Shown here one piece after another: positions 1 to 64,000 of a DNA stretch of 64,000 bases (position 1 is the first letter of the stretch; each line of letters starts with the position of its first letter). The notes beneath the pieces were generated by a model that made no database searches, was not told the origin of the DNA, and saw nothing but the letters and a program-made list of their open reading frames with translations. The stretch covers positions 1 through 64,000 of the forward strand of contig CAMSQM010000005.1 of NCBI GenBank assembly GCA_947062675.1, written 5' to 3'. Made by a program: the position numbers and the translations under genes. The DNA is from an uncultured Roseburia sp. GTDB lineage: Bacteria > Bacillota > Clostridia > Lachnospirales > Lachnospiraceae.

Positions 1-1215
1 TGTGGAAAACACCCGGCTGTACCGCGTCGGAACAGGGGTATTGCGCTCAATCAGCCGTGTCGCCACGCCGCCCAGCGTCTCGATCGAGAGCGACAGCGGC
101 GTGACATCCATCAGAATCAGCTCCGCCGCGGCGGAGCCGGCGACAGTCTCTCCGCCAAGCTTACCCCCCTGCACCGCCGCTCCAAGCGCAACACACTCGT
201 CCGGGTTTAAATTCCGCGACGGCTCTTTTCCGGTCAGACGCTTTACTTTTTCTGCCACCGCAGGCATGCGGGTCGAGCCGCCGACCAGCAGTACCATGCC
301 AAGCTCCCCCACCGGTACCTGCGCGTCATTCAGCGCCTGACTGACCGGCCCCATGGTGCGCTCTGTCAGATCTGCCGTCAGCTCCTCAAACAGGGCTCTC
401 GTCAGACTCATCTCAAGATGTTTTGCCTCCCCGCGCACTGTCGTGATAAAGGGAAGATTTATATTTGTGGACGTCGTGGAGGAAAGGGCAATTTTAGCCT
501 TTTCTGCCTCCTCCCTGATCCGCTGCATCGCCGCCGCGTCGCGTGAGAGGTCTGTCTTTTCCCGCTTTTTGTATTCCGAGACAATATAATCCACCAGCCG
601 GCTGTCAAAATCATCGCCGCCGAGATGGTTGTCCCCCGCCGTCGCGAGCACTTCGATCAGGTTATCGCCGATCTCAATCACCGACACGTCGAACGTCCCT
701 CCGCCCAGATCGTATACCAGTATTTTCTGCGGCCCGCCATGATCCAGACCGTACGCCAGCGCCGCAGACGTCGGCTCATTGATGATCCGAAGCACGGATA
801 GTCCTGCGATCCGCCCCGCGTCCCTGGTCGCCTGGCGCTGTGCATCGTTAAAATAAGCGGGCACCGTGATCACGGCCTCCGTCACCGGCCCGCCAAGGTA
901 ACTCTCCGCGTCTTTTTTCAGCTTCCGCAGAATCATCGCGGAAAGCTCCTGCGGCGTAAAGCTTCTCCCTTCCTCTTTCACCCGGAACGTGCTTCCCATC
1001 TCCCTTTTTATGGAAAAATAGGTACTCTCCGCATTCACTGCCGCCTGCCGCCTGGCGATATCCCCGACCAGCCGCTCTCCGTTCCCCGTAAATGCCACCA
1101 CAGAGGGCGTCGTGCGCGCACCCTCCGCATTCGGTATCACCACCGGGCTGCCGTTCTCCAGCACTGCCACGCAGCTGTTCGTTGTACCCAGATCAATTCC
1201 GATTACCCTGCCCAT
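1..1215 (-). CDS. dnaK: Hsp70 family chaperone (DnaK paralog), 3' end outside window
   Basis: The first 405 residues are present and the gene runs off the left edge. My reverse translation from the ATG at 1215 begins [18 protein letters not shown], the Hsp70 phosphate-1 loop, followed by the ATPase-domain motifs [13 protein letters not shown] and [11 protein letters not shown] and the start of the substrate-binding domain ([14 protein letters not shown]). A GGAGGGA ribosome-binding site precedes the ATG. DnaK is an ATP-driven cytosolic chaperone. No hrcA, grpE or dnaJ is next to its 5' side and I see no CIRCE operator, so this may be a second, non-heat-shock DnaK rather than the main copy; the unseen 3' side could change that. 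Confidence 0.93.
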
Positions 1216-1259
1216 AGACTCCCTCCGTTTCCCCGGCTCCCTTATCATGTTATCTCTCA

Positions 1260-1288
1260 ACTTTATGCCCCGCAAAATGGAAAGTCAA
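1260..1288 (-). promoter_or_regulatory. sigma-A-type promoter for dnaK paralog
   Basis: On the minus strand TTGACT (1283-1288) and TAAAGT (1260-1265) are separated by exactly 17 bases, about 45 bases upstream of the dnaK start. Good match to the housekeeping consensus; no CIRCE inverted repeat is seen next to it. Confidence 0.6.
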
Positions 1289-1331
1289 GGCACCGGGCAC
1301 GAATTTCACAGATTATTTAGAATTGACAGCC

Positions 1332-2702
1332 TTATCTCATCACCTTCCGCACAACCGCATCCTTCCATTTCCGGTAAGGATGATATCGCACCGGAAGATC
1401 CGGCCACCCGTATTTTTTCACAATACTTTTCCGGTGGCTGAATGTCTCAAACCCCGTTTTTCCGTGGTAGCTTCCCATTCCGCTGCTGCCGACGCCTCCA
1501 AAGCCCATTCTGGACGTCGCCAGATGCACAATCGTATCATTGATACAGCCTCCCCCGAACGATAGATGGCGAAGCATCCAGCGTTCCAGCTCCCTGTCTT
1601 TCGTAAAAAGATAACAGGCCAGCGGCCTGCCATACCGGCGCAGCACCGCCATAAGCTCCTCCCTTGTCCGGTACGCAAGAACCGGCAGAACCGGCCCGAA
1701 AATCTCTTCCTGCATCACCGGGGACTCCGTGGAGACATTTTCCAGAATTGCCGGTGCAATCTGAAGCGTATCGGGATTTCCATAGCCACCCGTGACCACT
1801 GACCCTCCTTTCAGCAGATTCATCACCCGCAGATAATGCTTCCGGTTCACCATACGCGGGTACTCCTCCGCCTCAAGCGGTTCCCTGCCCAGCATTCTGA
1901 CCAGCTCCCGTTTCATCGACGCAACCAGTCTGTCCCTCACCTCCCCGTGCACCAGAATATAATCCGGCGCCACGCATGTCTGCCCGCAGTTTAACAGCTT
2001 TCCAAACACAATCCGCCTCGCCGCCAGCCGGATATCTGCCGTTTTATCCACAATACAGGGACTCTTTCCGCCCAGTTCCAGCGTCACAGGCGTTAAAAAG
2101 CGGGCTGCCTTCTCCAGCACCACCTTCCCCACCTCCACGCTTCCCGTAAAAAAGATATAATCAAACCGCTGCTCCAGAAGCGCCTCATTTTCCTCCCTGC
2201 CCCCTTCGATAACGGCCACATATTTTCGCGGAAAAATATCTGTAATCATCCTGCGGATCACGCCTGAAACCGCGGGCGCATAAGCCGACGGCTTTAAAAT
2301 CACACAGTTGCCCGCCGCGACGGCGTTGACGAGCGGCGAGAGGCACAGCAGCACCGGATAATTCCACGGCGCCATAATCAGGACTGTCCCGTACGGCTCC
2401 GCAACCGTAAAGTTGCGCGCAGGGAAGTTCGCCAGCCCGGTCCTCACATCCGCGGGTTTCATCCAGCTTTTCAGATGCTTCCTGCAATAAGAGATCTCCG
2501 CCCTGACCATCGCTATCTCCGCCATATAGCTCTCCGAGGGCGCTTTGTGCAGGTCAAGAAACAGCGCCTCCTTAAGCGCTTCCTCATACTTCTCCAGCGC
2601 ACACATAAGTTTATCCAGCGCGCGCACCCGCGCCGGATAAGGGCCGGTCGCGCCCGTCAGAAAATATTCCCTCTGCTTTTCTACCAGTTTTTCAATATTC
2701 AT
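1332..2702 (-). CDS. NAD(P)-dependent aldehyde dehydrogenase (ALDH3-like)
   Basis: A 456-residue protein, the normal length for the short ALDH3/YwdH-type bacterial aldehyde dehydrogenases that lack the long N-terminal extension. Landmarks are MAPWNYPVLLCLSPL (substrate and cofactor entrance), ILKPSAYAP, the catalytic-glutamate motif VTLELGGKSP and the catalytic-cysteine motif NCGQTCVAPDY. It oxidises aldehydes to carboxylic acids in the cytosol; the natural substrate cannot be read from the sequence, although this group often handles medium or long chain aldehydes. It is transcribed away from the SDR gene at 2936, and no operon partner is evident between it and dnaK. Confidence 0.93.
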   Translation of the reverse strand: MNIEKLVEKQREYFLTGATGPYPARVRALDKLMCALEKYEEALKEALFLDLHKAPSESYMAEIAMVRAEISYCRKHLKSWMKPADVRTGLANFPARNFTVAEPYGTVLIMAPWNYPVLLCLSPLVNAVAAGNCVILKPSAYAPAVSGVIRRMITDIFPRKYVAVIEGGREENEALLEQRFDYIFFTGSVEVGKVVLEKAARFLTPVTLELGGKSPCIVDKTADIRLAARRIVFGKLLNCGQTCVAPDYILVHGEVRDRLVASMKRELVRMLGREPLEAEEYPRMVNRKHYLRVMNLLKGGSVVTGGYGNPDTLQIAPAILENVSTESPVMQEEIFGPVLPVLAYRTREELMAVLRRYGRPLACYLFTKDRELERWMLRHLSFGGGCINDTIVHLATSRMGFGGVGSSGMGSYHGKTGFETFSHRKSIVKKYGWPDLPVRYHPYRKWKDAVVRKVMR

Positions 2703-2847
2703 ATCTGTCCCCCCGCTTTCCCTGCTCCGTTCTGTTCTCCCATCCCCCGTCCGTTACCCACGGTTTTCAAAGTCATTATACACTATTTTTCCGGAAGTTA
2801 GTAGTGACACTGTGCGTACACACCGTTTTCATGCAAAGCCGCTGAGA

Positions 2848-2876
2848 TTGAAAATTTACAGGATTCATGATAAAAT
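2848..2876 (+). promoter_or_regulatory. sigma-A-type promoter for SDR/XRE pair
   Basis: TTGAAA (2848-2853) and TAAAAT (2871-2876) with a 17-base spacer, about 60 bases upstream of the SDR start. A GGAAAGGAG ribosome-binding site follows at about 2920-2928. Confidence 0.6.
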
Positions 2877-2935
2877 AATATCCATAAAATATCCATAAAA
2901 AAGGCTGGAGCCAGTCCCCGGAAAGGAGTCCTTCC

Positions 2936-3667
2936 ATGAACAAAACCGTTCTCATAACCGGCGCCTCACGCGGAATCGGCCGCTCTGTCGCCACAGTATT
3001 TGCCAGGGAAGGCTGCCGTCTGATCATCACGTGCTTTCACTCCGAAGCAGCGCTGCTCGCCTTAAAACACTCTCTGGAGGAATCCTTCCACACGGACATT
3101 CTGGTGAGTATCGGCGATATCGCGGATTACACTTATGTTACCGGCCTGTTCAGCATGATTACGGCCCGTTTCGGCGGCGTCGACATTCTTGTGAACAACG
3201 CCGGCATCTCCCATATCGGCCTGCTGCAGGACATGAGCATTGTGGAATGGAACCGTCTTGTGAATACCAATCTGACCTCCGTCTTTTCCACCTGCAGGCT
3301 GGCACTCCCCCACATGATTCATCAGAAAAGCGGAAAAATCATTAATATCTCTTCCGTCTGGGGCTCTGCCGGAGCTTCCTGTGAAGCCGCCTATTCTGCC
3401 TGTAAGGGCGGTGTCAACGCGCTGACAAAAGCGCTTGCAAAAGAGGTTGCGCCATCCGGCATCCAGGTCAACGCCATCGCCTGCGGCCTGATTGACACAC
3501 AGATGAACGCCTGCTTTTCCGCGGAAGAGCGGCAGGCTCTGATCGATGAAATCCCGGCCGGACGCCCCGGCGCGCCGGAGGAAGTGGCCACGCTGGCACT
3601 ACAGCTTGCCACAGCACCCTCCTATCTGACCGGACAGATTATCGCCCTGGACGGCGGATGGATCTGA
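2936..3667 (+). CDS. short-chain dehydrogenase/reductase (FabG-like)
   Basis: A 243-residue classical SDR. The N-terminus has the NADP-binding motif TGASRGIG, then NNAG (around residue 87), the catalytic serine in ISSVWGS and the YxxxK pair in YSACKGG, and a C-terminal LDGGWI end typical of the FabG family. Members reduce 3-oxoacyl-ACP or other ketones with NADPH in the cytosol. There are no fatty-acid synthesis genes nearby, so this is probably not the primary FabG. It is followed after 33 bases by an XRE regulator on the same strand, probably co-transcribed. Starts at an ATG with a strong Shine-Dalgarno site. Confidence 0.92.
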   Translation: MNKTVLITGASRGIGRSVATVFAREGCRLIITCFHSEAALLALKHSLEESFHTDILVSIGDIADYTYVTGLFSMITARFGGVDILVNNAGISHIGLLQDMSIVEWNRLVNTNLTSVFSTCRLALPHMIHQKSGKIINISSVWGSAGASCEAAYSACKGGVNALTKALAKEVAPSGIQVNAIACGLIDTQMNACFSAEERQALIDEIPAGRPGAPEEVATLALQLATAPSYLTGQIIALDGGWI

Positions 3668-3700
3668 TCACACTGCATACGAAGAAAGGGCAACCCTCTA

Positions 3701-4072
3701 ATGCATCCCGGAATACGAATTCAGATGCTCCTGGCTGAAAAGGGTATCACCCAGCGGAAAGCGGCCGAGGAGCTGCACATCAATCCCAATACGCTCAACG
3801 GATATATCCGTGAACGGCGCGTCCCCGACTGTACCACTTTGGCACTGATTGCGGATTATCTCGGGACGAATGTGGACTATCTGCTCGGCAACACACACAT
3901 CCGGACCTATCCGGCATGTTCCGTAAGCGAGGAAGAAGGTCTTCTGCTCAGCAATTACCGCGCCATGGACGTCCGGCGGCGGCAGATCCTTCTGCAGATT
4001 GCCGCTTCTCTCCACGTGCACAGTCTGGCTGATCAGACAGAGGCGGCTCCGCCAGGCAGCCCCCGCAGATAA
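3701..4072 (+). CDS. XRE-family helix-turn-helix transcriptional regulator
   Basis: A 123-residue protein with an N-terminal Cro/C1-type HTH at about residues 6-65: GITQRKAAEELHINPNTLNG followed by VPDCTTLALIADYLGTNVDYLLG, the classic ending of the XRE domain. The remaining 55 residues contain no recognisable sensor domain. It probably binds DNA as a dimer. It lies 33 bases behind the SDR gene and is followed by a terminator, so the likely unit is SDR-XRE. Targets are unknown; autoregulation or control of the SDR gene would be usual. Confidence 0.88.
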   Translation: MHPGIRIQMLLAEKGITQRKAAEELHINPNTLNGYIRERRVPDCTTLALIADYLGTNVDYLLGNTHIRTYPACSVSEEEGLLLSNYRAMDVRRRQILLQIAASLHVHSLADQTEAAPPGSPRR

Positions 4073-4078
4073 AACCTT

Positions 4079-4114
4079 AAAAGGATTGCCGCCCCGCACG
4101 CAGCAATCCTTTTT
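4079..4114. terminator. bidirectional intrinsic terminator
   Basis: AAAAGGATTGC, a 13-base loop, then GCAATCCTTTTT. The stem lies between the XRE gene (plus) and glgX (minus), with a T run on the plus strand and a shorter one on the minus strand, so it can serve both convergent units. Confidence 0.8.
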
Positions 4115-4142
4115 GTATATCTCTTTTTCCTCCGGACTCTTT

Positions 4143-6740
4143 CTATTCGCCCTGTGTATTTTCTTCTCCCTGCACCGGCTCTGCCGCTTTTTCTTCCTCA
4201 TCCTCATGGTGCACAGCCCGTTCCGCCACCAGCACCACAACCGTGCGCGGCGGTATCCGGATCGCGCGCTTGTAGGAGAACTCGGTGAGCGCCTCCACAT
4301 CCATGCCATCCTCATATTCCAGGAAAGTATTGACACAGATCTTCCACTGCAGAGCTCCCGGAAGCTCCGGCAGCTGCATAGTGAGCACCTCCCAGTATGC
4401 GTTCATTCCATAGAATACTATATCGTCCGCCGTATCCTCCTCATTTCTGCCCGCATACATCACGCCGATCAGCCTGCTGTTGTGGTCTGTCCCTGCATTC
4501 CACGGATAACCGTTGTGAATGCTGACCTCGGGAAGCCCGCAGTGCGATGCCTTCGTCGGTCTGCGGACACTGGTGTGCTTTTTGCGGAATGCAATCATAT
4601 AGCGGAAAAATGCGTGAATCTCCTGATATTCCTCAAGGCGCGTCCAGTCCAGCCAGGAAATACGGTTATCCTGACAGTATGCATTGTTATTTCCATACTG
4701 GGTATTGCAGAACTCATCCCCTGCATAAAACATTGCAGGGCCCCGGCTGCACATCAGTGTCGCAAACGCATTCTTTACCATGCGCCGGCGCAGCCCTTCA
4801 ATCTGAGGATCATCCGTGTCGCCCTCCACTCCGCAGTTCCAGCTGTTTCCATTATTATCCCCGTCCGTGTTATTCCAGCCATTTTTCTCATTATGCTTGT
4901 TATTGTATGAATACAGATCATACAGGGTAAAACCGTCGTGACAGGTCAGGAAATTGACGGATCCGTTCATGCCCCGCTTTTTCGGATCGTAGATATCCTT
5001 CGAACCGGTGATCCTGCTGATCGCCGTGCCCGCCATTCCGCCGTCCCCTTTTAAAAACCTGCGCATATCATCGCGGTATCTCCCGTTCCACTCCGACCAC
5101 CGGTGAAACGCCGGGAAATTTCCGACCTGATAAAGTCCCGCCGCGTCCCACGCCTCCGCGATCAGCTTCACCTTTCCCAGAATGGCATCACAGGCAATGC
5201 ACTGCAGAATCGGCGGTTCCGCCATCGGCGCGCCGTTCTGGTCACGTGTTAAAATGGATGCCAGATCAAAACGGAACCCGTCCACGCGGTACTCCGTCAC
5301 CCAGTAGCGCAGACAGTCAATAATAAACCGCTGTGTCATCGGATGGTTACAGTTTAACACATTTCCACAGCCGCTGAAATTGTAATAATATCCGTCCGGC
5401 GTCAGAATATAATAAATATTGTTATCTATCCCCTTGAAAGAAAAACACGGACCGTTCTCATTGCCCTCCGCCGTGTGATTAAACACGACATCGAGAATCA
5501 CTTCAATCCCGTTCTCCTTCAGCTCGTATATCAGCTGTTTCAGCTCATCTCCCTCATGATTATGTTCCACCACCGACGAGTAGCTCGTGTTTGGCGCAAA
5601 AAAGCAGACCGTATTATAACCCCAGTAATTGTAGAGCTGTTCCCCGTCCACAACCCTGGCGCTCTCCATCTCGTCAAATTCAAAGATCGGCATCAGCTCC
5701 ACAGCATTGATCCCGAGGTCTTTCAGATACGGGATCTTCTGACGGAGTCCCTCATAAGTCCCCTTCGCCGTCACACCGGACGACTCGTCCCTGGTAAAGC
5801 CCCGCACATGCATCTCATAGATGACCAGATCCTCCAGCGGGAGCTCAAGCTGCTTCATATTTCCCCAGTCAAAATTATTCTCCACAACCCTCGCATGATA
5901 GACAAACCCCTCGTCATCCTCCGGCCGCTCGCCCCAGTTCCTCTGCCCCGTCACCGCCTTCGCGTACGGGTCCAGAAGGACATGATTCTTATCAAACAAC
6001 AACCCCTTCTCCCGGTCATACGGACCGTCCATCTGAAAAGCATACTCAAATTCCTCGATCTTCAGGCCAAACACCAGCATTGAATACGTGTTTCCGATGT
6101 GGTACGACTCCGGAAACTGCAGTTTCGCGTACGGTTCTTTCTCCTGCGGATAAAAAAGTAAAAGTGTACAGCTTGTCGCCCCCATTGAATGAATCGTAAA
6201 ACTGACCCCGTTTGATGCCGCCGTGGCGCCATCCCTGTTATAAAAACCCGGTCTGACCTCAAATCCTTCTATCACATCCAGCGGCTGCAGCTTTACTCCA
6301 CGCTGCGGTTTATGCTGAACAAATGCCATTTCGTCTACCTCCTGCTGCCCCTGTTCTGTCCGGTTCTCCTGATCCTCCGGAGGTGCCGGCTCCTCCGGAG
6401 CTTTCGGAATACCCTCTTCCGCCAGGGCCCCCGGTTTCTCCGGTACTTCCGGAATGTCCGGCTCCTCCGGGGGTTCCGGAATATTCAGCTCCTCCGGGGC
6501 TTCCGATACTTCCGCTCTCTCCGGGGGTTCCGGAACATCCGCTCTCTCCGGGGCTTCCGGAATATCCGCTTCCTCCGGGGCTTCCGGTTCCTCCGGTACT
6601 TCCGGAATATCCGCTTCCTCCGGGGCTTCCGATACTTCTTTTTGCCTGTCTGCCGGCGCTACATCTTTATCGAAGGTATTTCCCCTGTTTTTGTCAACGA
6701 TGGAGCCAAGCCTCTCCCACAGTTTTTTCATTGTAATCAT
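4143..6740 (-). CDS. glgX: glycogen debranching enzyme / isoamylase-type GH13
   Basis: An 865-residue GH13 enzyme with a CBM48 module (about 150-270) and a catalytic barrel (about 300-740). The catalytic triad is visible: nucleophile D492 in GFRFDLAS, acid/base E529 in LIAEAWD, and D602 in LTCHDGFTLYDL; DVVFNHTAEG (about 417-426) is conserved region I. It hydrolyses alpha-1,6 branches of glycogen or limit dextrin. The N-terminal 135 residues are unusual: a short basic start, then a Pro/Glu-rich repeat (residues 37-125) absent from ordinary GlgX. No glycogen-synthesis genes are adjacent. I used the ATG at 6740; MKKLWERL at residue 4 is an alternative start. Confidence 0.93.
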   Translation of the reverse strand: MITMKKLWERLGSIVDKNRGNTFDKDVAPADRQKEVSEAPEEADIPEVPEEPEAPEEADIPEAPERADVPEPPERAEVSEAPEELNIPEPPEEPDIPEVPEKPGALAEEGIPKAPEEPAPPEDQENRTEQGQQEVDEMAFVQHKPQRGVKLQPLDVIEGFEVRPGFYNRDGATAASNGVSFTIHSMGATSCTLLLFYPQEKEPYAKLQFPESYHIGNTYSMLVFGLKIEEFEYAFQMDGPYDREKGLLFDKNHVLLDPYAKAVTGQRNWGERPEDDEGFVYHARVVENNFDWGNMKQLELPLEDLVIYEMHVRGFTRDESSGVTAKGTYEGLRQKIPYLKDLGINAVELMPIFEFDEMESARVVDGEQLYNYWGYNTVCFFAPNTSYSSVVEHNHEGDELKQLIYELKENGIEVILDVVFNHTAEGNENGPCFSFKGIDNNIYYILTPDGYYYNFSGCGNVLNCNHPMTQRFIIDCLRYWVTEYRVDGFRFDLASILTRDQNGAPMAEPPILQCIACDAILGKVKLIAEAWDAAGLYQVGNFPAFHRWSEWNGRYRDDMRRFLKGDGGMAGTAISRITGSKDIYDPKKRGMNGSVNFLTCHDGFTLYDLYSYNNKHNEKNGWNNTDGDNNGNSWNCGVEGDTDDPQIEGLRRRMVKNAFATLMCSRGPAMFYAGDEFCNTQYGNNNAYCQDNRISWLDWTRLEEYQEIHAFFRYMIAFRKKHTSVRRPTKASHCGLPEVSIHNGYPWNAGTDHNSRLIGVMYAGRNEEDTADDIVFYGMNAYWEVLTMQLPELPGALQWKICVNTFLEYEDGMDVEALTEFSYKRAIRIPPRTVVVLVAERAVHHEDEEEKAAEPVQGEENTQGE
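6366..6632 (-). repeat. imperfect 27-bp-type repeat encoding Pro/Glu-rich linker of GlgX
   Basis: About nine to ten degenerate copies of a nine-residue unit of the form EAPEEADIP, EVPEEPEAP, EAPERADVP, EPPERAEVS. At DNA level the unit is built around TCCGGGGCTTCCGGAA-like strings. It encodes residues 37-125 of the debranching enzyme and is probably a disordered acidic spacer. Confidence 0.85.
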
Positions 6741-6810
6741 GCGCGTGCCTCATCCTCTGTGCCCTGTTTTTTCTGGTGTCTTTTCTGATTCTAACACAGA
6801 ATCCGGAAAT

Positions 6811-9800
6811 TTAAAAGCTTTTCACACTTTTAAAATAGCCGATCAGAATTTCCTTAATATACTGGTATCTTCTCGCATAGGAATTTTCGATCCGGATCAG
6901 CTCAAATCCGTGGCTCCTGCAGATCTCCCGCTTTTTTCTGTCCCGCTCACAGACAATATCATCGTCAAAATGCTCTTTTCCCTCCAGCTCGATCGCCAGG
7001 AGCGGCACTTCCGACCTCCGGTACCCCTGTTCATACACCACAAAATCAAAATGTCCGCTGTAAAACAGCTCCTGATACTGCGCGCCGTCCTCAAAAACCT
7101 GCCGGATACCGACTTCCTTTCTGACCGTGCACTTCTGTCCTGTATAGAGAACATTGCCCAGCGCATGGTTCAGATTCGTAAAAAATGCCTCTTCCGTGGC
7201 TGAACTATACGGTTTGATGCCAAGCGCCCTCGACACGCCCGCCCGCGCCGTAATCTGCGCCGTGCCTTTTGTCCCGACATACTTCATCAGCTCATACATG
7301 TCATCGTCCCCCTCTCTGTGGAGGCGCTCAACTTCCCTGCTGCTTGCGACCAGTATCAGCTGCTCCTTCGCGCGGGAAGTCGCGACATTGATCAGCTCTT
7401 TATTGTTTTTCAGCCACTCATAAGTCCCCGGTCCCGTCTTATCCGTCAGCGCCAGGGAAAACAGTACAATATCCTTCTCATCGCCCTGAAAAGCGTGTAC
7501 CGTCCCGCAGGAGACATTCTCCACGCCGTTCTGTTTCAGTGTGCTGCGGATACATTCTCTCTGATTCGCAAAAGGCGTTATGACACCGATGCTTTTATCC
7601 GGATGATTCTTTGCAAAAACCGCGATCTCCTCCGCCTCCTGCGGCGCAGTATTCCGGAACTGCGTCGTGTTCTCCGGAATATCCATAAAAACGAGGGGCC
7701 GCGGTTCCATACTCCTGCTGTCGATAATCAGCTTATTATTGTAATATTTCTGATTGTTAAACTCAATAATTTTCCGGTTGCAGCGGTAATGATGGCTTAA
7801 AAGGATTTCACCGCTGATCGCATCGCAGGCCAGAAATGTCTTGTAAATGGAATTCTTCAAATAATCGTACTCGTCCGGAATACCATAGGCCTTTCGCAGT
7901 TTTGCATTGTCCTTCGGATCCAGAAGAATCACGGGATTCAGCTGCTGCGGATCCCCCACCAGCATCAGATTTTTTCCGCGCAGCACCGGCACAAGGGAGA
8001 CGGCAATATTTCCCTGACTGGCCTCGTCCATAATTGTCATATCAAAATACGGCTCTGGTTTCCCGATTTTGTGGGAGGAGATGGATGTTGTCGCGACAAT
8101 CGGAAAAATCCGCAGAAACTTTTTTACATTCTCCGGCTTACCGAGATATTCGTTAAAATATTTCACCCGCTCTTCCCGGTTTCCATGGCAGATTATTTTC
8201 AGCAGATCCTCATTTTTCGGCTCTCCCAGGCGCCTGATATACTTCGCGGAAGTATAATACAGATATTTCTGAAATTCTTCCTCGTCGGCGAGCACCAGTT
8301 TTTTTGCCTCCTCATCGGTAATCTCACCGATCTGCGCCAGCCTGCGGTCAATCTCTTCCCTCTGCACGCCGGCAAGCTGTGTCTGAAAATTCAGATACTG
8401 GCGGTTCTCCTCCCAGAGTTTTTCCAGCGCCTCTCTCCGCTCCAGCAGATCAAGCTTCTCCTCGTGGCGCTTCAACAGCGCGGTCAGTTTCCTGGTGCGG
8501 TCGATCCGCTCCCCTTTATTGCGCTCCAGCGTCCGGTCAAAAATCCGGAGTTCCAGAGTCTTCTCATACAGCCGCCGCATCTCATCAAGCGCCAGATCTG
8601 TCCTTCCATTGTCCCCCAGGCGGATCACCGGAAACGGGATACATTTCTCCTGATAAAATATCTGCTGCAGTTTCCGGCATACCCCGTCGATCGGGTGATT
8701 ATTGTATGACGCAAAAAGAACCGTTTTTTCGTTAAAAAAAGCGGTTATAATCGTGTTCACAATCGTATTGGTTTTTCCGGTCCCCGGCGGCCCCTGAATA
8801 TAGGCGAGCGGGTATTTCACGGCATTGTGGATGGCAAGCAGCTGGTCCAGATTAATCTGGCGGTTCAGCAGCGCGATCGGATAATCTTTTCTCCGGCCCG
8901 GCACACGCAGCAGCTCTCCGAAAAAGGCCCGCACCGGAACCGTGACCCGGTCCTCCTCAAACATTTTTACAATCCCCGCATACTCGCCCTGCAGATCCAG
9001 AATCACATCGCGCCCGATGGCGATCAGGTATGGCATATCGTCCACACCGTCCTCCCTGCACCCCGCCTGCGTAATCCGGTCTTTAATCTGCTCCAGATTT
9101 GCCTCCGGATCATCCAGCAGCGCATAATCATCCGCGTCAAGAAAGCGCCGGATACTCTGACGGTTCCCCTTGATTGTGAATTCCGTGCAGATCGTGATAT
9201 CGTCATCCTGCAGAAGCATCCTGTTTTTTACATCCAGTTTTAATTTCCTGTATGCGAGCACATATAATCCCTGACTCGTGTGAATACTTATGACATTGAT
9301 CGCGAGCTGGCGGATTTTTTTCCCCAGCAGGCGGCTTTTGCTCTGAAACTGGAACTGCGAGACGATCTCCCGGAACTGTTCCGGCGAAAGCGCCATGGCG
9401 CCGTTTCTCATGGCGTCCCCGTCCAGTTTTTCTATCAGCGCATAGTCCGTTTTGTACGGCGTGGTGTCCAGCCGGTTGCAGTCAGCCAGATAATTGAGAA
9501 TTTTCAGATTCGCGGCATTGTGAAACAGAGACCTGTACCGGCCGGGATTGCGGCGCAGATCTTCCTTAAGATCAGCCGGTACCGCAAAACAGGATCCCTC
9601 CACGACGGAAGAAGACTGAATGGAAGCAATAAATATCTTCAGTTCCTGTGTCACATACCTGGCAAGATGGAGCCCCTCCACCAGCATGGATTCGTCCTCC
9701 ATGCAGATTTCCTGGATCCCGATCCAGTATCTGGTGAAGTCACCCTCTCTGTTTCTGTATTCAATACTAAGCCATTTATCCTCGTAAATGGCCCTGAAAA

Positions 9801-9822
9801 TATCGCGGTGAATCGTATTCAT
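6811..9822 (-). CDS. SF1 (UPF1/DNA2-like) helicase with C-terminal nuclease-like domain
   Basis: A 1003-residue protein. The first 320 residues are not recognised. The helicase core has Walker A GPPGTGKT at 344-351, Walker B MDEASQGN (about 595), motif III VGDPQQLNPV, motif V GTVHAFQGDEKDIV and motif VI NVATSRAKEQLIL; a charged coiled-coil-like insert follows Walker A. The last 120 residues (HFDFVV, AIELEGKEHFD, ERDRKKREICRSHGFELIRI) resemble a DUF2726/PD-(D/E)XK nuclease. It would unwind and possibly cut nucleic acid. It starts 12 bases behind vsr and shares its promoter. The pairing suggests a repair or phage-defence module, but that is inference. Confidence 0.85.
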   Translation of the reverse strand: MNTIHRDIFRAIYEDKWLSIEYRNREGDFTRYWIGIQEICMEDESMLVEGLHLARYVTQELKIFIASIQSSSVVEGSCFAVPADLKEDLRRNPGRYRSLFHNAANLKILNYLADCNRLDTTPYKTDYALIEKLDGDAMRNGAMALSPEQFREIVSQFQFQSKSRLLGKKIRQLAINVISIHTSQGLYVLAYRKLKLDVKNRMLLQDDDITICTEFTIKGNRQSIRRFLDADDYALLDDPEANLEQIKDRITQAGCREDGVDDMPYLIAIGRDVILDLQGEYAGIVKMFEEDRVTVPVRAFFGELLRVPGRRKDYPIALLNRQINLDQLLAIHNAVKYPLAYIQGPPGTGKTNTIVNTIITAFFNEKTVLFASYNNHPIDGVCRKLQQIFYQEKCIPFPVIRLGDNGRTDLALDEMRRLYEKTLELRIFDRTLERNKGERIDRTRKLTALLKRHEEKLDLLERREALEKLWEENRQYLNFQTQLAGVQREEIDRRLAQIGEITDEEAKKLVLADEEEFQKYLYYTSAKYIRRLGEPKNEDLLKIICHGNREERVKYFNEYLGKPENVKKFLRIFPIVATTSISSHKIGKPEPYFDMTIMDEASQGNIAVSLVPVLRGKNLMLVGDPQQLNPVILLDPKDNAKLRKAYGIPDEYDYLKNSIYKTFLACDAISGEILLSHHYRCNRKIIEFNNQKYYNNKLIIDSRSMEPRPLVFMDIPENTTQFRNTAPQEAEEIAVFAKNHPDKSIGVITPFANQRECIRSTLKQNGVENVSCGTVHAFQGDEKDIVLFSLALTDKTGPGTYEWLKNNKELINVATSRAKEQLILVASSREVERLHREGDDDMYELMKYVGTKGTAQITARAGVSRALGIKPYSSATEEAFFTNLNHALGNVLYTGQKCTVRKEVGIRQVFEDGAQYQELFYSGHFDFVVYEQGYRRSEVPLLAIELEGKEHFDDDIVCERDRKKREICRSHGFELIRIENSYARRYQYIKEILIGYFKSVKSF

Positions 9823-9834
9823 GGATCTTCCTCG

Positions 9835-10281
9835 TCACTGCTCCCTGTAATCATCATTCATCATATAATCAAAAACCGCTTCCTCCACGGCCCTGACGCA
9901 CTCATCCAGATGCCTGCGGATATCTTCCCCCCAGAACCGGAGAACGGTCCAGCCCTCAAACTGCAGCCTCTTATTCACCTCTTCATCCCGCTCTCTGTTT
10001 CTCCCGATTTTGTGGATCCAGAATTCGCTGTTGCTGCTCTTCTCCAGCTTCGGCTTTAAGACTTCCCAGTCCTTCCCGTGAAAAAATTCCCCGTCGCAGA
10101 AAATAGCGATCTTATATTTTGTGAGCACGATATCCGGACGCCCCGGCAGATTTCTGCAGTTCTTCCGGTAGCGAAACCCCTTCTTCCAGAGCGCCTTGCG
10201 CAGCCGCACTTCTATTTTGGTATCCTTCGCGCGGATATGCTGCATATTTTTTCTTCGCTGCTCTTTTGTCAGAACATCCAT
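9835..10281 (-). CDS. vsr: Vsr-family endonuclease (very short patch repair type)
   Basis: A 148-residue protein of normal Vsr length. RRKNMQHIRAKDTKIE is the family N-terminus; PGRPDIVL carries the catalytic Asp (D50), followed by IFCDGEFFHGKDW with His68, and the C-terminal EFWIHKIGRNRERDEEVNKRL and GWTVLRFW. Classical Vsr nicks 5' of T in T:G mismatches made by deamination at Dcm sites. Here the Trp of the usual CFWHGH motif is Phe and the zinc-ligand cysteines of E. coli Vsr are not evident, and no cytosine methyltransferase lies nearby. It is the first gene of a two-gene unit with the helicase. Confidence 0.9.
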   Translation of the reverse strand: MDVLTKEQRRKNMQHIRAKDTKIEVRLRKALWKKGFRYRKNCRNLPGRPDIVLTKYKIAIFCDGEFFHGKDWEVLKPKLEKSSNSEFWIHKIGRNRERDEEVNKRLQFEGWTVLRFWGEDIRRHLDECVRAVEEAVFDYMMNDDYREQ

Positions 10282-10320
10282 CCGGAATCACCCTCCTCTC
10301 TGCCCGTTGTCGTCCGTTTC

Positions 10321-10349
10321 ATTATATAATGTTTTCCACAGCGTGTAAA
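10321..10349 (-). promoter_or_regulatory. sigma-A-type promoter for vsr-helicase
   Basis: TTTACA (10344-10349) and TATAAT (10321-10326) on the minus strand with a 17-base spacer, about 40 bases upstream of vsr. Confidence 0.65.
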
Positions 10350-10402
10350 TACTTACCGTCATTCCCGGTCTGCACCGGCAGACGCAAACAAATCCGCCTG
10401 TC

Positions 10403-11614
10403 TCAGCCCTGCGCCTTAAAATTATAAACAGGCTTTAATATCTCTGTAACCGTCACTGTCTCACCGGTTACGTCAAGGATATCTCCCAGCGCTTTATAAG
10501 CCATCGGGGCCTCGTCCAGCGTCTCACAGCTTATGGATGTCGTATATATTCCTTCCATTTCCCTTCTGTACTCATCCATATCAAGTATTTCTTTCGCCTT
10601 TTTTCGCGACATCAGCCGTCCGGCGCCGTGCGGCGCAGAATAATTCCACTCCGGATTCCCCCGCCCGACGGCAAGCACGCTCCCGTCGCGCATATTGACC
10701 GGAATCAGAACCTTCTCCCCCGCATGCGCCGCGATCGCCCCCTTGCGCAGAATCATTTCATTTGTATCGATATAATTGTGGATCGTGTGAAAGGCCTCCC
10801 CTCCGGCAAGGCCGGTGCGCTCCAGCAGCACCTCCGCTATTTTCTCCCGGTTCCTCCGGGCAAACTGCTGGCAGATCTCCACATCGTGCAGATAATCCCC
10901 AAGCCAGGTCCCGTACAGATAACACAGGTCCTCCGGCATATCCGCCTCATGTTTTTCCCACGCAATCTTTTTTAATGCGGCCTGAATCTCTCTGCGTCTC
11001 CCCGTCGCCTTATACTCCGCGATAAGCGCATCGCGCTCACGAAAATAATTCTCCCTGCCCATGTGCAGCTCCACGGCAAGCTTCTGATAGATCTCCGCCA
11101 CCTGTTTTCCCAGATTACGGCTTCCCGTATGGATTATCAGGTAATGCGTGCCGTCCACAGCGCGGTCCACCTCAATAAAATGATTGCCTCCGCCCAGCGT
11201 CCCAAGGCTGCGCTCCAGCCTCCTGCTGTCCTTTAAGCTCCGGTAGCAGCGCAGTCTCTGAAGATCAAACTTCTCCTGCCGCCCTTCCCACACTTCTTTT
11301 CCGGACGGAACATAGTGCGCGGCCTCATCCAGCCTTTCCAGCTCCGGCAGTTCCTTCCCCAGAGCAATGGTATACATCCCGCATCCAATGTCCACGCCCA
11401 CAATGTTGGGAACCACCCTGTCCGTGACCGTCATGGTGGTTCCGATCGTGCAGCCCGCTCCCGCGTGCACATCCGGCATAATGCGTATTCTGCTCCCCTC
11501 TGTGAAATCATAATCGCACATCCGGCGTATCTGCTCCACCGCCTCATCCTCCACTACTTTTGCATAGCAGATCGCAGTGCTGATCTTTCCTCTGATTTCC
11601 ATCACCTGTCTCAT
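10403..11614 (-). CDS. rtcB: RtcB-type RNA-splicing ligase
   Basis: About 403 residues. Motifs include MPDVHAGAGCTIGTTM, VGVDIGCGMYT (metal-binding Asp and Cys), LGGGNHFIEVD, IIHTGSRNLGKQVAE and the C-terminal PHGAGRLMSRKKA that holds the histidine guanylylated by GTP. RtcB joins RNA 2',3'-cyclic phosphate or 3'-phosphate to 5'-OH ends using GTP and manganese. The reading frame stays open to 11674, but that extension overlaps the rplL terminator, so I prefer ATG 11614 or 11602. No archease or rtcA gene is adjacent. It is the compact bacterial form found in many Clostridia. Confidence 0.92.
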   Translation of the reverse strand: MRQVMEIRGKISTAICYAKVVEDEAVEQIRRMCDYDFTEGSRIRIMPDVHAGAGCTIGTTMTVTDRVVPNIVGVDIGCGMYTIALGKELPELERLDEAAHYVPSGKEVWEGRQEKFDLQRLRCYRSLKDSRRLERSLGTLGGGNHFIEVDRAVDGTHYLIIHTGSRNLGKQVAEIYQKLAVELHMGRENYFRERDALIAEYKATGRRREIQAALKKIAWEKHEADMPEDLCYLYGTWLGDYLHDVEICQQFARRNREKIAEVLLERTGLAGGEAFHTIHNYIDTNEMILRKGAIAAHAGEKVLIPVNMRDGSVLAVGRGNPEWNYSAPHGAGRLMSRKKAKEILDMDEYRREMEGIYTTSISCETLDEAPMAYKALGDILDVTGETVTVTEILKPVYNFKAQG

Positions 11615-11663
11615 CTCTCCCCTCTGTCTCATACCCTCGCAGGACTTTTCCTGCAGGGCAGAC

Positions 11664-11705
11664 AAAAACGGCACCTGATGCCCGCCAGGGTATCAGATGC
11701 CGTTT
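11664..11705 (-). terminator. intrinsic terminator of rplJ-rplL
   Basis: On the minus strand AAACGGCATCTGATACC pairs with GGCATCAGGTGCCGTTTTT (one G-T wobble or mismatch), ending in a T run. It lies 26 bases downstream of the rplL stop and separates rplL from rtcB. Confidence 0.9.
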
Positions 11706-11731
11706 CCCCGCATGCCTTGTTCTGTGCATGC

Positions 11732-12106
11732 TTATTTGAGTGTAACTTTCGCGCCTTCTGCCTCAAGTTTTGCCTTGATATCATCAGCCGTCGCCTTGTC
11801 AGCCGCCTCTTTCACGATCTTCGGAGCGCCGTCAACCACGTCTTTTGCTTCTTTTAAGCCAAGACCGGTTACTTCACGTACCACTTTGATGACCTTAACC
11901 TTGTTCGGGCCAACCTCTGTCAGCTCAACATCGAACTCTGTCTTCTCCTCTTCCTGAGGTGCGTCGCCGCCTGCCGCCGCAACCACAACGCCTGCCGCTG
12001 CCGATACGCCGAACTCTTCCTCGCATGCTTTTACCAGTTCATTTAACTCCAGTACACTCAGCTCTTTGAGTGCTTCAATAAATTCCGCTGTCGTTAATTT
12101 TGCCAT
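11732..12106 (-). CDS. rplL: 50S ribosomal protein L7/L12
   Basis: A 124-residue protein starting [20 protein letters not shown] with an Ala/Gly-rich hinge (about 38-54) and the C-terminal domain ending GAKVTLK. Forms the multimeric stalk that recruits translation factors. I chose ATG 12106 because GGAGGG lies seven bases upstream and because the family begins here; an in-frame ATG at 12121 overlaps that Shine-Dalgarno. Second gene of the rplJ-rplL unit, 85 bases behind rplJ, followed directly by a strong terminator. Confidence 0.97.
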
Positions 12107-12191
12107 TTGATTTCCCTCCATTTAATTTAAATTATCGTCACCGGTCTGCAGACAACGCCCCAGACCGCCTGAAAAACCGCGCGCCGACTTT

Positions 12192-12710
12192 CTACGCCTC
12201 TGCCGGAGCCTCGTCTGCTGCCGGTGAGCCGTCTTTTTCCGCGATCTGTCTGACCACACGCGCAAAGTTTGCAATCGGGGACTGCATGCTGCCAAACAGT
12301 CTTCCGAGCAGCTCTTCCCGCGACGGAATCGCCGCGATGGCTTTCATGCCGTTCTCGTCGAAATAATTGCCCTCGACCACACCTGCCCGGATCTCGAGCT
12401 TCGGAGCAGTCTTTGCAAACTTCGCAAGGATTCTCGCCGGAGCAGTCGCATCTGTCTTTGAAACCGCAAACGCATTCGGTCCCTCGAGAATATCCTTCAG
12501 GCTCTCGAATTCCGTTCCCTCAACGGCGCGGGTCACAAGCGTATTCTTGTACACTTTGTAAATGATACCGGCTTCCCTTAAGGTCTTGCGCAGCTGGGTA
12601 TCTTCCGCAACGGTAAGTCCGCGGTAATCCACAACCACTACGGCCTGCGCATCTTTAAAATTATCTGCGATCTCCTGTACAACAGGCTGTTTCAACTCTA
12701 CTTTTGCCAC
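12192..12710 (-). CDS. rplJ: 50S ribosomal protein L10
   Basis: A 172-residue protein with the L10 hallmarks VVVDYRGLTVAEDTQLRK, YKVYKNTLVTRAV and LEGPNAFAVS, plus an Ala-rich C-terminal helix region that carries L7/L12 dimers. It starts at GTG (12708-12710) behind AGGAGGT; no better ATG exists. L10, bound to L12, represses its own operon by binding the leader RNA immediately upstream. It anchors the stalk to 23S rRNA. Confidence 0.97.
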   Translation of the reverse strand: MAKVELKQPVVQEIADNFKDAQAVVVVDYRGLTVAEDTQLRKTLREAGIIYKVYKNTLVTRAVEGTEFESLKDILEGPNAFAVSKTDATAPARILAKFAKTAPKLEIRAGVVEGNYFDENGMKAIAAIPSREELLGRLFGSMQSPIANFARVVRQIAEKDGSPAADEAPAEA

Positions 12711-12773
12711 GAATCGTGCACCTCCTTTTTTTATTTTCCTGCATAAAAGCCATGAGGTACTTATATACCATAC

Positions 12774-12954
12774 GAAAACCTCCCCGCGCGAAGCACAGGG
12801 AGGTCACAGATTCATATCTGAATAACGGAACCGTTACGATCCGTCAATCGATTCCCTCGGCAGGCCGTCTCCGTTACGCCTCACGGCACCTGCTGTCTTC
12901 GGCAATATGCAAAGTATTGCGCCGGGCTGCAACAGCCCCATACGACGCTTTTGT
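12774..12954 (-). ncRNA. ribosomal protein L10 leader with attenuator hairpin
   Basis: About 180 bases of structured, non-coding RNA between a good promoter and rplJ. The 3' part forms a GC-rich hairpin (12779-12803, stem CCTCC...GGAGG with a short loop) followed by TTTT, a terminator-like element; the 5' part has several short helices, as in the Gram-positive L10 leader family. Established role: binding by the L10-L12 complex reduces readthrough or translation of rplJL. Assignment is by position and hairpin pattern, not by a covariance search. Confidence 0.8.
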
Positions 12955-12983
12955 ATTATAACATTGTATATTACGGTCGTCAA
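12955..12983 (-). promoter_or_regulatory. sigma-A-type promoter for rplJ-rplL
   Basis: TTGACG (12978-12983) and TATAAT (12955-12960) separated by 17 bases on the minus strand, immediately upstream of the L10 leader. Confidence 0.8.
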
Positions 12984-13023
12984 CAAAAATTTTCATCCAC
13001 CTGATGGATTCCACTCGCTGTTT

Positions 13024-13722
13024 CTACTGGTTCATAAGCTTTGAGACATTTAATCTCACGCCCGGCCCCATCGTGGAAGAAATCGTCACGCTTCTGAGAA
13101 ACTGGCCTTTTACGCTGGAAGGCCGCGCTTTGATGACTGCACCCATAAGAGTCTGGAAGTTGTCGCTTAACTGTTCATCTGTAAAAGAAGCTTTTCCTAA
13201 TGGCACATGGATAATATTTGTTTTGTCCAACCGATACTCAATCTTACCGGCTTTGATGTCATTGATTGCCTTTGTGACATCCATTGTGACGGTTCCCGCC
13301 TTCGGGTTCGGCATCAGTCCTTTCGGGCCGAGCACACGGCCAAGACGTCCGACAACACCCATCATGTCCGGTGTCGCAACGACAACGTCGAAATCCAGCC
13401 AGCCGTCGTTCTGAATCTTCGGGATCAGCTCCTCGCCGCCGACATAGTCCGCGCCCGCCGCCTGCGCCTCGTCAAGTTTGGTCCCTTTTGCAAATACAAG
13501 GACCTTCACGCTCTTACCTGTTCCGTGCGGCAGTACGACTGCGCCGCGGATCTGCTGCTCCGCATGGCGTCCGTCACAGCCTGTCCTGATATGAAGCTCG
13601 ATTGTCTCGTCGAATTTTGCTGTCGCATTCTTTTTGACAAGGGGAATCGCCTCAGCAACATCGTACTGGACTGTCCTGTCAAAAGTCTTCACAGCTTCCT
13701 GATATTTCTTTCCTCTTTTCAT
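13024..13722 (-). CDS. rplA: 50S ribosomal protein L1
   Basis: A 232-residue protein starting [16 protein letters not shown], with [37 protein letters not shown] and [11 protein letters not shown], the universally conserved L1 core. L1 binds 23S rRNA at the L1 stalk and helps release E-site tRNA; in many bacteria it represses the rplK-rplA message. Last gene of the rpmG-secE-nusG-rplK-rplA unit, 60 bases behind rplK. I see no clear terminator in the 40 bases between its stop and the next promoter. Confidence 0.97.
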
Positions 13723-13782
13723 TCCAAAAACCTCCTGGTGGTTGTATCGGGAGAGGACCCTCCCACTAATTTCCGTGAATGC

Positions 13783-14208
13783 TTACTCTTCGATGGTCAC
13801 GCCCATACTGCGCGCAGTTCCCGCAACCATACTCATCGCAGCTTCCAGAGACGCTGCGTTTAAATCCGGCATCTTTAACTCGGCGATCTCCTGCAGCTTT
13901 GCTTTGGGAAGTACCGCCACCTTTTCCGAGTTCGGCTTTCCGGAACCGGATTTGATATTGCAGGCCTTCTTAATCAGCACCGGTGCGGGCGGCGTCTTCG
14001 TGATGAAGCTGAAGCTTCTGTCCGCATACACGGTAATCACGACCGGGATGATCAGATCCCCCTGGTCTGCTGTTCTGGCGTTGAACTGCTTGGTAAATTC
14101 CACAATATTCACGCCGTGCTGTCCGAGCGCAGGTCCTACCGGCGGGGCCGGAGTCGCCTTTCCGGCAGGAATCTGCAATTTAATATATCCTGTTACTTTC
14201 TTTGCCAT
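13783..14208 (-). CDS. rplK: 50S ribosomal protein L11
   Basis: A 141-residue protein, the standard length. It has [20 protein letters not shown] followed by [11 protein letters not shown] in the N-terminal domain and [12 protein letters not shown] at the hinge, with a C-terminal RNA-binding domain ending [12 protein letters not shown]11 binds the GTPase-associated centre of 23S rRNA. It lies between nusG and rplA in the usual order, with a GGAGG-type ribosome-binding site. Confidence 0.97.
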
Positions 14209-14242
14209 CTGGAATTGCCTCCTTCATACTTAATCGCTTAAC

Positions 14243-14764
14243 TTATCTGTTCAGCTTAACATCTGCGAAACTTATTTCTACCGGTGTTTCGCGGCCGAAA
14301 AGCTCCACATTGATGGTCACACTCTGCTTATTGTGGTTCATGCTCTGGATCACTCCGATGGTGTCCTTCCACACGCCCGCGGTCACAACCACGGTATCCC
14401 CCTCGTCAAAGTCAACCTCAACACGCTCTGCCCTGGTGATTCCTAATGGTTTCATCTCCATATCGGTAAGTGGTACCGGCTTGCTTCCCGGACCGACAAA
14501 TCCGGTGACACCACGGGTATTTCTGACAACGTACCACGTGTCATCATTCATAACCATATTGATAAGAACGTATCCCGGAAACATCTTCTTTGATACGGAT
14601 TTTCTGGCACCGTTTTTCATCTCGACAACTTCCTGCATCGGAACCCGGACCTCAAGGATCTGATCTTCCAGATGCCTGTTCTCGATCGTCTTGTCAATGT
14701 TCGCTTTTACCTTATTCTCATATCCCGAATAGGTATGAACTACATACCAGTGTGTCTCTGCCAT
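14243..14764 (-). CDS. nusG: transcription elongation/termination factor NusG
   Basis: A 173-residue protein beginning MAETHWYVVHTYSGYE, with an N-terminal NGN domain (KMFPGYVLINMVMNDDTWYV) that binds RNA polymerase and a C-terminal KOW domain (about 120-173, EGDTVVVTAGVWKDTIGVI). It contacts polymerase and couples it to ribosomes or Rho. It follows secE by 17 bases, as in most Firmicutes. Confidence 0.97.
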   Translation of the reverse strand: MAETHWYVVHTYSGYENKVKANIDKTIENRHLEDQILEVRVPMQEVVEMKNGARKSVSKKMFPGYVLINMVMNDDTWYVVRNTRGVTGFVGPGSKPVPLTDMEMKPLGITRAERVEVDFDEGDTVVVTAGVWKDTIGVIQSMNHNKQSVTINVELFGRETPVEISFADVKLNR

Positions 14765-14781
14765 AAATCACAACGCCTCCG

Positions 14782-14991
14782 TCAAAAACTTAACCCTACG
14801 AGAAAATCAATCCCGTACTGAATCAGAAAATCCATGATCGCGATGATCAGACCCAGCACCACGGAAACAGCGACCACCGCCGTCGTCTGCCGTGCAAGTG
14901 ATTTTCTGTCCGGCCAGATGATCTTGTGAAATTCAGCTGAAAGACCGGCAAACCAGCTTTCTTTGCGGGCTTTGTTCTCGGTTTCTCCCAT
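14782..14991 (-). CDS. secE: preprotein translocase subunit SecE
   Basis: A 69-residue protein with a single C-terminal membrane helix (about 36-64) and the conserved FHKIIWPDRKSLARQT amphipathic stretch before it. SecE stabilises SecY in the translocon. The open frame extends upstream to 15021, but ATG 14991 is preceded by AAAAGGAG at good distance and matches family length. Between rpmG and nusG. Confidence 0.95.
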   Translation of the reverse strand: MGETENKARKESWFAGLSAEFHKIIWPDRKSLARQTTAVVAVSVVLGLIIAIMDFLIQYGIDFLVGLSF

Positions 14992-15030
14992 TTTCCCACT
15001 CCTTTTCTCACCACAGTGCACTGCGGGGGG

Positions 15031-15180
15031 CTATTTCGTCTCCTTATGCGGCGTGTGTTTCCTGCAGAACCTGCAGTACTTCCGAAGCTCCATCCGGTCC
15101 GGATGCGTCTTCTTGTCCTTGGTCAGATGATAATTACGGTTCTTGCACTCCGTACATGCCAGCGTTATCTTTGTGCGCAC
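15031..15180 (-). CDS. rpmG: 50S ribosomal protein L33
   Basis: A 49-residue protein, [20 protein letters not shown] followed by two CxxC-type pairs (CTEC and CRFC), so the zinc-binding form. The start is GTG at 15178-15180, six bases after GGAGGT; an in-frame ATG nine codons-equivalent upstream overlaps that Shine-Dalgarno and is unlikely. First gene of the secE-nusG-rplK-rplA operon. L33 sits near the ribosomal E site. Confidence 0.95.
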
Positions 15181-15264
15181 AACTTCCACCTCCATTAAAA
15201 TTTCTCTGCTTTTTTCCGCCTAAAAAAAGGCATAAAAAAAAGACCTGCTTCCATTCACCAGTCC

Positions 15265-15293
15265 ACTATATCATAACCGTCCCCGGCAGTCAA
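15265..15293 (-). promoter_or_regulatory. sigma-A-type promoter for rpmG-secE-nusG-rplK-rplA
   Basis: TTGACT (15288-15293) and TATAGT (15265-15270), 17-base spacer, on the minus strand, about 85 bases upstream of rpmG. Confidence 0.75.
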
Positions 15294-15333
15294 TTACTTT
15301 CACATATTTTTCACTTAATTTCCGTCTGTCGGT

Positions 15334-15360
15334 TAATTTCCCATATTTCCACGCCGATAT
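15334..15360 (+). promoter_or_regulatory. sigma-28 (sigma-D)-type flagellar promoter
   Basis: TAAT (15334-15337), a 15-base spacer, then GCCGATAT (15353-15360). The known consensus is TAAA-N15-GCCGATAA (Bacillus sigma-D: GCCGATAT). It lies about 125 bases upstream of the FliD-like gene, where no good sigma-A site is seen. Confidence 0.65.
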
Positions 15361-15484
15361 AAATAACAGGTATTTCTATATTTTTCATAGAATTTGTCGA
15401 TAGATAAAAGGATTTATCAGCCCGCGCATGACTGTCACTGATTACGACGGCATGCGATTTCAAGGAAGAAAGGAGGGGTTTCTG

Positions 15485-16783
15485 ATGGCGGTTATTGACA
15501 ACGCTTATCAGTACTATCTTAAAACTTACGCTGCTTCCGGTGCGTCCCGCTACGACACGCATAAGAAGAGCCAGCTTCGCGCCGTTTACAACAATATAGT
15601 CAAAACAAACAAAGAATCTCCCCTGTACAAAATCAGGTACTCAGGAGATGTTCAGAGGTTTGCCATCGATATCAAGGAAAAAACGCGTTCCATCCAGAAT
15701 ATCGCGGCTTCTCTCTCGGACACCACAGGCAGTATGAGCAGCGCGTTTTCCAGAAAAATTGCCGAGACCTCCGATGAGGAGACCATAAAGGCGCAGTATG
15801 TAGGGTATGACCAGGATGTGGATCCCTCCACCCATTATGATGTGGAAGTGCTCCGTCTTGCCACCCCGCAGATCAACCGCGGTTCTTATCTCACCGGAGA
15901 GCGTGCCGGATTTAAGCCCGGCACTTACAGTTTTGACCTGAACACGAACTTAAGCTCCTATGAGTTTCAGTACAGCGTCAGCGCAAAAGATACCAACCGC
16001 AGCGTCCAGGATAAGCTGGTACGTCTGATCAACAACGCCAATGTCGGTCTCTCTGCCAGCCTTGCCACCAATGACCGCGGGCAGGCAGCGCTCCAGATCA
16101 CATCCGCGCAGACAGGCCTCAGTGAAAATGAGCGTTTTCTGTTTGAAATCATTCCTGCGCCCGACACGGGATCCATGAAAGCAATGCACACGCTTGGAAT
16201 CGATCAGGTCGCGGAGATGGCACAGAGTTCTTCTTTCCGTCTGAACGGCAGAGAACACTCCTCCCTGTCCAACACATTCACCCTGAACAATATGTTTGAG
16301 CTCACCTTAAAGAAGCCGGGCAGAAAAGGCCAGCCTGTCAGGATTGGCTTTAAGGGGAATGCGGACGCGATCGCCGACAATGTGGAATCCCTTGTGACCG
16401 CATACAACGATATCATCAAACTGGGGCACAGCTACAAAGCGACCCAGCCTTCCAGCAAACTGCTCCACGACATGGAGAGTGTCGCGAAGCTCTACTACAG
16501 CGAGCTGGAATCGGTCGGCCTGAATCTGGAGAGCGACAGCTATATCTCGGTTGACCGCAGCCTTCTGACAAAGTCCGTTTCCGGCGAAGACGCGGAAGAG
16601 AATCTTGATATGCTCAACCGCTTTAAGGAAGCCCTGAACAAAAAAGCCCAGGCCGCTTCCATCGACCCGATGAACTATGTCAGCAAGACGCTGATTGCCT
16701 ACAAGAATCCAAACGGACGTAATTTTGCCACGCCGTACATCACATCTGTTTACTCGGGGATGATGCTTGATCAGACCTGCTGA
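15485..16783 (+). CDS. fliD: FliD-like flagellar cap / hook-associated protein
   Basis: 432 residues from the ATG at 15485, chosen because AAAGGAGGGG lies just upstream; the frame is open to 15428. There is no signal peptide, as expected for type III flagellar export. The middle (about 95-230) resembles the FliD N-terminal D2/D3 region, and FELTLKKPGRKGQPVRIGF then DAIADNVESLVTAYNDIIKL is the FliD_C pattern. The long C-terminal coiled coil and final helix of canonical FliD are short, so this may be a variant cap or a FliD paralog. A sigma-28-type promoter upstream supports a late flagellar role, and the neighbouring glycan island is consistent with glycosylated flagella. Confidence 0.72.
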   Translation: MAVIDNAYQYYLKTYAASGASRYDTHKKSQLRAVYNNIVKTNKESPLYKIRYSGDVQRFAIDIKEKTRSIQNIAASLSDTTGSMSSAFSRKIAETSDEETIKAQYVGYDQDVDPSTHYDVEVLRLATPQINRGSYLTGERAGFKPGTYSFDLNTNLSSYEFQYSVSAKDTNRSVQDKLVRLINNANVGLSASLATNDRGQAALQITSAQTGLSENERFLFEIIPAPDTGSMKAMHTLGIDQVAEMAQSSSFRLNGREHSSLSNTFTLNNMFELTLKKPGRKGQPVRIGFKGNADAIADNVESLVTAYNDIIKLGHSYKATQPSSKLLHDMESVAKLYYSELESVGLNLESDSYISVDRSLLTKSVSGEDAEENLDMLNRFKEALNKKAQAASIDPMNYVSKTLIAYKNPNGRNFATPYITSVYSGMMLDQTC

Positions 16784-16838
16784 CCGGCACCCCGTCTGCA
16801 GACGCACTGTAATGCAGCGTTATGCCGTATTACAGCAT

Positions 16839-16891
16839 AAAAACCCGGAAATGCAGCTTCTTTTCTGTATGTCTGCATTTCTGGGTTTTTT
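16839..16891. terminator. bidirectional intrinsic terminator
   Basis: AAAACCCGGAAATGCAG pairs across a 16-base loop with CTGCATTTCTGGGTTTTTT. T runs on both strands; it can end the FliD-like transcript and the leftward glycosyltransferase operon that stops at 16959. Confidence 0.85.
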
Positions 16892-16958
16892 GCGGCTTCC
16901 TGCCCTTCCCCGCTGCGCCCGTATCCTGCGCCCGATGAAGCAGGCCGGAATCCTTTCC

Positions 16959-18125
16959 TCACCCGTTTTCAGCAATTATCTGAAGCATCTGCCGTATTCT
17001 CTCTCTATAATTATGACAGGCACGTACTTTTTTATAACCATTTTCAGCAATCTGTCTGCGCTCCTCCTCGTGCGCAAGATAATATCCCGCTTTCTCCCGC
17101 AGATCCTCAAGCCCGTCAAAACACACCAGATCCTCCCCCTCTTTAAAATAGCAGGGAATCTCCGCCTGATAATTGGTCAGCAGAAATCCCCCCGCTCCCA
17201 GAACATCCCAGACGCGTAGCGGAATCCCGCTTTTGATATTCGGAATCGTAAAATTAAGATTGATCCGGGATGCGCGAAACACTTTCGGCATCTCGCTCCA
17301 GTAATCCACCGAACCGCAATACTGTATGCGCAGCAGATCACTGACATTGCTGTTGCTGTATACATGAACCCTGAAGTATTTAGAGAGCTCAATCAGCGCC
17401 CGTCTCCGCTCCTTTTCCGCAATCTTAAAGCCGAGAACGGTTGTCTGAAAAATCAGCCCAAGGTCCGAAAACGACCCCTCCGACTTTTCCAGCTCGAAGT
17501 ATTCCTCAAGCCGCTCCAGAATGTCCGTTGTCAGCATCGGCTCCACAATATTGGCACCGCTGATATTTAACTGTGCCTCCATCACCGCGTCAAAATAACC
17601 GCGCAGATATTCCGGCAACCGTCCTTTTAATTTATCATAGGAATTCCTCTCATAAAGGCTGCCGACAAACGCCACGTCCGCGCGGTAGCGGTACAGATCC
17701 TGCGCCCTCTCAAGAACCAGATCCATCCGGTCCGTATCCACCGCCAGGGGCAGATGCCAGATATGCTCCACGCCCATCCCCCGGAATTCGAGATAATTAG
17801 TCCGGTCGAATGTAAAAATATAATTACAGGAATGAAACACGGATTCATGATACATGCTGATCAGCGGATTGTCGCAGGTCCAGGAAACATACTTCACCCC
17901 GAGACGATCACAGACATTCGATATCAGTGCAAAATAATTTACGGTGAATACCATATCATAGCGCACCTGACGTATTTTTTCCCCGATCACACGCTCAAAT
18001 TCCGGACTGACGTCATAGCTTCCCAGATCCTGCTCGATATTATCCACCGTGTGGCCGAGCAGCCGGAACGTCTGCTCGATGTCCCTGTAATTGTACGCCT
18101 TCCAGCGGTACATTAAAATATGCAT
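16959..18125 (-). CDS. CgeB-like glycosyltransferase (GT-B)
   Basis: 388 residues from ATG 18125 (MHILMYRWKAYNYRDIEQTF), preceded by GAAGGGGA; the frame is open to 18185 but that extension has no conserved look. The protein resembles the CgeB/DUF3880 group: an N-terminal region that reports a searched partner (YVSWTCDNPLISMYHESVF) and a C-terminal glycosyltransferase group-1-like half (IPLRVWDVLGAGGFLLTNYQ). It probably transfers a nucleotide-activated sugar to a surface glycan. Last gene of the leftward CDP-pentitol operon; the upstream neighbour is a relative of the same group. Confidence 0.78.
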   Translation of the reverse strand: MHILMYRWKAYNYRDIEQTFRLLGHTVDNIEQDLGSYDVSPEFERVIGEKIRQVRYDMVFTVNYFALISNVCDRLGVKYVSWTCDNPLISMYHESVFHSCNYIFTFDRTNYLEFRGMGVEHIWHLPLAVDTDRMDLVLERAQDLYRYRADVAFVGSLYERNSYDKLKGRLPEYLRGYFDAVMEAQLNISGANIVEPMLTTDILERLEEYFELEKSEGSFSDLGLIFQTTVLGFKIAEKERRRALIELSKYFRVHVYSNSNVSDLLRIQYCGSVDYWSEMPKVFRASRINLNFTIPNIKSGIPLRVWDVLGAGGFLLTNYQAEIPCYFKEGEDLVCFDGLEDLREKAGYYLAHEEERRQIAENGYKKVRACHNYRERIRQMLQIIAENG

Positions 18126-18257
18126 CCTGTTATCCCCTTCCCGTATATTGCCGCATCCCGCCGGAATGTGCCTCCGTGACAGCATCCGCCCCCGGGCGCA
18201 GAACGGCCCTGACCAGACCGGTATGATCCGCGGTCCCCTCCCCGGGAGGAATCCGCC

Positions 18258-19478
18258 TCACAGATACGTCTCTGCCAGATACTCCGCGCGGCTCCTCCAG
18301 GTATGCCCCTCTTTCGCCGCCTGATATCCCTGCTCAGCCATCTGCTGCGCCCTCCCGGGATGTCCGAAAAGGTCTGAAACACGGTCCGGCAGATTCCGGA
18401 CTTCTCTGAGGGAAAACATGACGAGCTCTCTGCCGTCCCGGAATTCACGGCGCAGATACGTGGAATCATCCGTGACGACCGCTGCCCCCGCCAGCATTCC
18501 GTTAAAAACACGGTCATGCGCCCCCGCCTTAAACCAGGTCATCGTGTTCAGCACGATTTTGCTGTCATTCATCAGCGGCAGAATCTGCGGCGCCAGTACT
18601 TTTCCGCCATAATGCAGACAAGGATTTGTGCTCCAGTCACACTGATCCCACCCCGTTCCGTATACTGTCACATGAATTCCGCTCTCCACCAGAATCCGCA
18701 CGGCCTGCTCCCGGAAAAACGACGTCGCGTAAGAATCCACAAACCTCATTTTCACCGTGATCTCATGAATCCGCTGTTCCGTAATCCCACCGCAGACCGT
18801 CTTCAGGTACTCCTCCATCACATCCTCCGTCGTCCGTTCCGGATGGCTGACCAGCTCCCGCAGCACCTCCTGCGCCATAATCTGTCCGTCTGTCTCCGGG
18901 ATGGAATCCAGATCCGGTATCATATCTTCCACCGTATAGATAGGAAGGGCGCCCGCGTAGAGCACATCGATTCCGCGCTCCGCCAGCGGCTTGTGGCGAT
19001 GCCCCAGCTCCACCCCCGCATGCGGCAGAAAATCAGTCTGGCGGATGTTCTTAAAAAAGCGGCGGAGATAGCGCACATGATTCCGGTCAGTGCCAAAAAC
19101 AACAGAAGTCGACGGCGCATTCCGGAGCGGCTTTTCATAATGGAACGGATGATCCATCAGAATATTGATATACGGGATGCCGTACGCCTCCCAGAGATTC
19201 CTGCCGTCAGGCCGATCCAGGTTATAGCCAAGGTTATTAAACGTAATACAGGCTGCCACGGCGGAAAACGCCCCGGGACCGCCTGTTCCCCGCGCTGTGA
19301 CCGACCGGTCCAGAAGTTCCAGCAGGCGCTTCTTACTCTCCTCTTCACGGCACGCGTCATAGACAAAAGAGGAATACCCCAGCGCCTCAAACGCCCGTTT
19401 CAGTTCTTCCGTAAACAGATCCAGGGTGTCATATACCCCTGTGACATAAATAATCGTTCCGCTCTCAGCTATTTTCAT
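18258..19478 (-). CDS. CgeB-like glycosyltransferase (GT-B)
   Basis: About 406 residues. I prefer ATG 19478 because AGAGGA lies nine bases upstream; ATG 19487 is in frame but too close to it. Features shared with the previous gene are INILMDHPFHYEKPL (N-terminal half) and HDRVFNGMLAGAAVVTDDST (C-terminal nucleotide-sugar-binding half). Likely a soluble or peripheral glycosyltransferase. It starts 18 bases after the zinc dehydrogenase ends, so the two are co-transcribed. Donor unknown; an activated pentitol made by the neighbours would be a natural guess but is inference. Confidence 0.75.
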   Translation of the reverse strand: MKIAESGTIIYVTGVYDTLDLFTEELKRAFEALGYSSFVYDACREEESKKRLLELLDRSVTARGTGGPGAFSAVAACITFNNLGYNLDRPDGRNLWEAYGIPYINILMDHPFHYEKPLRNAPSTSVVFGTDRNHVRYLRRFFKNIRQTDFLPHAGVELGHRHKPLAERGIDVLYAGALPIYTVEDMIPDLDSIPETDGQIMAQEVLRELVSHPERTTEDVMEEYLKTVCGGITEQRIHEITVKMRFVDSYATSFFREQAVRILVESGIHVTVYGTGWDQCDWSTNPCLHYGGKVLAPQILPLMNDSKIVLNTMTWFKAGAHDRVFNGMLAGAAVVTDDSTYLRREFRDGRELVMFSLREVRNLPDRVSDLFGHPGRAQQMAEQGYQAAKEGHTWRSRAEYLAETYL

Positions 19479-19496
19479 ATATTTCATTCCTCTGTT

Positions 19497-20603
19497 TCAA
19501 AGGCCTGTTCCCATACGTTCATTGTCCGGGACATAACAGCTGTCTGGGTGAATCAGCATTATTTTATTATGATATTCCTCACGCCCGCGCGCAATCAGAA
19601 GCCCGCGCAGCAGCTCCCCGGGCGGCAGCCGGTGTGTAATTAATTCCGCAGGCTTTAGTTCTCCGCTTTCAATTTCAGTCATCACCCTGTGCCAGTCATC
19701 CTCCGGCGTATGGTCAAACGTCGAATTCCACGTCCCCGTCAGCCGTATCTGACGGCGCAGCAGCTTCCAGTATACCGCCTGTTCCAGCCGCATTTCCCCT
19801 TTCGGATTGCCGACGGCCAGCACCTGCCCCCCGGCTCTCACGCAATTAATACAGTCTGTCAGCGTCTCCGGCGTCCCTGCACAGTCGATCGCGATATCTG
19901 CCCCTCTTCCTCCCGTGGATGCAAGAATCCATGCCACAGTATCGCAGGCGTCCTCCATTCCCGCGGCGTTTCTGTACTCATAAGCTTCCAACGACGTCCT
20001 TCGCATCAGTTCCCCGTGTCCCAGGTTATGCCCGACCGCGAAAACATGCCCGACGCCACAGATCCGCAGCCACTGCGTTATCAGAATCCCGATCGTCCCC
20101 AGCCCGTACAGCGCGACCGTATCTCCAGCCTGCACGGCAAGCCTGCGCACTGCATGCAGTGCGACCGCAGCCGGTTCAGCCATCGCCGCCTCCTCCATGG
20201 AAACGGCATCCGGCAGCTCAATCAGATTCCACGAGGGAACCGCCACAAATTCCGCAAACCCGCCGTCGCTGCGCGATCCCAGATAATCATAGCTCTGGCA
20301 CATCTCGTAATGCCGTTCCCTGCACGCAAAGCACTCCCCGCAGGGAATCAGCGGAAAAACACCCGCCCGCTTTCCAATCCAGCGCCGGTCCTCCCGGCTG
20401 TACGCGTCCACAACCGTGCCCGCAAACTCGTGTCCGGGAATGGTGGGAAAATGATACGTCCCTGTCTCAAATATTCTTGGAATATCAGAACCGCAGATAC
20501 CCGCCGCTCCCACCGAGAGCAGGACCTGCCCGGGTCTTAACTCCGGTGCCGGCACTTCGATATATTCAGGCTGCCCGACTGCCTTTAAAACCCAGGCTTT
20601 CAT
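19497..20603 (-). CDS. zinc-dependent medium-chain dehydrogenase (TarJ-like)
   Basis: A 368-residue MDR enzyme: catalytic zinc ligands Cys37 (GICGSD) and His in PGHEFAG, structural zinc cysteines in PCGECFACRERHYEMC, and a cofactor motif LYGLGTIGI. Homologs include galactitol-1-phosphate and sorbitol dehydrogenases and TarJ, the NADPH ribulose-5-phosphate reductase that makes ribitol-5-phosphate. The ATG overlaps the stop of a TarI/IspD-type cytidylyltransferase by four bases and a pentulose-phosphate epimerase is upstream, so reduction of a pentulose 5-phosphate to a pentitol phosphate is the best reading. Confidence 0.82.
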   Translation of the reverse strand: MKAWVLKAVGQPEYIEVPAPELRPGQVLLSVGAAGICGSDIPRIFETGTYHFPTIPGHEFAGTVVDAYSREDRRWIGKRAGVFPLIPCGECFACRERHYEMCQSYDYLGSRSDGGFAEFVAVPSWNLIELPDAVSMEEAAMAEPAAVALHAVRRLAVQAGDTVALYGLGTIGILITQWLRICGVGHVFAVGHNLGHGELMRRTSLEAYEYRNAAGMEDACDTVAWILASTGGRGADIAIDCAGTPETLTDCINCVRAGGQVLAVGNPKGEMRLEQAVYWKLLRRQIRLTGTWNSTFDHTPEDDWHRVMTEIESGELKPAELITHRLPPGELLRGLLIARGREEYHNKIMLIHPDSCYVPDNERMGTGL

Positions 20604-21322
20604 CTGTCGTCCTCCATGATTCTCTCAAATCTCCGCAGGTCCTCCGCCGTGGTGATCTTGAAATTCCTCTCGTCCCCCTCTACCAGCGCGATCTGCATTC
20701 CCGCCCGCACCGCAGGCTCCGTACTTCCATTAATCCCAAGAATCTCCTCTTCCGTCAGAGCCTCGTTCGCCCGCAGATATTTCCCGAACACATATGCCTC
20801 CGGCGCCTGGCCGGCCAGGATCTTCTCCCTCGCAAGAAGCGCGTCAACCCGCGTTCCGTCCTCGCTGTAATACACGGTATCCCGCATCGGCAGCACCGGC
20901 ATCGCACCGTCCGCCCCCTTCGCCGCCTCCATACACGCCCCGATCTGCCGGAGCGGGGTGCACGGCCTGGCCGCGTCCTGAATCATCACAATATCCGGCT
21001 CCTCTGCCCTGTCCTGCAGCGCACGCAGACCGTGCAGTATGGAAAGCTGCCTGTTTTTCCCGGGCTTTGCAAATCCCAGAAACTTTCTGCCGTCCTCCGA
21101 TACCATCCCCGCGCGCGCCAGCATCCTGATCTCATCCAGAACCGCCTGCTGCCAGTCTGTATCCGCGACAACAAGCCACGCGTCCACCGCCTCACACTGA
21201 TCCACGCGCTCGATGCAGTAACTCAGAATGGTTCTTCCTCCGACTTTATAATACTGTTTCGGCCGGTCAATTCCCCTGAGCCTGCTCCCCGTTCCGCCGG
21301 AAAGAATAATTACATAATTCAA
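20600..21322 (-). CDS. IspD/TarI-family cytidylyltransferase
   Basis: A 240-residue protein of the IspD/TarI family. The CTP-binding loop is ILSGGTGSRL, then RPKQYYKVGGRTIL, IQDAARPCT, and TTAEDLRRFE at the C-terminus. IspD itself makes CDP-methylerythritol; TarI makes CDP-ribitol. Its four-base overlap with a TarJ-like dehydrogenase and position in a glycosyltransferase operon favour a CDP-pentitol product over isoprenoid synthesis. The loop SGGTGSRLRGIDRPKQ is slightly divergent. Operon order is epimerase, cytidylyltransferase, dehydrogenase, two glycosyltransferases. Confidence 0.82.
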   Translation of the reverse strand: MNYVIILSGGTGSRLRGIDRPKQYYKVGGRTILSYCIERVDQCEAVDAWLVVADTDWQQAVLDEIRMLARAGMVSEDGRKFLGFAKPGKNRQLSILHGLRALQDRAEEPDIVMIQDAARPCTPLRQIGACMEAAKGADGAMPVLPMRDTVYYSEDGTRVDALLAREKILAGQAPEAYVFGKYLRANEALTEEEILGINGSTEPAVRAGMQIALVEGDERNFKITTAEDLRRFERIMEDDR

Positions 21323-21349
21323 CGCCGTCCCCCCATCGCAAAACAGAAT

Positions 21350-22006
21350 TCAGATACAGTCATTCCGGACTTCGCTGAGAATCTCACCATAAGGCCGTCC
21401 CTTCCCGAACAGCACGGTCGTGCCCAGCACAAATCCTTTCACACCTTTCGGCGCATAAGTTCTGATCTTATCTTCGGAGCACGCGCCGTCCCAGTACACC
21501 TCTATATCGCGTTTTTCCCGGGCTTCAAGAAATTTATCCAGTTTTTGTCCTATGTAAGGCAGAAACACCTGTCCCGCGTTCCCCGGATTCACGCTCATGA
21601 CAAGCACACGCTTTGCCAGAAAAAGCAGTTCGCTGACCGACTCAAAAGAGGTTCCCGGATTCACCGCAATCCCCGGCGTAACCCCGGCGCTGATGATCGC
21701 CTGCAGCGTGGTTGCCGGCTGGTAATCTGCCTCAGGGTGCACATATATCACATCCGCCCCCGCCTCAATAAACACATTCAGGTAACTTAACGGCCTCTTA
21801 ATCATCAGATGCACCTCCACCGGCCTGTCCGTCAGCCTGCGGATGCATTTCAGATCCTGAATTCCCATACAGAAATTAGGTACAAACTGCCCGTCCATAA
21901 TATCAACGTGAAAGGAATCAATCCCGCCCTCTTCCAGCATCCGGATCTCCTGTTCCAGATTTTCAAAACCGGCGCACATCATGGATGCCGATAATTGTGT
22001 ATACAT
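21350..22006 (-). CDS. ribulose-phosphate 3-epimerase family protein
   Basis: A 218-residue TIM barrel of RPE type. Metal and catalytic residues are visible in FHVDIMDGQFVPN (His, Asp) and VEVHLMIKRP (His), plus VNPGNAGQVF; the usual DGG motif is changed to VYWDGACS with the Asp kept. It interconverts ketopentose 5-phosphates (ribulose/xylulose type). A housekeeping rpe would usually sit elsewhere with rsgA or engC, so this operon copy likely supplies the pentulose phosphate for the downstream dehydrogenase and cytidylyltransferase. Divergence around the active site could mean another sugar phosphate. Confidence 0.82.
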   Translation of the reverse strand: MYTQLSASMMCAGFENLEQEIRMLEEGGIDSFHVDIMDGQFVPNFCMGIQDLKCIRRLTDRPVEVHLMIKRPLSYLNVFIEAGADVIYVHPEADYQPATTLQAIISAGVTPGIAVNPGTSFESVSELLFLAKRVLVMSVNPGNAGQVFLPYIGQKLDKFLEAREKRDIEVYWDGACSEDKIRTYAPKGVKGFVLGTTVLFGKGRPYGEILSEVRNDCI

Positions 22007-22177
22007 ATTTTACTCCATTTCTGCGCTGCTCTTTGCACATGACGGATTTGTGACAAGCCATTTATGACTTTGCAGCGCGGCCACGAATCCCGTTTCCATC
22101 CCCGTGCTTTCTGCTCCTGTTCCCCGCAGACAGATCGCTGAAAACAGTTCGTCCTCTATTCCCTGCGCTTTCTGCGC

Positions 22178-23275
22178 CTATAACAACATATTTCTCCCGG
22201 CATGCGCTATGTGAAGGTCATTTCTGTGATACAGGAAATATAGTGTCATAAGGTTCTCACCGAGATAACCGATATACCGGTCCGACCTCTCTTCCCCCCG
22301 CGGGACACTCAGTTCCCCGGTGCGCTCCAGCACCGGAAACAGCCACCCGCAGTAATCCGCAAGAACAGATCGCTTTGCGACCAGCATATTATAATTATAC
22401 AGATATGGCTGCGCGAGAATCCGCGGAAATGCCCTGGCGTAAGCCGGATGAAGCTCCGCCAGCGCCCTCAACATTGCCTGCCAGTCCGCTTCATTCATAT
22501 ACCTGGAATGATGTTCACTGATATCCGGCTCGTGAATCGTCGGATACGACAAAACCACGTCAATATCATTCGCGGTAAGTCTCCCGGAATCGTCATCACC
22601 GATATCCAGAATCCTGCGATAATGAAACAGACCGTAATAATCCTCCGGCCCTTTGGCCGGAATCGCTTTGCACAGTATATTTTTCCAGATCCAGTACAAT
22701 GCCGTGAGCTCACAGTAGTTGCCATTCTTCCCTGATATGTGATCCCCGGTATCATCTCTCACCATCCCCGGTTCACAGACGTCTGCGTTACTCCCCGCAG
22801 ACTCCCCGGCAAGGGCAGCTCCCGCCAGAATCGGCGTCACCCACTCCGGCCTCCGGTACTCTCTCTGCAGCGGACGGTCTTTCCTGGATCTCACCATATA
22901 TACCTTAAGCCCAGCCTCCGGTACTCCGCCTGAAAGGCGATGAACAGACGGAAACTTACCGATGGCCGCATAGTACCTCCCCATAAGTTCCGCCTCTTTT
23001 ACCGAGTCAACGCAGGTGTATGAATAGAAACCGTGCCGCTCCAGATCCGCAGCAATCTCTCCGTGCAGATCTTCCGGCGTCCCGATCAGAACATGCACAT
23101 TTTTATCCTCTGCGCTGCCCAGCCCGTACACAGGCAGTCCCGCAAGAACAGACGGATTATCCCTCAGCGATTTCACAAGAAATCCCCTGACCGGATGCTC
23201 CGGATATAATCTTTTTACAGCATGACAGATACCGAGCGCCAGGGCTTTGGCGCCGTAGATGTAAAGACTGGACAA
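22178..23275 (-). CDS. DUF4422 glycosyltransferase with N-terminal Rossmann-like module
   Basis: 365 residues. Residues 1-85 (LYIYGAKALALGICHAVKRL) form a small Rossmann-like module of the kind repeated through the island. From about 125 to 360 the DUF4422 signature is clear: VYMVRSRKDRPL, WVTPILAGAALAG, GDHISGKNGNYCELTALYWI and YYGLFHYRRILDI. DUF4422 proteins occur in capsule and exopolysaccharide loci and are treated as glycosyltransferases. It is the first gene of the pentitol operon, with a promoter 40-70 bases upstream; 171 bases with no gene I can see separate it from the epimerase. Confidence 0.82.
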   Translation of the reverse strand: MSSLYIYGAKALALGICHAVKRLYPEHPVRGFLVKSLRDNPSVLAGLPVYGLGSAEDKNVHVLIGTPEDLHGEIAADLERHGFYSYTCVDSVKEAELMGRYYAAIGKFPSVHRLSGGVPEAGLKVYMVRSRKDRPLQREYRRPEWVTPILAGAALAGESAGSNADVCEPGMVRDDTGDHISGKNGNYCELTALYWIWKNILCKAIPAKGPEDYYGLFHYRRILDIGDDDSGRLTANDIDVVLSYPTIHEPDISEHHSRYMNEADWQAMLRALAELHPAYARAFPRILAQPYLYNYNMLVAKRSVLADYCGWLFPVLERTGELSVPRGEERSDRYIGYLGENLMTLYFLYHRNDLHIAHAGRNMLL

Positions 23276-23315
23276 TTGCGGTTTTCCCCCGTTTCTATTC
23301 AGGTATTCTTATGTT

Positions 23316-23343
23316 ATTATACTTAAAAATCCTGTAATATCAA
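23316..23343 (-). promoter_or_regulatory. sigma-A-type promoter for the DUF4422-CDP-pentitol operon
   Basis: TTGATA (23338-23343) and TATAAT (23316-23321) on the minus strand with a 16-base spacer, about 40 bases upstream of the DUF4422 gene. Confidence 0.65.
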
Positions 23344-23455
23344 GTAAAAAACCGCATGGATATCCTGCCATCATATGGATAGCAGAAATTCAGACACTCT
23401 GCCGGTGAAGACACTGTTTCAGTAAAACTTTCCCTTGTCTGTAGTATATCTGTAT

Positions 23456-23479
23456 AAAAAAATCCTGCAAAGCAGGATT
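23456..23479 (-). terminator. intrinsic terminator of the long leftward glycosylation operon
   Basis: On the minus strand AATCCTGC TTT GCAGGATT followed by TTTTT. It lies about 90 bases after the stop of the GT2 gene at 23570. The stretch 23276-23569 holds only this and the promoter at 23316. Confidence 0.85.
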
Positions 23480-23569
23480 CCGCGCCTGCAAAGGGGCGCT
23501 TGTTCCGCCACAGCGCACCCTCCGCAAAGCGCCTTTTTAAACATATTCTGAACTATAAAAAACCACAGA

Positions 23570-24790
23570 CTAATTCAGTATCTGCTCCGGCAGGTACTTT
23601 TTCGTCAGCGCGCGTTCATTCAGCCAGATTATTTCTTTCCCTCCGATCCTTTTCTCCAGCGCTCGCGCAACCTGATTTTTCACATCCTTATTCAGCACAG
23701 CCACAACAACGGCATCAAAATTCAGCTCCATCGCATCTTCCGGGGATATCACAGGATAACCCTGGCCCTGAAGCTTTTCATAATTCCTGTCACACCACCC
23801 GGCAATCTGATCATTTTTCCGCTGTTTCCAGAAACGGTACACTTCTTTCCCGAAAGTTCCGGCCCCGTAAATCAGAATTCTGCCGTCAGGCTTACTCTTT
23901 TCAAATACTGACTCATTTTTTTCCTGCATCTTTGCCTCGGCATATGCAGGCACGCGTACCAGCAGATGATGCACAATATAGCGTTCCAGCTGACGCAGCA
24001 GACAGTCTGCATGTCTGCTTTTTTCAAATGCCTTTTTTAATTCAGAATACTGGATCCTGATATTCCTGATTTCATCTTCTTCGCTTCGATGGGTTCGCAT
24101 CGCCGACTCCTGGCGGAACCGGTAATGATAAAACCCCTCATTCATAATTGATACAGCTTTTGCCTGAAGAATCGCCGGAAATATGCATAACACATCCTCC
24201 CCGACTGCCACCCTTTCATCCAGAGACATAATGTGTGGTTCTATGATCTCCCGTTTATATAATTTGTTCCACAGAAACGGCTGAATCCCCATTTCGAAAA
24301 AATCAGCTGCGCACAGCATTCGCGGAAACACGCTCACTTCCAGTTGTTTTTCCCTGTACACACCCGCCTCCAGCCGGTTCCTGATTACTTTTTCTTCTCC
24401 GGCACCTGATTCAATATAGCCGGATATCACAATATCCACCTGTTCCCGCGTTATTTCTTTCCACAGCCTCTCTATCATATCTGCTTCAATCCAGTCATCA
24501 CTGTCCACAAATACAATATACTTCCCCGCTGAATGGGCCATAGCCGTCCTGCGTGCCGCCGCCGCTCCTTTATTTTCTGTCTGAATCAGTCTGATACGTC
24601 TGTCCTTTTCCGCAAAGTCTCTGCAAATCTCATAAGAATCATCTGCAGAACCATCATCCACCAGAATAATTTCCAGATCAGAAAAAGTCTGACCTGTCAC
24701 GCTTCCAAGGCATTTCCTCAGATATTTTCCCGTATTATAAACCGGTATAATCACACTCACCAGATCCAGCCCGTCTTCCTTCTTTCTCAC
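23570..24790 (-). CDS. family 2 glycosyltransferase with C-terminal Rossmann-like module
   Basis: 406 residues. The GT2 domain (about 10-230) has VSVIIPVYNTGKYLRKCLGS, EIILVDDGSADDS and the metal-binding FVDSDDWIE. The last 110 residues are separate: RILIYGAGTFGKEVYRFW, then AGWCDRNYEKLQGQGYPVIS and VVVAVLNKD, the same compact Rossmann-like module seen in several neighbours. It probably adds a sugar to a growing glycan on the cytosolic face. Last gene of the leftward run; its start overlaps the GT11 stop by four bases. Confidence 0.88.
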   Translation of the reverse strand: MRKKEDGLDLVSVIIPVYNTGKYLRKCLGSVTGQTFSDLEIILVDDGSADDSYEICRDFAEKDRRIRLIQTENKGAAAARRTAMAHSAGKYIVFVDSDDWIEADMIERLWKEITREQVDIVISGYIESGAGEEKVIRNRLEAGVYREKQLEVSVFPRMLCAADFFEMGIQPFLWNKLYKREIIEPHIMSLDERVAVGEDVLCIFPAILQAKAVSIMNEGFYHYRFRQESAMRTHRSEEDEIRNIRIQYSELKKAFEKSRHADCLLRQLERYIVHHLLVRVPAYAEAKMQEKNESVFEKSKPDGRILIYGAGTFGKEVYRFWKQRKNDQIAGWCDRNYEKLQGQGYPVISPEDAMELNFDAVVVAVLNKDVKNQVARALEKRIGGKEIIWLNERALTKKYLPEQILN

Positions 24791-25668
24791 ATCTGAACCC
24801 AGTCTTTCGGCACAATTGAAGGCATCCAGTGTTTTGGCGCAATCACAATTTTATTTTTGTTCTGATTCAGCCATCCGGCCCAGAAACTAAATGTACTATT
24901 TGCAATAATATTATTTTTACATTCAGACATAATCATCAGCTCCTCATAATCCTCCAGCCCCATATCGCTTATATAAAAATGCTTATACACACACGGGAAA
25001 TTTTCTTTTACCCATTCAATATCATCTGAAAAAAACAGGATAACAGGATGGCTGATCTTTTCTGCCATATAACGGACTGCTCTCTCATAGTACTTTCCCT
25101 GCCGCATCTCTTTGCTGATCACCTGTGCACATTCAGCATAGAGATAATCCCCACGCCTTATGTGTATACTGACCGTCTCTTCATTTCCGAGGACTTTTTC
25201 TATATCGGGCGGCAGCGCGGGCCTTTTCTTTAAGCTGAATTCTCTCAGTAAAATATCCCTGACCGGTTCAAAATATTTCCTGTTCAGAAAATGCCCCATT
25301 ACATATGTGTGATCCCTGACACCCAGAAATCGTTCCTGATAAGAAAAAATATCATCTGCATCTGTCAGAAAAAGATATTTTCCAACTCCCCGCTGCGCCA
25401 GTCTGTACCGCAGCCTCTGATAAATATTCTTCCCCGCAAGCCAGGACCACCCTGCCAGATACTCTGGTTTTATAAAACGCAACGATAAATTATAATGATA
25501 GATCCCACATTTTCTCTCCACAGACAAATCTTCCTGTGGCAGGCTCTCCCGGAAAATTCTCCTGCCCTCCAGACAGACGTCTTTCCCGGTTCTCTCCCTC
25601 AGCAGCCTTGCATAAGCATATTGAAACATCTGATTTCCAAGGCCTTCCCACACTCTCACTACAATCAT
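24787..25668 (-). CDS. alpha-1,2-fucosyltransferase-like GT11
   Basis: A 293-residue GT11 protein. It has the N-terminal VWEGLGNQMFQYAYARLL, the GDP-binding HIRRGDY (169-175) and C-terminal NSTFSFWAGWLNQN. The family transfers L-fucose from GDP-fucose to galactose in alpha-1,2 linkage, though members in flagellar loci may use other 6-deoxy sugars. No GDP-fucose genes are in the window. Overlaps the GT2 gene by four bases and follows the GT8 gene by 39. Confidence 0.88.
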   Translation of the reverse strand: MIVVRVWEGLGNQMFQYAYARLLRERTGKDVCLEGRRIFRESLPQEDLSVERKCGIYHYNLSLRFIKPEYLAGWSWLAGKNIYQRLRYRLAQRGVGKYLFLTDADDIFSYQERFLGVRDHTYVMGHFLNRKYFEPVRDILLREFSLKKRPALPPDIEKVLGNEETVSIHIRRGDYLYAECAQVISKEMRQGKYYERAVRYMAEKISHPVILFFSDDIEWVKENFPCVYKHFYISDMGLEDYEELMIMSECKNNIIANSTFSFWAGWLNQNKNKIVIAPKHWMPSIVPKDWVQM

Positions 25669-25707
25669 CGGCTTCCCCTTTTCCAGAACATATTTTTCTG
25701 TCCTGCC

Positions 25708-26565
25708 TCAGACACATCTGCCCGCAAAATGTCCGATGCACTTTCCAATCCCAAGAATCATGATTCCGTAACGCCAGTATAACAGCTCCCCCGTACCATG
25801 ATACATGCTGTTCCACGGCTTATCTTTCGTATTATAATGTATAATCCTGGCTCTTCGCAGTCTCCTCCGCTCATCAGGCAGTTCCCACACTCTTAGCAAT
25901 TGAAGATTGTAAATACCGGCATTCGCCCATACCAGCCGGTGCTTAAAACAATTATTGAGAACACTCTGATCCTGGTAAATCAGCTTTTCAGGATTAGCGT
26001 GCATCCATCCCGTAAAATCGTCTTCTCTGAATATTTTTCTGATATTATTCAGATATAAAAGCATCACACCCGCGTTGAAATATCTGTCCCCATGGCACAT
26101 CCCGCTCTTTTTCAGAACATAGCTTCGCTCACTTTTCGGAAACATATCATCGCACACAACGGCACACTGCCCCTTGTCCGGATACTCATAAAGCCTGCGC
26201 AGGTTTCCTTTTACGATAATATCCACATCCAGCCATAATATCCTGTCTGTCTCCTGTGGCAGCATTTTAAGCATCAGCAGCCTGAGATTTGTCTCATATT
26301 TATAGCGCTGATCTTCCGCAATGCCCGAAAATATTTCCTTTTCAGCTCTTAAGAAACAAATGTTAATTTTTCTGTTTCCACGTTTCCGAAACTGTTCCCG
26401 GAACTGTCTCTGCCTTTCGGGCGATATCTCAAAGTGGAGAATATATATATTCAGCTCTGTTTTATTCCAGCGGATAAATGAATACAGCATTACCGCAAGA
26501 GGATCTAAATACGCTTCATTAACAGCGGTCAGCAGATTTACTGCCCTGCGCGCCTCACATTTCAT
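25708..26565 (-). CDS. family 8 glycosyltransferase
   Basis: A 285-residue GT8 protein: VNLLTAVNEAYLDPLAVMLY at the start, the metal-binding DVD at 113-115 (ILWLDVDIIVKGNL), YFNAGVMLLYLN, YQDQSVLNNCF and the C-terminal IIHYNTKDKPW. Retaining galactosyl- or glucosyltransferases of this family act on lipopolysaccharide and other glycans. The start overlaps the preceding small gene by 11 bases, so translation is probably coupled. Confidence 0.9.
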   Translation of the reverse strand: MKCEARRAVNLLTAVNEAYLDPLAVMLYSFIRWNKTELNIYILHFEISPERQRQFREQFRKRGNRKINICFLRAEKEIFSGIAEDQRYKYETNLRLLMLKMLPQETDRILWLDVDIIVKGNLRRLYEYPDKGQCAVVCDDMFPKSERSYVLKKSGMCHGDRYFNAGVMLLYLNNIRKIFREDDFTGWMHANPEKLIYQDQSVLNNCFKHRLVWANAGIYNLQLLRVWELPDERRRLRRARIIHYNTKDKPWNSMYHGTGELLYWRYGIMILGIGKCIGHFAGRCV

Positions 26566-27058
26566 AAAGAATATCCTCTAAAGAAGAGATTCTGCAGGCA
26601 GTAACTTTTTCCAGATCTTTCTCTATCTCATCATAAAAAAATACCGCAGTTACAATAATCAGATCGACCTCTGGCAAATCCTCTTTCGGACCAAGCACAT
26701 CAACTTCTGCATAAATACCATCTGCATTCTTATCTATCACGTATTTTACAGAAATCCCTGAATCCTTTAATTCATCATACAAGCGCTCTCCAACATAACT
26801 CATTCCATAAATGGCAACCGTTCTGATACCGCTTTTCTGCAAATATTCGGCAATCGATTTTCCTTCCTGTTTTGTAACCATCCACTGGTTAAAAAGCTGC
26901 AGAATAGCAAGATGCTTTCCTGCGTACAACTTTTCTTTTGCCGCTGTCTGTTTCATCATCCTTCTGCCTGCCACAATGCCCAGTCCCACGCCAGCACATG
27001 CCGGCACTACAGCCAGCATCCCTTTTAGTAATTTGTTCCAGTACAATTGATCTTTCAT
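26555..27058 (-). CDS. membrane-anchored Rossmann-like protein (paralog of 34050 gene)
   Basis: 167 residues. A hydrophobic segment near the N-terminus (about 9-30, GMLAVVPACAGVGLGIVAGR) looks like a membrane anchor; a short helical region follows, and then a Rossmann-like module: VAIYGMSYVGERLYDELKDS, VKYVIDKNAD and VDLIIVTAVFFYDEI. It is closely similar along its length to the product at 34050-34559. The function is unknown. It has the same module that is fused to several glycosyltransferases here, so a sugar-nucleotide or regulatory role in glycan assembly is possible. Overlaps neighbours on both sides. Confidence 0.7.
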   Translation of the reverse strand: MKDQLYWNKLLKGMLAVVPACAGVGLGIVAGRRMMKQTAAKEKLYAGKHLAILQLFNQWMVTKQEGKSIAEYLQKSGIRTVAIYGMSYVGERLYDELKDSGISVKYVIDKNADGIYAEVDVLGPKEDLPEVDLIIVTAVFFYDEIEKDLEKVTACRISSLEDILYEM

Positions 27059-28620
27059 AAATCAGCACCTCTGTCATCTCTGGCTATTTTCTGCTCCATA
27101 ATTAAATGCCTTGTTTCCCGCCATACCTGGCCATTATACTCATCTTTCCACACGACAATTTTTTCTTTCGGTATCATCCGGCTCAGCTGCTGATAAATTT
27201 CATCTTCATATAACTCAGTAACCACCATAACTTTATCATATGCCTTCTGATCCTTAAGTATCTCCGTTCCATGCACCTTTAATCCCGCCAGCTCCATACC
27301 GCAAATAGCCGGGTTATTGTCCACAAATCCTTTTACCTCAATCTCCCTCGCAACCTCGCGGTATTTACCAATCCACTCCTGCGCAATACGGCCTGCCGGA
27401 AATAAAAACACTCTTCCTTCTATCATCCGCCGCTCCCAGATGAGCCGTGGATTCTCTTCAAACAATACGCTGCAGAGGCATAGCCGTGCCGGACGCAGCC
27501 TGACAGTCTCACCATTTCTGACCTCTCCGCATGCTGTTCTGCGATACATTGCCAGTGGTTCTATACTCTGATTAAAATGTTTCAGCATCCTTTCTCCACA
27601 ATTATCTTCTAAAAGTATGCCTGTTATATTTCCACGCAAATAAACATACGTCTGTACTGCGCTGATTTGATAGCTCTCCATTATCCACAAAAGCGCAGAT
27701 ACGAATACACTGCTCATGCGAATCTGGTACGGAATCCGGATCAGATAATCATATTTCTCTATCTCCATCTCTTCCCCGCATGTATATGTAATATTCACAT
27801 GTGTCTGCTGTTCAGATACAATCCGGGTTCCGTTAATATCCTTCCTGCTTCCCATAATCAGTACCTGCTTTTGTCTTATGTCTTCCGGGACATAACAAAC
27901 TCTTTTAACATCGGAAATAATATGAAAAAATCTATCTTTCAGATATTTTACAGCACGGTCATCGCTCACTTCTGCATAATATTTCCTGCAGATACTGCAG
28001 GATATTTCCTGTAATATTTCGTTACTCCACTGCGATTGATGTCTCACATGAAATGTTACCGGATTGATCAGCTCTGCAATGTTCACCCCATGTTCCCAGA
28101 GCATCATGGGAAACCAGTAATCCCACATCGCCTGCCCCAGAATCAGGCCGTCATCTTCAATAAAATCTATTACCTTCTTAGGGAAAAAAAACGTATCCAC
28201 TCCGCCAAAAAACATGGCAGAATTCATTTTATCAATATCTTCTTTCTTCTCCACTTCCTGGCGTCTTGCAAATACAAGGCCACTTTCTGCCAGTCTTTCA
28301 ACATAATCGTACAAGTCCTTTGAAAACTTTTTCAGATAAATATCCGAATTAATGATTCCGCAGACAGCCCCGGCCTTTTCTTTTAATACCTGAAGCATAT
28401 CATATATATATGGACACGGTTTTCCAGTAACCTTCTCTGCCCCACGTGCCATTTCCTGAAATTCCACATCCGGAAAATATCTCTCGATGTCTGCAAGCTC
28501 TTCCCTGACATTACATGATACCACTCTGAATCCACTTTCGATCCATGTAGTAATAGCTGCCTGCTGATTCTCTATATTTCGAGGCGATATAGATGTCACC
28601 AGGACTATCTTTTTTTTCAT
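27055..28620 (-). CDS. putative glycosyltransferase with C-terminal Rossmann-like module
   Basis: 521 residues from ATG 28620 (MKKKIVLVTSISPRNIENQ), which follows AGAAAGG; the frame is open to 28734 but overlaps the preceding gene. The N-terminal 230 residues look like a GT-A-type domain (GIINSDIYL as a possible metal motif, FFFPKKVIDF, GQAMWDYWFPMMLWEHG) but I cannot assign a family. The middle is not recognised. The last 130 residues (RVFLFPAGRIAQEWIGKYRE, VKGFVDNNPA, KVMVVTELYEDEI) are another copy of the Rossmann-like module, with its glycine loop degraded. Confidence 0.6.
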   Translation of the reverse strand: MKKKIVLVTSISPRNIENQQAAITTWIESGFRVVSCNVREELADIERYFPDVEFQEMARGAEKVTGKPCPYIYDMLQVLKEKAGAVCGIINSDIYLKKFSKDLYDYVERLAESGLVFARRQEVEKKEDIDKMNSAMFFGGVDTFFFPKKVIDFIEDDGLILGQAMWDYWFPMMLWEHGVNIAELINPVTFHVRHQSQWSNEILQEISCSICRKYYAEVSDDRAVKYLKDRFFHIISDVKRVCYVPEDIRQKQVLIMGSRKDINGTRIVSEQQTHVNITYTCGEEMEIEKYDYLIRIPYQIRMSSVFVSALLWIMESYQISAVQTYVYLRGNITGILLEDNCGERMLKHFNQSIEPLAMYRRTACGEVRNGETVRLRPARLCLCSVLFEENPRLIWERRMIEGRVFLFPAGRIAQEWIGKYREVAREIEVKGFVDNNPAICGMELAGLKVHGTEILKDQKAYDKVMVVTELYEDEIYQQLSRMIPKEKIVVWKDEYNGQVWRETRHLIMEQKIARDDRGADL

Positions 28621-28648
28621 TTTTTTACCTTTCTTCTGAATACAAATT

Positions 28649-30220
28649 CTAATAATAAAAAAAACTAAAATAACTTTTGTTTTTTTCAAATCCCATCTGT
28701 TCCAGAGCCTCTGCAATCTCTGCGTAATTCTCATTGTTTGCTATCAGCACAATATCTTCTAACGGTTTTAGCATACCCGGCGAAAAAATCGGAATTCCAA
28801 GGTATTCCCCCCGCTTATGAGAGTCAATAAACCCGCTGATAAATACTTCCGGCATAAAAGTTCCCAGCAGTTTTCGTATTTTTTCTCCCCAGTAGCCCGC
28901 TCCCCACAGGTATACTTTTTTCGTCCTGCCCTTTCCCATCCGTATCAGCATTTTCTTCACATGATAGATCCACCATATCCGGGTGCGGTAAAACTCCCTG
29001 TCATCATCACTGTATACCCCAGCATTCCAGGGCGCCTCACAAACCCACATAAACTCCGTCCAGATCTCCCGGAATTCTTTCTCAGTAATTTTATCTGCAC
29101 AGATTCCGGTCCTGTTATCCTGACAAATCCAGGCATAGTAATTCATCAGCTTTTTCGTAATTTTTCGCACAGAAAAATGATCCTCAAAAGTTTGCGTTGC
29201 ATTTTTTATCACTTCCTGCAGCTTTCCTGTTTCCCGATCCCTCAGATACCGTTCAAAGGCCTCTGAAAAATCCTCCTGCTTCATACCTTTAGTCAGATAA
29301 CCATTCACCCCGTCCCTGATTATCTCAGGGATTCCCCCCACCGGAGTGGCAATCACGGCCACACGACTCTGCAGCGCCTCCACAATTACTGTTGGAAATG
29401 ATTCTTCAAAACTACAGGATAATAACACATCTGCATTGCGCATTTCCTCTTCTATATTGGAAGTAAACCCCTTCATATGAACATGCTTCTGTAAATGATG
29501 CTCCCTGATATAAGAAACACAATCAGATACATATTCGGTATCTGTATGTTTTCCCCATAAATCCAGCTGCACTTCAACCCCCGCGTCCAGTAATCGTTCT
29601 GTCAGCTGTATCGCAGCAAGCTGATTTTTTATTCTGTATACCACCCCTGCACAAATCAGATTTATTGAATCGTTCTTTACACTGCGTTCCAGGTCTAATA
29701 CATGGTATCCCTGACGGATGCATCTGGATGATATCCCAAGTCCTGTCTTCCATGATTCACTATACATTACCGAATCTGCATGATGATAGGAAGGATAAAC
29801 CTTCATATAGTTTACAAAAAATGTATTTTTTTTCACCTGAAATACGCTCATCAAATGTGGAATACCGTATTTGCGGGCAACAAGCTCGACAGCTGTATTC
29901 ACTTGCACACTGTGCATAATATCCGGTCGGAATTCTGTTACACATTTCTCTATACCGGGAACTGAATCCATCGTATCCCAGACATTCACATATGGCATCT
30001 CTACAGCAGTACTGATAAAAGCATAGCCGCATGGCAGTCTGAATTTTTTGCATCTTCTATCATACTCAGAGTCATATTCACCTTTTCTGTCAATTGGGAT
30101 TATTACTTTTACTACACAGCCTGCATTCTGCATCATGGCCGCATAATTTACCAGCAGATTACCGGAACCACCAAAATTATACGATAAATCCAGAAAATAC
30201 AATATTCTCAAATCTCTCAT
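28649..30220 (-). CDS. family 4 glycosyltransferase with C-terminal Rossmann-like module
   Basis: 523 residues from ATG 30220, which overlaps the stop of the fragment upstream (ATGA). GT4 fold: ILYFLDLSYNFGGSGNLLVN (acceptor half), HSVQVNTAVELVARKYGIPH, AGVVYRIKNQLAAIQL and the donor-binding SCSFEESFPTVIVEALQ with TPVGGIPEII. After about residue 420 comes KKVYLWGAGYWGEKIRKLL and SGFIDSHKRGEYLGIPIFS, the Rossmann-like module. A decayed relative of its GT4 part lies just upstream (30519-31324), so tandem duplication is likely. Confidence 0.88.
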   Translation of the reverse strand: MRDLRILYFLDLSYNFGGSGNLLVNYAAMMQNAGCVVKVIIPIDRKGEYDSEYDRRCKKFRLPCGYAFISTAVEMPYVNVWDTMDSVPGIEKCVTEFRPDIMHSVQVNTAVELVARKYGIPHLMSVFQVKKNTFFVNYMKVYPSYHHADSVMYSESWKTGLGISSRCIRQGYHVLDLERSVKNDSINLICAGVVYRIKNQLAAIQLTERLLDAGVEVQLDLWGKHTDTEYVSDCVSYIREHHLQKHVHMKGFTSNIEEEMRNADVLLSCSFEESFPTVIVEALQSRVAVIATPVGGIPEIIRDGVNGYLTKGMKQEDFSEAFERYLRDRETGKLQEVIKNATQTFEDHFSVRKITKKLMNYYAWICQDNRTGICADKITEKEFREIWTEFMWVCEAPWNAGVYSDDDREFYRTRIWWIYHVKKMLIRMGKGRTKKVYLWGAGYWGEKIRKLLGTFMPEVFISGFIDSHKRGEYLGIPIFSPGMLKPLEDIVLIANNENYAEIAEALEQMGFEKNKSYFSFFYY

Positions 30221-30549
30221 CTCATTTCTTCTCTTCTGATTTTCTGAAAGCATTCATCAACCTTCCATAATAATTTCCTGTAATATCGCTGTCTTTCATG
30301 AATATTCTCAAATAACAGTCTGCTCTCAAACCTGAAAGGCTTTAAAAACATATCCTGCAATTGTCTTCTGGTAAAATCCATGCAACTCACATATGAATAT
30401 CCCCATCGTTTCTGCAGACTGCTAAATATCATGCCGATCCGTAACCGGTCAAATTCAGAAAAATATTCCTCATATAAATTGTGCACAGGCTTTAAGTCAA
30501 AGTCCTTTATCCTGTCATTTACGGAGTCGAATTTAACCCCGGATATGCG
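30217..30549 (-). pseudogene. remnant of sulfotransferase-like protein C-terminus
   Basis: An open frame of about 110 residues whose C-terminal 90 (PVHNLYEEYFSEFDRLRIGM and RRQLQDMFLKPFRFE) match the end of the 845-residue protein at 57826-60363. Homology continues upstream of any start codon (GVKFDSVNDRIKDFDLKP), with no N-terminal 700 residues. A GTG at 30486 might allow a short product, but a truncated pseudogene is more likely. It overlaps the decayed GT4 gene on one side and couples to the intact GT4 gene on the other. Confidence 0.75.
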
Positions 30550-31324
30550 GAAGAAGAAAGCATATCCTTATAATAATGTTCCAGCTGCATCCTCACCACA
30601 TTTTTAGAAAAATTCTCTTTCCATGTAACAGCCGCATTTTCATGAATCTTCCGGATATCGCCATTTTCATAATCAGCAAAACATTCCGGAAGACTCGCTG
30701 CAACATCTGACGCCTCATATCCCTGGCATATATATATAAATTATATTTATCTGACAGCAGCTCAGGAACTCCCGCAACCGGTGTGGATATGATTGTAAGA
30801 TCATATGTCAGCGCTTCCACAATCGAGCCTGGAAATGACTCATCTGTACTCGCACATAAATAGCAGTCATTTTCTCTTAAAAGCGGAGAAATATCACTAT
30901 GAAAACCAGCAATATGGATGAACTCTGACAACCCTTTCTCCAGAATATATCTCCGGCACTCCTGCGCATAGACAGAACCATCTCCTTCTGCGATTGTGAG
31001 CATGACCCTGCGTCCCCGGGTATGGCAGTATTCCACAGCGCGGATTGCTGTCATCTGATTTTTTCTCTCACACACGCTCCCCAGCATCACAATCCTGAGC
31101 ACCTCTCCATTCCATACAGCCTTTTTGCTTCACGGGCAGCCAGCTCTGCCGCAATGTTCATCTGAACCGGGTGGAACACCTCTGCTTTTCCTCACGCGCA
31201 TAATCCCGAATTGCTGCGGCTGACTCCAATGCCGTCAAAAAGTCAATACTTTAGCCTGTTCCAGCAGCACATTGCCTGCACCTCCAAGCCCTCTTGGAAT
31301 ATCCAGAAAATATATGATTCGCAT
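30519..31324 (-). pseudogene. decayed family 4 glycosyltransferase
   Basis: It begins normally at ATG 31324 (MRIIYFLDIPRGLGGAGNVL) but soon meets a stop; a later piece in another frame (VFHPVQMNIAAELAAREAKR) and a long in-frame middle part from 31102 (IVMLGSVCERKNQMTAIRAV, STDESFPGSIVEALTYDLTI) follow. The frame shifts again near 30745 into DVAASLPECFADYE and ends at a TAA at 30519. About 150 residues of the N-terminal half are missing. Closest visible relative is the neighbouring GT4 gene at 28649. Confidence 0.85.
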
Positions 31325-31340
31325 AAATCCATCCCTCTTA

Positions 31341-33257
31341 TCAATCCCCGGCTCTGAAAGCATAAATCAGACCCATATCCTCGCTTTTGTCGTTACACCA
31401 GTATGAAAAACCTGCACGCCCAAGATACTCTGACACCGTCTCCCGTCCCCTGTAATGCCATTCGATCATCAGAAAAGCAAACCTGCCCAGCAGCCCGGTT
31501 TCTGACAGATCCTTCAGTATGCCATATTCTTCCCCTTCACAATCCAGTTTCAGTACGATGTTATGCTGTGAATATCTATCCAGAACAGGCGCAAAGACCT
31601 CTGACGCCCTTCTGACCTCAATCCTCTCTGTCCGCTCATTCTCCTCTTTTACAAGGTGCCTGTCCAGATAAGTCCTGTACACTTCTTCCCGAACGCTCCC
31701 CAGTGTACTCTGCCCGCAGGTCATATCCTCATTAAATCCGACAATTCTCCACTCGTTTCTGTCACTTATCCCGAACTGAAAAACTTCCAGTCTTTCTTTA
31801 TCTTCCAGATAACCTGCCAGATTTCCCCGTGCCGACTCAAACGTCTTACGGAAAGGTTCAAACGCATATACTTTCTCCGTGCGCGGGTTATTCAGAAAAT
31901 ACAGAACCGCATCCCCTACATTCATCCCCACATCCAGAATAACATCTTTTCTCTGATTATTTAAAAAATAATTGTAATTCTGCTGAACAAGCACCTCATA
32001 CACATTATAAAACTCATCCAGCGATCCCACTGCAGCCTCTGTCCCGTTTATTCCCATCTTCAGTCTGCCGTCCGGCAGTACCTTTAAAAAATCCAGCTCT
32101 TTACTAAATCTCCCATAAAGCATGTGTCCGAGAATAATATTGTCATACCCTGTATGAAATTTTTCCATCAGTACTTTTCCAATATTTATGCACTCCTGTA
32201 TATCCTGCACCATAACAATTATTTTATCAAAGGTATATCCCGGAATCTGTGCCGGCTTAATAATCTCCCTGCCCGCATAAAAACCCTTTCGATTAACATC
32301 GACAAACGCAGCGATATCATATTTACTGTTCAGATCTTTCTCATTCTGAAAATAGAAATTTCCCAGCCCGTAAATCAGCACTCTTTTTTTCACTCCGGCC
32401 ATACTGTTTACTGCCGTGTAGCTCCCGTAAAATCCGGCAAATGCATCTCTTGTTGCGCTCCGGATCCCGGTTCTTTCCGGAAGGCGGAAAGATTCCGGGT
32501 TCTGCTCCGCGCTCTTTACCCGGAACCTGTCCGTCTTTTTGCAATGTACCCCGGTCCCATCCAGCCCGATGTTCTGTATCAGAGAATGATACGGGTTCAG
32601 ACAGAGGCCCCCGCACGCAATTGCATTCAAAGCCCAGAAAACCGCCCACGAATTATTTTTCCCTGTCACGTTTCCGATCAGCATTTGTTCCAGATCACAT
32701 CCCCACGTCGCCAGCTCCCCGGACATGGCCGCATCATTTTTCATTCCGCGCAATATCGTATAATCTTCTGCGTATGAGGCCCACCGGTCTTTCCACGTTC
32801 CCCAGCCCCATGAAGAGATCCTGCCACAAAAATATGCATCATAGCCATCCTCCTTCAGATCAATCGGCCAGCTGTAACCGCTCACGGAATGAACCTCCTT
32901 TTTTAATGCATACTTTTCCAGGCACTGATTCATAAAAGTAACAAATGACGGCTGCGGCACACAGTCATCTTCCAGCACAATAATCGCGTCATTCTCACGC
33001 AGGACAGCATGAACTCCACTGACGATGGAATCAGCCAGTCCCTTATTGACTTCTGAATAATACACGTGTGTATGGCACCAGTTAATATTTTCAATCACTT
33101 CCCTTGTCCTGATCCATCCCGGCCTGTCGGCTTCACATTTCAGCCCGTCCTGAAATATGTATAAATCATTCACTCCACGGTTTCTCTTTAAACCGTCCAG
33201 AACCTGTGTCAGATGAGCGTCCCTGCAGTATGCAAATACTGCGATTCCTGTTTTCAT
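31341..33257 (-). CDS. three-domain protein: glycosyltransferase + Rossmann-like + FkbM methyltransferase
   Basis: 638 residues in three parts. Residues 1-260 are a GT-A-type transferase: GIAVFAYCRDAHLTQVLDGL, IIVLEDDCVPQPSFV (metal motif) and ISSWGWGTWKDRW. Residues about 290-400 are the recurring Rossmann-like module (RVLIYGLGNFYFQNEKDL, AAFVDVNRKGF, KIIVMVQD). Residues about 430-630 are an FkbM-type SAM methyltransferase: DVILDVGMNVGDAVLYF, VYAFEPFRKTFESA and IVLKLDCEGEEYGIL. One chain could add a sugar and O-methylate it. The Shine-Dalgarno GGGGAGAGG precedes the ATG. Confidence 0.85.
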   Translation of the reverse strand: MKTGIAVFAYCRDAHLTQVLDGLKRNRGVNDLYIFQDGLKCEADRPGWIRTREVIENINWCHTHVYYSEVNKGLADSIVSGVHAVLRENDAIIVLEDDCVPQPSFVTFMNQCLEKYALKKEVHSVSGYSWPIDLKEDGYDAYFCGRISSWGWGTWKDRWASYAEDYTILRGMKNDAAMSGELATWGCDLEQMLIGNVTGKNNSWAVFWALNAIACGGLCLNPYHSLIQNIGLDGTGVHCKKTDRFRVKSAEQNPESFRLPERTGIRSATRDAFAGFYGSYTAVNSMAGVKKRVLIYGLGNFYFQNEKDLNSKYDIAAFVDVNRKGFYAGREIIKPAQIPGYTFDKIIVMVQDIQECINIGKVLMEKFHTGYDNIILGHMLYGRFSKELDFLKVLPDGRLKMGINGTEAAVGSLDEFYNVYEVLVQQNYNYFLNNQRKDVILDVGMNVGDAVLYFLNNPRTEKVYAFEPFRKTFESARGNLAGYLEDKERLEVFQFGISDRNEWRIVGFNEDMTCGQSTLGSVREEVYRTYLDRHLVKEENERTERIEVRRASEVFAPVLDRYSQHNIVLKLDCEGEEYGILKDLSETGLLGRFAFLMIEWHYRGRETVSEYLGRAGFSYWCNDKSEDMGLIYAFRAGD

Positions 33258-33298
33258 GGCCTCTCCCCTTCTTCAAAACAGCTTCTTTAAGCAAAATC

Positions 33299-34057
33299 TC
33301 AGTTCAGCTCCACATAACAAATCCACGTGTATGCATCTGCTTCTTCTTTTACCTGTCTGTATTTTTCGATATCCTTATTCGAAAAAACGGGCGCTGGCGT
33401 CGGATAATTTACATCATCCCAGCTATCGCCCCATCTTGTTTTTTCATTCTTAAAAAGCGGCGGAAATGTTGTATACGTTTTAATATTTTCTGCAAAATAA
33501 TCTGAGTGGGCATCATTCGCTTCTATGATTACATTACCGTCTACTGTCAGCCCGCATCCTGAAATTACTTTTTTACAGGAATAGCAGTCTCCCTGTAATA
33601 CCGGGTAATTATCTTCAAACATTGCTTTTTTAAACCCCATCCACTTCATCTGCATCAGGCGCAGATAAGCATCCTGATGATCGTCAAAAAAACAAAATGT
33701 ATTTTCGGGCTTAAGGATTTTCTTCCAGTTTATATAATAAAAATCTTTTGAAAAATAAGTTACATTCTCATCAATATATACCCTTTGTGAAAGCTTCACA
33801 TCAATTGAATAGATTTTTGCTTTCGGACAGGCTCTGGACATAAGCCATGTTCCCTGTCCTTTATAAACTCCGCTTTCAATAATATTCTCCGGATTCATTT
33901 TTTTCAGCACATACCATGTCCAGAACAAATGCGTTGACGACATACCCCCCCCATTGTTCTTAAGAGGCCTCTCACCGTAAAGTTCCAGAAATTCATCCAG
34001 CATATATTTCGCTTCGCTGATGTCCCAGGACTGTACACCCCACTTTAAATCATTCAT
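33299..34057 (-). CDS. SAM-dependent methyltransferase-like protein with poly-G tract
   Basis: 252 residues from ATG 34057 (MNDLKWGVQSWDISEAKYML), which follows GAAAGGGGGA; the frame is open to 34105 but overlaps the upstream gene more. The central region ENIIESGVYKGQGTWLMSRA is a class I methyltransferase-like motif I, with IYSIDVKL and CFFDDHQDAY further on, similar to CmcI or TylF-like enzymes. An eight-G run encodes NNGGGMSS at about residues 34-41, near the N-terminus; a slip of one base would truncate the protein. In this sequence the frame is intact. Confidence 0.7.
   Translation of the reverse strand: MNDLKWGVQSWDISEAKYMLDEFLELYGERPLKNNGGGMSSTHLFWTWYVLKKMNPENIIESGVYKGQGTWLMSRACPKAKIYSIDVKLSQRVYIDENVTYFSKDFYYINWKKILKPENTFCFFDDHQDAYLRLMQMKWMGFKKAMFEDNYPVLQGDCYSCKKVISGCGLTVDGNVIIEANDAHSDYFAENIKTYTTFPPLFKNEKTRWGDSWDDVNYPTPAPVFSNKDIEKYRQVKEEADAYTWICYVELN
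33945..33952 (-). repeat. homopolymer tract of eight G (coding strand)
   Basis: Eight consecutive C on the plus strand inside the methyltransferase-like gene at 33299-34057, about 110 bases from its start. Long G tracts are otherwise rare in the window. Candidate slipped-strand phase-variation site, in frame here. Confidence 0.7.
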
Positions 34058-34559
34058 GCCCCATCCCCCTTTCACATTCGCAAATAATTCCTTCAATAGA
34101 AACAATCGGGCAGATCACCTTTTGTTCAAGTACTATTTTGATATCATTATAATACGCAATCGGTGTCACAACAATAATATCCACATCCGGCAGGGCTTCG
34201 TCCGGCGGGATAATCTTTACTTCGCTCTTTAAATCTGCTGCATTTTTATCTATCGCATATTCAACATGCACCTCACTGTTCTCCAATTCTTTTAACAAAG
34301 TATGGCCCACATAGTTCATTCCGTATATAGCAATTTTTCTATATCCCCTCTCAGCAAAATACGAAGTCAGAGCCCGTCCCTGCTGTTTTAGCTGAACCCA
34401 CTGATTCATCATAAGATACAATTTCAGATGTTTTTCTGCAATGAATCGTTCCTTCCTGAGACTTCCCAACGTCCTTTTCAGAGTCGCAAGTACCCCTGCC
34501 GTTCCCCCCGCCGCCAGCAGCATCAGTATACCTGCCATCTTCAGCAACCTTTTTTTCAT
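34050..34559 (-). CDS. membrane-anchored Rossmann-like protein (paralog of 26555 gene)
   Basis: 169 residues with an N-terminal hydrophobic anchor (about 7-26, MAGILMLLAAGGTAGVLATL), a helical linker (HLKLYLMMNQWVQLKQQGRA) and the Rossmann-like module (KIAIYGMNYVGHTLLKELEN, VEYAIDKNAADLKSEV, VDIIVVTPIAYYNDI). The paralog at 26555 shares the linker (LFNQWMVTKQEGKSIAEYLQ) and the AIYGMxYVG motif. Unknown function; lies directly downstream of pseB and overlaps the next gene by eight bases, so it belongs to the same transcript. Confidence 0.7.
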   Translation of the reverse strand: MKKRLLKMAGILMLLAAGGTAGVLATLKRTLGSLRKERFIAEKHLKLYLMMNQWVQLKQQGRALTSYFAERGYRKIAIYGMNYVGHTLLKELENSEVHVEYAIDKNAADLKSEVKIIPPDEALPDVDIIVVTPIAYYNDIKIVLEQKVICPIVSIEGIICECERGMGHE

Positions 34560-34570
34560 TCTTCCATTCC

Positions 34571-35569
34571 TCAGTATTCTTCAATATTTCCCAGCAGTTC
34601 TTTTATCTGTTTCACAGACAGCCAGTCTGTATTGGTTCCTGAACAGTATTCGAATTCCTGCTTCACCTTTTTTCCGCCATCATGCCTTCGATCACAATCC
34701 CACCACTCTGAGTGTGGATATATGATATAGTATTTGTCGTATTCATACGTATACAGAGAGTCCTCCCTTGTTATCATTATTTCATGCAGTTTCTCTCCTG
34801 CGCGAATACCCACTTCGGGCATATTACATCCGGGAAGAATCGCCTGCGCCAGGTCTGTAATCCTGAAGGATGGTATTTTAGAAATGAATGTTTCCCCTCC
34901 CTGCGCCTCAGACAGGGCTTTTAACACCAGCTGTACCCCTTCGTCCAGACTAATCCAGAATCTTGTCATTCTGTAATCCGTAATTGGAAGTTCATTTCCG
35001 CCACTGGCAATAATATTGCGGAAAAACGGAATTACTGAGCCCCTGCTTCCTGCCACATTTCCATACCTTACAATAGAAAAACTCACATTCTTTTTCCCGG
35101 AATATGCATTTGCCGCTAAAAACAATTTATCTGATACCAGTTTTGTCCCGCCATATAAATTGATTGGATTGACGGCTTTATCTGTAGAGAGTGCAACCAC
35201 TTTCTTTACTCCACAATCCAATGCCGCATCCACCACATTCATAGCACCGTTAATATTCGTTTTAACTGCCTCCATCGGATTATATTCACAGGATGGAACC
35301 TGTTTCAGCGCTGCAGCATGAACCACGTAATCCACATCCTCAAATGCCCGGTACAGACGGTCCCGGTCCCTGACATCCCCCACAAAGAAACGCAGCTTAT
35401 CTGCCTGCCAGTGATTTTTATATTTATTCCGCATTATAAATTGTTTATATTCATCCCTGGAATAAATCACCACTTTCCCAAGCCTGTAATTGTCAAGAAT
35501 ATAGGACACAAACTGGTGTCCAAACGAACCGGTCCCGCCAGTGATCAATATTGTCTTTCCATTCAGCAT
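34571..35569 (-). CDS. pseB: UDP-GlcNAc 4,6-dehydratase (inverting)
   Basis: A 332-residue short-chain dehydratase of the FlaA1/PseB type. It has the NADP loop TGGTGSFG (10-17), YSRDEYKQFIMRN, HAAALKQVPSCEYNP, the catalytic LSTDKAVNP (D130, K131) and YGGTK (Tyr139, Lys143). PseB converts UDP-GlcNAc to UDP-2-acetamido-2,6-dideoxy-L-arabino-hexos-4-ulose, the first step to pseudaminic acid. It precedes, 130 bases downstream, pseC in the transcript order pseI-pseH-pseG-pseC-pseB. GGAG lies before the ATG. Confidence 0.95.
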   Translation of the reverse strand: MLNGKTILITGGTGSFGHQFVSYILDNYRLGKVVIYSRDEYKQFIMRNKYKNHWQADKLRFFVGDVRDRDRLYRAFEDVDYVVHAAALKQVPSCEYNPMEAVKTNINGAMNVVDAALDCGVKKVVALSTDKAVNPINLYGGTKLVSDKLFLAANAYSGKKNVSFSIVRYGNVAGSRGSVIPFFRNIIASGGNELPITDYRMTRFWISLDEGVQLVLKALSEAQGGETFISKIPSFRITDLAQAILPGCNMPEVGIRAGEKLHEIMITREDSLYTYEYDKYYIIYPHSEWWDCDRRHDGGKKVKQEFEYCSGTNTDWLSVKQIKELLGNIEEY

Positions 35570-35699
35570 ACAGATATACTCTCCTTATATTATCTTTTTA
35601 TGTCACAGCCCGATTATACTTATTACCCGTTTTTTACCCTCTCTGTCCAGGAAGTGCAGCTTCCCTGCTTTTTATCCCTGCTGCAATAGAAACTTTCGC

Positions 35700-36836
35700 T
35701 CAGCCGGCCGCCTGCCTTACACTGTCAATAACATATTTCTGATCTTCAAACGATAAAGACGGATACAGAGGCAGACTTAGCATATGCTTATACAGCTTTT
35801 CAGCATTCACACAATGCGTATCTTTATATCCATGTTCCCGATAATACGGATGTCTGTAAACCGGAATATAGTGCACATTTACCCCTATTCCTTTTTCACG
35901 CATTTTTTCAAAAAACTCTCTCCTGTCATGTCTGAGCACCTGAATAATATACAAATGCCACCCGCTATCCACTTCTTCAGACTGGTACGGCACAATAATA
36001 TCTCCGCAATCAGATAATGCCTCATGATATCTTCGGGCGAGCTCACGTCTTTTTGCCAGAAACAGGTCGAGTTTTCTCATCTGACTGATTCCCAGCGCGC
36101 ACTGGATATCTGTAATCCTGTAATTATACCCCAGGCACTGTTGTTCATAATACCACGGACCCTGGTCTTCCTTCAGAAAATCTGCATCCCTTGTAATTCC
36201 ATGACTCCGAAACAAAAGCAGTTTCTGATACAGTTGCTCAGAATCTGTCAAGATCATTCCACCCTCGCCAGTCGTCACAGGCTTAACAGGATGAAAACTG
36301 AACGTAGTCATATCGGATAGAGCGCCAATCTTTTTCCCTTTATATCCGGCACCAAGGGCATGCGCCCCGTCTTCAATTACAATCAGATGATTTTCTTCCG
36401 CAATCCTGTGAATTTCATCCATATCGCATGGCTGTCCTGCCAGATGAACCGGAATAATCGCTTTTGTCCGGCATGTGATTTTTCTCCTGATATCCTCCGG
36501 ATCTATGTTATAAGTACGCGCATCAATGTCTGCAAATACCGGCGTACCACCGCAATACAACACACAGTTTGAAGAGGCTGCAAATGTTACGGGCGAAGTA
36601 ATTACTTCATCTCCTCTCCCGATTCCTGCTGCAAAACATGCCGCATGCAGCGCGGCCGTGCCATTTGAAACTGCCACCGCATATTTTGCACCCACATATT
36701 CTGCAACGGTATGCTCAAATTCTTCAATTTTAGGACCGGTTGTAAGATAATCACTGCGAAGCACCTGTACAACCTCCCGGATATCATCTTCATCTACTGA
36801 CTGTTTTGCATAAGGAATATAAGCTTTTTCACCCAT
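35700..36836 (-). CDS. pseC: UDP-4-amino-4,6-dideoxy-sugar aminotransferase
   Basis: 378 residues from ATG 36836; an in-frame GTG at 36848 is a weaker option. DegT/DnrJ/EryC1 aminotransferase: SNGTAALHAACFAAGIG, VIEDGAHALGA (Asp156 binds PLP) and SFHPVKPVTTGEGGM with Lys185 as the Schiff-base lysine. PseC uses PLP and glutamate to aminate the PseB product at C4. Followed by pseB and preceded, 15 bases upstream, by pseG. The 130-base gap to pseB contains no gene. Confidence 0.94.
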   Translation of the reverse strand: MGEKAYIPYAKQSVDEDDIREVVQVLRSDYLTTGPKIEEFEHTVAEYVGAKYAVAVSNGTAALHAACFAAGIGRGDEVITSPVTFAASSNCVLYCGGTPVFADIDARTYNIDPEDIRRKITCRTKAIIPVHLAGQPCDMDEIHRIAEENHLIVIEDGAHALGAGYKGKKIGALSDMTTFSFHPVKPVTTGEGGMILTDSEQLYQKLLLFRSHGITRDADFLKEDQGPWYYEQQCLGYNYRITDIQCALGISQMRKLDLFLAKRRELARRYHEALSDCGDIIVPYQSEEVDSGWHLYIIQVLRHDRREFFEKMREKGIGVNVHYIPVYRHPYYREHGYKDTHCVNAEKLYKHMLSLPLYPSLSFEDQKYVIDSVRQAAG

Positions 36837-36851
36837 CTGTCTTCCCACTTT

Positions 36852-37883
36852 CTATTGTAGTCCGGATCCGGTCCCTGAAATTTTCACAAGCTCTTTTGCA
36901 ATCCTTACCGCGCCAGCCCCGTCAACCAGCTTCTGCATTCTCACTGACCTCTCTTTCCTTTCTTCCGGATGACTGTAATAGCGCATCAAAATCCGGTTAA
37001 TCTTTTCAAATATATCCGTATCACGGAGATCCCCGGCATAATCAATTATCCTTTCATCCTGAAACTGCCTTACATTATTGAGCTGATTATCTGCAAACGA
37101 ATACGCAATCGCCGGTGTTCCACAGGCACAAAGTTCATATAATGTTATCCCTCCCGCAGAAAGCGCCATGTCTGCCTGCATCATAAATTTTTCAATTCTT
37201 CCGGCTGTTTTGTGAAAATGAATATTTTCATACCGCCTGTACCGGTTACATAATTGTTCATAACCTGTATAGTAAGTTCCGCATATAACATCTATATTTT
37301 TGAACTTTTCTTTTTCAATCACTTCCAGTATACCACTTAAAGCATTAAAACGGTCAGTTCCCCCAGAGAGCAAAAGGAGATTTTCAATTGTTTTTTTTAT
37401 TTCTTTTCTCCCGCAATTCCGAAATTCTTTCCTCAAAGGTGCATAACGCGGGCCTGTAAGCAGCCTTGTTTGCCTGTACCTCTGGCCGTAACAAAACTTT
37501 TCCCAATAGTTTGCATAACATATAAGCATGTATACCGGATAATGAAACAGATTCAGATCATCAACATAAACAACATGTGTACGCTCAGACAGCATTTCCA
37601 GATACTTTTTCGTCACCATATAACTGTCAATCAGCAGTACCTTTGCCGACCGCTCAGATATCAGGTCACATATCGCATCTGACTCTGAGTCCATATCATC
37701 CCATGCAGTATGAAGAACAACCGTACGATACCCACGTTCCTGAATAAATCCGGCAGCCTTATCATCTGCAAGTATAAACGTAGTATCTTCGCCCAGATCT
37801 GCCGCAGCATCCGCAATCGCAAGACAGCGCATAATATGACCTGTGGCAATTATATTATTCATATCCGCCCTTACATACAGCAC
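36852..37883 (-). CDS. pseG: UDP-2,4-diacetamido-2,4,6-trideoxy-altropyranose hydrolase
   Basis: A 343-residue MurG-like GT-B-fold hydrolase. It starts at GTG (37881-37883) after AGGAG; no ATG fits. The N-terminus has ATGHIMRCLAIADAA with the catalytic His16, the middle LLSGGTDRFNAL, and the C-terminus ALSAGGITLYELCACGTPAI. PseG removes UDP to release the free 2,4-diacetamido sugar for condensation. It follows pseH by eight bases. The start is slightly short compared with the usual N-terminal strand, which may instead begin one or two codons earlier. Confidence 0.94.
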   Translation of the reverse strand: MLYVRADMNNIIATGHIMRCLAIADAAADLGEDTTFILADDKAAGFIQERGYRTVVLHTAWDDMDSESDAICDLISERSAKVLLIDSYMVTKKYLEMLSERTHVVYVDDLNLFHYPVYMLICYANYWEKFCYGQRYRQTRLLTGPRYAPLRKEFRNCGRKEIKKTIENLLLLSGGTDRFNALSGILEVIEKEKFKNIDVICGTYYTGYEQLCNRYRRYENIHFHKTAGRIEKFMMQADMALSAGGITLYELCACGTPAIAYSFADNQLNNVRQFQDERIIDYAGDLRDTDIFEKINRILMRYYSHPEERKERSVRMQKLVDGAGAVRIAKELVKISGTGSGLQ

Positions 37884-37891
37884 TTGTACTT

Positions 37892-38389
37892 TTACTCCTC
37901 TCCTGCATCCATTTCCATTTCATAAGTAATATATTTTTCTGTATACCCGGTAATCAGAAAGATACTCCTCGATATCACATTGTCCATTTTAACTTTTGCG
38001 ACCAGTTTCTTTACTTTCGGAAAATCATGTCTGATCTTTTCGGTTAGCAGAGAAATCATGTCTTTTCCATACCCCATACCTCTCTTCTCCGCGGCAATAC
38101 TATAACTTATCTCCGCCTCATCGCCACGGACCACAACCCTTGCCTGTCCCGTCTCTTCATCATCCCGCACATAGATATATTGTCCGGCATCAGAAGATTC
38201 CAGAAGCTTCTTATACCAGCTCACATGTTCCTCATACGTAATCTTTCTGCCAGAAAATGAATTTTTTCTGACTGCACTCTCATTCGCCCAGTAATATAGT
38301 AAATCTACATCCTGTTCCGATCCTCTTCTTAAATATTCCAACTGTTTCTGCCCTTCAGGTAAATTTTTTAATCTAATCCGTACAGCCAC
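37892..38389 (-). CDS. pseH: UDP-4-amino-sugar N-acetyltransferase
   Basis: A 165-residue GNAT protein with SFSGRKITYEEHVSWYKKLL and the acetyl-CoA motif EISYSIAAEKRGMGYGKDMI. PseH acetylates the C4 amino group made by PseC. It overlaps the end of pseI by 17 bases and is followed by pseG, the usual order in Gram-positive pseudaminic clusters. Confidence 0.92.
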   Translation of the reverse strand: MAVRIRLKNLPEGQKQLEYLRRGSEQDVDLLYYWANESAVRKNSFSGRKITYEEHVSWYKKLLESSDAGQYIYVRDDEETGQARVVVRGDEAEISYSIAAEKRGMGYGKDMISLLTEKIRHDFPKVKKLVAKVKMDNVISRSIFLITGYTEKYITYEMEMDAGEE

Positions 38390-39410
38390 ACATATCCATT
38401 CTCAGCGGCGTTCCTTTTTGAATATCGCGCAATGCTTTCTGTCCCAGTATTTCATGGTATAATCCGGGTGCCAGTCCGTACCCCGGCCGGATCACTCTTA
38501 CATTCTCTTCCGTCAGCGTTTCGCCTTTCTTTATGTCCCGTACGCAGAAAACAGATCTCCTGAATATCAGACCGGATTCTTCCTGATCTGTTTGTCCATA
38601 CCAAACTTCCCCAAGTGCTTTTTCCGCCTGTCTGATATCGTCCACCATCCGTTTAAATTCTTCAGGTTCCATTGAAAAAGAAGAATCCGGAGTTTTAATA
38701 TCTCTTCCGGCACAAAGATGCTTCTCAATGACACAGGCTCCTAACGCTACCGCTGCCACTGCCGCTGCAGAACCCATGGAATGATCCGACAGACCAACCG
38801 GTACACGGAACACATCCCGCATATTCACCATCGTCCTCAGATTCATTCCATCTGCCACCGCAGGATAAGCGCTGGCACATCGAAGCAGCACAATCTGGTC
38901 ATTCCCCTTTCTGCGTGCTGCACATACTGCGTCCTCGATTTCTGCCAGAGTCGCCATTCCCGTTGACAGAATTAAAGGCTTGTTTTTCGATGCGGCATAT
39001 TCAATCAGCGGGATATCTACCAGCTCAAAAGATGCAATTTTATATAACTCTACTCCGATTTCTTCCAGAAAATCAACCGATGACCGGTCAAATGCCGTGG
39101 AAAAAAAATCAATTCCTGCCTTATGTGCCTCTTCTTTTAATTCAGCATGCCACTCCCACGGTGTATATGCTTTTCTGTACAGATCATAAAGATTCTCTCC
39201 TTTCCATGTCCCGTCCTCTATCCGGAAGAATTCTTTATTACAGTCGATTGTCATTGTGTCTGGTGTATACGTCTGAAGTTTAACACAGTCAGCCCCGGCT
39301 TCTCTGGCAGCATGAACAATCTCCCTGGCTCTGTCTATACTGCCTGCATGATTCGCTGACATCTCGGCAATAATATATACCCGTTTTTGTATTTTCTTAT
39401 AGAAATCCAT
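38373..39410 (-). CDS. pseI: pseudaminic acid synthase
   Basis: A 345-residue NeuB-family synthase: VYIIAEMSANHAGSIDRARE at the start, GADCVKLQTYTPDTMTID, LYKIASFELVDIPLIEYAAS, STGMATLAEIEDA and VGLSDHSMGS in the barrel, and a C-terminal SAF/antifreeze-like domain (about 285-345, VIRPGYGLAP). It condenses the free 6-deoxy-AltdiNAc with PEP to give pseudaminic acid. The ATG follows GGGGAGGT. Placing the KLQTYTPDTMTID motif with PseC and PseG neighbours favours pseudaminic over sialic or legionaminic acid. Confidence 0.94.
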   Translation of the reverse strand: MDFYKKIQKRVYIIAEMSANHAGSIDRAREIVHAAREAGADCVKLQTYTPDTMTIDCNKEFFRIEDGTWKGENLYDLYRKAYTPWEWHAELKEEAHKAGIDFFSTAFDRSSVDFLEEIGVELYKIASFELVDIPLIEYAASKNKPLILSTGMATLAEIEDAVCAARRKGNDQIVLLRCASAYPAVADGMNLRTMVNMRDVFRVPVGLSDHSMGSAAAVAAVALGACVIEKHLCAGRDIKTPDSSFSMEPEEFKRMVDDIRQAEKALGEVWYGQTDQEESGLIFRRSVFCVRDIKKGETLTEENVRVIRPGYGLAPGLYHEILGQKALRDIQKGTPLRMDMCGCTD

Positions 39411-39448
39411 GATACCTCCCCGGTAAAAACATCGGTGCCACAGTCCTG

Positions 39449-40843
39449 TTATTCCGCACTTTTTCCTTTTTTCTTTATTCCGGAAAATAGTCCCCCCAGA
39501 ATTTCAAAAAAATAAACCCGCAGAATCCTTCGTCCTCTCCGGATGCTGTCATGCCAGCTGTCATCGCCCAGGTGATCAAGCCAGTTATCTGTCAGCATCT
39601 TTTTTAACCTCATCCCCTCCGCACTTCTCAATGCGTTATACACCTCTGTGTCAGAGCCACAAAGCCTCTGGGCTTTTTTTATCCGCAGGATATATGCCGC
39701 TATTTTCTCAACCGGCATGTATTTCTCCCCGCTTTTCCAATTAAAATATTCGTACAAATCCTTTTCTATCCTGGGATTACGTTTATACTGCGGGCCTTCT
39801 TCCAGGCATTTTTTTAAGTTTACATAATCGTTTATATGAAATGTGTACGCAGACTCACTAATCCGGCTCCATACCTGCCAGATGGAAACTCCATGATCTG
39901 TATTATAACGCTGTATCGTCGGAACATGGCAAATATATGCTTCCATATTACTGGTCGAATTATAATGAACCATAGAATCAGACAAATTCAGAATCCCGCC
40001 AATGGGAATAACATCCTTAACAAGGTATATATTTTTAAATTTCTGCAGAAAATCATAATAAGTGATCCCTAAACTTAATTCTGCGGGATGCAGTTTTACA
40101 ATAATCCCTGTATCCGGCATTTCTTCTGCAATCCTTATAATATCTTCCACATATTTCTGTCGGAACATCCACTCTTCCGCAGCAATTCTTCTGGCATACT
40201 CACACTCTTCCTCCGTCAGTTCCCCGACTGAATTTCTTTCCGGAAATGCTCCCTGATAAAAAAAATCCTCAACCCTCATATCTGCACACGTAAAACCTGT
40301 AACGAACAAAATAATCTTTTTGTAACCTGAGGCCCACTTTTCCAGTTTGATAAATTTAGGATTTTTTCTGACAAGCGGCAATGTATGCCCAGCCTCATAA
40401 GCTGCATACCCTGCCACTTTTATCCGCCTGAGATCAGACACTTTTCCTGTCTCATGCAGAGCTCTCCCCAGTATTTTCGCAGTCCCCGGCCCCCACATTA
40501 TATATAAATCCACAAGCCTTTCAGAATGTGTATTCGTACCAATTGTAATGTCTACATCTTCTTTCCCTAAAGAATGATATCCCTCCGTCGTCATACTGAT
40601 GACAACCGCCCGCGTTATGAGTTTTAATACAGTCAGATAATTTGAAGAATAACTATCTCTTGGGGGGATTGAAACAATCACGTCCGGCATAAATTCTATC
40701 ACCGTCTTCATGCTGCTATAAAACTCAGCAATCTTAATATCCACATCATCCTGCCCCGCACATTTTTCTATCTGCTCCCTGATCATTGAAAGAATCCAGT
40801 ACTCACGCTCCCTGATATGATACAGAAACATAATTTTTTTCAT
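39449..40843 (-). CDS. surface-carbohydrate biosynthesis protein, probable GT-B
   Basis: 464 residues from ATG 40843, which overlaps the stop of the upstream gene (TGATG). No clear catalytic signature, but the fold pattern is GT-B-like, with DVDITIGTNTHSERLVDLYI, KVAGYAAYEAGH, VKLHPAELSLGITYY and ILNLSDSMVHYNSTSNMEAY in the order seen in surface polysaccharide proteins next to nonulosonate genes and in polysialyltransferase-like enzymes. It lies between the large GT-B/propeller protein and pseI, so transfer of pseudaminic acid is a reasonable guess, made more likely by the absence of a Maf gene in the window. Confidence 0.55.
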   Translation of the reverse strand: MKKIMFLYHIREREYWILSMIREQIEKCAGQDDVDIKIAEFYSSMKTVIEFMPDVIVSIPPRDSYSSNYLTVLKLITRAVVISMTTEGYHSLGKEDVDITIGTNTHSERLVDLYIMWGPGTAKILGRALHETGKVSDLRRIKVAGYAAYEAGHTLPLVRKNPKFIKLEKWASGYKKIILFVTGFTCADMRVEDFFYQGAFPERNSVGELTEEECEYARRIAAEEWMFRQKYVEDIIRIAEEMPDTGIIVKLHPAELSLGITYYDFLQKFKNIYLVKDVIPIGGILNLSDSMVHYNSTSNMEAYICHVPTIQRYNTDHGVSIWQVWSRISESAYTFHINDYVNLKKCLEEGPQYKRNPRIEKDLYEYFNWKSGEKYMPVEKIAAYILRIKKAQRLCGSDTEVYNALRSAEGMRLKKMLTDNWLDHLGDDSWHDSIRRGRRILRVYFFEILGGLFSGIKKKGKSAE

Positions 40844-43359
40844 CACTGCTCTCCTCTCAGTACAGCCCTCAGTATCCGCTCTCCTGCAGTATCTCCCGTA
40901 TCTTCTCCGGCTTTCTGTTTCGGTGCCCCGTATCCTTCTTTCAGATAATCAAACAATTCTTCAAGAAAGAGTCCGCTTTTTCTTTCAGTCAAAACGGTTT
41001 CCACACCTGTCAGATACTTATCCACCATGTTACACCATGCTGATTGCGGGCAGTAGTTTTCACATATCTCCCACTTTTCCCTGAGAAAATCAAAGTCCCA
41101 TAGTTCTTCATTTTTTGCAAGCGTCCAGTGCCCCTGTCCTATTTTACTGACAAAATTATCTGTTTTGACAATCTTAAAAGATCCTATATCAGGTTTCCCT
41201 TTCAGACAGGGTATGTTTATTAACCAGTCTCCCACACACGGAGCAATTGTCATCATTTCACCCCTGAACAGAAAGTCGGTGCAGATATCCTCTCCGCCTG
41301 TCGCAGAATCAATCAGTTCTGTTATATCATATGTCTCTTCATGCAGAAACCTCTCACTGTACCGATGCAGGAATCTCCCCCGGTCATCCAGTATCCAGAA
41401 TACACCATCATTAGAGCACAGTGACTGTATCTTTCTCACATGACTGCTCAAATCGATTTTGTCTATTTCCCCGGTATTCAGATTCATCTTCATTATAAAC
41501 CCGGTATCCGCCATCGGAAAATAAATGTTATCCCCATCCATAACTGACCCGGCATCCGAAAAATAACCATCTTCATTTCTACCTGCATCATAAACTGACA
41601 GCTTGAATAGCTTTGTTATTTTCTCCGTTTCCATATTGATCCTGACAATTTGTTCATACCTTCCAGGCATCAGATAAAGATATTCATCTTTTTTGATTCC
41701 TTTCACAAACTTTCCCCTGACCTGCCCTTGCGGTAATCTGACAGTGCGCATCTCTTTTTCCGCAATATCATACACAGACACATGGCTGCCGTTAAATGGT
41801 ATAAAAAATAATTTCATTTTATATTCGACAATATCAAAATGCATTTCATAAATATTCAGGTCTTCTTCCGGAAACCCTCCCATAAACGATAGTCTGCCAT
41901 TCATCCGGTTAAGGCAATAAAGCCCATTATAATTCATTGCGGAAAACCAGCACATGTCGCCTTTGATCAAAAATGCGCATGGTGTATAATATCCCTCTCG
42001 TCTTCCATGAAGAATATCCGGATTCTGTAACAGCACCATTTTCTTCCGTTCATTTATCAGCTGGACAACACTGCTGGGATCCCCGTAGTACGCATCACAC
42101 AAAGAGACTGCACAATGCACATCAGGTGTATCATCGTAAATTCCCCACGATTCTTCCCGGTATCTCTCAACTATTTTATTATACCTCTTCCAGAGCTGCG
42201 GCCGCATCCCCTCAAGCGTCGCTCTTACCAGCGGATGCGGTCTCCAAAGCAATACCATATCAGCACTGTGTGCTTTAAAAATCTGAAAAACCCACTCTAT
42301 CTTTTTTACTATTTTCTCATCATCTTCCAGCAACGCCTTTACGCTTGTATTGTAAAATACAATTTTTTTTATCTTTCCATCCGGCTTGCGTATAAGCCGA
42401 AGCCAGCTCTCTGGTACTTTCTGCATGTAGCCGGAACATTCTTCTGTTTTATCAAATTTGGGCGATCCCAGCCCCAGTATTTTTTTCTTTAAATATTTCC
42501 GATCAACCTTAATATCATGCTCCCCAGCCATTTTCAGAAATTCATTAATATATATCAGCCGCATATTTTCTGACTGAACAATCACTTTGTCTGCATAAAT
42601 AATCCCCGGCAGAAAACAAAAACTTTTCATTCCATCGATCTTCTCCTGCTCTGAAGGGTCTATTTCTTCCAGCACAAAATAAGGTACATATACCAATTGC
42701 TCTGTAAACTGTTTTAAATTTTTACAATAAAAGCGAGGAAAAACAGATGTTACATGATTCCAGTTATCATATGGATTGTGAATAAAAATAATATCCGGAT
42801 GGCGGATTTCAGGATCATACTCATTATAATCGGTAATTGGAACATAATCCGGATATTCCATACCCTCATAATGCTCTTCTCTCGGACTCCCGTCCGGATT
42901 TTTGTCAAAGTAAGGAATCGGAACCACATAAACTTCGCATGAATCCGTACGGGTCGCTGCAAACCAGATGCTCTCCAGCGCGTCCCACATGGAAACTTTA
43001 TATGGAAAAAATGCAATCTCCAGCCTGTCCGGGATATCATTCTCCATACCTTTTTCCACTTTCCGCAGCTGCTCTGTCAGCGCTTCATATCTCCTGACAT
43101 GTTTTTCATAATCACCCGTTTCTTCGGCCAGCTGAAATGCCCTCTCACAGTATTCCTCCAGACAACGGATGCTCTCCGCATCTCCCCTGCAAAGCTGTTC
43201 TATTTTATTTCCAATTGCAATGGCCTGTTGCTGACAGTCTGCCAGCTGATTTATAACTTCCTGATATTCTTCATTCCGCAAAAGTCCCGCAATTTTCCGG
43301 TTCGCTTCCTGCATGGAACCCAGTTCCTGAAATAACTGCTGCCTCACTACCCTGCTCAT
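40843..43359 (-). CDS. GT-B glycerophosphotransferase-like protein fused to beta-propeller-like domain
   Basis: 838 residues from ATG 43359, six bases after AGAGGG; ATG 43365 is adjacent to it. Residues 1-100 are a helical, coiled-coil-like region (EEYQEVINQLADCQQQAIAI). Residues about 110-450 are GT-B-like with VLLWRPHPLVRATLEGMRP and DAYYGDPSSVVQLINER, as in CDP-glycerol glycerophosphotransferase-related enzymes. From about 460 to 760 are repeated short blades (GDMCWFSAMNYNGLYCLNR, GVFWILDDRGRFLHRYSE), probably a WD40/NHL-like propeller. A sigma-28-type promoter and a hairpin precede it. The pairing of these domains is unusual. Confidence 0.65.
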   Translation of the reverse strand: MSRVVRQQLFQELGSMQEANRKIAGLLRNEEYQEVINQLADCQQQAIAIGNKIEQLCRGDAESIRCLEEYCERAFQLAEETGDYEKHVRRYEALTEQLRKVEKGMENDIPDRLEIAFFPYKVSMWDALESIWFAATRTDSCEVYVVPIPYFDKNPDGSPREEHYEGMEYPDYVPITDYNEYDPEIRHPDIIFIHNPYDNWNHVTSVFPRFYCKNLKQFTEQLVYVPYFVLEEIDPSEQEKIDGMKSFCFLPGIIYADKVIVQSENMRLIYINEFLKMAGEHDIKVDRKYLKKKILGLGSPKFDKTEECSGYMQKVPESWLRLIRKPDGKIKKIVFYNTSVKALLEDDEKIVKKIEWVFQIFKAHSADMVLLWRPHPLVRATLEGMRPQLWKRYNKIVERYREESWGIYDDTPDVHCAVSLCDAYYGDPSSVVQLINERKKMVLLQNPDILHGRREGYYTPCAFLIKGDMCWFSAMNYNGLYCLNRMNGRLSFMGGFPEEDLNIYEMHFDIVEYKMKLFFIPFNGSHVSVYDIAEKEMRTVRLPQGQVRGKFVKGIKKDEYLYLMPGRYEQIVRINMETEKITKLFKLSVYDAGRNEDGYFSDAGSVMDGDNIYFPMADTGFIMKMNLNTGEIDKIDLSSHVRKIQSLCSNDGVFWILDDRGRFLHRYSERFLHEETYDITELIDSATGGEDICTDFLFRGEMMTIAPCVGDWLINIPCLKGKPDIGSFKIVKTDNFVSKIGQGHWTLAKNEELWDFDFLREKWEICENYCPQSAWCNMVDKYLTGVETVLTERKSGLFLEELFDYLKEGYGAPKQKAGEDTGDTAGERILRAVLRGEQ

Positions 43360-43395
43360 TTTCATCCCTCTATCTGAACTAATATAAATTTTTAC

Positions 43396-43430
43396 AAAAA
43401 AAATTCATGAAGCTATTATCCTCATGAATT
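43396..43430 (-). terminator. terminator-like hairpin in leader of 40843 gene
   Basis: Minus strand AATTCATGA, 11-base loop, TCATGAATT, then TTTTTTT. It lies between the sigma-28-type promoter at 43503 and the gene start at 43359, so it could end transcripts from the upstream gene or act as an attenuator for the promoter. Role unresolved. Confidence 0.65.
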
Positions 43431-43502
43431 CCATATCAGATCTATTCCTATACTTCCCTGTATCCAACCTTATCATCCATGATAATAGAATAGCTATTTA
43501 GT

Positions 43503-43530
43503 GTATCGGCTACCCGGTATAAATTCTTTA
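43503..43530 (-). promoter_or_regulatory. sigma-28-type promoter
   Basis: TAAA (43527-43530), a 16-base spacer, then GCCGATAC (43503-43510) on the minus strand. Spacers of 14 to 16 are seen for sigma-D in Bacillus. About 145 bases upstream of the 838-residue gene, in an intergenic region with no other gene. Confidence 0.6.
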
Positions 43531-43561
43531 GGCCGGATCTTACAGATACTCCCGGGCATTA

Positions 43562-45637
43562 TCAGTCAGATTTTTTTCTGTATCCCAAACATACATCATA
43601 GCTTGTTTCCGGCAAACAGCTTTTTATGTGCTCCCACCTCCCGCTTTCCATACATCTTCTGACATAAGACGCACTGATCTCTCTTCCGCCGCACTGCATT
43701 CTTGGGATTTCTTCCACCTGAACTCCAAAATCCCCCAGAACTTTATGCATTTGTCTGTTATACTGTTCCGTAATCTTATCAAACGGTTCCTCCCCGATAA
43801 ATCGCTTTTGAATTCGCAGAAATGCAGCAATATAGCGTGCAAAAATTTCAAGATCCATTCCGGCATCCAGTACAATATCCTGCCGGCATTCTTTGTGAAA
43901 ATATGCCGGCATTGTGCTGTACGACAGCACCCATCTGCCGCTTGGTACTACAGCCACATTTTCAGAATGACCGATTCCCCGCCTTACCATATCAAATCTG
44001 TCACTGAACGTAAACAAAGAGCGGTTTTCTTCCACTACAAAAACATACAAAAAATCCACTTTTTTCAATGCATATTCGATGAGATGCCTGTGCCCACAGG
44101 TAAACGGATTGCAGTTCATCACAACTGCACCAGCTATTCCTGAATGATTCACCCGTATTTTATCCGTAAACTCTCTGATCTCAGCAATCGCCCCGTCATT
44201 CAATAACTCTCCTTTCTGCAGAAATCCGGCATTCTTCTTCTCACCAGATCGTTTGATACTGTTTTTGAGATAACCTTTATAGATTTCTTCTGCAATAACG
44301 CGGTTTCCTTCCTGATTTGTATGAATAGGAATGCTGCAAAAATATGTATTCCGGTTTTCTCTGTCATAAATATCTGCAAACTCCAGCCTGGCACATTTTC
44401 TTTTACCATTTGGAAACCACCATTCATCATTTACCATTAAAATTATATCATTCTCACGGACCGGGATTTTTTCTAAATTCCCATACCATCTGTCATATCT
44501 GTGAGCCTCAATACTAATCGAAACAACCTTATACTGATGTCTGAGTACCCGTTTCTGAATCTGCCCGGCCAGAGAATCTTCTGCCAGACATCCATATCCG
44601 TCTGCCACGCAGGGGCCTATAAGATAAATCGTATTCTCACACGGCTCCTCCCGCATAACCTGTCCGCTGAAATTTCCGACCGGAATTATTTTTCCTTTTA
44701 CCCCCCTGTCATTATTCAGTACAGCCTTTACACTCTGTTCCCCATATATGTGCATAATACATTTTTTCATTTCTTCCGTGTAAAAGCCGGAATCCATCTC
44801 GCAAATATCCAGCGAAAATCCTGACTGCATACTCTGTTTTTCAAGCTCCGTTTTTTTCTTAATTCTGCTGATTCTGGGAAACCGGCATTCACACACCCTG
44901 ATTCCCTTATTCAGCAATTTATTTAACTCGGATTCATACACTATCTTCATGCAGCTGAGCATGATGCAGTTTACCCACTCAAATGCTTCTCTTACATCTT
45001 TGTACCGGCTTTTTCCATATTCTTTTTCTTCCCTTACCATCTCCGTTCCCTCTGCATAAACATAAAATTTTGCATAATCCGGACAGTTCTCATACCCGGC
45101 TCCACTTACCAGACCAAACCATTCCCATCTGTCTCCTATTACACATATTTCATATCCCCATTTTTTGAAGATCCTATAACAGCGCCATGCAAGTTCATTT
45201 ATATCTGTAATTAAAATCATACGAATCCCTGAATACATTCCCTCAGAAAACGCTGGTATCCCTCCATTTTCCATCGACACAAGGTACGATTCGATAACAC
45301 TATAATCATTGGCGTCATTATATGCAAATCCCCTCATATGATTATCCGTGTCAAAAACCGGCAGCAGCAGGTCAGGAAACTTTTTAAAAATTTCCTGTGC
45401 TTCCACCCAGAAATTATCAGAAAGCACAATTATATGTGTATTCAGATAAGCTTCCATATCCGAATGCTTTATCAGATCCTGATAAGTTATGATCCCTTTA
45501 TACCGCCCATCTTCTCCGTAAACGGCAATCACTGCTAATCTGTTTTCCCCCCCCCCAAGGAAAAACGCCAGCATCTGCGTTCTGGTCATTTCTCCTTCTG
45601 TTACCGCATATACTTCTTTATCACAAAAACGTATCAT
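43562..45637 (-). CDS. CBS-like + SGNH-like + CitC-like nucleotidyltransferase fusion, poly-G in N-terminus
   Basis: 691 residues from ATG 45637 (MIRFCDKEVYAVTEGEMTRT), which follows GGGGGAGGGCAGGAAG; an in-frame GTG at 45655 overlaps it. Residues 1-120 are a CBS-pair-like region also found in the 57826 protein. The middle (about 340-470) looks SGNH-hydrolase-like (NTIYLIGPCVADGYG, IPIHTNQEGN). The C-terminus (about 500-690) matches citrate-lyase-ligase-type adenylyltransferases: VVMNCNPFTCGHRHLIEYA and SLFTFSDRFDMVRRGI. A ten-G tract encodes LGGGE at residues 27-31. The substrate is unknown. It is the first gene of the leftward transcript. Confidence 0.75.
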   Translation of the reverse strand: MIRFCDKEVYAVTEGEMTRTQMLAFFLGGGENRLAVIAVYGEDGRYKGIITYQDLIKHSDMEAYLNTHIIVLSDNFWVEAQEIFKKFPDLLLPVFDTDNHMRGFAYNDANDYSVIESYLVSMENGGIPAFSEGMYSGIRMILITDINELAWRCYRIFKKWGYEICVIGDRWEWFGLVSGAGYENCPDYAKFYVYAEGTEMVREEKEYGKSRYKDVREAFEWVNCIMLSCMKIVYESELNKLLNKGIRVCECRFPRISRIKKKTELEKQSMQSGFSLDICEMDSGFYTEEMKKCIMHIYGEQSVKAVLNNDRGVKGKIIPVGNFSGQVMREEPCENTIYLIGPCVADGYGCLAEDSLAGQIQKRVLRHQYKVVSISIEAHRYDRWYGNLEKIPVRENDIILMVNDEWWFPNGKRKCARLEFADIYDRENRNTYFCSIPIHTNQEGNRVIAEEIYKGYLKNSIKRSGEKKNAGFLQKGELLNDGAIAEIREFTDKIRVNHSGIAGAVVMNCNPFTCGHRHLIEYALKKVDFLYVFVVEENRSLFTFSDRFDMVRRGIGHSENVAVVPSGRWVLSYSTMPAYFHKECRQDIVLDAGMDLEIFARYIAAFLRIQKRFIGEEPFDKITEQYNRQMHKVLGDFGVQVEEIPRMQCGGREISASYVRRCMESGRWEHIKSCLPETSYDVCLGYRKKSD
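45547..45556 (-). repeat. homopolymer tract of ten G (coding strand)
   Basis: Ten consecutive C on the plus strand within the first 31 codons of the gene at 43562-45637. The longest such run in the window. In frame here. Strong candidate for slipped-strand phase variation (an ON state in this sequence). Confidence 0.8.
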
Positions 45638-45692
45638 CTTCCTGCCCTCCCCCACTGTCAGTGGCTTTATCTCTTTTCCATTTCTTTAGTAA

Positions 45693-45719
45693 TTATCGTC
45701 CATTAACAAAACATTCTTA
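45693..45719 (-). promoter_or_regulatory. sigma-28-type promoter
   Basis: TAAG (45716-45719), a 15-base spacer, then GACGATAA (45693-45700) on the minus strand: seven of eight bases of GCCGATAA and three of four of TAAA. It lies about 55 bases upstream of the ATG at 45637 and is the obvious candidate to start the leftward transcript. Confidence 0.62.
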
Positions 45720-45727
45720 AAAAATAA

Positions 45728-45756
45728 TTGAAAAAATAAAAATCCTATGCTAAATT
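45728..45756 (+). promoter_or_regulatory. sigma-A-type promoter for AKR-SpsF-aminotransferase trio
   Basis: TTGAAA (45728-45733), 17-base spacer, TAAATT (45751-45756), about 50 bases upstream of the aldo/keto reductase gene; divergent from the sigma-28-type promoter. Confidence 0.6.
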
Positions 45757-45804
45757 AGTGTTCAGAACTTCTAAACAATAACCATTTCGAAAGTATGTGA
45801 TCCT

Positions 45805-46698
45805 ATGGAATTATGTCTGGGAACTGTCCAGTTTGGACTGGATTATGGAATTCGCGGTCAGAAGAAACCCTCTCCGGAATATTGTATCAGCTGTCTGGAT
45901 TATGCCACACAAAACGGCATTCTGGCACTTGACACTGCGCCGGCATATGGAACGGCAGAAGAAATTACAGGCTGTTTTCTTCGGAAAAAGACAATACCGC
46001 GCCATAAACTTTTTATCAGCACAAAATTACCACCCAATATTCTGGATGATATACCTGCCCGTGCCTATGAATGCACAATCCGGAAATATCTTCAGAAATC
46101 ACTGTCTGTGCTGGGCACGGATTATATTGACGCATATCTTCTGCACACTTCAGGATATGCATTTAATCCGGAAATTCTCGCTGCCCTGGGTACAATGCGG
46201 AAAGAAGGCCTGGCCATAAAGACCGGAGTCTCTGTATACGAGCCTGAAGAAGCCATGACCGCCATCGGACATCCTGCGGTGAATTTTATTCAGGCACCCT
46301 ACAGCATTTTCGACCACCGCATGAAGGAAAGCAGGATTCTGGATCAGGCAGAAAATGCAGAATGCCAGCTCCATGCCAGAAGTGCTTTCCTTCAGGGGCT
46401 GATAACAATGGAAGAACAGAAGATTCCCGCGTATCTGGATCAGGCAAAGCCTCTGATCCGCAAAATCAGTCGCATATGCACCGAAACAGGGCTAAGCAGA
46501 GTTGAACTCGCGATGGCTTATGTGAAAAGAGAAAGGGCTGTTTCACACCTTGTATTTGGCGTAGATTCATTGGAACAGCTGAAAGAAGACATCACTCTTT
46601 TTCAGAAAAACGTATCGCAGGACCTGCTATGCATAATGGAATATGAATTCAGACATTCTGATTCTGCTATCATAATGCCCAGTCTGTGGAAGAAATAA
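45805..46698 (+). CDS. aldo/keto reductase family protein
   Basis: 297 residues. TIM-barrel AKR landmarks: LGTVQFGLDYGI at the start, ALDTAPAYGTAEEI with the catalytic Tyr, LFISTKLPPN (Lys), YIDAYLLHTSG (His) and VSHLVFGVDSLEQLKED near the end. NADPH-dependent oxidoreductase; here probably a sugar-modifying step, because it starts a tight trio with a CMP-sugar-type cytidylyltransferase and a class III aminotransferase. The ribosome-binding site is weak. Divergent from the long leftward operon. Confidence 0.88.
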   Translation: MELCLGTVQFGLDYGIRGQKKPSPEYCISCLDYATQNGILALDTAPAYGTAEEITGCFLRKKTIPRHKLFISTKLPPNILDDIPARAYECTIRKYLQKSLSVLGTDYIDAYLLHTSGYAFNPEILAALGTMRKEGLAIKTGVSVYEPEEAMTAIGHPAVNFIQAPYSIFDHRMKESRILDQAENAECQLHARSAFLQGLITMEEQKIPAYLDQAKPLIRKISRICTETGLSRVELAMAYVKRERAVSHLVFGVDSLEQLKEDITLFQKNVSQDLLCIMEYEFRHSDSAIIMPSLWKK

Positions 46699-46710
46699 GG
46701 GATACAGCAT

Positions 46711-47505
46711 ATGAAATATTTAGCATTAATTCAGGCAAGATGTAATTCAGCCAGGCTTCCGGGAAAAGTCCTGAAAGATCTGTGCGGAAAACCGGTTCTT
46801 TCGCGAATGGCAGAGCGTGTCCGGAAGAGCAGACTGCTTGACGAAGTCATTGTTATTACATCTATAAGCAAAAGCAATCTTCCCGTTCTCAGTCTCTGCT
46901 CCGGAACAGGTATCCGGGTAGGAATCGGTTCGGAAGAAGATGTTCTGGACCGCTATTACCAGACCGCAAAACTGCTCAGACCAGAATATATTGTGCGTCT
47001 GACGGCAGACTGCCCCTGTTTTGATGCCGAACTGCTCGACGATGCCATTACCCGGCTGAATCCGGATACCGATTACTGTGCCATGATAAGTGAAACCTAC
47101 CCGGATGGTCTGGACTTTGAAATTATAAAGTTCTCCGCGCTTGAAAAATCATGGAAAGAAGCTGTCCATTCTTATGAGCGGGAGCATGTGACACAATATA
47201 TTCTCCGTCATCCCGACCTTTTCAGTCTGCAGGATTATGTCTGTCCCATCGGAAATCTTGGCAGTCACAGATGGACCGTCGACGAGCCTGAGGACTTCGA
47301 ACTTGTCTTCAGAATTTTTCAGCATTTCCTGTATGAGGAAAATAAAGAGGACTTTCATTATCAGGATATCCTCCGTTTTCTTGAACAGAATCCTGAAATA
47401 GCCAGAATAAATCAGCATTACCGGCGCAACGAGGGACTGCAGAAATCAATTGCGGAAGACAGAATTGTTATCCCAGGTGATTCTTTTTATACTCCGGAGG
47501 AATAA
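46711..47505 (+). CDS. spsF: SpsF-type cytidylyltransferase-like protein
   Basis: 264 residues, 12 bases behind the reductase. KYLALIQARCNSARLPGKVL is the CMP-KDO/NeuA-like nucleotide-binding start; RLTADCPCFDAELLDDAI carries the metal-binding Asp, and SYEREHVTQYIL and HRWTVDEPEDFELV are SpsF signatures. SpsF proteins are found in spore coat and flagellar glycan loci. No canonical PseF is present in the window, so it may make the CMP-activated pseudaminic acid, or activate a different acid made by its neighbours. Confidence 0.85.
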   Translation: MKYLALIQARCNSARLPGKVLKDLCGKPVLSRMAERVRKSRLLDEVIVITSISKSNLPVLSLCSGTGIRVGIGSEEDVLDRYYQTAKLLRPEYIVRLTADCPCFDAELLDDAITRLNPDTDYCAMISETYPDGLDFEIIKFSALEKSWKEAVHSYEREHVTQYILRHPDLFSLQDYVCPIGNLGSHRWTVDEPEDFELVFRIFQHFLYEENKEDFHYQDILRFLEQNPEIARINQHYRRNEGLQKSIAEDRIVIPGDSFYTPEE

Positions 47506-47509
47506 AAAC

Positions 47510-48841
47510 ATGAGTAAAATCATTACCGGCAAAGGACAAAAACTATATCTGAAAGCAAAAAAAATAATTCCCGGGGGCACGCAATTACTCAGCAAACGCC
47601 CCGAAATGTTTCTGCCGGATTTATGGCCCGCTTACTATTCAAAGGCAAAAGGCTGCAAAATCCGGGATCTGGATGACAGGGAATATACAGATGTAAGCTA
47701 TATGGGCATCGGCGCAAATGTTCTCGGATATGCCCACGATGAAGTAGACGCCGCTGCAAAGAAGGCTATCGAAAATGGCGGAATGTGCACTCTCAATTCA
47801 CCGGAAGAAGTGTATCTTGCAGAAGAACTGCTCAGACTTCACCCATGGGCCGGCGGGGTCCGTTATGCAAAAGCCGGCGGAGAGGCTATGGCGCTTGCTG
47901 CGCGAATTGCCAGAGCATACACCGGAAAAGATATTATCCTGTTCTGCGGATACCATGGGTGGCATGACTGGTATCTGTCCGCAAATTTGTCAGACAAAAA
48001 CGCTTTAAATGACCAGCATATTGCTGGTCTTGCTCCCCTTGGTGTTCCATCCGGACTTGCCGGAACAAACCTTCCTTTTCACTATAACAATTTTGAAGAA
48101 TTCCACGCCCTGACTGAAATGCACAGAGGAAAAATTGCTGCTATAATCATGGAACCCATCCGGAATGATCTGCCGGAAAATGATTTTCTGCAGAAAATCA
48201 GGCAGACTGCCAGCATGGCAGGCATTGTTCTGGTGTTCGACGAAATCACTTCAGGATTCCGGCTCTGCGCCGGAGGCAGCCACAAAGTACTTGGTGTGGA
48301 GCCAGATATTGCTGTATTTGCAAAAGGACTGACGAACGGATATCCACTGGCAGCCATTATCGGTCGCGGGGATGTAATGGAAGCCTCCCAGGACACCTTT
48401 ATCAGCAGTACTTTTTACACCGAACGCATCGCTCTCGCTGCCACATTAAAAAACGTGGAACTTTATCAGAAATACAGAGTCTGGGAAAAACAGACAGAAT
48501 ATGGCCGGATGGTTCAGGAGGGATGGAAAGAAAAGGCGGAACAGTATGGACTGAAAATTGAAACTGGCGGCATTCTGCCACTCGGGCATTTTACCATGAA
48601 GGGCAAAGAGGATCCTCTGGTCTACAAAACATTTTTCACCCAGGAAATGCTCAAACGCGGTTATATAGCATCAACTTCGTTTTATGCAAGCTATTCTCAT
48701 TCCCCCGAAATCATCAATGATTATATCGAAAATACAGGTGCAGTATTTAAAGAAATCGCTTCCATAAATGCCAACGGCCATACGGTAGAATCAAATCTGG
48801 AGGGAACGGTCTGCCACTCGGGATTCGGAAGGCTGATCTGA
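47510..48841 (+). CDS. class III aminotransferase (glutamate-1-semialdehyde aminomutase-like)
   Basis: 443 residues from ATG 47510 (MSKIITGKGQKLYLKAKKII) with CCGGAGGA before it; an upstream ATG at 47450 overlaps spsF. The PLP fold is clear: YMGIGANVLGYAHDEVDAAA, FCGYHGWHDWYL, VLVFDEITSGFRL and FAKGLTNGYPLAAIIG with the catalytic Lys. It resembles HemL, but lies in a sugar cluster, with no heme genes near. It probably transfers an amino group to a keto-sugar or its acid. Last gene of the trio, followed by a terminator. Confidence 0.9.
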   Translation: MSKIITGKGQKLYLKAKKIIPGGTQLLSKRPEMFLPDLWPAYYSKAKGCKIRDLDDREYTDVSYMGIGANVLGYAHDEVDAAAKKAIENGGMCTLNSPEEVYLAEELLRLHPWAGGVRYAKAGGEAMALAARIARAYTGKDIILFCGYHGWHDWYLSANLSDKNALNDQHIAGLAPLGVPSGLAGTNLPFHYNNFEEFHALTEMHRGKIAAIIMEPIRNDLPENDFLQKIRQTASMAGIVLVFDEITSGFRLCAGGSHKVLGVEPDIAVFAKGLTNGYPLAAIIGRGDVMEASQDTFISSTFYTERIALAATLKNVELYQKYRVWEKQTEYGRMVQEGWKEKAEQYGLKIETGGILPLGHFTMKGKEDPLVYKTFFTQEMLKRGYIASTSFYASYSHSPEIINDYIENTGAVFKEIASINANGHTVESNLEGTVCHSGFGRLI

Positions 48842-48868
48842 TAAAAATCTCCATTCCACAATATCAGG

Positions 48869-48915
48869 AAAAGTGTGCATTCCAGCAAAAATAAATCCTG
48901 GCTGCACACTTTTTT
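48869..48915 (+). terminator. intrinsic terminator of AKR-SpsF-aminotransferase trio
   Basis: AAAAGTGTGCA pairs with TGCACACTTTTTT, with an inner CCAG/CTGG helix. Located 28 bases downstream of the aminotransferase stop. Confidence 0.85.
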
Positions 48916-49000
48916 GTCAGGACTGTGTATTCCGTTTATTGGTCAGAAATAATTTTCCCCCGTATTTTGATGTTTTGTATCACATCATTTCTAAAAATTT

Positions 49001-49702
49001 TTATTTCTTAACCACCTCAAATACAATAAACTCAAATTTTTCTGTTAAAAAATCATATGTTCTGGTCACAGTTTCCAGATACTCTGTTTTAAATCTCTTG
49101 TCATCAAAAAATTTGCCGACATCTTCCGCGCTCATAAACCGGAAAGGATAAAAGTTTCCGTAAAACGGCGAATTTTGTCGTCGTATTCCGTCCAGTGTGC
49201 TCCCATCCAGTTTTTTAGCCGGCTTATAGTTGCGAAATGCATCCGATTGTTTGGACGGTGTATAAGAAAAATACCTTCCACCACTTTTCAGCGTCCTGTA
49301 AATTTCATCTGCAAACACAGAAAAATCTGTTTCGCAAAGACAAAAAGAAGAAAATACGTCTGCAATTGCATCAAAATATCCGTCTTCCCAGGGCAGCTCC
49401 GTCATACTTCCACATCGCACATCGCAGTTCGCTCCCTGAAGGAGAAACGGGATCAGTTCAACTGCCTTTTCCGACAGCTCTATCCCATACGTATCATATC
49501 CCTCATCTGACAGAAGGCGTAAGTTCGCACCTGCACCACAGCCAACTTCCAGAATCTTTGTCCTGCCCCGTTCGAGGCGGGATTTTGAAAAATACCTCCT
49601 TCCCATAAATCTGCAAAATTCTTCATTCGGCCACCTGCGTTGTGCATACAGCCCGGACTCACCGTATTCTTTTTCAAAATATTCACCTGCTTCTGACAAC
49701 AT
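49001..49702 (-). CDS. class I SAM-dependent methyltransferase
   Basis: A 233-residue methyltransferase. Motif I is KILEVGCGAGANLRLL, then YGIELSEKAVEL (motif II) and GYFDAIADVFSSFCL, LKSGGRYFSYTPSK. The N-terminal 35 residues carry EKEYGESGLYAQRRWPNEEF, seen in the methyltransferases used in nonulosonate and capsule loci. It lies behind the FemAB-like gene by 12 bases, so it is in the same transcript as the adenylation/ACP line. Substrate unknown. Confidence 0.85.
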   Translation of the reverse strand: MLSEAGEYFEKEYGESGLYAQRRWPNEEFCRFMGRRYFSKSRLERGRTKILEVGCGAGANLRLLSDEGYDTYGIELSEKAVELIPFLLQGANCDVRCGSMTELPWEDGYFDAIADVFSSFCLCETDFSVFADEIYRTLKSGGRYFSYTPSKQSDAFRNYKPAKKLDGSTLDGIRRQNSPFYGNFYPFRFMSAEDVGKFFDDKRFKTEYLETVTRTYDFLTEKFEFIVFEVVKK

Positions 49703-49714
49703 TCAGTCCTCCCT

Positions 49715-50824
49715 TCACTGAAACCACATACTACCTCTCAATGGTCCCGGATCCTGCCCGTATCTGTATTCAAGAATCACACCGGGATAAATGCTGGTGG
49801 CAAATCCCTCTTTAAAGAAACCTATCGCAATCTCTTTTTCATCAGGATGATTCCAGTCCCCGGCATAAGCCCGCGTTCCAATATAGTAGCGGCGCATTCC
49901 TGAAGCTTTCATATGCTTTATCGCCAGCCACTGACTAATATGCGATACCGGCTGATCATACAACTCTCTTCTATACGCTCCCACACTGTAAGAGCAGGCA
50001 CTGCCTGTTGTGCTGAACAAAGCCCCCCCTATCAGCCTGTACTCTGAATTGTATAGCATTACCAGAAAATCTTTCGTATTAAGAACCGCCTCTTTCTGTA
50101 TATTCCACGTTCTTTCACTTCTGGTGATTTTTCCGCTTACTTCCCTGTGCAATTCACGAAACTGCTCAAAACATTCTTCCACTTTTTTTCTGCCATCACA
50201 TTTTGTAATAATCGCATGATTCCACAACCGGTATGCTTTCTTAATTTCATACTTATTAGTCCTTCTTATCCCTGACAGGATATCCTGTTCACTCAGCGAT
50301 AAATCTACAAAACATTCAAAATTTATTCCACGGCATACTGCCCCTTTTTCCAGAAACATCTGCATCCATAAAGAGATTCTCCCTCCGTCTGACAGAATAC
50401 TTTTTATTTTAAATGTCATTATATTAAACCTGCTGCAAATCTCCTCCAGGACATCCATACATTTCTGCAGCAGCTTTCTTTTCGACTTTACCGTGCCGCC
50501 GCTCTCTGTCAGTAACGGAGATATTATCCCTCCCCTGCCGGTCATCGATGTTATCTGGTATCCCGAATCATCCTGAAAGATACCCAGAGGCCATATCCCC
50601 GCTGCCATCCCTCCATTGTATATCACAAGAGATATGTCTGTCAGACTGTTATAGACATCGGAAAAATATGCATTCTGATACACCACATAATTGTGTGCAT
50701 ATTCAACCGGAACACACATCTTATCATTATTCTCCATCAGGCACCATGTCCCGATATCTTCTTCCATTAGTTTAAAATCAAAATGTTTTTTATAAATCTG
50801 TTTACAAATCTCTTTTATTTCCAT
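49715..50824 (-). CDS. FemAB-like/GNAT-fold acyltransferase
   Basis: 369 residues from ATG 50824, which follows TGGAGG; the frame is open to 50899 inside the preceding gene. The C-terminal half (LSGIRRTNKYEIKKAYRLWN, EECFEQFRELHREVSGK and ALFSTTGSACSYSVGAYRRE) matches the peptidoglycan-bridge/FemAB acetyltransferase-6 group. Such enzymes move an aminoacyl or acyl group to an amine. The start overlaps the AAC(3)-like gene by 23 bases. With the ACP and adenylation genes upstream it probably transfers the activated acyl group to a sugar. Confidence 0.7.
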   Translation of the reverse strand: MEIKEICKQIYKKHFDFKLMEEDIGTWCLMENNDKMCVPVEYAHNYVVYQNAYFSDVYNSLTDISLVIYNGGMAAGIWPLGIFQDDSGYQITSMTGRGGIISPLLTESGGTVKSKRKLLQKCMDVLEEICSRFNIMTFKIKSILSDGGRISLWMQMFLEKGAVCRGINFECFVDLSLSEQDILSGIRRTNKYEIKKAYRLWNHAIITKCDGRKKVEECFEQFRELHREVSGKITRSERTWNIQKEAVLNTKDFLVMLYNSEYRLIGGALFSTTGSACSYSVGAYRRELYDQPVSHISQWLAIKHMKASGMRRYYIGTRAYAGDWNHPDEKEIAIGFFKEGFATSIYPGVILEYRYGQDPGPLRGSMWFQ

Positions 50825-51623
50825 ACGACCTCCAGATGAGATCACGATCACATTCAAAATCATACAGATTCCTGCACATATTATTGACCGCATCCTCATA
50901 GATAACCGGATAACTCTCTGACAGTGACACTTTTCTTACTGGAATTCCATTTATCTGAAAGTATTCTGCAATCCCCGCTTCCTCCAGTTTTTTCCCAATA
51001 CGGTTAAACTGCTCCTCGCTTCCAAGTTCCAGATATCTGGCCGGGTAGTCATAAGTTCTGACTGTTTCGCTCCCGTTTCCATCCACATAAATTCCTGTAA
51101 ACTGCTTATAGAACCGATAAGGAACATGTGCCATATTTTCTACATAATGTACAAACGTCATACTGCGCTGATAATCTGTGCCAAGCATAATCTGTATTAC
51201 ATTTTCCCGATGCATATAAGCAAACGGGGAATCTTTTCCGAAAGAATCCCTGTTCTGCATCGCACACAACAATTCCTTATCCTTCCCCCACACACAAAAC
51301 GAATGCATAGGATGAGCTGTGCGCCTGAAGTCATTTCTTTTAAGTGCAGCGTTTCCCAGCGCCCCTGCCAGTGAAGGCGTTTTTCGATAATCATACATTC
51401 CTCTGTCACTAAAGCTAAAATTAAATGCCGGTATCAGAAGCGTACCCCTGGGTGTAAGCTGTCTCTGAAAACTATTCAGCAATTCATCCGCAGAAAATTT
51501 TTCCCCGTTCTCTCCTGCAATAAAAGCAATCGCCAGTATGTCTGAGGAAAGGCAGAGTTTATCCCCGGGCCTCACGCCTGCGGCGGCAGCGATTTCCCTG
51601 TAAGAAATATACTTATCTTTCAT
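50802..51623 (-). CDS. aminoglycoside 3-N-acetyltransferase-like acyltransferase
   Basis: A 273-residue AAC(3)-family protein with TLLIPAFNFSF, RRTAHPMHSFCVWG and the catalytic-type MTFVHYVENMAHVPYR. The family includes aminoglycoside-resistance enzymes, but many homologs in sugar loci acylate amino sugars. Its stop overlaps the FemAB-like gene and its start overlaps the ACP gene by four bases, so the four genes form one translation-coupled unit. Antibiotic resistance is unlikely in this context. Confidence 0.78.
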   Translation of the reverse strand: MKDKYISYREIAAAAGVRPGDKLCLSSDILAIAFIAGENGEKFSADELLNSFQRQLTPRGTLLIPAFNFSFSDRGMYDYRKTPSLAGALGNAALKRNDFRRTAHPMHSFCVWGKDKELLCAMQNRDSFGKDSPFAYMHRENVIQIMLGTDYQRSMTFVHYVENMAHVPYRFYKQFTGIYVDGNGSETVRTYDYPARYLELGSEEQFNRIGKKLEEAGIAEYFQINGIPVRKVSLSESYPVIYEDAVNNMCRNLYDFECDRDLIWRSYGNKRDL

Positions 51624-51880
51624 TCTTCGCCCCGCTCCTGCCCGGTCCTGCTTTTAACATATCTGAATATCTTTTCCGGAGACTCAAAATTGTCCGGAAT
51701 CAGATCCTGAGGATGTATTTTTATCCCGTAACTTTCCTCAAGTTCCGGCAGCAGCCGCTCAAATATGATCAGGGAATCCAGATACCCGCACTCAAATAGC
51801 AATGTATCGGCTTCCAGATCTCCCGAAGCCTGAATCGTTTTTAAAAAACTAATTATTTTTTCTACCGAAACTTCTTTCAT
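51620..51880 (-). CDS. acyl carrier protein-like protein
   Basis: An 86-residue free-standing carrier protein with the phosphopantetheine site DSL (Ser36 in CGYLDSLIIFERLLPELEE) and the acidic helix II typical of ACP and D-alanyl carrier protein. It lies between an adenylation protein and an AAC(3)-like acyltransferase with four-base overlaps on each side. It would hold the acyl or aminoacyl group as a thioester for transfer. No phosphopantetheinyl transferase gene is in the window. Confidence 0.85.
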   Translation of the reverse strand: MKEVSVEKIISFLKTIQASGDLEADTLLFECGYLDSLIIFERLLPELEESYGIKIHPQDLIPDNFESPEKIFRYVKSRTGQERGEE

Positions 51881-53421
51881 GATTTCCCCTCCAGATAAGT
51901 ATCCTGTAAAAGCCTGCGGTCAATCTTCCCATTGGGATTCAACGGCATAGCGCGAATCCGGTATATCTCATCCGGTATCATATACCAGGGAAGAAGCTCT
52001 TTTAAAAACATTACAATATCTTCCTTTTCCGCCGCCCCCTGGAACAGCAGAATAATATGATCTCTGACAGGATCAAATATGCAGACAGCCTGATCCAGTT
52101 TTTCACAGGCCCCTGCCGCGCTTTCAATCTCTCCCAGCTCAACCCTGCACCCCCGGTGTTTTATCTGAAAGTCCCTCCGTCCCACATATACATATTCATT
52201 ATATTCGTTTATTTTTACCAGATCTCCGGTCCGGTACACTATATCCGGATATGAAGAATGTAACGGATTCTGTACAAACGCTTCCCTGGTCTGTTCCACA
52301 TCATTGTAATATCCACACCCCACAAAGGCTCCTCTGAAATATAGCTCTCCCGTCTCACCTTTCCCCGCCTGATTTCCCTCTTCTGTAACTGCAAAAGCAT
52401 CCATATTCCCGCAGGGACGGCCAATCGGAACCGGTTCACCGTTCTGAAACTCCCTGTCAAGAATATAATACAAACCAATATCCGTAATTTCAGTCGGACC
52501 AAAAAGATTCGCATAAACTGCATCCGGCAAATGACTCCGCCAGATATTCAGCTGCTTTGCCGGCATAACCTCACCCGCAAAAAGGATGGTCCGCAGTCCC
52601 GGTACCTCAACATAGTCCAGCGCTTTCCAGTCCGCTACAATTGAAAGAGCGGAGGGCACCCAGTAAATGGTATTCACATTTTTTTCATTCAGATATTCCA
52701 GAAGTTTTATTGGAAATGAAAATAATTTTTTAGGAATAATTTGCAGAAGTGCCGCATTGCGAACCGTCGAAAAAATATCCATCACAGACATACTGAAATA
52801 AAACGGTGTCTGACTCCCAAAAACGGCTGACTCGTCAAAGTGAAATGTACGGCTGGCCCACTCCGCATACGCAATCACAGACCGGTGACTTATAATACTT
52901 CCTTTCGGAACACCGGTAGAACCAGATGTATATAGCACATACAGCGGGTCCATATCTATCATTTTTCCACGAATCGCCTGAAGCCGGCCTGCAATCTCCG
53001 CCTCGTCCGTATCCGTGGAAAAGCATTCCTCATAATCCAGCATCTGACATTTGTCATATGTTATAATCTTCCCCGCTTCATTTCCTCCTTTGCGGATAAT
53101 CGCAGCAGGATGCAGGTTATCCAGAATCTTCCGTATGCGCTCCTGTGCCATCTCTGTGTCAATGCATACGTAAAAGTTTCCACTTGAAGCTATGCCAAAA
53201 AAAGCTGTCAGACATTCCACACACTTCTCCATCAGAACAACAACAGGCTGTCTTATGCCGGAAATCATTTGAGAAATATGATATCCGATTTTTTCTGCCC
53301 TCCACAGCAATTCCCGGTAAGTAATTTCGGAATTATCATCCCGGAATGCAATATGCTCCGGATATTTCTGCGCGGCATTTTCAATATATTCCATCACATG
53401 ACGTACTGCAACCGTATCCAT
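51877..53421 (-). CDS. stand-alone adenylation (AMP-binding) protein
   Basis: 514 residues with the full set of adenylation motifs: A3 YTSGSTGVPKG (164-174), A5 FGPTE, A7 YRTGDLV, A8 GRRDFQIKHRGCRVELGEIE and A10 NPNGKIDRR with the catalytic Lys near 504. It most resembles DltA and NRPS A domains. At the position of the Asp that binds the alpha-amino group (FDLSVMD in DltA) it has FSMSVMD, with Ser210 in place of Asp. It should load an acyl or unusual amino-acid substrate onto the ACP. Overlaps the ACP by four bases. Confidence 0.88.
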   Translation of the reverse strand: MDTVAVRHVMEYIENAAQKYPEHIAFRDDNSEITYRELLWRAEKIGYHISQMISGIRQPVVVLMEKCVECLTAFFGIASSGNFYVCIDTEMAQERIRKILDNLHPAAIIRKGGNEAGKIITYDKCQMLDYEECFSTDTDEAEIAGRLQAIRGKMIDMDPLYVLYTSGSTGVPKGSIISHRSVIAYAEWASRTFHFDESAVFGSQTPFYFSMSVMDIFSTVRNAALLQIIPKKLFSFPIKLLEYLNEKNVNTIYWVPSALSIVADWKALDYVEVPGLRTILFAGEVMPAKQLNIWRSHLPDAVYANLFGPTEITDIGLYYILDREFQNGEPVPIGRPCGNMDAFAVTEEGNQAGKGETGELYFRGAFVGCGYYNDVEQTREAFVQNPLHSSYPDIVYRTGDLVKINEYNEYVYVGRRDFQIKHRGCRVELGEIESAAGACEKLDQAVCIFDPVRDHIILLFQGAAEKEDIVMFLKELLPWYMIPDEIYRIRAMPLNPNGKIDRRLLQDTYLEGKS

Positions 53422-53442
53422 AATACATGTTTATCCTCTCAT

Positions 53443-54108
53443 CTACCTGTTCTCTGCGACAAAATTATAGAACGCAGCCGTATCTTTCTTCGGAATCTGC
53501 CACATATTTACTTTCTCATAAAGCTCAGCTATCTCAAATTCACAGAACAGCCGCCTGATATGATCTGCGTCCGAAAAATGTACATTTCCCAGCCCCGCAA
53601 AATATCCTGTATGAAAGTACCGCGTATTCTCATCAATTACATCAAAACATTCCTTTTCATCCGTAAATGCTGTGTGATGAACAGAAAACCAGTCTACCCC
53701 GAAAAAGAACCCGCCCTTTTTTAATTTTTTCTTTATAAGAGTAATTGCATTCTTAATTCCCTGCGTCGGGTTATGAGTAAGCGCTGATCTGTCAAGAATC
53801 AGATCATACTCCCCCTCAAATGGAATCTCCTTCGTAAAATCTCCCTTCGCAATCGTCACATTTTTCCCAGCAAAACGCCGATTAAGCTTCTCAACCTGTG
53901 TTTCGCTGCCTTCAAGACCGAAATAATTCATTTTTTCCGAAACAAAAAAAGGTATATTTGCGCCTGCACCACATCCCAGCTCCAGAACACGTATTCCCTC
54001 CCGATCATGAAAATAATGTTTTGTATATGATATAACCTCCGGCCATGGCCACACACTATTATGCGCGCCCTCCCGATATATTTCCTCCCATTCTTTTGAA
54101 AATCCCAT
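53443..54108 (-). CDS. SAM-dependent methyltransferase
   Basis: 221 residues from ATG 54108 (MGFSKEWEEIYREGAHNSVW), nine bases after GAAAGGGG; the ATG at 54117 is too near that site. Motif I is VLELGCGAGANIPFF and EIPFEGEYDLILDRSALTHN follows. It lies in tandem with a second gene of the same family (54138-54825) that shares the N-terminus and much of the body and is out of frame. Presumed sugar O- or N-methyltransferase in the adenylation transcript. Confidence 0.82.
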   Translation of the reverse strand: MGFSKEWEEIYREGAHNSVWPWPEVISYTKHYFHDREGIRVLELGCGAGANIPFFVSEKMNYFGLEGSETQVEKLNRRFAGKNVTIAKGDFTKEIPFEGEYDLILDRSALTHNPTQGIKNAITLIKKKLKKGGFFFGVDWFSVHHTAFTDEKECFDVIDENTRYFHTGYFAGLGNVHFSDADHIRRLFCEFEIAELYEKVNMWQIPKKDTAAFYNFVAENR

Positions 54109-54137
54109 TCCTTTCATCCCCTTTCAGAATATATCTT

Positions 54138-54825
54138 TCACTTATTTTCCTGCCCGTATTTCGCAGCAAAATTGAAACCTGCTTCACACCTTTTCTCCGG
54201 AATCTCCCAGATACTGACTTTTTCATATAATTGCTTCAGCTCAAAATCGCAGAACAAATCCCTGATATATGCTTCATCTGAAAAGTGGATATTTCCCATA
54301 CCTGAAAAACACCCTGTCCGGAATTTCCTGGTATAATCATCAACTACATTGTACTCCTGCGAACCTTCGGTATACGCATAATGTTTTGTGGAAAGCCAGT
54401 CCACTCCGAAGTAATACCCGCCCGGCTTCAGCTTTTTTTCTGCCAGCATAATCCCTGCCCTGATATCCGCTGATGTATTACAGGTCATTGCACCCCTGTC
54501 AAAAATAATATCAAATTGTCCTTCAAACGGAATTTCTTTCGTAAAATCCCCTTCAACTACTGTGACATCTTCACCTGCAAAACGCCTGCCAATTTCCGCC
54601 ACTTTGGTTCTGCTGCCCTCTATTCCGCAATAACATATCTTTTCAGCAAGAAAAAACGGAATATTTGCACCTGCGCCGCACCCTAATTCCAGAACCCGTA
54701 TACCCCCCCACACACTCTCTTAAATCTGAACAGCCTTTTATAAAAGATATGACATCCGGCCATGGCCATATACTGTTTTGCGCCCCCAACTGATATATTT
54801 CTTCCCATTCTTTTGAAAATCCCAT
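54138..54825 (-). pseudogene. paralogous methyltransferase, frameshifted at G7 tract (possible phase-off gene)
   Basis: The start (MGFSKEWEEIYQLGAQNSIW at 54825) and the body (from 54713: IRVLELGCGAGANIPFF, EIPFEGQFDIIFDRGAM, ending at 54138) lie in different frames. The break falls in a run of seven G at 54703-54709. Removing one G would join RECVGG directly to IRVLELGCG and give a protein that aligns with its 53443 paralog. So it may be a phase-variable gene in the OFF state or a decayed copy, or the G run may be a sequencing error. Confidence 0.8.
54703..54709 (-). repeat. homopolymer tract of seven G (coding strand)
   Basis: Seven C on the plus strand at the exact point where the reading frame of the methyltransferase gene breaks. 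Loss of one base restores the frame. Confidence 0.75.
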
Positions 54826-54847
54826 TTTCCTTCCTCCTCAGCTTTTT

Positions 54848-56686
54848 CTATACATCCTCTATAATCAACCCATTCTCATAGAGTTTCTTTACGACAGGAA
54901 TCAGTTCTATTGCTCTTACCTTAATTTTTTCACTGATATCAAACAAGTCATTTGTACCATCCGCATAAGCAATAAAATTAAACATCTTCCTCACCTCATT
55001 TTCATCACTGCTTTTCTGACTGACAGATGGGTACAGTCCCCGTCTGCCAAGCTGTGGCTCGCATAGAACGGTTGTTCTGTATTTTGCATTATGCTCCATT
55101 ACCTGTATCCACTGTGTCATAACCTCATAACTGCCCTGTAGTCCCTCAGGAGAAATCAGGTCCATATTATCAGCGGACGTATGATATTCCGGATACATTC
55201 CATATTTTGTTCTGCAGAATCCGATCACAGGAAGATCCACCCCCGGAGCATTATACTGCCTTTCATCTGACCCTCTCTCCAAAAATGAATACTCTGTAAA
55301 TCGTCTGCAAAACCTCAGTATATTCGTCATTCCTTTATCCGCCAGGGTGTCTGCACTCCTTGTATGAATAATAGAATAATCTCTGTCATCACCCACACAG
55401 GACAGCACTACACCTGCCACCATTTTTTCCTTCAGGTAAGTGTAATTTCTGCTGATATAAGCAATAGAGCCAATTGTCTCCGGATTGAGAACAAAACGGT
55501 ACGTATACTTTCGCTTTCTGAGTGACCGCACATATTTTACCAGTTCCGCAAGCAGCGCCGGACCAGAACACTCATTATTGGCCATAGAAGGATGGCAGAT
55601 ATAACTGGAAATCAGAATTTCCTGATCAGATTCTCCCGGCAGAATAATATCTGCATATGTCAGATGACCGTCTGTCAGCTCACTATCAATAAACATATGA
55701 TATCTTCCCTCTTTCAGGGAATCAAGCTGCTGTCTGCTCATACAAAAGCCATAGATTTCTTTATAATACGATGTAACATAGGGCACAAGTTCAGGCTGGT
55801 CAGGCTGCGTATAAATATATTCCTTCAGTTCTTCCAATGTAACCCATCTGTCTACAGGAGCTGAATAACTCACGATATGGAGATTATTCTCTTTCATATC
55901 AATAATACGCATCCCGTGTTCATCTTCAATATACGCATCACGAATAATCCATTCCTTCGGTATCTTCCAGTCATAAACTTTCATCCCGGTAGGAATTTCA
56001 TAGATCGTCATCCCTCCCCCGTCCTGACCAATATACTGCGAAACTGCCTTCAGCGTTTTTCTGACACCTTCTCCTGTAATACTCCTGCAAATATGAAAAA
56101 TAGATGCAGCAAAACCGTAGATTTCCGCGCCCTTATTATCTGTTATACTGTTGTCCTGATATCCGGCATTGATCTTTTCCTGTGCCTCCAGACCGGCAAT
56201 CTGCTCTGCCAGCTCTTCCGGCCTCATTTCCCCGTCATTCAGCAATATCAGATCCGGACGTTTCGGCTCCTCAAAATCCATCTGTACGCCAACCACATCT
56301 TTCTCCTTCTCATTTGTATTCCCACTGTAAAGCCCTTTCTGGTCACGGGCACGGAGCGTTTTCATGGACACCTTCACATAAATCTCTGTATAATTATGAA
56401 TATTTGTCCTGTTCCACTCCCTCACACTGTCAAACATGGAAATCGTACAGCAGATTACATTTATCCCCTGTCCTCCAAGAAGTGCGCACAGCCTGGAATA
56501 CCGCATTGCACATTTTCTGCGGTCTTCCCTGGTGTATCCCAGATCATCTCCGAATACTTTCCGCAACACATCTCCGTCCAGAAACACCGTATCAGGATAC
56601 TCTTTTTTTAGTTTTTCGTAAAAAATTTTTCCGATTGTCGTTTTACCTGCACCGGAAAGTCCTGTAATCCAGTATACCCTGCCCAT
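54848..56686 (-). CDS. APS-kinase-like (CDP-amidate kinase type) fused to DUF4910/M28-like domain
   Basis: 612 residues. Residues 1-175 are CysC-like: WITGLSGAGKTT (P-loop 9-16), FLDGDVLRKVFGDDLGYTRE and EIYVKVSMKTLRARDQKGLY. C. jejuni Cj1415, a CysC homolog, phosphorylates cytidine diphosphoramidate; with cytidylyltransferase, hydrolase and glutamine-kinase genes nearby, that role fits better than sulfate activation. Residues about 185-612 match the DUF4910/DUF2172 aminopeptidase-like group (SYICHPSMANNECSGPALLA and PEYHTSADNMDLISPEGLQG). The second domain's role is unknown. GGAGGAG precedes the ATG. Confidence 0.82.
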   Translation of the reverse strand: MGRVYWITGLSGAGKTTIGKIFYEKLKKEYPDTVFLDGDVLRKVFGDDLGYTREDRRKCAMRYSRLCALLGGQGINVICCTISMFDSVREWNRTNIHNYTEIYVKVSMKTLRARDQKGLYSGNTNEKEKDVVGVQMDFEEPKRPDLILLNDGEMRPEELAEQIAGLEAQEKINAGYQDNSITDNKGAEIYGFAASIFHICRSITGEGVRKTLKAVSQYIGQDGGGMTIYEIPTGMKVYDWKIPKEWIIRDAYIEDEHGMRIIDMKENNLHIVSYSAPVDRWVTLEELKEYIYTQPDQPELVPYVTSYYKEIYGFCMSRQQLDSLKEGRYHMFIDSELTDGHLTYADIILPGESDQEILISSYICHPSMANNECSGPALLAELVKYVRSLRKRKYTYRFVLNPETIGSIAYISRNYTYLKEKMVAGVVLSCVGDDRDYSIIHTRSADTLADKGMTNILRFCRRFTEYSFLERGSDERQYNAPGVDLPVIGFCRTKYGMYPEYHTSADNMDLISPEGLQGSYEVMTQWIQVMEHNAKYRTTVLCEPQLGRRGLYPSVSQKSSDENEVRKMFNFIAYADGTNDLFDISEKIKVRAIELIPVVKKLYENGLIIEDV

Positions 56687-56708
56687 AACCGCTCCTCCAG
56701 ATTATTTT

Positions 56709-57126
56709 TTACCCCAGCTGTGATTCAGCAATTTTTAAATCCGAAATATCATCTATTTCATACCATCCTCTTGTTATGTGTACCGCCCTCAGTTTACAGC
56801 CTTCATCAATCAGACCCTGAAGCAGGTCTGTCATATACATCTTTTTGTAGCTTCCGGCAGTCCTCCACAATGCCAGGCCCTGTCTGCTCCTTTCCTCTGC
56901 CTCCCCGCAAATCCTTAGCAGCTCCTTCAGGCCTTCTCCACGAAACCGCATCAGCCCGATATACTGAGACTGTACTTTTCGCACACATGAGGGAATACAC
57001 CATATTCGTCGTCTCATATTCCTCATTGACAACAAAGCGAATCTCTGTATCCTTATATTTCTCTTTTAACACAGAGCTGCGGTATCCCGCTATGACAATG
57101 ATATCCGCATCACTGATTCCACAGGC
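56709..57126 (-). pseudogene. decayed copy of cytidylyltransferase (61114 gene)
   Basis: Fragments match the intact gene at 61114-61893: ISDADIIVIAGYRSSVLKEK and NEEYETTNMVYSLMCAK, then a deletion of about 75 residues, then, in another frame, VQSQYIGLMRFRGEGLKELL and KMYMTDLLQGLIDEG to the stop. The first 40 residues including the nucleotide loop are also missing. Confidence 0.88.
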
Positions 57127-57446
57127 ACGTATTTCCCATCAGCGCCCAGTGCACGCTGTTATCCGCAAGCCCGGTCTCTTCCGCTGTCCCTGCAGACCAT
57201 ATAACTCCTTCCCATGAATTTCTGCACGCTTCCGTGCGCATCGCATCATTCGGCTCTACCGCATACCCTCCAGGTCCCGCTTCCGTAAGATTTTCTGTCA
57301 GCTTTCCTGTTCCGGCGCCGATATCTGCCACTACCCCTCGCCTATGCTGTTAAAAATAGATTTCTCAGACACTGCAATAACACCCTTGAATATCCGGGTC
57401 TGTTTCCGTAAAATTTTGCCAGCTCCGTAAAGTCTCCATGTTTCAT
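57126..57446 (-). pseudogene. decayed copy of methyltransferase (62575 gene)
   Basis: ATG 57446 starts MKHGDFTELAKFYGNRPGYS, which aligns with the 62575 gene, then hits a stop; another frame continues DIGAGTGKLTENL and GGYAVEPNDAMRTEACRNSW, ending abruptly where cytidylyltransferase remnants begin. About half the gene is missing, along with the hydrolase gene that lies there in the intact copy. Confidence 0.85.
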
Positions 57447-57471
57447 GTTTATACCTCTTTTCTACGATGTT

Positions 57472-57720
57472 TTACTTTAAAATCCTTATCAGCTTACCCA
57501 TTGCATCAATCTCCAGCATTTTTGCACTCTTATATTTTAAAAATGCCTTTTCCCCCACCCCGACTACTGCCGGCACTAAAAGCTCTCCTGCCCGGATCGC
57601 CATGTGTGAATTGGCTTATACTGAACCAGCACGCCATACTCCCCTGCAAGGGCATATCCATTGTCAATACACCCCACTCCTTACTTCCCCTGAATCCTCT
57701 TCTATTTCAAATAAATAATT
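57472..57720 (-). pseudogene. remnant of glutamine-kinase-like (PEP-utilising) gene
   Basis: The last 50 codons (ANSHMAIRAGELLVPAVVG, KMLEIDAMGKLIRILK and a TAA at 57472) match the end of the gene at 63346. Upstream to about 57720 the sequence is degenerate with several stops; nothing can be read in the stretch 57721-57825. Confidence 0.82.
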
Positions 57721-57825
57721 AATATTTCCATCGGGTATCCATACACTTTTACCTACTTTCTGGCTGCAAAATATCCGGTAATCTGATATCCGTCTCCTGT
57801 CATCTTATCCACATCCAATTCAGCA

Positions 57826-60363
57826 CTATTCAGTTCCTCTGGTTTCCAGTATTTCCATTCTCCGGGTCATTTGTAATCTGTACCTTATCAGTTCCCTGAC
57901 CCGTTTCCTTATTTCTGCTTTTTCTTCTTCACTGTGGTAAATCAGTTTCTTTTCAAACCGAAAACTTTTTGAAAACATCTCCTGCAGTTCTCTTCTGTTG
58001 AATTGAAGGCTGCTTACCCAGGGATATCCATAGCGTTTCTGCCACGGCCCTGTAATCAGGGATATACGAAATCTGTCATATTCCGAAAAATATTCCTCAT
58101 ACGTATTGTACACCGGCTTCAAATTAAATCCTTCATTGCAATCATACACCTGCTCTCCGTGCTGAGTAATCCTGGACAGACTGTCTGACCATTCTATCCC
58201 CAGTTTATCACAAAACGCATAAAGCTCCTTCTCCGGTCTGCATTTCAAATCTTCAAACCTGGCACTGATTCTTCTCCATCCTCTGTACTCCTTCTCCAGG
58301 CACCCGGGTTCCTCCAGTACTGATGAAAAAACAGCCATTTTTCCATTCGAAAAATAATCTATCGCCTCATAGTTCTTTAAACCGGAGCCTGCTCTTATAC
58401 ATGCATTTCGCACAACATTAATAATCATCCCCGTCATACATGCCTTCTCAAGCCAGATCGCATAGCTCTCACAAATATTTCTCGGCACAAAATGCGGTTC
58501 CCAGTATATCACCATGTCAGAAACATCCTTTATTTCCTTTCCCCACATCCTGCTGTATGCGATATGTATTATCACAAACAGCTCTTGGGATGTAAACGTC
58601 TCCTTTTTCGCCAGCATATTTTTCATGCAGTCATTAAATTTTTCTTTATCCGGATAATTATCTTCCCAGTCACTGTTCCGCTCTGCCTCTTCATCCTCAT
58701 GCATTTTCCAGAACAGCGGCAGAATATCCCGGCTCTTTATTTCTGACAGTCTTAAACAGATTGAGTATAAATTATCATTCAGATAACCATAATCAATTAT
58801 CAGAATGTCCGGATGTGCGTCCAGCAATTGTCGAAAAAGCATATTCCCGCTGGACGCCTGGATCGACCCGATCAATATTTTTCCCACCCTGAACCCTGAT
58901 TTTATGTCATTCTCCACCCAGGCGGTCTCCTCCATAAATGCTCTGTTCTCCAGCGGATAATCTATGACCTCTGTTATATCCCGGTTTTTTAGTTCTGACA
59001 AATATTTTCTTTTAATTGATTTATAAGAATCGCTCCCCCGTTCCCCGCTTTTCATCATTCCATAATACTCCGGACAGATCAGCAGACATACATCCTGCTT
59101 CGCTATCTCCTTCTCTCCAGCCTCGGATATATCTGCCCCCTCCCGCTCTCTGTGCTCTTTCAGCACATCTGCATATCTGATTTTTCGGGAATATATGCCA
59201 GATTCTCTCTCAAGTATTTTTTCCATTTTTAAACATAACTGTGAATCACCAGTCAGCACAACCTGTTTCCCTGTTTTCGTCAGCACATGTCGCAATATGT
59301 TCACATATCCCGCTCCGGAAATCTCAATATAATCTTCCATCAGAAAAAATCTGTGATTTCTTTTGTATCCCCAGTAATGAAATATATCAGTTGCGCCAGA
59401 CCCCCACGCACTGTATCTGCATCCCGCCTCCAGAAAAATAATATCTTCTACACTTTTTATCGCTTCTTTTCTTTTTAAAATTCTTTTTCCAAACAGATAT
59501 CTTCCCGCGTCATTTGCTCTGTCTGAAATAAAACAGCATATATCCAGTCCATACTTCAGCAGCATATCATATGCATCCAGCGCCGCTGTTTCTGAGCCAA
59601 GAATCGCAATCTGTCTGCCTGATATTCTGGCAACAATATCTTCAAAGCATCCATCTGAATCGCCAATAACACCTTTACAGATATTTTCTTCATATATCCG
59701 GTCGATACACTCAAATTCCACCGACACGCTTTTCCGCCACTCAGTTGCCTTCTCTTTTATTCCTATGCCCTCTGCGTAAATTGTAAGCGTCCTGTATTCA
59801 GGCGCCTCCTCTTTTTTCAGAACCTGCAGCTCTTCCCACAACGGCCCTGTCACTTTGACAGGCACTCCGATCATCTCAAGATACTTTACAAATAAATATG
59901 CCAGTTCGTTACATTCATGTACCGTCACACAATCGAACTGCGGGTACACGTCCCTGAAATTCAATACATTACAGCCTCGCAGCTGTAACTGCGTCAGCTC
60001 ATCCAGCATCCTGCATTCACGGTCGGCATCGTCATCCTCCCATGCAAAACACAAAAGCCGGTGCTCCCTGTCCAAAACGGGAAGTATCAGCATTTCTCCA
60101 AATACCCTTTCACAGTCCCGGAAATATCGTCTTCCTTTTTCCCATATACTCCCGTCCAGGATAACATATTCGGTTTTAACGGCTTCCTTAATATCTTTTC
60201 CCAGCAATGATGCATATGTAACCATTCCCACAAATTCGCCGGACTGTTCCATCACGCAAACCAGATCATGCCTGTGCCCATTCATAAAATATGTTAGCAG
60301 CTCTTGTCTGTTAAGTTCATTTTCCGGCACACAGCACACTTCTTTATCACAAAATCTTATCAT
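57826..60363 (-). CDS. CBS-like + Rossmann-like + sulfotransferase-like protein
   Basis: 845 residues from ATG 60363 (four bases after GGAGGGG; an in-frame GTG at 60375 is less likely). Residues 1-125 are the CBS-pair-like region shared with the 43562 gene (MIRFCDKEV start). Residues about 245-350 are the Rossmann-like module (RQIAILGSETAALDAYDMLL). From about 490 on it looks like a sulfotransferase: KILIGSIQASSGNMLFRQLL as a P-loop-like segment and MIINVVRNACIRAGS as a second binding motif. Its neighbours make a 3'-phosphonucleotide donor, so it may transfer a phosphoramidate. Paralogous fragments lie at 30217 and 60380. Confidence 0.72.
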   Translation of the reverse strand: MIRFCDKEVCCVPENELNRQELLTYFMNGHRHDLVCVMEQSGEFVGMVTYASLLGKDIKEAVKTEYVILDGSIWEKGRRYFRDCERVFGEMLILPVLDREHRLLCFAWEDDDADRECRMLDELTQLQLRGCNVLNFRDVYPQFDCVTVHECNELAYLFVKYLEMIGVPVKVTGPLWEELQVLKKEEAPEYRTLTIYAEGIGIKEKATEWRKSVSVEFECIDRIYEENICKGVIGDSDGCFEDIVARISGRQIAILGSETAALDAYDMLLKYGLDICCFISDRANDAGRYLFGKRILKRKEAIKSVEDIIFLEAGCRYSAWGSGATDIFHYWGYKRNHRFFLMEDYIEISGAGYVNILRHVLTKTGKQVVLTGDSQLCLKMEKILERESGIYSRKIRYADVLKEHREREGADISEAGEKEIAKQDVCLLICPEYYGMMKSGERGSDSYKSIKRKYLSELKNRDITEVIDYPLENRAFMEETAWVENDIKSGFRVGKILIGSIQASSGNMLFRQLLDAHPDILIIDYGYLNDNLYSICLRLSEIKSRDILPLFWKMHEDEEAERNSDWEDNYPDKEKFNDCMKNMLAKKETFTSQELFVIIHIAYSRMWGKEIKDVSDMVIYWEPHFVPRNICESYAIWLEKACMTGMIINVVRNACIRAGSGLKNYEAIDYFSNGKMAVFSSVLEEPGCLEKEYRGWRRISARFEDLKCRPEKELYAFCDKLGIEWSDSLSRITQHGEQVYDCNEGFNLKPVYNTYEEYFSEYDRFRISLITGPWQKRYGYPWVSSLQFNRRELQEMFSKSFRFEKKLIYHSEEEKAEIRKRVRELIRYRLQMTRRMEILETRGTE

Positions 60364-60379
60364 TTTCCCCTCCACATTA

Positions 60380-61089
60380 TCAGTTCCGGGGATTCCGGTC
60401 AGAGCAATTTCGTTCCAGAATCTCTTTCCTGTGAGTTACCTGCAAATTAGCATCTGCTAACTTCTGAACCCATTTCCGAAATCTTATTTTATCTTCCGGA
60501 CTCCGAAATGCAATGTTTTTCTCAAAATGAAACTCTTTTAAAAACATATCTTTCAATTCCCGCCTGGAGAAATCCAGACTACTGACATACGGATATCCAT
60601 ACCGTTTCTGCCATGGCGCTGTAATCAGAGAAATACTGATCATGCGTACGAGATACCGGCACCGGATCAAACCCTGTAATTTTGTCATAGTATGACGGCT
60701 GTCCGTGAAGTGTTGTTTCAAGTAATGTATCAGACCACGTTATATCCAGCAGCCTGCGAAATAACTCAAATTTATAATAAGAAATATCCTCTCTAAAGAG
60801 AGCCTCTGCCCATGAACCTGCTCTCACACACGCATTCCTTACAATATTAATCAGGTATCTGTCATAGCAGGCATCCCCCATTAACACCATTCTTCTTCCG
60901 CAATGCTCCAGGACATTCAGCAGACCGCTCTCAGGAATTTCCGTATAATCTTTCACTAAAAAATATTGCTGATTCCTCTTATAACCAAAATAATGATAAT
61001 TATCTACCGACCCGGAACCCCACGCGCTGTTTTCCGATTGTAGTTTTACCTGCACCGGAAAGCCCCGTTATCCAGTACACTGTGCCCAT
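60380..61089 (-). pseudogene. deletion-fused remnant: CysC-like start joined to sulfotransferase-like gene
   Basis: From ATG 61089 it reads MGTVYWITGLSGAGKTTIGK, the start of a second APS-kinase-like gene, then at about 61030 jumps into sequence of the 57826 protein: AWGSGSVDNYHYFGYKRNQQ, LINIVRNACVRAGS and DITWSDTLLETTLHG, with two more internal gaps, a frameshift near 60640 and the C-terminal ITAPWQKRYGYPYVSSLDFS to a stop at 60380. A product is unlikely. Confidence 0.87.
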
Positions 61090-61113
61090 AAGTTTACTCC
61101 GTATCCTGTTCGT

Positions 61114-61893
61114 TTATTTCAGCTCTGATTCCACAATCTTCAGATCCTCACCGTCATCTATTTCAAACCATCCTCTCCGTATGTGGACTGTTTTCAGTTT
61201 CGCACCCTCGTCGATCAGTCCCTGGAGCAGATCTGTCATATACATTTTTTCATAGCTTCTCTCTGTCCGCCAGAGTGACCGTCCCTGTTCACTCCTCTTT
61301 TTTGCCTCTGCGGCAAGTCCCAGCACTGCCCTCAGCCCTTCTCCCTTAAACCGCATAAGCCCGATATACTGGGATTGTATTTTTGCAGATTCTGATGTTT
61401 TCTGACCGATTTCCGTCAGACAGCCATTCGCATCATACATCAGGGTTTCCGCATCGTCCAGCGGGTTATCAAATCTTCTCGACCAGTATTCATACCATCC
61501 GTCATCCACAACGACCGATATCTCATCTTTCGCCTCCAGAATCTTCCGGAAAACCTGCTCCCCGAAAATAATATCGCCATAAGAGATAATAATATCCTCC
61601 TCTGATTCCATAAGCTTTTTTGCACACATCAGGGAATATACCATATTGGTCGTCTCATACTGATCATTTACAAGAAAATGTATCCCTGTATGCTTATACA
61701 TATCCTTCAGGACATCATTCCTGTAACCAGCTATAATTGTAATATCTTTATCCGCAATCCCGCACCCACGGATAGCGGATAACTGGCGTTCGATCATACT
61801 CTTTCCATTCACCTGCACCATGCATTTGGGCCTGTCATCCGTCAGGGGCCGCAGTCTGGTTCCCTGACCTGCTGCCAGTATGATTACTTTCAT
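61114..61893 (-). CDS. sugar/choline-type nucleotidyltransferase; candidate phosphoglutamine cytidylyltransferase
   Basis: A 259-residue LicC/GalU-like nucleotidyltransferase: MKVIILAAGQGTRLRPLTDD is the nucleotide loop, RPKCMVQVNGKSMIERQL follows, ISYGDIIFGEQVF carries a metal Asp and RRGWFEIDDGEDLKI lies at the end. In the C. jejuni phosphoramidate route the corresponding enzyme (Cj1416) uses CTP and L-glutamine phosphate. It is placed next to hydrolase, methyltransferase and glutamine kinase genes in the matching order. A LicC-type phosphocholine role is the alternative. Confidence 0.82.
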   Translation of the reverse strand: MKVIILAAGQGTRLRPLTDDRPKCMVQVNGKSMIERQLSAIRGCGIADKDITIIAGYRNDVLKDMYKHTGIHFLVNDQYETTNMVYSLMCAKKLMESEEDIIISYGDIIFGEQVFRKILEAKDEISVVVDDGWYEYWSRRFDNPLDDAETLMYDANGCLTEIGQKTSESAKIQSQYIGLMRFKGEGLRAVLGLAAEAKKRSEQGRSLWRTERSYEKMYMTDLLQGLIDEGAKLKTVHIRRGWFEIDDGEDLKIVESELK

Positions 61894-61966
61894 TTAATGC
61901 CTCCTTTCGCCCTGTTTCCGTCAGCCAGCCAGAGCCCTTATTCTATATTTCAGGACCGCGGCATGA

Positions 61967-62563
61967 TCATCGAAACAATGTCCTCACCTGCTGTATATCT
62001 GACACCGCGTAAGGCTTCTCTCGTTCCGGGTGCCACATAGTGGCCACAATCTGTCTTTCTCTGCAGCAGACTGCTTCAATTACGCCATCCACAGCCCGGG
62101 CCAGTACCTCCAGGGGGGCTTTTATCTGAAAGCACCCCTGATTATGATAACTGTTTACTTCCAGTGGCCCCGACACCCCTGAAACGGTGTGACGGACAGC
62201 CACATGACCTTTCACATCCTTAAGCTCACATCCGAAATAGTCCAGTATAGACTGCATGCCCCGGCAGAACCCATATACCGGAATCGCGTCACGCTCTGCG
62301 ATTTCAAGCAATACCCGGTCTGTTCTGTCTCGTTCCGGTGCATTCCCACCATATTTTACCAGCGAATTACCTCCTGTCAGAAGAATTCCGGCCGGCCGGA
62401 TGGCTGCAGCAAATTCCCCGGGGTTTTTAAGCATATTGGGAACCGGAACCGGCAGATATCCACATTCCTCCAGGAACATTGGAATATTCTGGTCTGCGCA
62501 GTCCCTTCGCTCCCCATAGCTTTCCACGATTTCCACTCTCTGTGTATACAGTATCGTCTTCAT
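61967..62563 (-). CDS. class I glutamine amidotransferase-like hydrolase; candidate gamma-glutamyl-CDP-amidate hydrolase
   Basis: A 198-residue peptidase C26-type protein with the catalytic triad visible: Cys100 in PVYGFCRGMQS, His178 and Glu180 in MWHPERE. The C. jejuni counterpart Cj1417 splits CDP-L-glutamine to glutamate and cytidine diphosphoramidate. It lies between a nucleotidyltransferase and a methyltransferase. An ordinary gamma-glutamyl-GABA hydrolase is the alternative, but a purine or glutamate-metabolism context is absent. Confidence 0.82.
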   Translation of the reverse strand: MKTILYTQRVEIVESYGERRDCADQNIPMFLEECGYLPVPVPNMLKNPGEFAAAIRPAGILLTGGNSLVKYGGNAPERDRTDRVLLEIAERDAIPVYGFCRGMQSILDYFGCELKDVKGHVAVRHTVSGVSGPLEVNSYHNQGCFQIKAPLEVLARAVDGVIEAVCCRERQIVATMWHPEREKPYAVSDIQQVRTLFR

Positions 62564-62574
62564 TTTCTGCCGCC

Positions 62575-63327
62575 TTATGCTTTTACCTGCGCCATCCAGA
62601 TCCTCGTTGTATAAGGCACCCTGATTATTTTTTCTCCCTTCGCCTCAACAATCTTTTGAATTTCAGTGTTAATCAGATCAAATCTGTCCCTCGACTGGCG
62701 CTGGAGAGTACCGTGTGATTTCCATCCTTCTATAAAATCTTCCGTGGGAATGTCATGCAGAACCGTTCCCTCCACATATACAACTTCCCTGAACAATCCG
62801 CTTTTGTTAATTACCTCCGTCTGGTCCTCCCGTCTGGTCCCATAACTGTACCCTTCGATCTGAGCCTTTAATACATCTTCAATCTCTTTCTGGAGCGGAT
62901 CATTCAGATCACGATGATTCCACATACACGCAAACCACCCGCCGCTTTTGAGAATTCTTCCTGATTCCTGAAGCGCTTCCTGCCGGTCACACACATTAAA
63001 AGAAGAGCCAAACGTGACAAGATCAAATTTCCCCGATTCCATTCCCGTGTGTTCTCCGACTCCCTCAAACCACTGCACATTCTGGTAATCTGCAGTTCTT
63101 TTGATTCCATTCTCCCGCATCGCATCATTCGGCTCAACAGCGCAGACATTCAGGCCATACTCCGCCAGCCTTAAAGTCAGATGTGCCGCCCCTGCACCGA
63201 CATCGCAGGCTGCGTCCCCGCTTTTCACTCCCGCTGTCGCAAGCATTTTATCAATCGCACTCTGAGCATAATCCGGTCTTTTCAGATACGCCTGTGCCAG
63301 TTCCGTGTAATCCCATTCTGTTTTCAT
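62575..63327 (-). CDS. class I SAM-dependent methyltransferase
   Basis: A 250-residue methyltransferase with motif I CDVGAGAAHLTLRLAEYGLN, then VCAVEPNDAM, KFDLVTFGSSFNV and ILKSGGWFACMWNH. It starts at ATG 63327, 18 bases after the glutamine-kinase-like gene stops. In the C. jejuni phosphoramidate locus two methyltransferases (Cj1419, Cj1420) lie beside the glutamine kinase; this one may methylate the phosphoramidate. A decayed relative lies at 57126-57446. Confidence 0.86.
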   Translation of the reverse strand: MKTEWDYTELAQAYLKRPDYAQSAIDKMLATAGVKSGDAACDVGAGAAHLTLRLAEYGLNVCAVEPNDAMRENGIKRTADYQNVQWFEGVGEHTGMESGKFDLVTFGSSFNVCDRQEALQESGRILKSGGWFACMWNHRDLNDPLQKEIEDVLKAQIEGYSYGTRREDQTEVINKSGLFREVVYVEGTVLHDIPTEDFIEGWKSHGTLQRQSRDRFDLINTEIQKIVEAKGEKIIRVPYTTRIWMAQVKA

Positions 63328-63345
63328 AATATTAATCCCTTTCTT

Positions 63346-64000
63346 TTATTTTAAAACTCTGATCAGTTTTCCTGATGCATCAATCTCCAGCATCCGTGCC
63401 TGCTTATAGGCCGCGAATGCCTTCGTCCCAACTCCCACAGCCGCGGGAACGGACAGTTCTCCCGCACGGATTGCCATATGTGAATTGGCACCGCCATACA
63501 TTGTAATAAACCCGCTTATCCCGTGTGAAAATATCCAGTCATATCCCGGATCCGCACTCGGTATCAGCAGAATCTTACCTTTCAGGTCCTCCCGGCGCAG
63601 TTCTCCCTCCATAAGGCAGACTTTACCGGATACACGGCCGGATGTGATAAAATTAGGTTCAGAATCCGGATAAAAAAATCCCATTACCTCCTCCGGCCGG
63701 ATAATGAGCGGCGGCAATGTAAGAGTCTTCGTAATCTCATAAGACTCTTTTCCCCGCTTTACAGACTCCTCAAGGCATGTCCTCCTCTCTTTCGTGGAGA
63801 CATACATTGCTCTGATGTCCTGAACATTGACATACGCGCAGTCTTCGACCGGTATCCCTTCCTGCCTGCCAAGTTCCGCAATCATCTGAAGCGCCTTGCT
63901 TAAATTTCTTGTAAATGCAAATTTTCCATATTCGCGCCCTTCAATTACTGTCCGTATAAATTCCAGCAGCTCCAGTATATCATTGGTAAGCCTGTTCTCA
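63346..64000 (-). CDS. PEP-synthase-like protein, candidate L-glutamine kinase; 5' part outside window
   Basis: The C-terminal 217 residues are visible and the frame stays open to the right edge (REYGKFAFTRNLSKALQMIA upstream of the first ATG). Near the end is the PEP-utiliser-type swivelling domain with its catalytic His: TMYGGANSHMAIRAGELSVP followed by AAVGVGTKAF. The C. jejuni Cj1418 protein has this architecture and phosphorylates L-glutamine with ATP. The N-terminal ATP-grasp part is not in the window. Followed by a methyltransferase, the hydrolase and the cytidylyltransferase. GGGA-type Shine-Dalgarno signals lie between the genes. Confidence 0.82.
   Translation of the reverse strand, partial: ENRLTNDILELLEFIRTVIEGREYGKFAFTRNLSKALQMIAELGRQEGIPVEDCAYVNVQDIRAMYVSTKERRTCLEESVKRGKESYEITKTLTLPPLIIRPEEVMGFFYPDSEPNFITSGRVSGKVCLMEGELRREDLKGKILLIPSADPGYDWIFSHGISGFITMYGGANSHMAIRAGELSVPAAVGVGTKAFAAYKQARMLEIDASGKLIRVLK

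Follow-up and report, generated by a model that had tools for sequence, protein, structure and literature searches.

Gene content of the locus

The window, that is, the whole stretch of 64,000 nucleotides analysed here, ends in a cluster of genes that recalls the O-methyl phosphoramidate (MeOPN) pathway of C. jejuni. The five pathway genes that the initial annotation had placed here are all present at those positions, all on the minus strand, and with the candidate transferase the cluster reads as follows.

54848..56686, minus strand: CysC-like kinase (candidate CDP-amidate 3'-kinase) fused to DUF4910/DUF2172 and a winged-helix domain; APS_kinase
57826..60375, minus strand: 849-aa protein with a C-terminal sulfotransferase-fold domain (candidate phosphoramidate transferase)
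61114..61893, minus strand: LicC-like nucleotidyltransferase (candidate CTP:phosphoglutamine cytidylyltransferase); NTP_transferase, LicC 1jyk, kinase neighbourhood
61967..62563, minus strand: gamma-glutamyl-CDP-amidate-hydrolase-like enzyme; NF045546, conserved triad
62575..63327, minus strand: SAM methyltransferase of cassette subfamily MT1 (candidate phosphoramidate O-methyltransferase); Methyltransf_11, MT1 profile
63346..64000, minus strand: C-terminal part of an L-glutamine-kinase-like gene; whole gene 63346-65691, NF004508, PPDK_N, PEP-utilizers

The window contains two tandem cassettes, which between them hold one intact copy for each function. What is left of the other copies was found as the following remnants.

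30271..30528, minus strand: further sulfotransferase-like gene fragment; tblastn, profile match
56715..57132, minus strand: second nucleotidyltransferase gene remnant in two frames; tblastn
57119..57446, minus strand: second methyltransferase remnant, subfamily MT2; 58-64% identity to an MT2 query by tblastn
57475..57615, minus strand: second kinase gene remnant, the last 47 codons; blastn, tblastn
60413..61028, minus strand: sulfotransferase-like gene, decayed copy; pieces matched by tblastn, spread over two frames
61030..61089, minus strand: CysC gene stub of 20 codons with 95% identity to the intact copy; tblastn

Neither the transferase-like reading frame at 57826-60375 nor the remnants of the second cassette appear in the initial annotation.

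The individual enzymes and their conservation

Among the matches listed there are at least 87 kinase loci, of which 81 have enough flank for neighbour counts. The hydrolase and the nucleotidyltransferase are both found nearby in 79 of these 81 loci, which argues that the grouping is not due to chance. CysC and the methyltransferase are each present in 61/81, and the sulfotransferase-fold protein in 36/81. The other 45 loci have no sulfotransferase-like gene above 100 bits in flanks that are mostly about 10 kb at most and often shorter, and this was counted against the interpretation. At 14 loci only kinase, hydrolase and nucleotidyltransferase lie on the kinase strand, so that lineages may differ in what they finally make.

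The gene that had been described as encoding a PEP-utiliser/His-domain protein continues beyond the window, and could be completed at its 5' end to a contig gene at 63346-65691 (locus L003:3347-5692) of 781 aa. An N-terminus lacking an ATP-grasp domain had been named beforehand as a reason to abandon the pathway, and the attempted refutation failed, as the ATP-binding domain PPDK_N is found there (8.4e-19). The protein also has the PEP-utilizers mobile (His) domain (5.4e-12), where the histidine of the motif GGANSHMAIR is kept in all 84 rows that have a letter at that position. By these two domains it is a predicted L-glutamine kinase. The match to NF004508 is strong, 964 bits as compared to a cut-off of 501; that model carries only the name 'hypothetical protein', and no curated model links the kinase by name to Cj1418.

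The hydrolase is of Peptidase_C26 type and its triad is intact, as had been claimed: Cys, His and Glu are identical in 81/81 family rows. Gln8, Arg9, Glu18, Arg20, Asp21, Asn43, Arg78, Asp79 and His140 are each kept in at least 78 of the 81. A kinship with an unrelated polyamine pathway had been given as a ground for doubt, and on this point the evidence is divided. The curated families favour the gamma-glutamyl-CDP-amidate hydrolase model NF045546 (8.8e-29, with 101 bits where the cut-off is 250), which judging from its name was built on Cj1417, over the PuuD-type gamma-glutamyl-GABA hydrolase NF008471 (44 bits, cut-off 266). NF045546 is the top curated family for this hydrolase and for three relatives, with 101-129 bits, all four below 250. 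The solved structures instead favour PuuD (6vtv, 1.5e-9), with no Cj1417-type hydrolase among the structure matches.

The nucleotidyltransferase, of NTP_transferase type, is the weak point of the interpretation. A link to an unrelated choline pathway had likewise been foreseen as an objection, and it stands in part: the closest solved structure is the phosphocholine cytidylyltransferase LicC (1jyk, 7.8e-18), relatives encoded on plasmids are annotated as 'phosphocholine cytidylyltransferase family', and no Cj1416-specific model is among the best 25 NCBIfam matches. Against this, the gene lies near the kinase in 80/81 loci, and it is for this reason that we take it as a candidate CTP:phosphoglutamine cytidylyltransferase. 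It shares the nucleotidyltransferase fold with LicC, its best solved relative, but the match is confined to residues 2-136, and here kinase and hydrolase are close by in 79/81 loci.

In the product of 54848-56686 the APS_kinase domain spans residues 2-148 (1.4e-30), and the CysC part about residues 1-172. It is followed by DUF4910, DUF2172 and HTH_47, an unusual fusion that was counted against our preferred reading. The CysC part alone passes PRK05541 (182 bits, cut-off 127), a model itself labelled adenylyl-sulfate kinase, but falls below the cut-off of apsK (TIGR00455; 115.8 as compared to 138.7 bits), and the cassette CysCs tested all behave in this way, 5/5 passing the former and 5/5 failing the latter. 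In a tree, 61 cassette CysCs split from four APS-kinase domains with a support of 1.0, and the shared kinase positions are retained. Their own branch sets them apart from APS kinase, as CysC-like kinases whose predicted substrate is the 3'-hydroxyl of CDP-amidate.

The sulfotransferase fold of the 57826-60375 protein is found in its C-terminal domain, approximately residues 490-849, and the closest solved structures are sulfotransferases. One arginine of this domain is invariant (40/40 rows) and falls in what we take to be the 3'-phosphate-binding region. The protein is probably the phosphoramidate transferase of the cassette.

The proposed pathway and its alternatives

It appears that this Lachnospiraceae-type bacterium encodes, within a flagellar-glycan island, a phosphoramidate donor-and-transfer pathway of the C. 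jejuni kind, and we give this reading a probability of roughly 0.78. The observation made in the initial annotation was confirmed, and its MeOPN-like interpretation largely supported. Gene content, domains, conserved linkage, the fold of the transferase domain and the lack of a detected PAPS route in many carriers were computed, and we infer all of the substrates, the order of transfer and methylation, and the acceptor. The pathway would start with the L-glutamine-kinase-like enzyme, after which the LicC-like enzyme would couple phosphoglutamine to CMP, from CTP, and the C26-type hydrolase would take off glutamate to leave CDP-amidate. The CysC-like kinase would then phosphorylate the 3'-hydroxyl to give a PAPS-like donor, from which the sulfotransferase-fold domain of 57826-60375 would transfer the phosphoramidate group to the hydroxyl of a sugar. 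At some stage the MT1 methyltransferase would add the O-methyl group. According to the available part of PMC11800397, Cj1415-Cj1418 make CDP-phosphoramidate 3'-phosphate, i.e. 3'-phospho-CDP-amidate.

An explanation that keeps the same donor is that CysC makes PAPS, that 57826-60375 sulfates the glycan, and that some other, so far unrecognised enzyme transfers the phosphoramidate. The fold and nearest structures of 57826-60375 would agree with this, and so would the host genome, where a CysD-like gene is found and PAPS is probably available, because a CysNC that passes apsK (241 bits) is present on another contig. An ATP sulfurylase type (CysN or Sat) is found in 17 of the 37 carrier genomes tested, the host included, and one genome of the same order (G180) has a sulfotransferase-like gene without the kinase, and no cassette within 15 kb. 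Nevertheless, we regard sulfation as unlikely. Neither CysN nor Sat was detected in the other 20/37 carriers tested, which implies that there is no PAPS route there; the cassette CysCs fail apsK and group apart from the APS-kinase domains; and the sulfotransferase-like gene occurs in only 4/295 genomes of the order, three of them among the seven kinase carriers (hypergeometric 3e-5). The lack of a detected PAPS route in these carriers and the separate CysC branch both fit a PAPS-like donor, 3'-phospho-CDP-amidate. The same two features distinguish the cassette from sulfate activation and PAPS sulfotransferases (CysD, CysN/C, PF13469), which it resembles in its APS-kinase-type and sulfotransferase-type folds and in the 3'-phosphonucleotide donor proposed for both. 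The neighbours of the host CysNC, named by eye, are CysD-like and sulfotransferase-like genes.

It is also conceivable, but improbable, that the same enzyme folds serve a look-alike pathway with other substrates, such as another amide or nucleotide. The hydrolase score below its cut-off, with PuuD nearest among the solved structures, and LicC as the nearest structure of the nucleotidyltransferase would suit such a pathway; the clustering of enzyme types familiar from the C. jejuni pathway, and the tight residue conservation in hydrolase and kinase, argue against it. We likewise give little credence to a decaying island with a pathway that is non-functional in this strain. The second copies of the kinase, methyltransferase, nucleotidyltransferase, CysC and sulfotransferase-like genes are reduced to remnants, but six functions each keep one intact copy. 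This intact set is only a hint against decay, because random survival of 6 out of 12 copies gives a probability of 0.07.

Acceptor and comparison with C. jejuni

The setting described in the initial annotation, a flagellar glycan island, is borne out by the following features of the window, while the carrier of the tag and its methyl group remain our inference.

15428..16783, plus strand: FliD-like flagellar cap gene; FliD_C 9.6e-09, over the cut-off
34571..39410, minus strand: PseB, PseC, PseG, a GNAT gene and PseI (pseudaminic-acid genes); TIGR03589, TIGR03588, TIGR03590, TIGR03586, GNAT by Pfam

PseB, PseC, PseG and PseI exceed their curated cut-offs. The most likely acceptor would be a nonulosonate-containing flagellar glycan. 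It is possible, if rather doubtful, that the donor pathway is as proposed and the product ends up on a teichoic-acid-like polymer, a capsule or a small molecule instead, which is compatible with the donor part of our explanation. Flagellin-, FliD- or FlgJ/K/L-like genes were seen near only 16/87 loci in the available flank, several loci have other polysaccharide genes around them, and the kinases of two loci (L014 and L015) bear an N-terminal extension that we assume to be TagD-like. On the other hand, the cassette is surrounded by Pse genes and, in the flanking sequence, by Leg genes, all exceeding their cut-offs; the FliD_C gene is within the window; and five Pseudomonas-type loci have the cassette beside flgJ-flgK-flgL (genes named by eye).

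In C. jejuni the gene order is kinase-hydrolase-nucleotidyltransferase-CysC. The cassette shares this order with the MeOPN pathway (Cj1415-Cj1418, Cj1419/Cj1420 and the transferases Cj1421/Cj1422), as well as the enzyme types, by domains and families, and NF045546 as the best curated family of the hydrolase. It differs in that the host is Gram-positive, the genes lie in a nonulosonate/flagellar island and not in a capsule locus, the candidate transferase is a large sulfotransferase-fold protein, CysC is fused to DUF4910, and the hydrolase scores under its curated cut-off. Among the 80 loci retained from a scan of contigs, none bears a Campylobacter name. The C. jejuni tag is recognised by phages and affects serum resistance, as stated in the accessible text of PMC9561416 and PMC3907429, respectively. 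The literature, as far as its text was available, treats a MeOPN-type glycan tag as confined to Campylobacter, and no report of one elsewhere was found in the literature searched, subscription papers excluded. With the same exclusion, no literature was found that joins MeOPN with a sulfotransferase, or phosphoramidate with glycan, gene cluster, glutamine and sulfotransferase; in the available part of a paper on a Clostridium botulinum flagellar island, 'phosphoramidate' occurs in the reference list only.

Gene sets related to this one occur in many bacterial phyla, and cultured carriers include Eubacterium sp. 14-2, Chitinibacter tainanensis and Pseudomonas taiwanensis. It seems fairly probable that 'phosphoramidation' is a general bacterial parallel to sulfation. 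The activated donor 3'-phospho-CDP-amidate would be in wide use, and in at least nine phyla sulfotransferase-fold enzymes would decorate surface glycans, including those of flagella, with (methyl) phosphoramidate taken from it; the two methyltransferase subfamilies would be interchangeable. The present cassette and its distribution would make the P-N tag a widespread surface modification. The cassette makes it testable which protein family moves the phosphoramidate, which methyltransferase acts, and why the donor has a 3'-phosphate, possibly as a PAPS-like handle for the sulfotransferase fold.

The methyltransferase at 62575-63327 matches Methyltransf_11 (1.6e-14). The MT1 profile (E<=1e-30) finds 3/295 genomes of the order, all three with the kinase and themselves rows of the profile. 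Of the 81 loci, 30 have MT1 alone, 21 have MT2 alone, 10 have both and 20 have neither, and two interchangeable subfamilies might account for a silent knockout.

The cassette and its probable counterpart

The source contig is 90,030 bases long, from a draft genome of 3.0 Mb, and the window covers its bases 1-64000. The genes that the initial annotation had assigned to O-methyl phosphoramidate (MeOPN) biosynthesis were all found in the window, on the minus strand. The glutamine-kinase-like gene, which it had left without a 5' end, extends past the window edge to base 65691 and encodes 781 aa, and the ATP-binding domain expected in the N-terminal region is present as PPDK_N, with a PEP-utilizers domain at the C-terminal end. 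The kinase scores 964 bits against NCBIfam NF004508 (cut-off 501), a model named merely 'hypothetical protein'. The other genes are:

62575-63327, minus strand: methyltransferase (subfamily MT1), downstream of the kinase
61967-62563, minus strand: C26-type hydrolase, downstream of the kinase
61114-61893, minus strand: LicC-like nucleotidyltransferase, downstream of the kinase and followed by a decayed stretch
57826-60375, minus strand: 849-aa ORF, sulfotransferase-like, between two decayed stretches
54848-56686, minus strand: CysC-like kinase fused to DUF4910/DUF2172/HTH_47, beyond the second decayed stretch

The last fusion is in frame, and when ORFs from the loci then collected were searched with phmmer, its C-terminal part turned up nowhere but in the window.

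According to PMC11800397, Cj1415-Cj1418 of C. jejuni turn glutamine, ATP and CTP into CDP-phosphoramidate 3'-phosphate, and deletion of Cj1421 or Cj1422 removes the tag from one sugar each. Two reviews describe the kinase as C. jejuni-specific (PMC9561416) and the tag as known solely in Campylobacter (PMC6429109). Of 30 Campylobacter strains studied in PMC3907429, 13 had orthologues of cj1416-cj1418, and MeOPN signals were obtained from 9 of the 13 that were tested. No report of the tag outside this genus was found in the openly accessible literature, as far as its texts could be consulted. Judged from sequence, the core of the pathway represents chemistry already described, in hosts of a new group. 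As far as the literature was searched, three features are new: the candidate transferase with a sulfotransferase fold, the wide distribution, and the exchange of MT1 with a second methyltransferase subfamily, MT2.

Linkage and spread

Within the order, 7 of the 295 genomes searched have the kinase at E<=1e-60. A scan of genome contigs gave at least 542 stretches coding for a kinase relative, and the best 80 were taken by likeness to the query, so that the sample leans to close relatives. Judged from names, these 80 of at least 542 still span at least nine phyla; they include Lachnospiraceae, Oscillospiraceae, Selenomonadaceae, Bacillus and Paenibacillus, further Treponema, Nitrospina, Pseudomonas, Chitinibacter, Azospirillum, Verrucomicrobia and Pirellula, and also Bryobacteraceae, Fibrimonadaceae, Obscuribacterales and Sericytochromatia, among others. 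Kinase relatives were present in 14 of 72,556 plasmid records. Beside the kinase of an Azospirillum plasmid, the annotated genes are an adenylyl-sulfate kinase, a methyltransferase, a PEP-utilizing enzyme, and members of the gamma-glutamyl-GABA hydrolase and phosphocholine cytidylyltransferase families, with two sulfotransferase genes close by. A Cupriavidus taiwanensis plasmid (L102) carries a relative of 34% identity near nif genes, with no cassette partners annotated.

The neighbourhood was compared in 87 loci: the window contig, five other genomes of the order, 79 scan loci (L038 duplicates L012, and the sixth order genome, G214, is scan locus L025) and two of the 14 plasmid loci (L100, L101); L102, a phage-labelled record and the remaining plasmid matches lie outside this set. 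Six loci with less than 2.2 kb downstream of the kinase (L033, L034, L047, L064, L073, L078) were excluded, leaving 81, and a neighbour was counted if its match exceeded 100 bits. The hydrolase was present at 79 loci, the nucleotidyltransferase at 80, and both at 79. CysC and a methyltransferase occurred at 61 each (together at 54), the sulfotransferase-like protein at 36, and all three at 31. On the strand of the kinase, the two most frequent gene orders were kinase-hydrolase-nucleotidyltransferase alone (n=14) and CysC-MT1-kinase-hydrolase-nucleotidyltransferase (n=10); the latter with MT2 for MT1 occurred at four loci. MT1 and MT2 mostly substitute for one another, as 30 loci have only MT1, 21 only MT2, 10 both and 20 neither.

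The two exceptions to the core are L040, where no hydrolase was found near the kinase, and L016. At L016:3198-6233 the hydrolase is fused to the kinase in one 1011-aa protein, and the nucleotidyltransferase, CysC and other cassette genes were not found in the stretch examined; this locus may make a different end product. In the alignment, the 926-aa kinases L014:2834-5614 and L015:4640-7420 have an N-terminal extension, which we take to resemble a TagD/glycerol-3-phosphate cytidylyltransferase domain.

Identity of the hydrolase and the CysC-like kinase

The hydrolase could instead belong to an unrelated polyamine pathway, and the evidence is divided. Among curated families it matches gamma-glutamyl-CDP-amidate hydrolase best (101 bits, against 44 for the runner-up, PuuD), and so do three relatives from other genomes (112-129 bits), but all four miss the cut-off of 250, and the closest solved structure is PuuD (1.5e-9). 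Many positions beyond the triad are invariant in at least 78 of 81 aligned rows. Another relative (G120:C98:15135-15770, L122; 153 bits), with one in-frame stop, lies in a genome without the kinase.

The CysC domains of the window and four other cassettes all score above the PRK05541 cut-off (127) and below that of apsK (138.7), whereas the window genome's own CysNC shows the opposite pattern (apsK 241, PRK05541 120.7); a second CysNC (L037) exceeds both cut-offs. The window genome's CysNC lies on a separate contig, and by eye its neighbours look like genes for CysD and a sulfotransferase. A FastTree of 65 domains, those of up to 130 residues being excluded, separates the 61 cassette-locus CysCs with support 1.0 from four APS-kinase domains, namely E. 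coli CysC, the two CysNCs and a fusion at L061 that has an ATP sulfurylase match in its reading frame as well. The cassette CysCs retain the P-loop, DGD and other shared positions. At five positions their commonest residue, carried by 53 to 60 of the 61 rows, differs from that of the APS kinases, and the window CysC has the cassette-type residue at all five.

Tandem cassettes and the probable glycan acceptor

When the region was compared to itself and to the intact proteins it encodes, two tandem cassettes emerged. Cassette A has intact kinase, MT1, hydrolase and nucleotidyltransferase genes and ends in a 20-codon CysC stub and a decayed sulfotransferase-like gene. In cassette B the sulfotransferase-like gene and CysC are intact, with remnants of a kinase, an MT2-type methyltransferase and a nucleotidyltransferase between; no second hydrolase was seen. 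A single intact copy per function thus remains. With random survival of 6 out of 12 copies, the probability of this outcome would be 0.07, which is a hint and nothing stronger.

Sulfotransfer_3 was detected in 9 of 10 relatives of the sulfotransferase-like protein. One full-length relative (L111, genome G180) has no phosphoramidate cassette gene within the 15 kb examined. The N-terminal part of window 43562-45655 is akin to that of 57826-60375, with a citrate-lyase-ligase-type domain in its C-terminal end instead.

Curated cut-offs are exceeded by PseB, PseC, PseG and PseI inside the window and by LegB and LegC on its flank, and NeuC-, NeuB- and CMP-transferase-like genes together with a tyrosine recombinase were recognised by eye toward the contig end. 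The FliD_C gene at 15428 is separated by about 38 kb from the closest cassette gene, and Flagellin_N has five matches on four other contigs of the genome. This nonulosonate and flagellar context suggests that a flagellar glycan would be the likeliest acceptor of the tag in this host. Flagellin-, FliD- or FlgJ/K/L-like genes (query proteins named by eye) are present in the stretch examined at 16 of 87 loci, including five Pseudomonas-type loci with FlgJ, FlgK and FlgL all present; across the cassette family, more than one glycan is probably targeted. At L131:9245-10450, the tyrosine-recombinase-like gene lies near the contig end, preceded by legionaminic-acid-type genes (by eye). Window 49715-53421 holds consecutive genes for an adenylation domain, a small carrier protein, and AAC(3)-like and GNAT-like proteins, possibly an acyl or aminoacyl decoration module.
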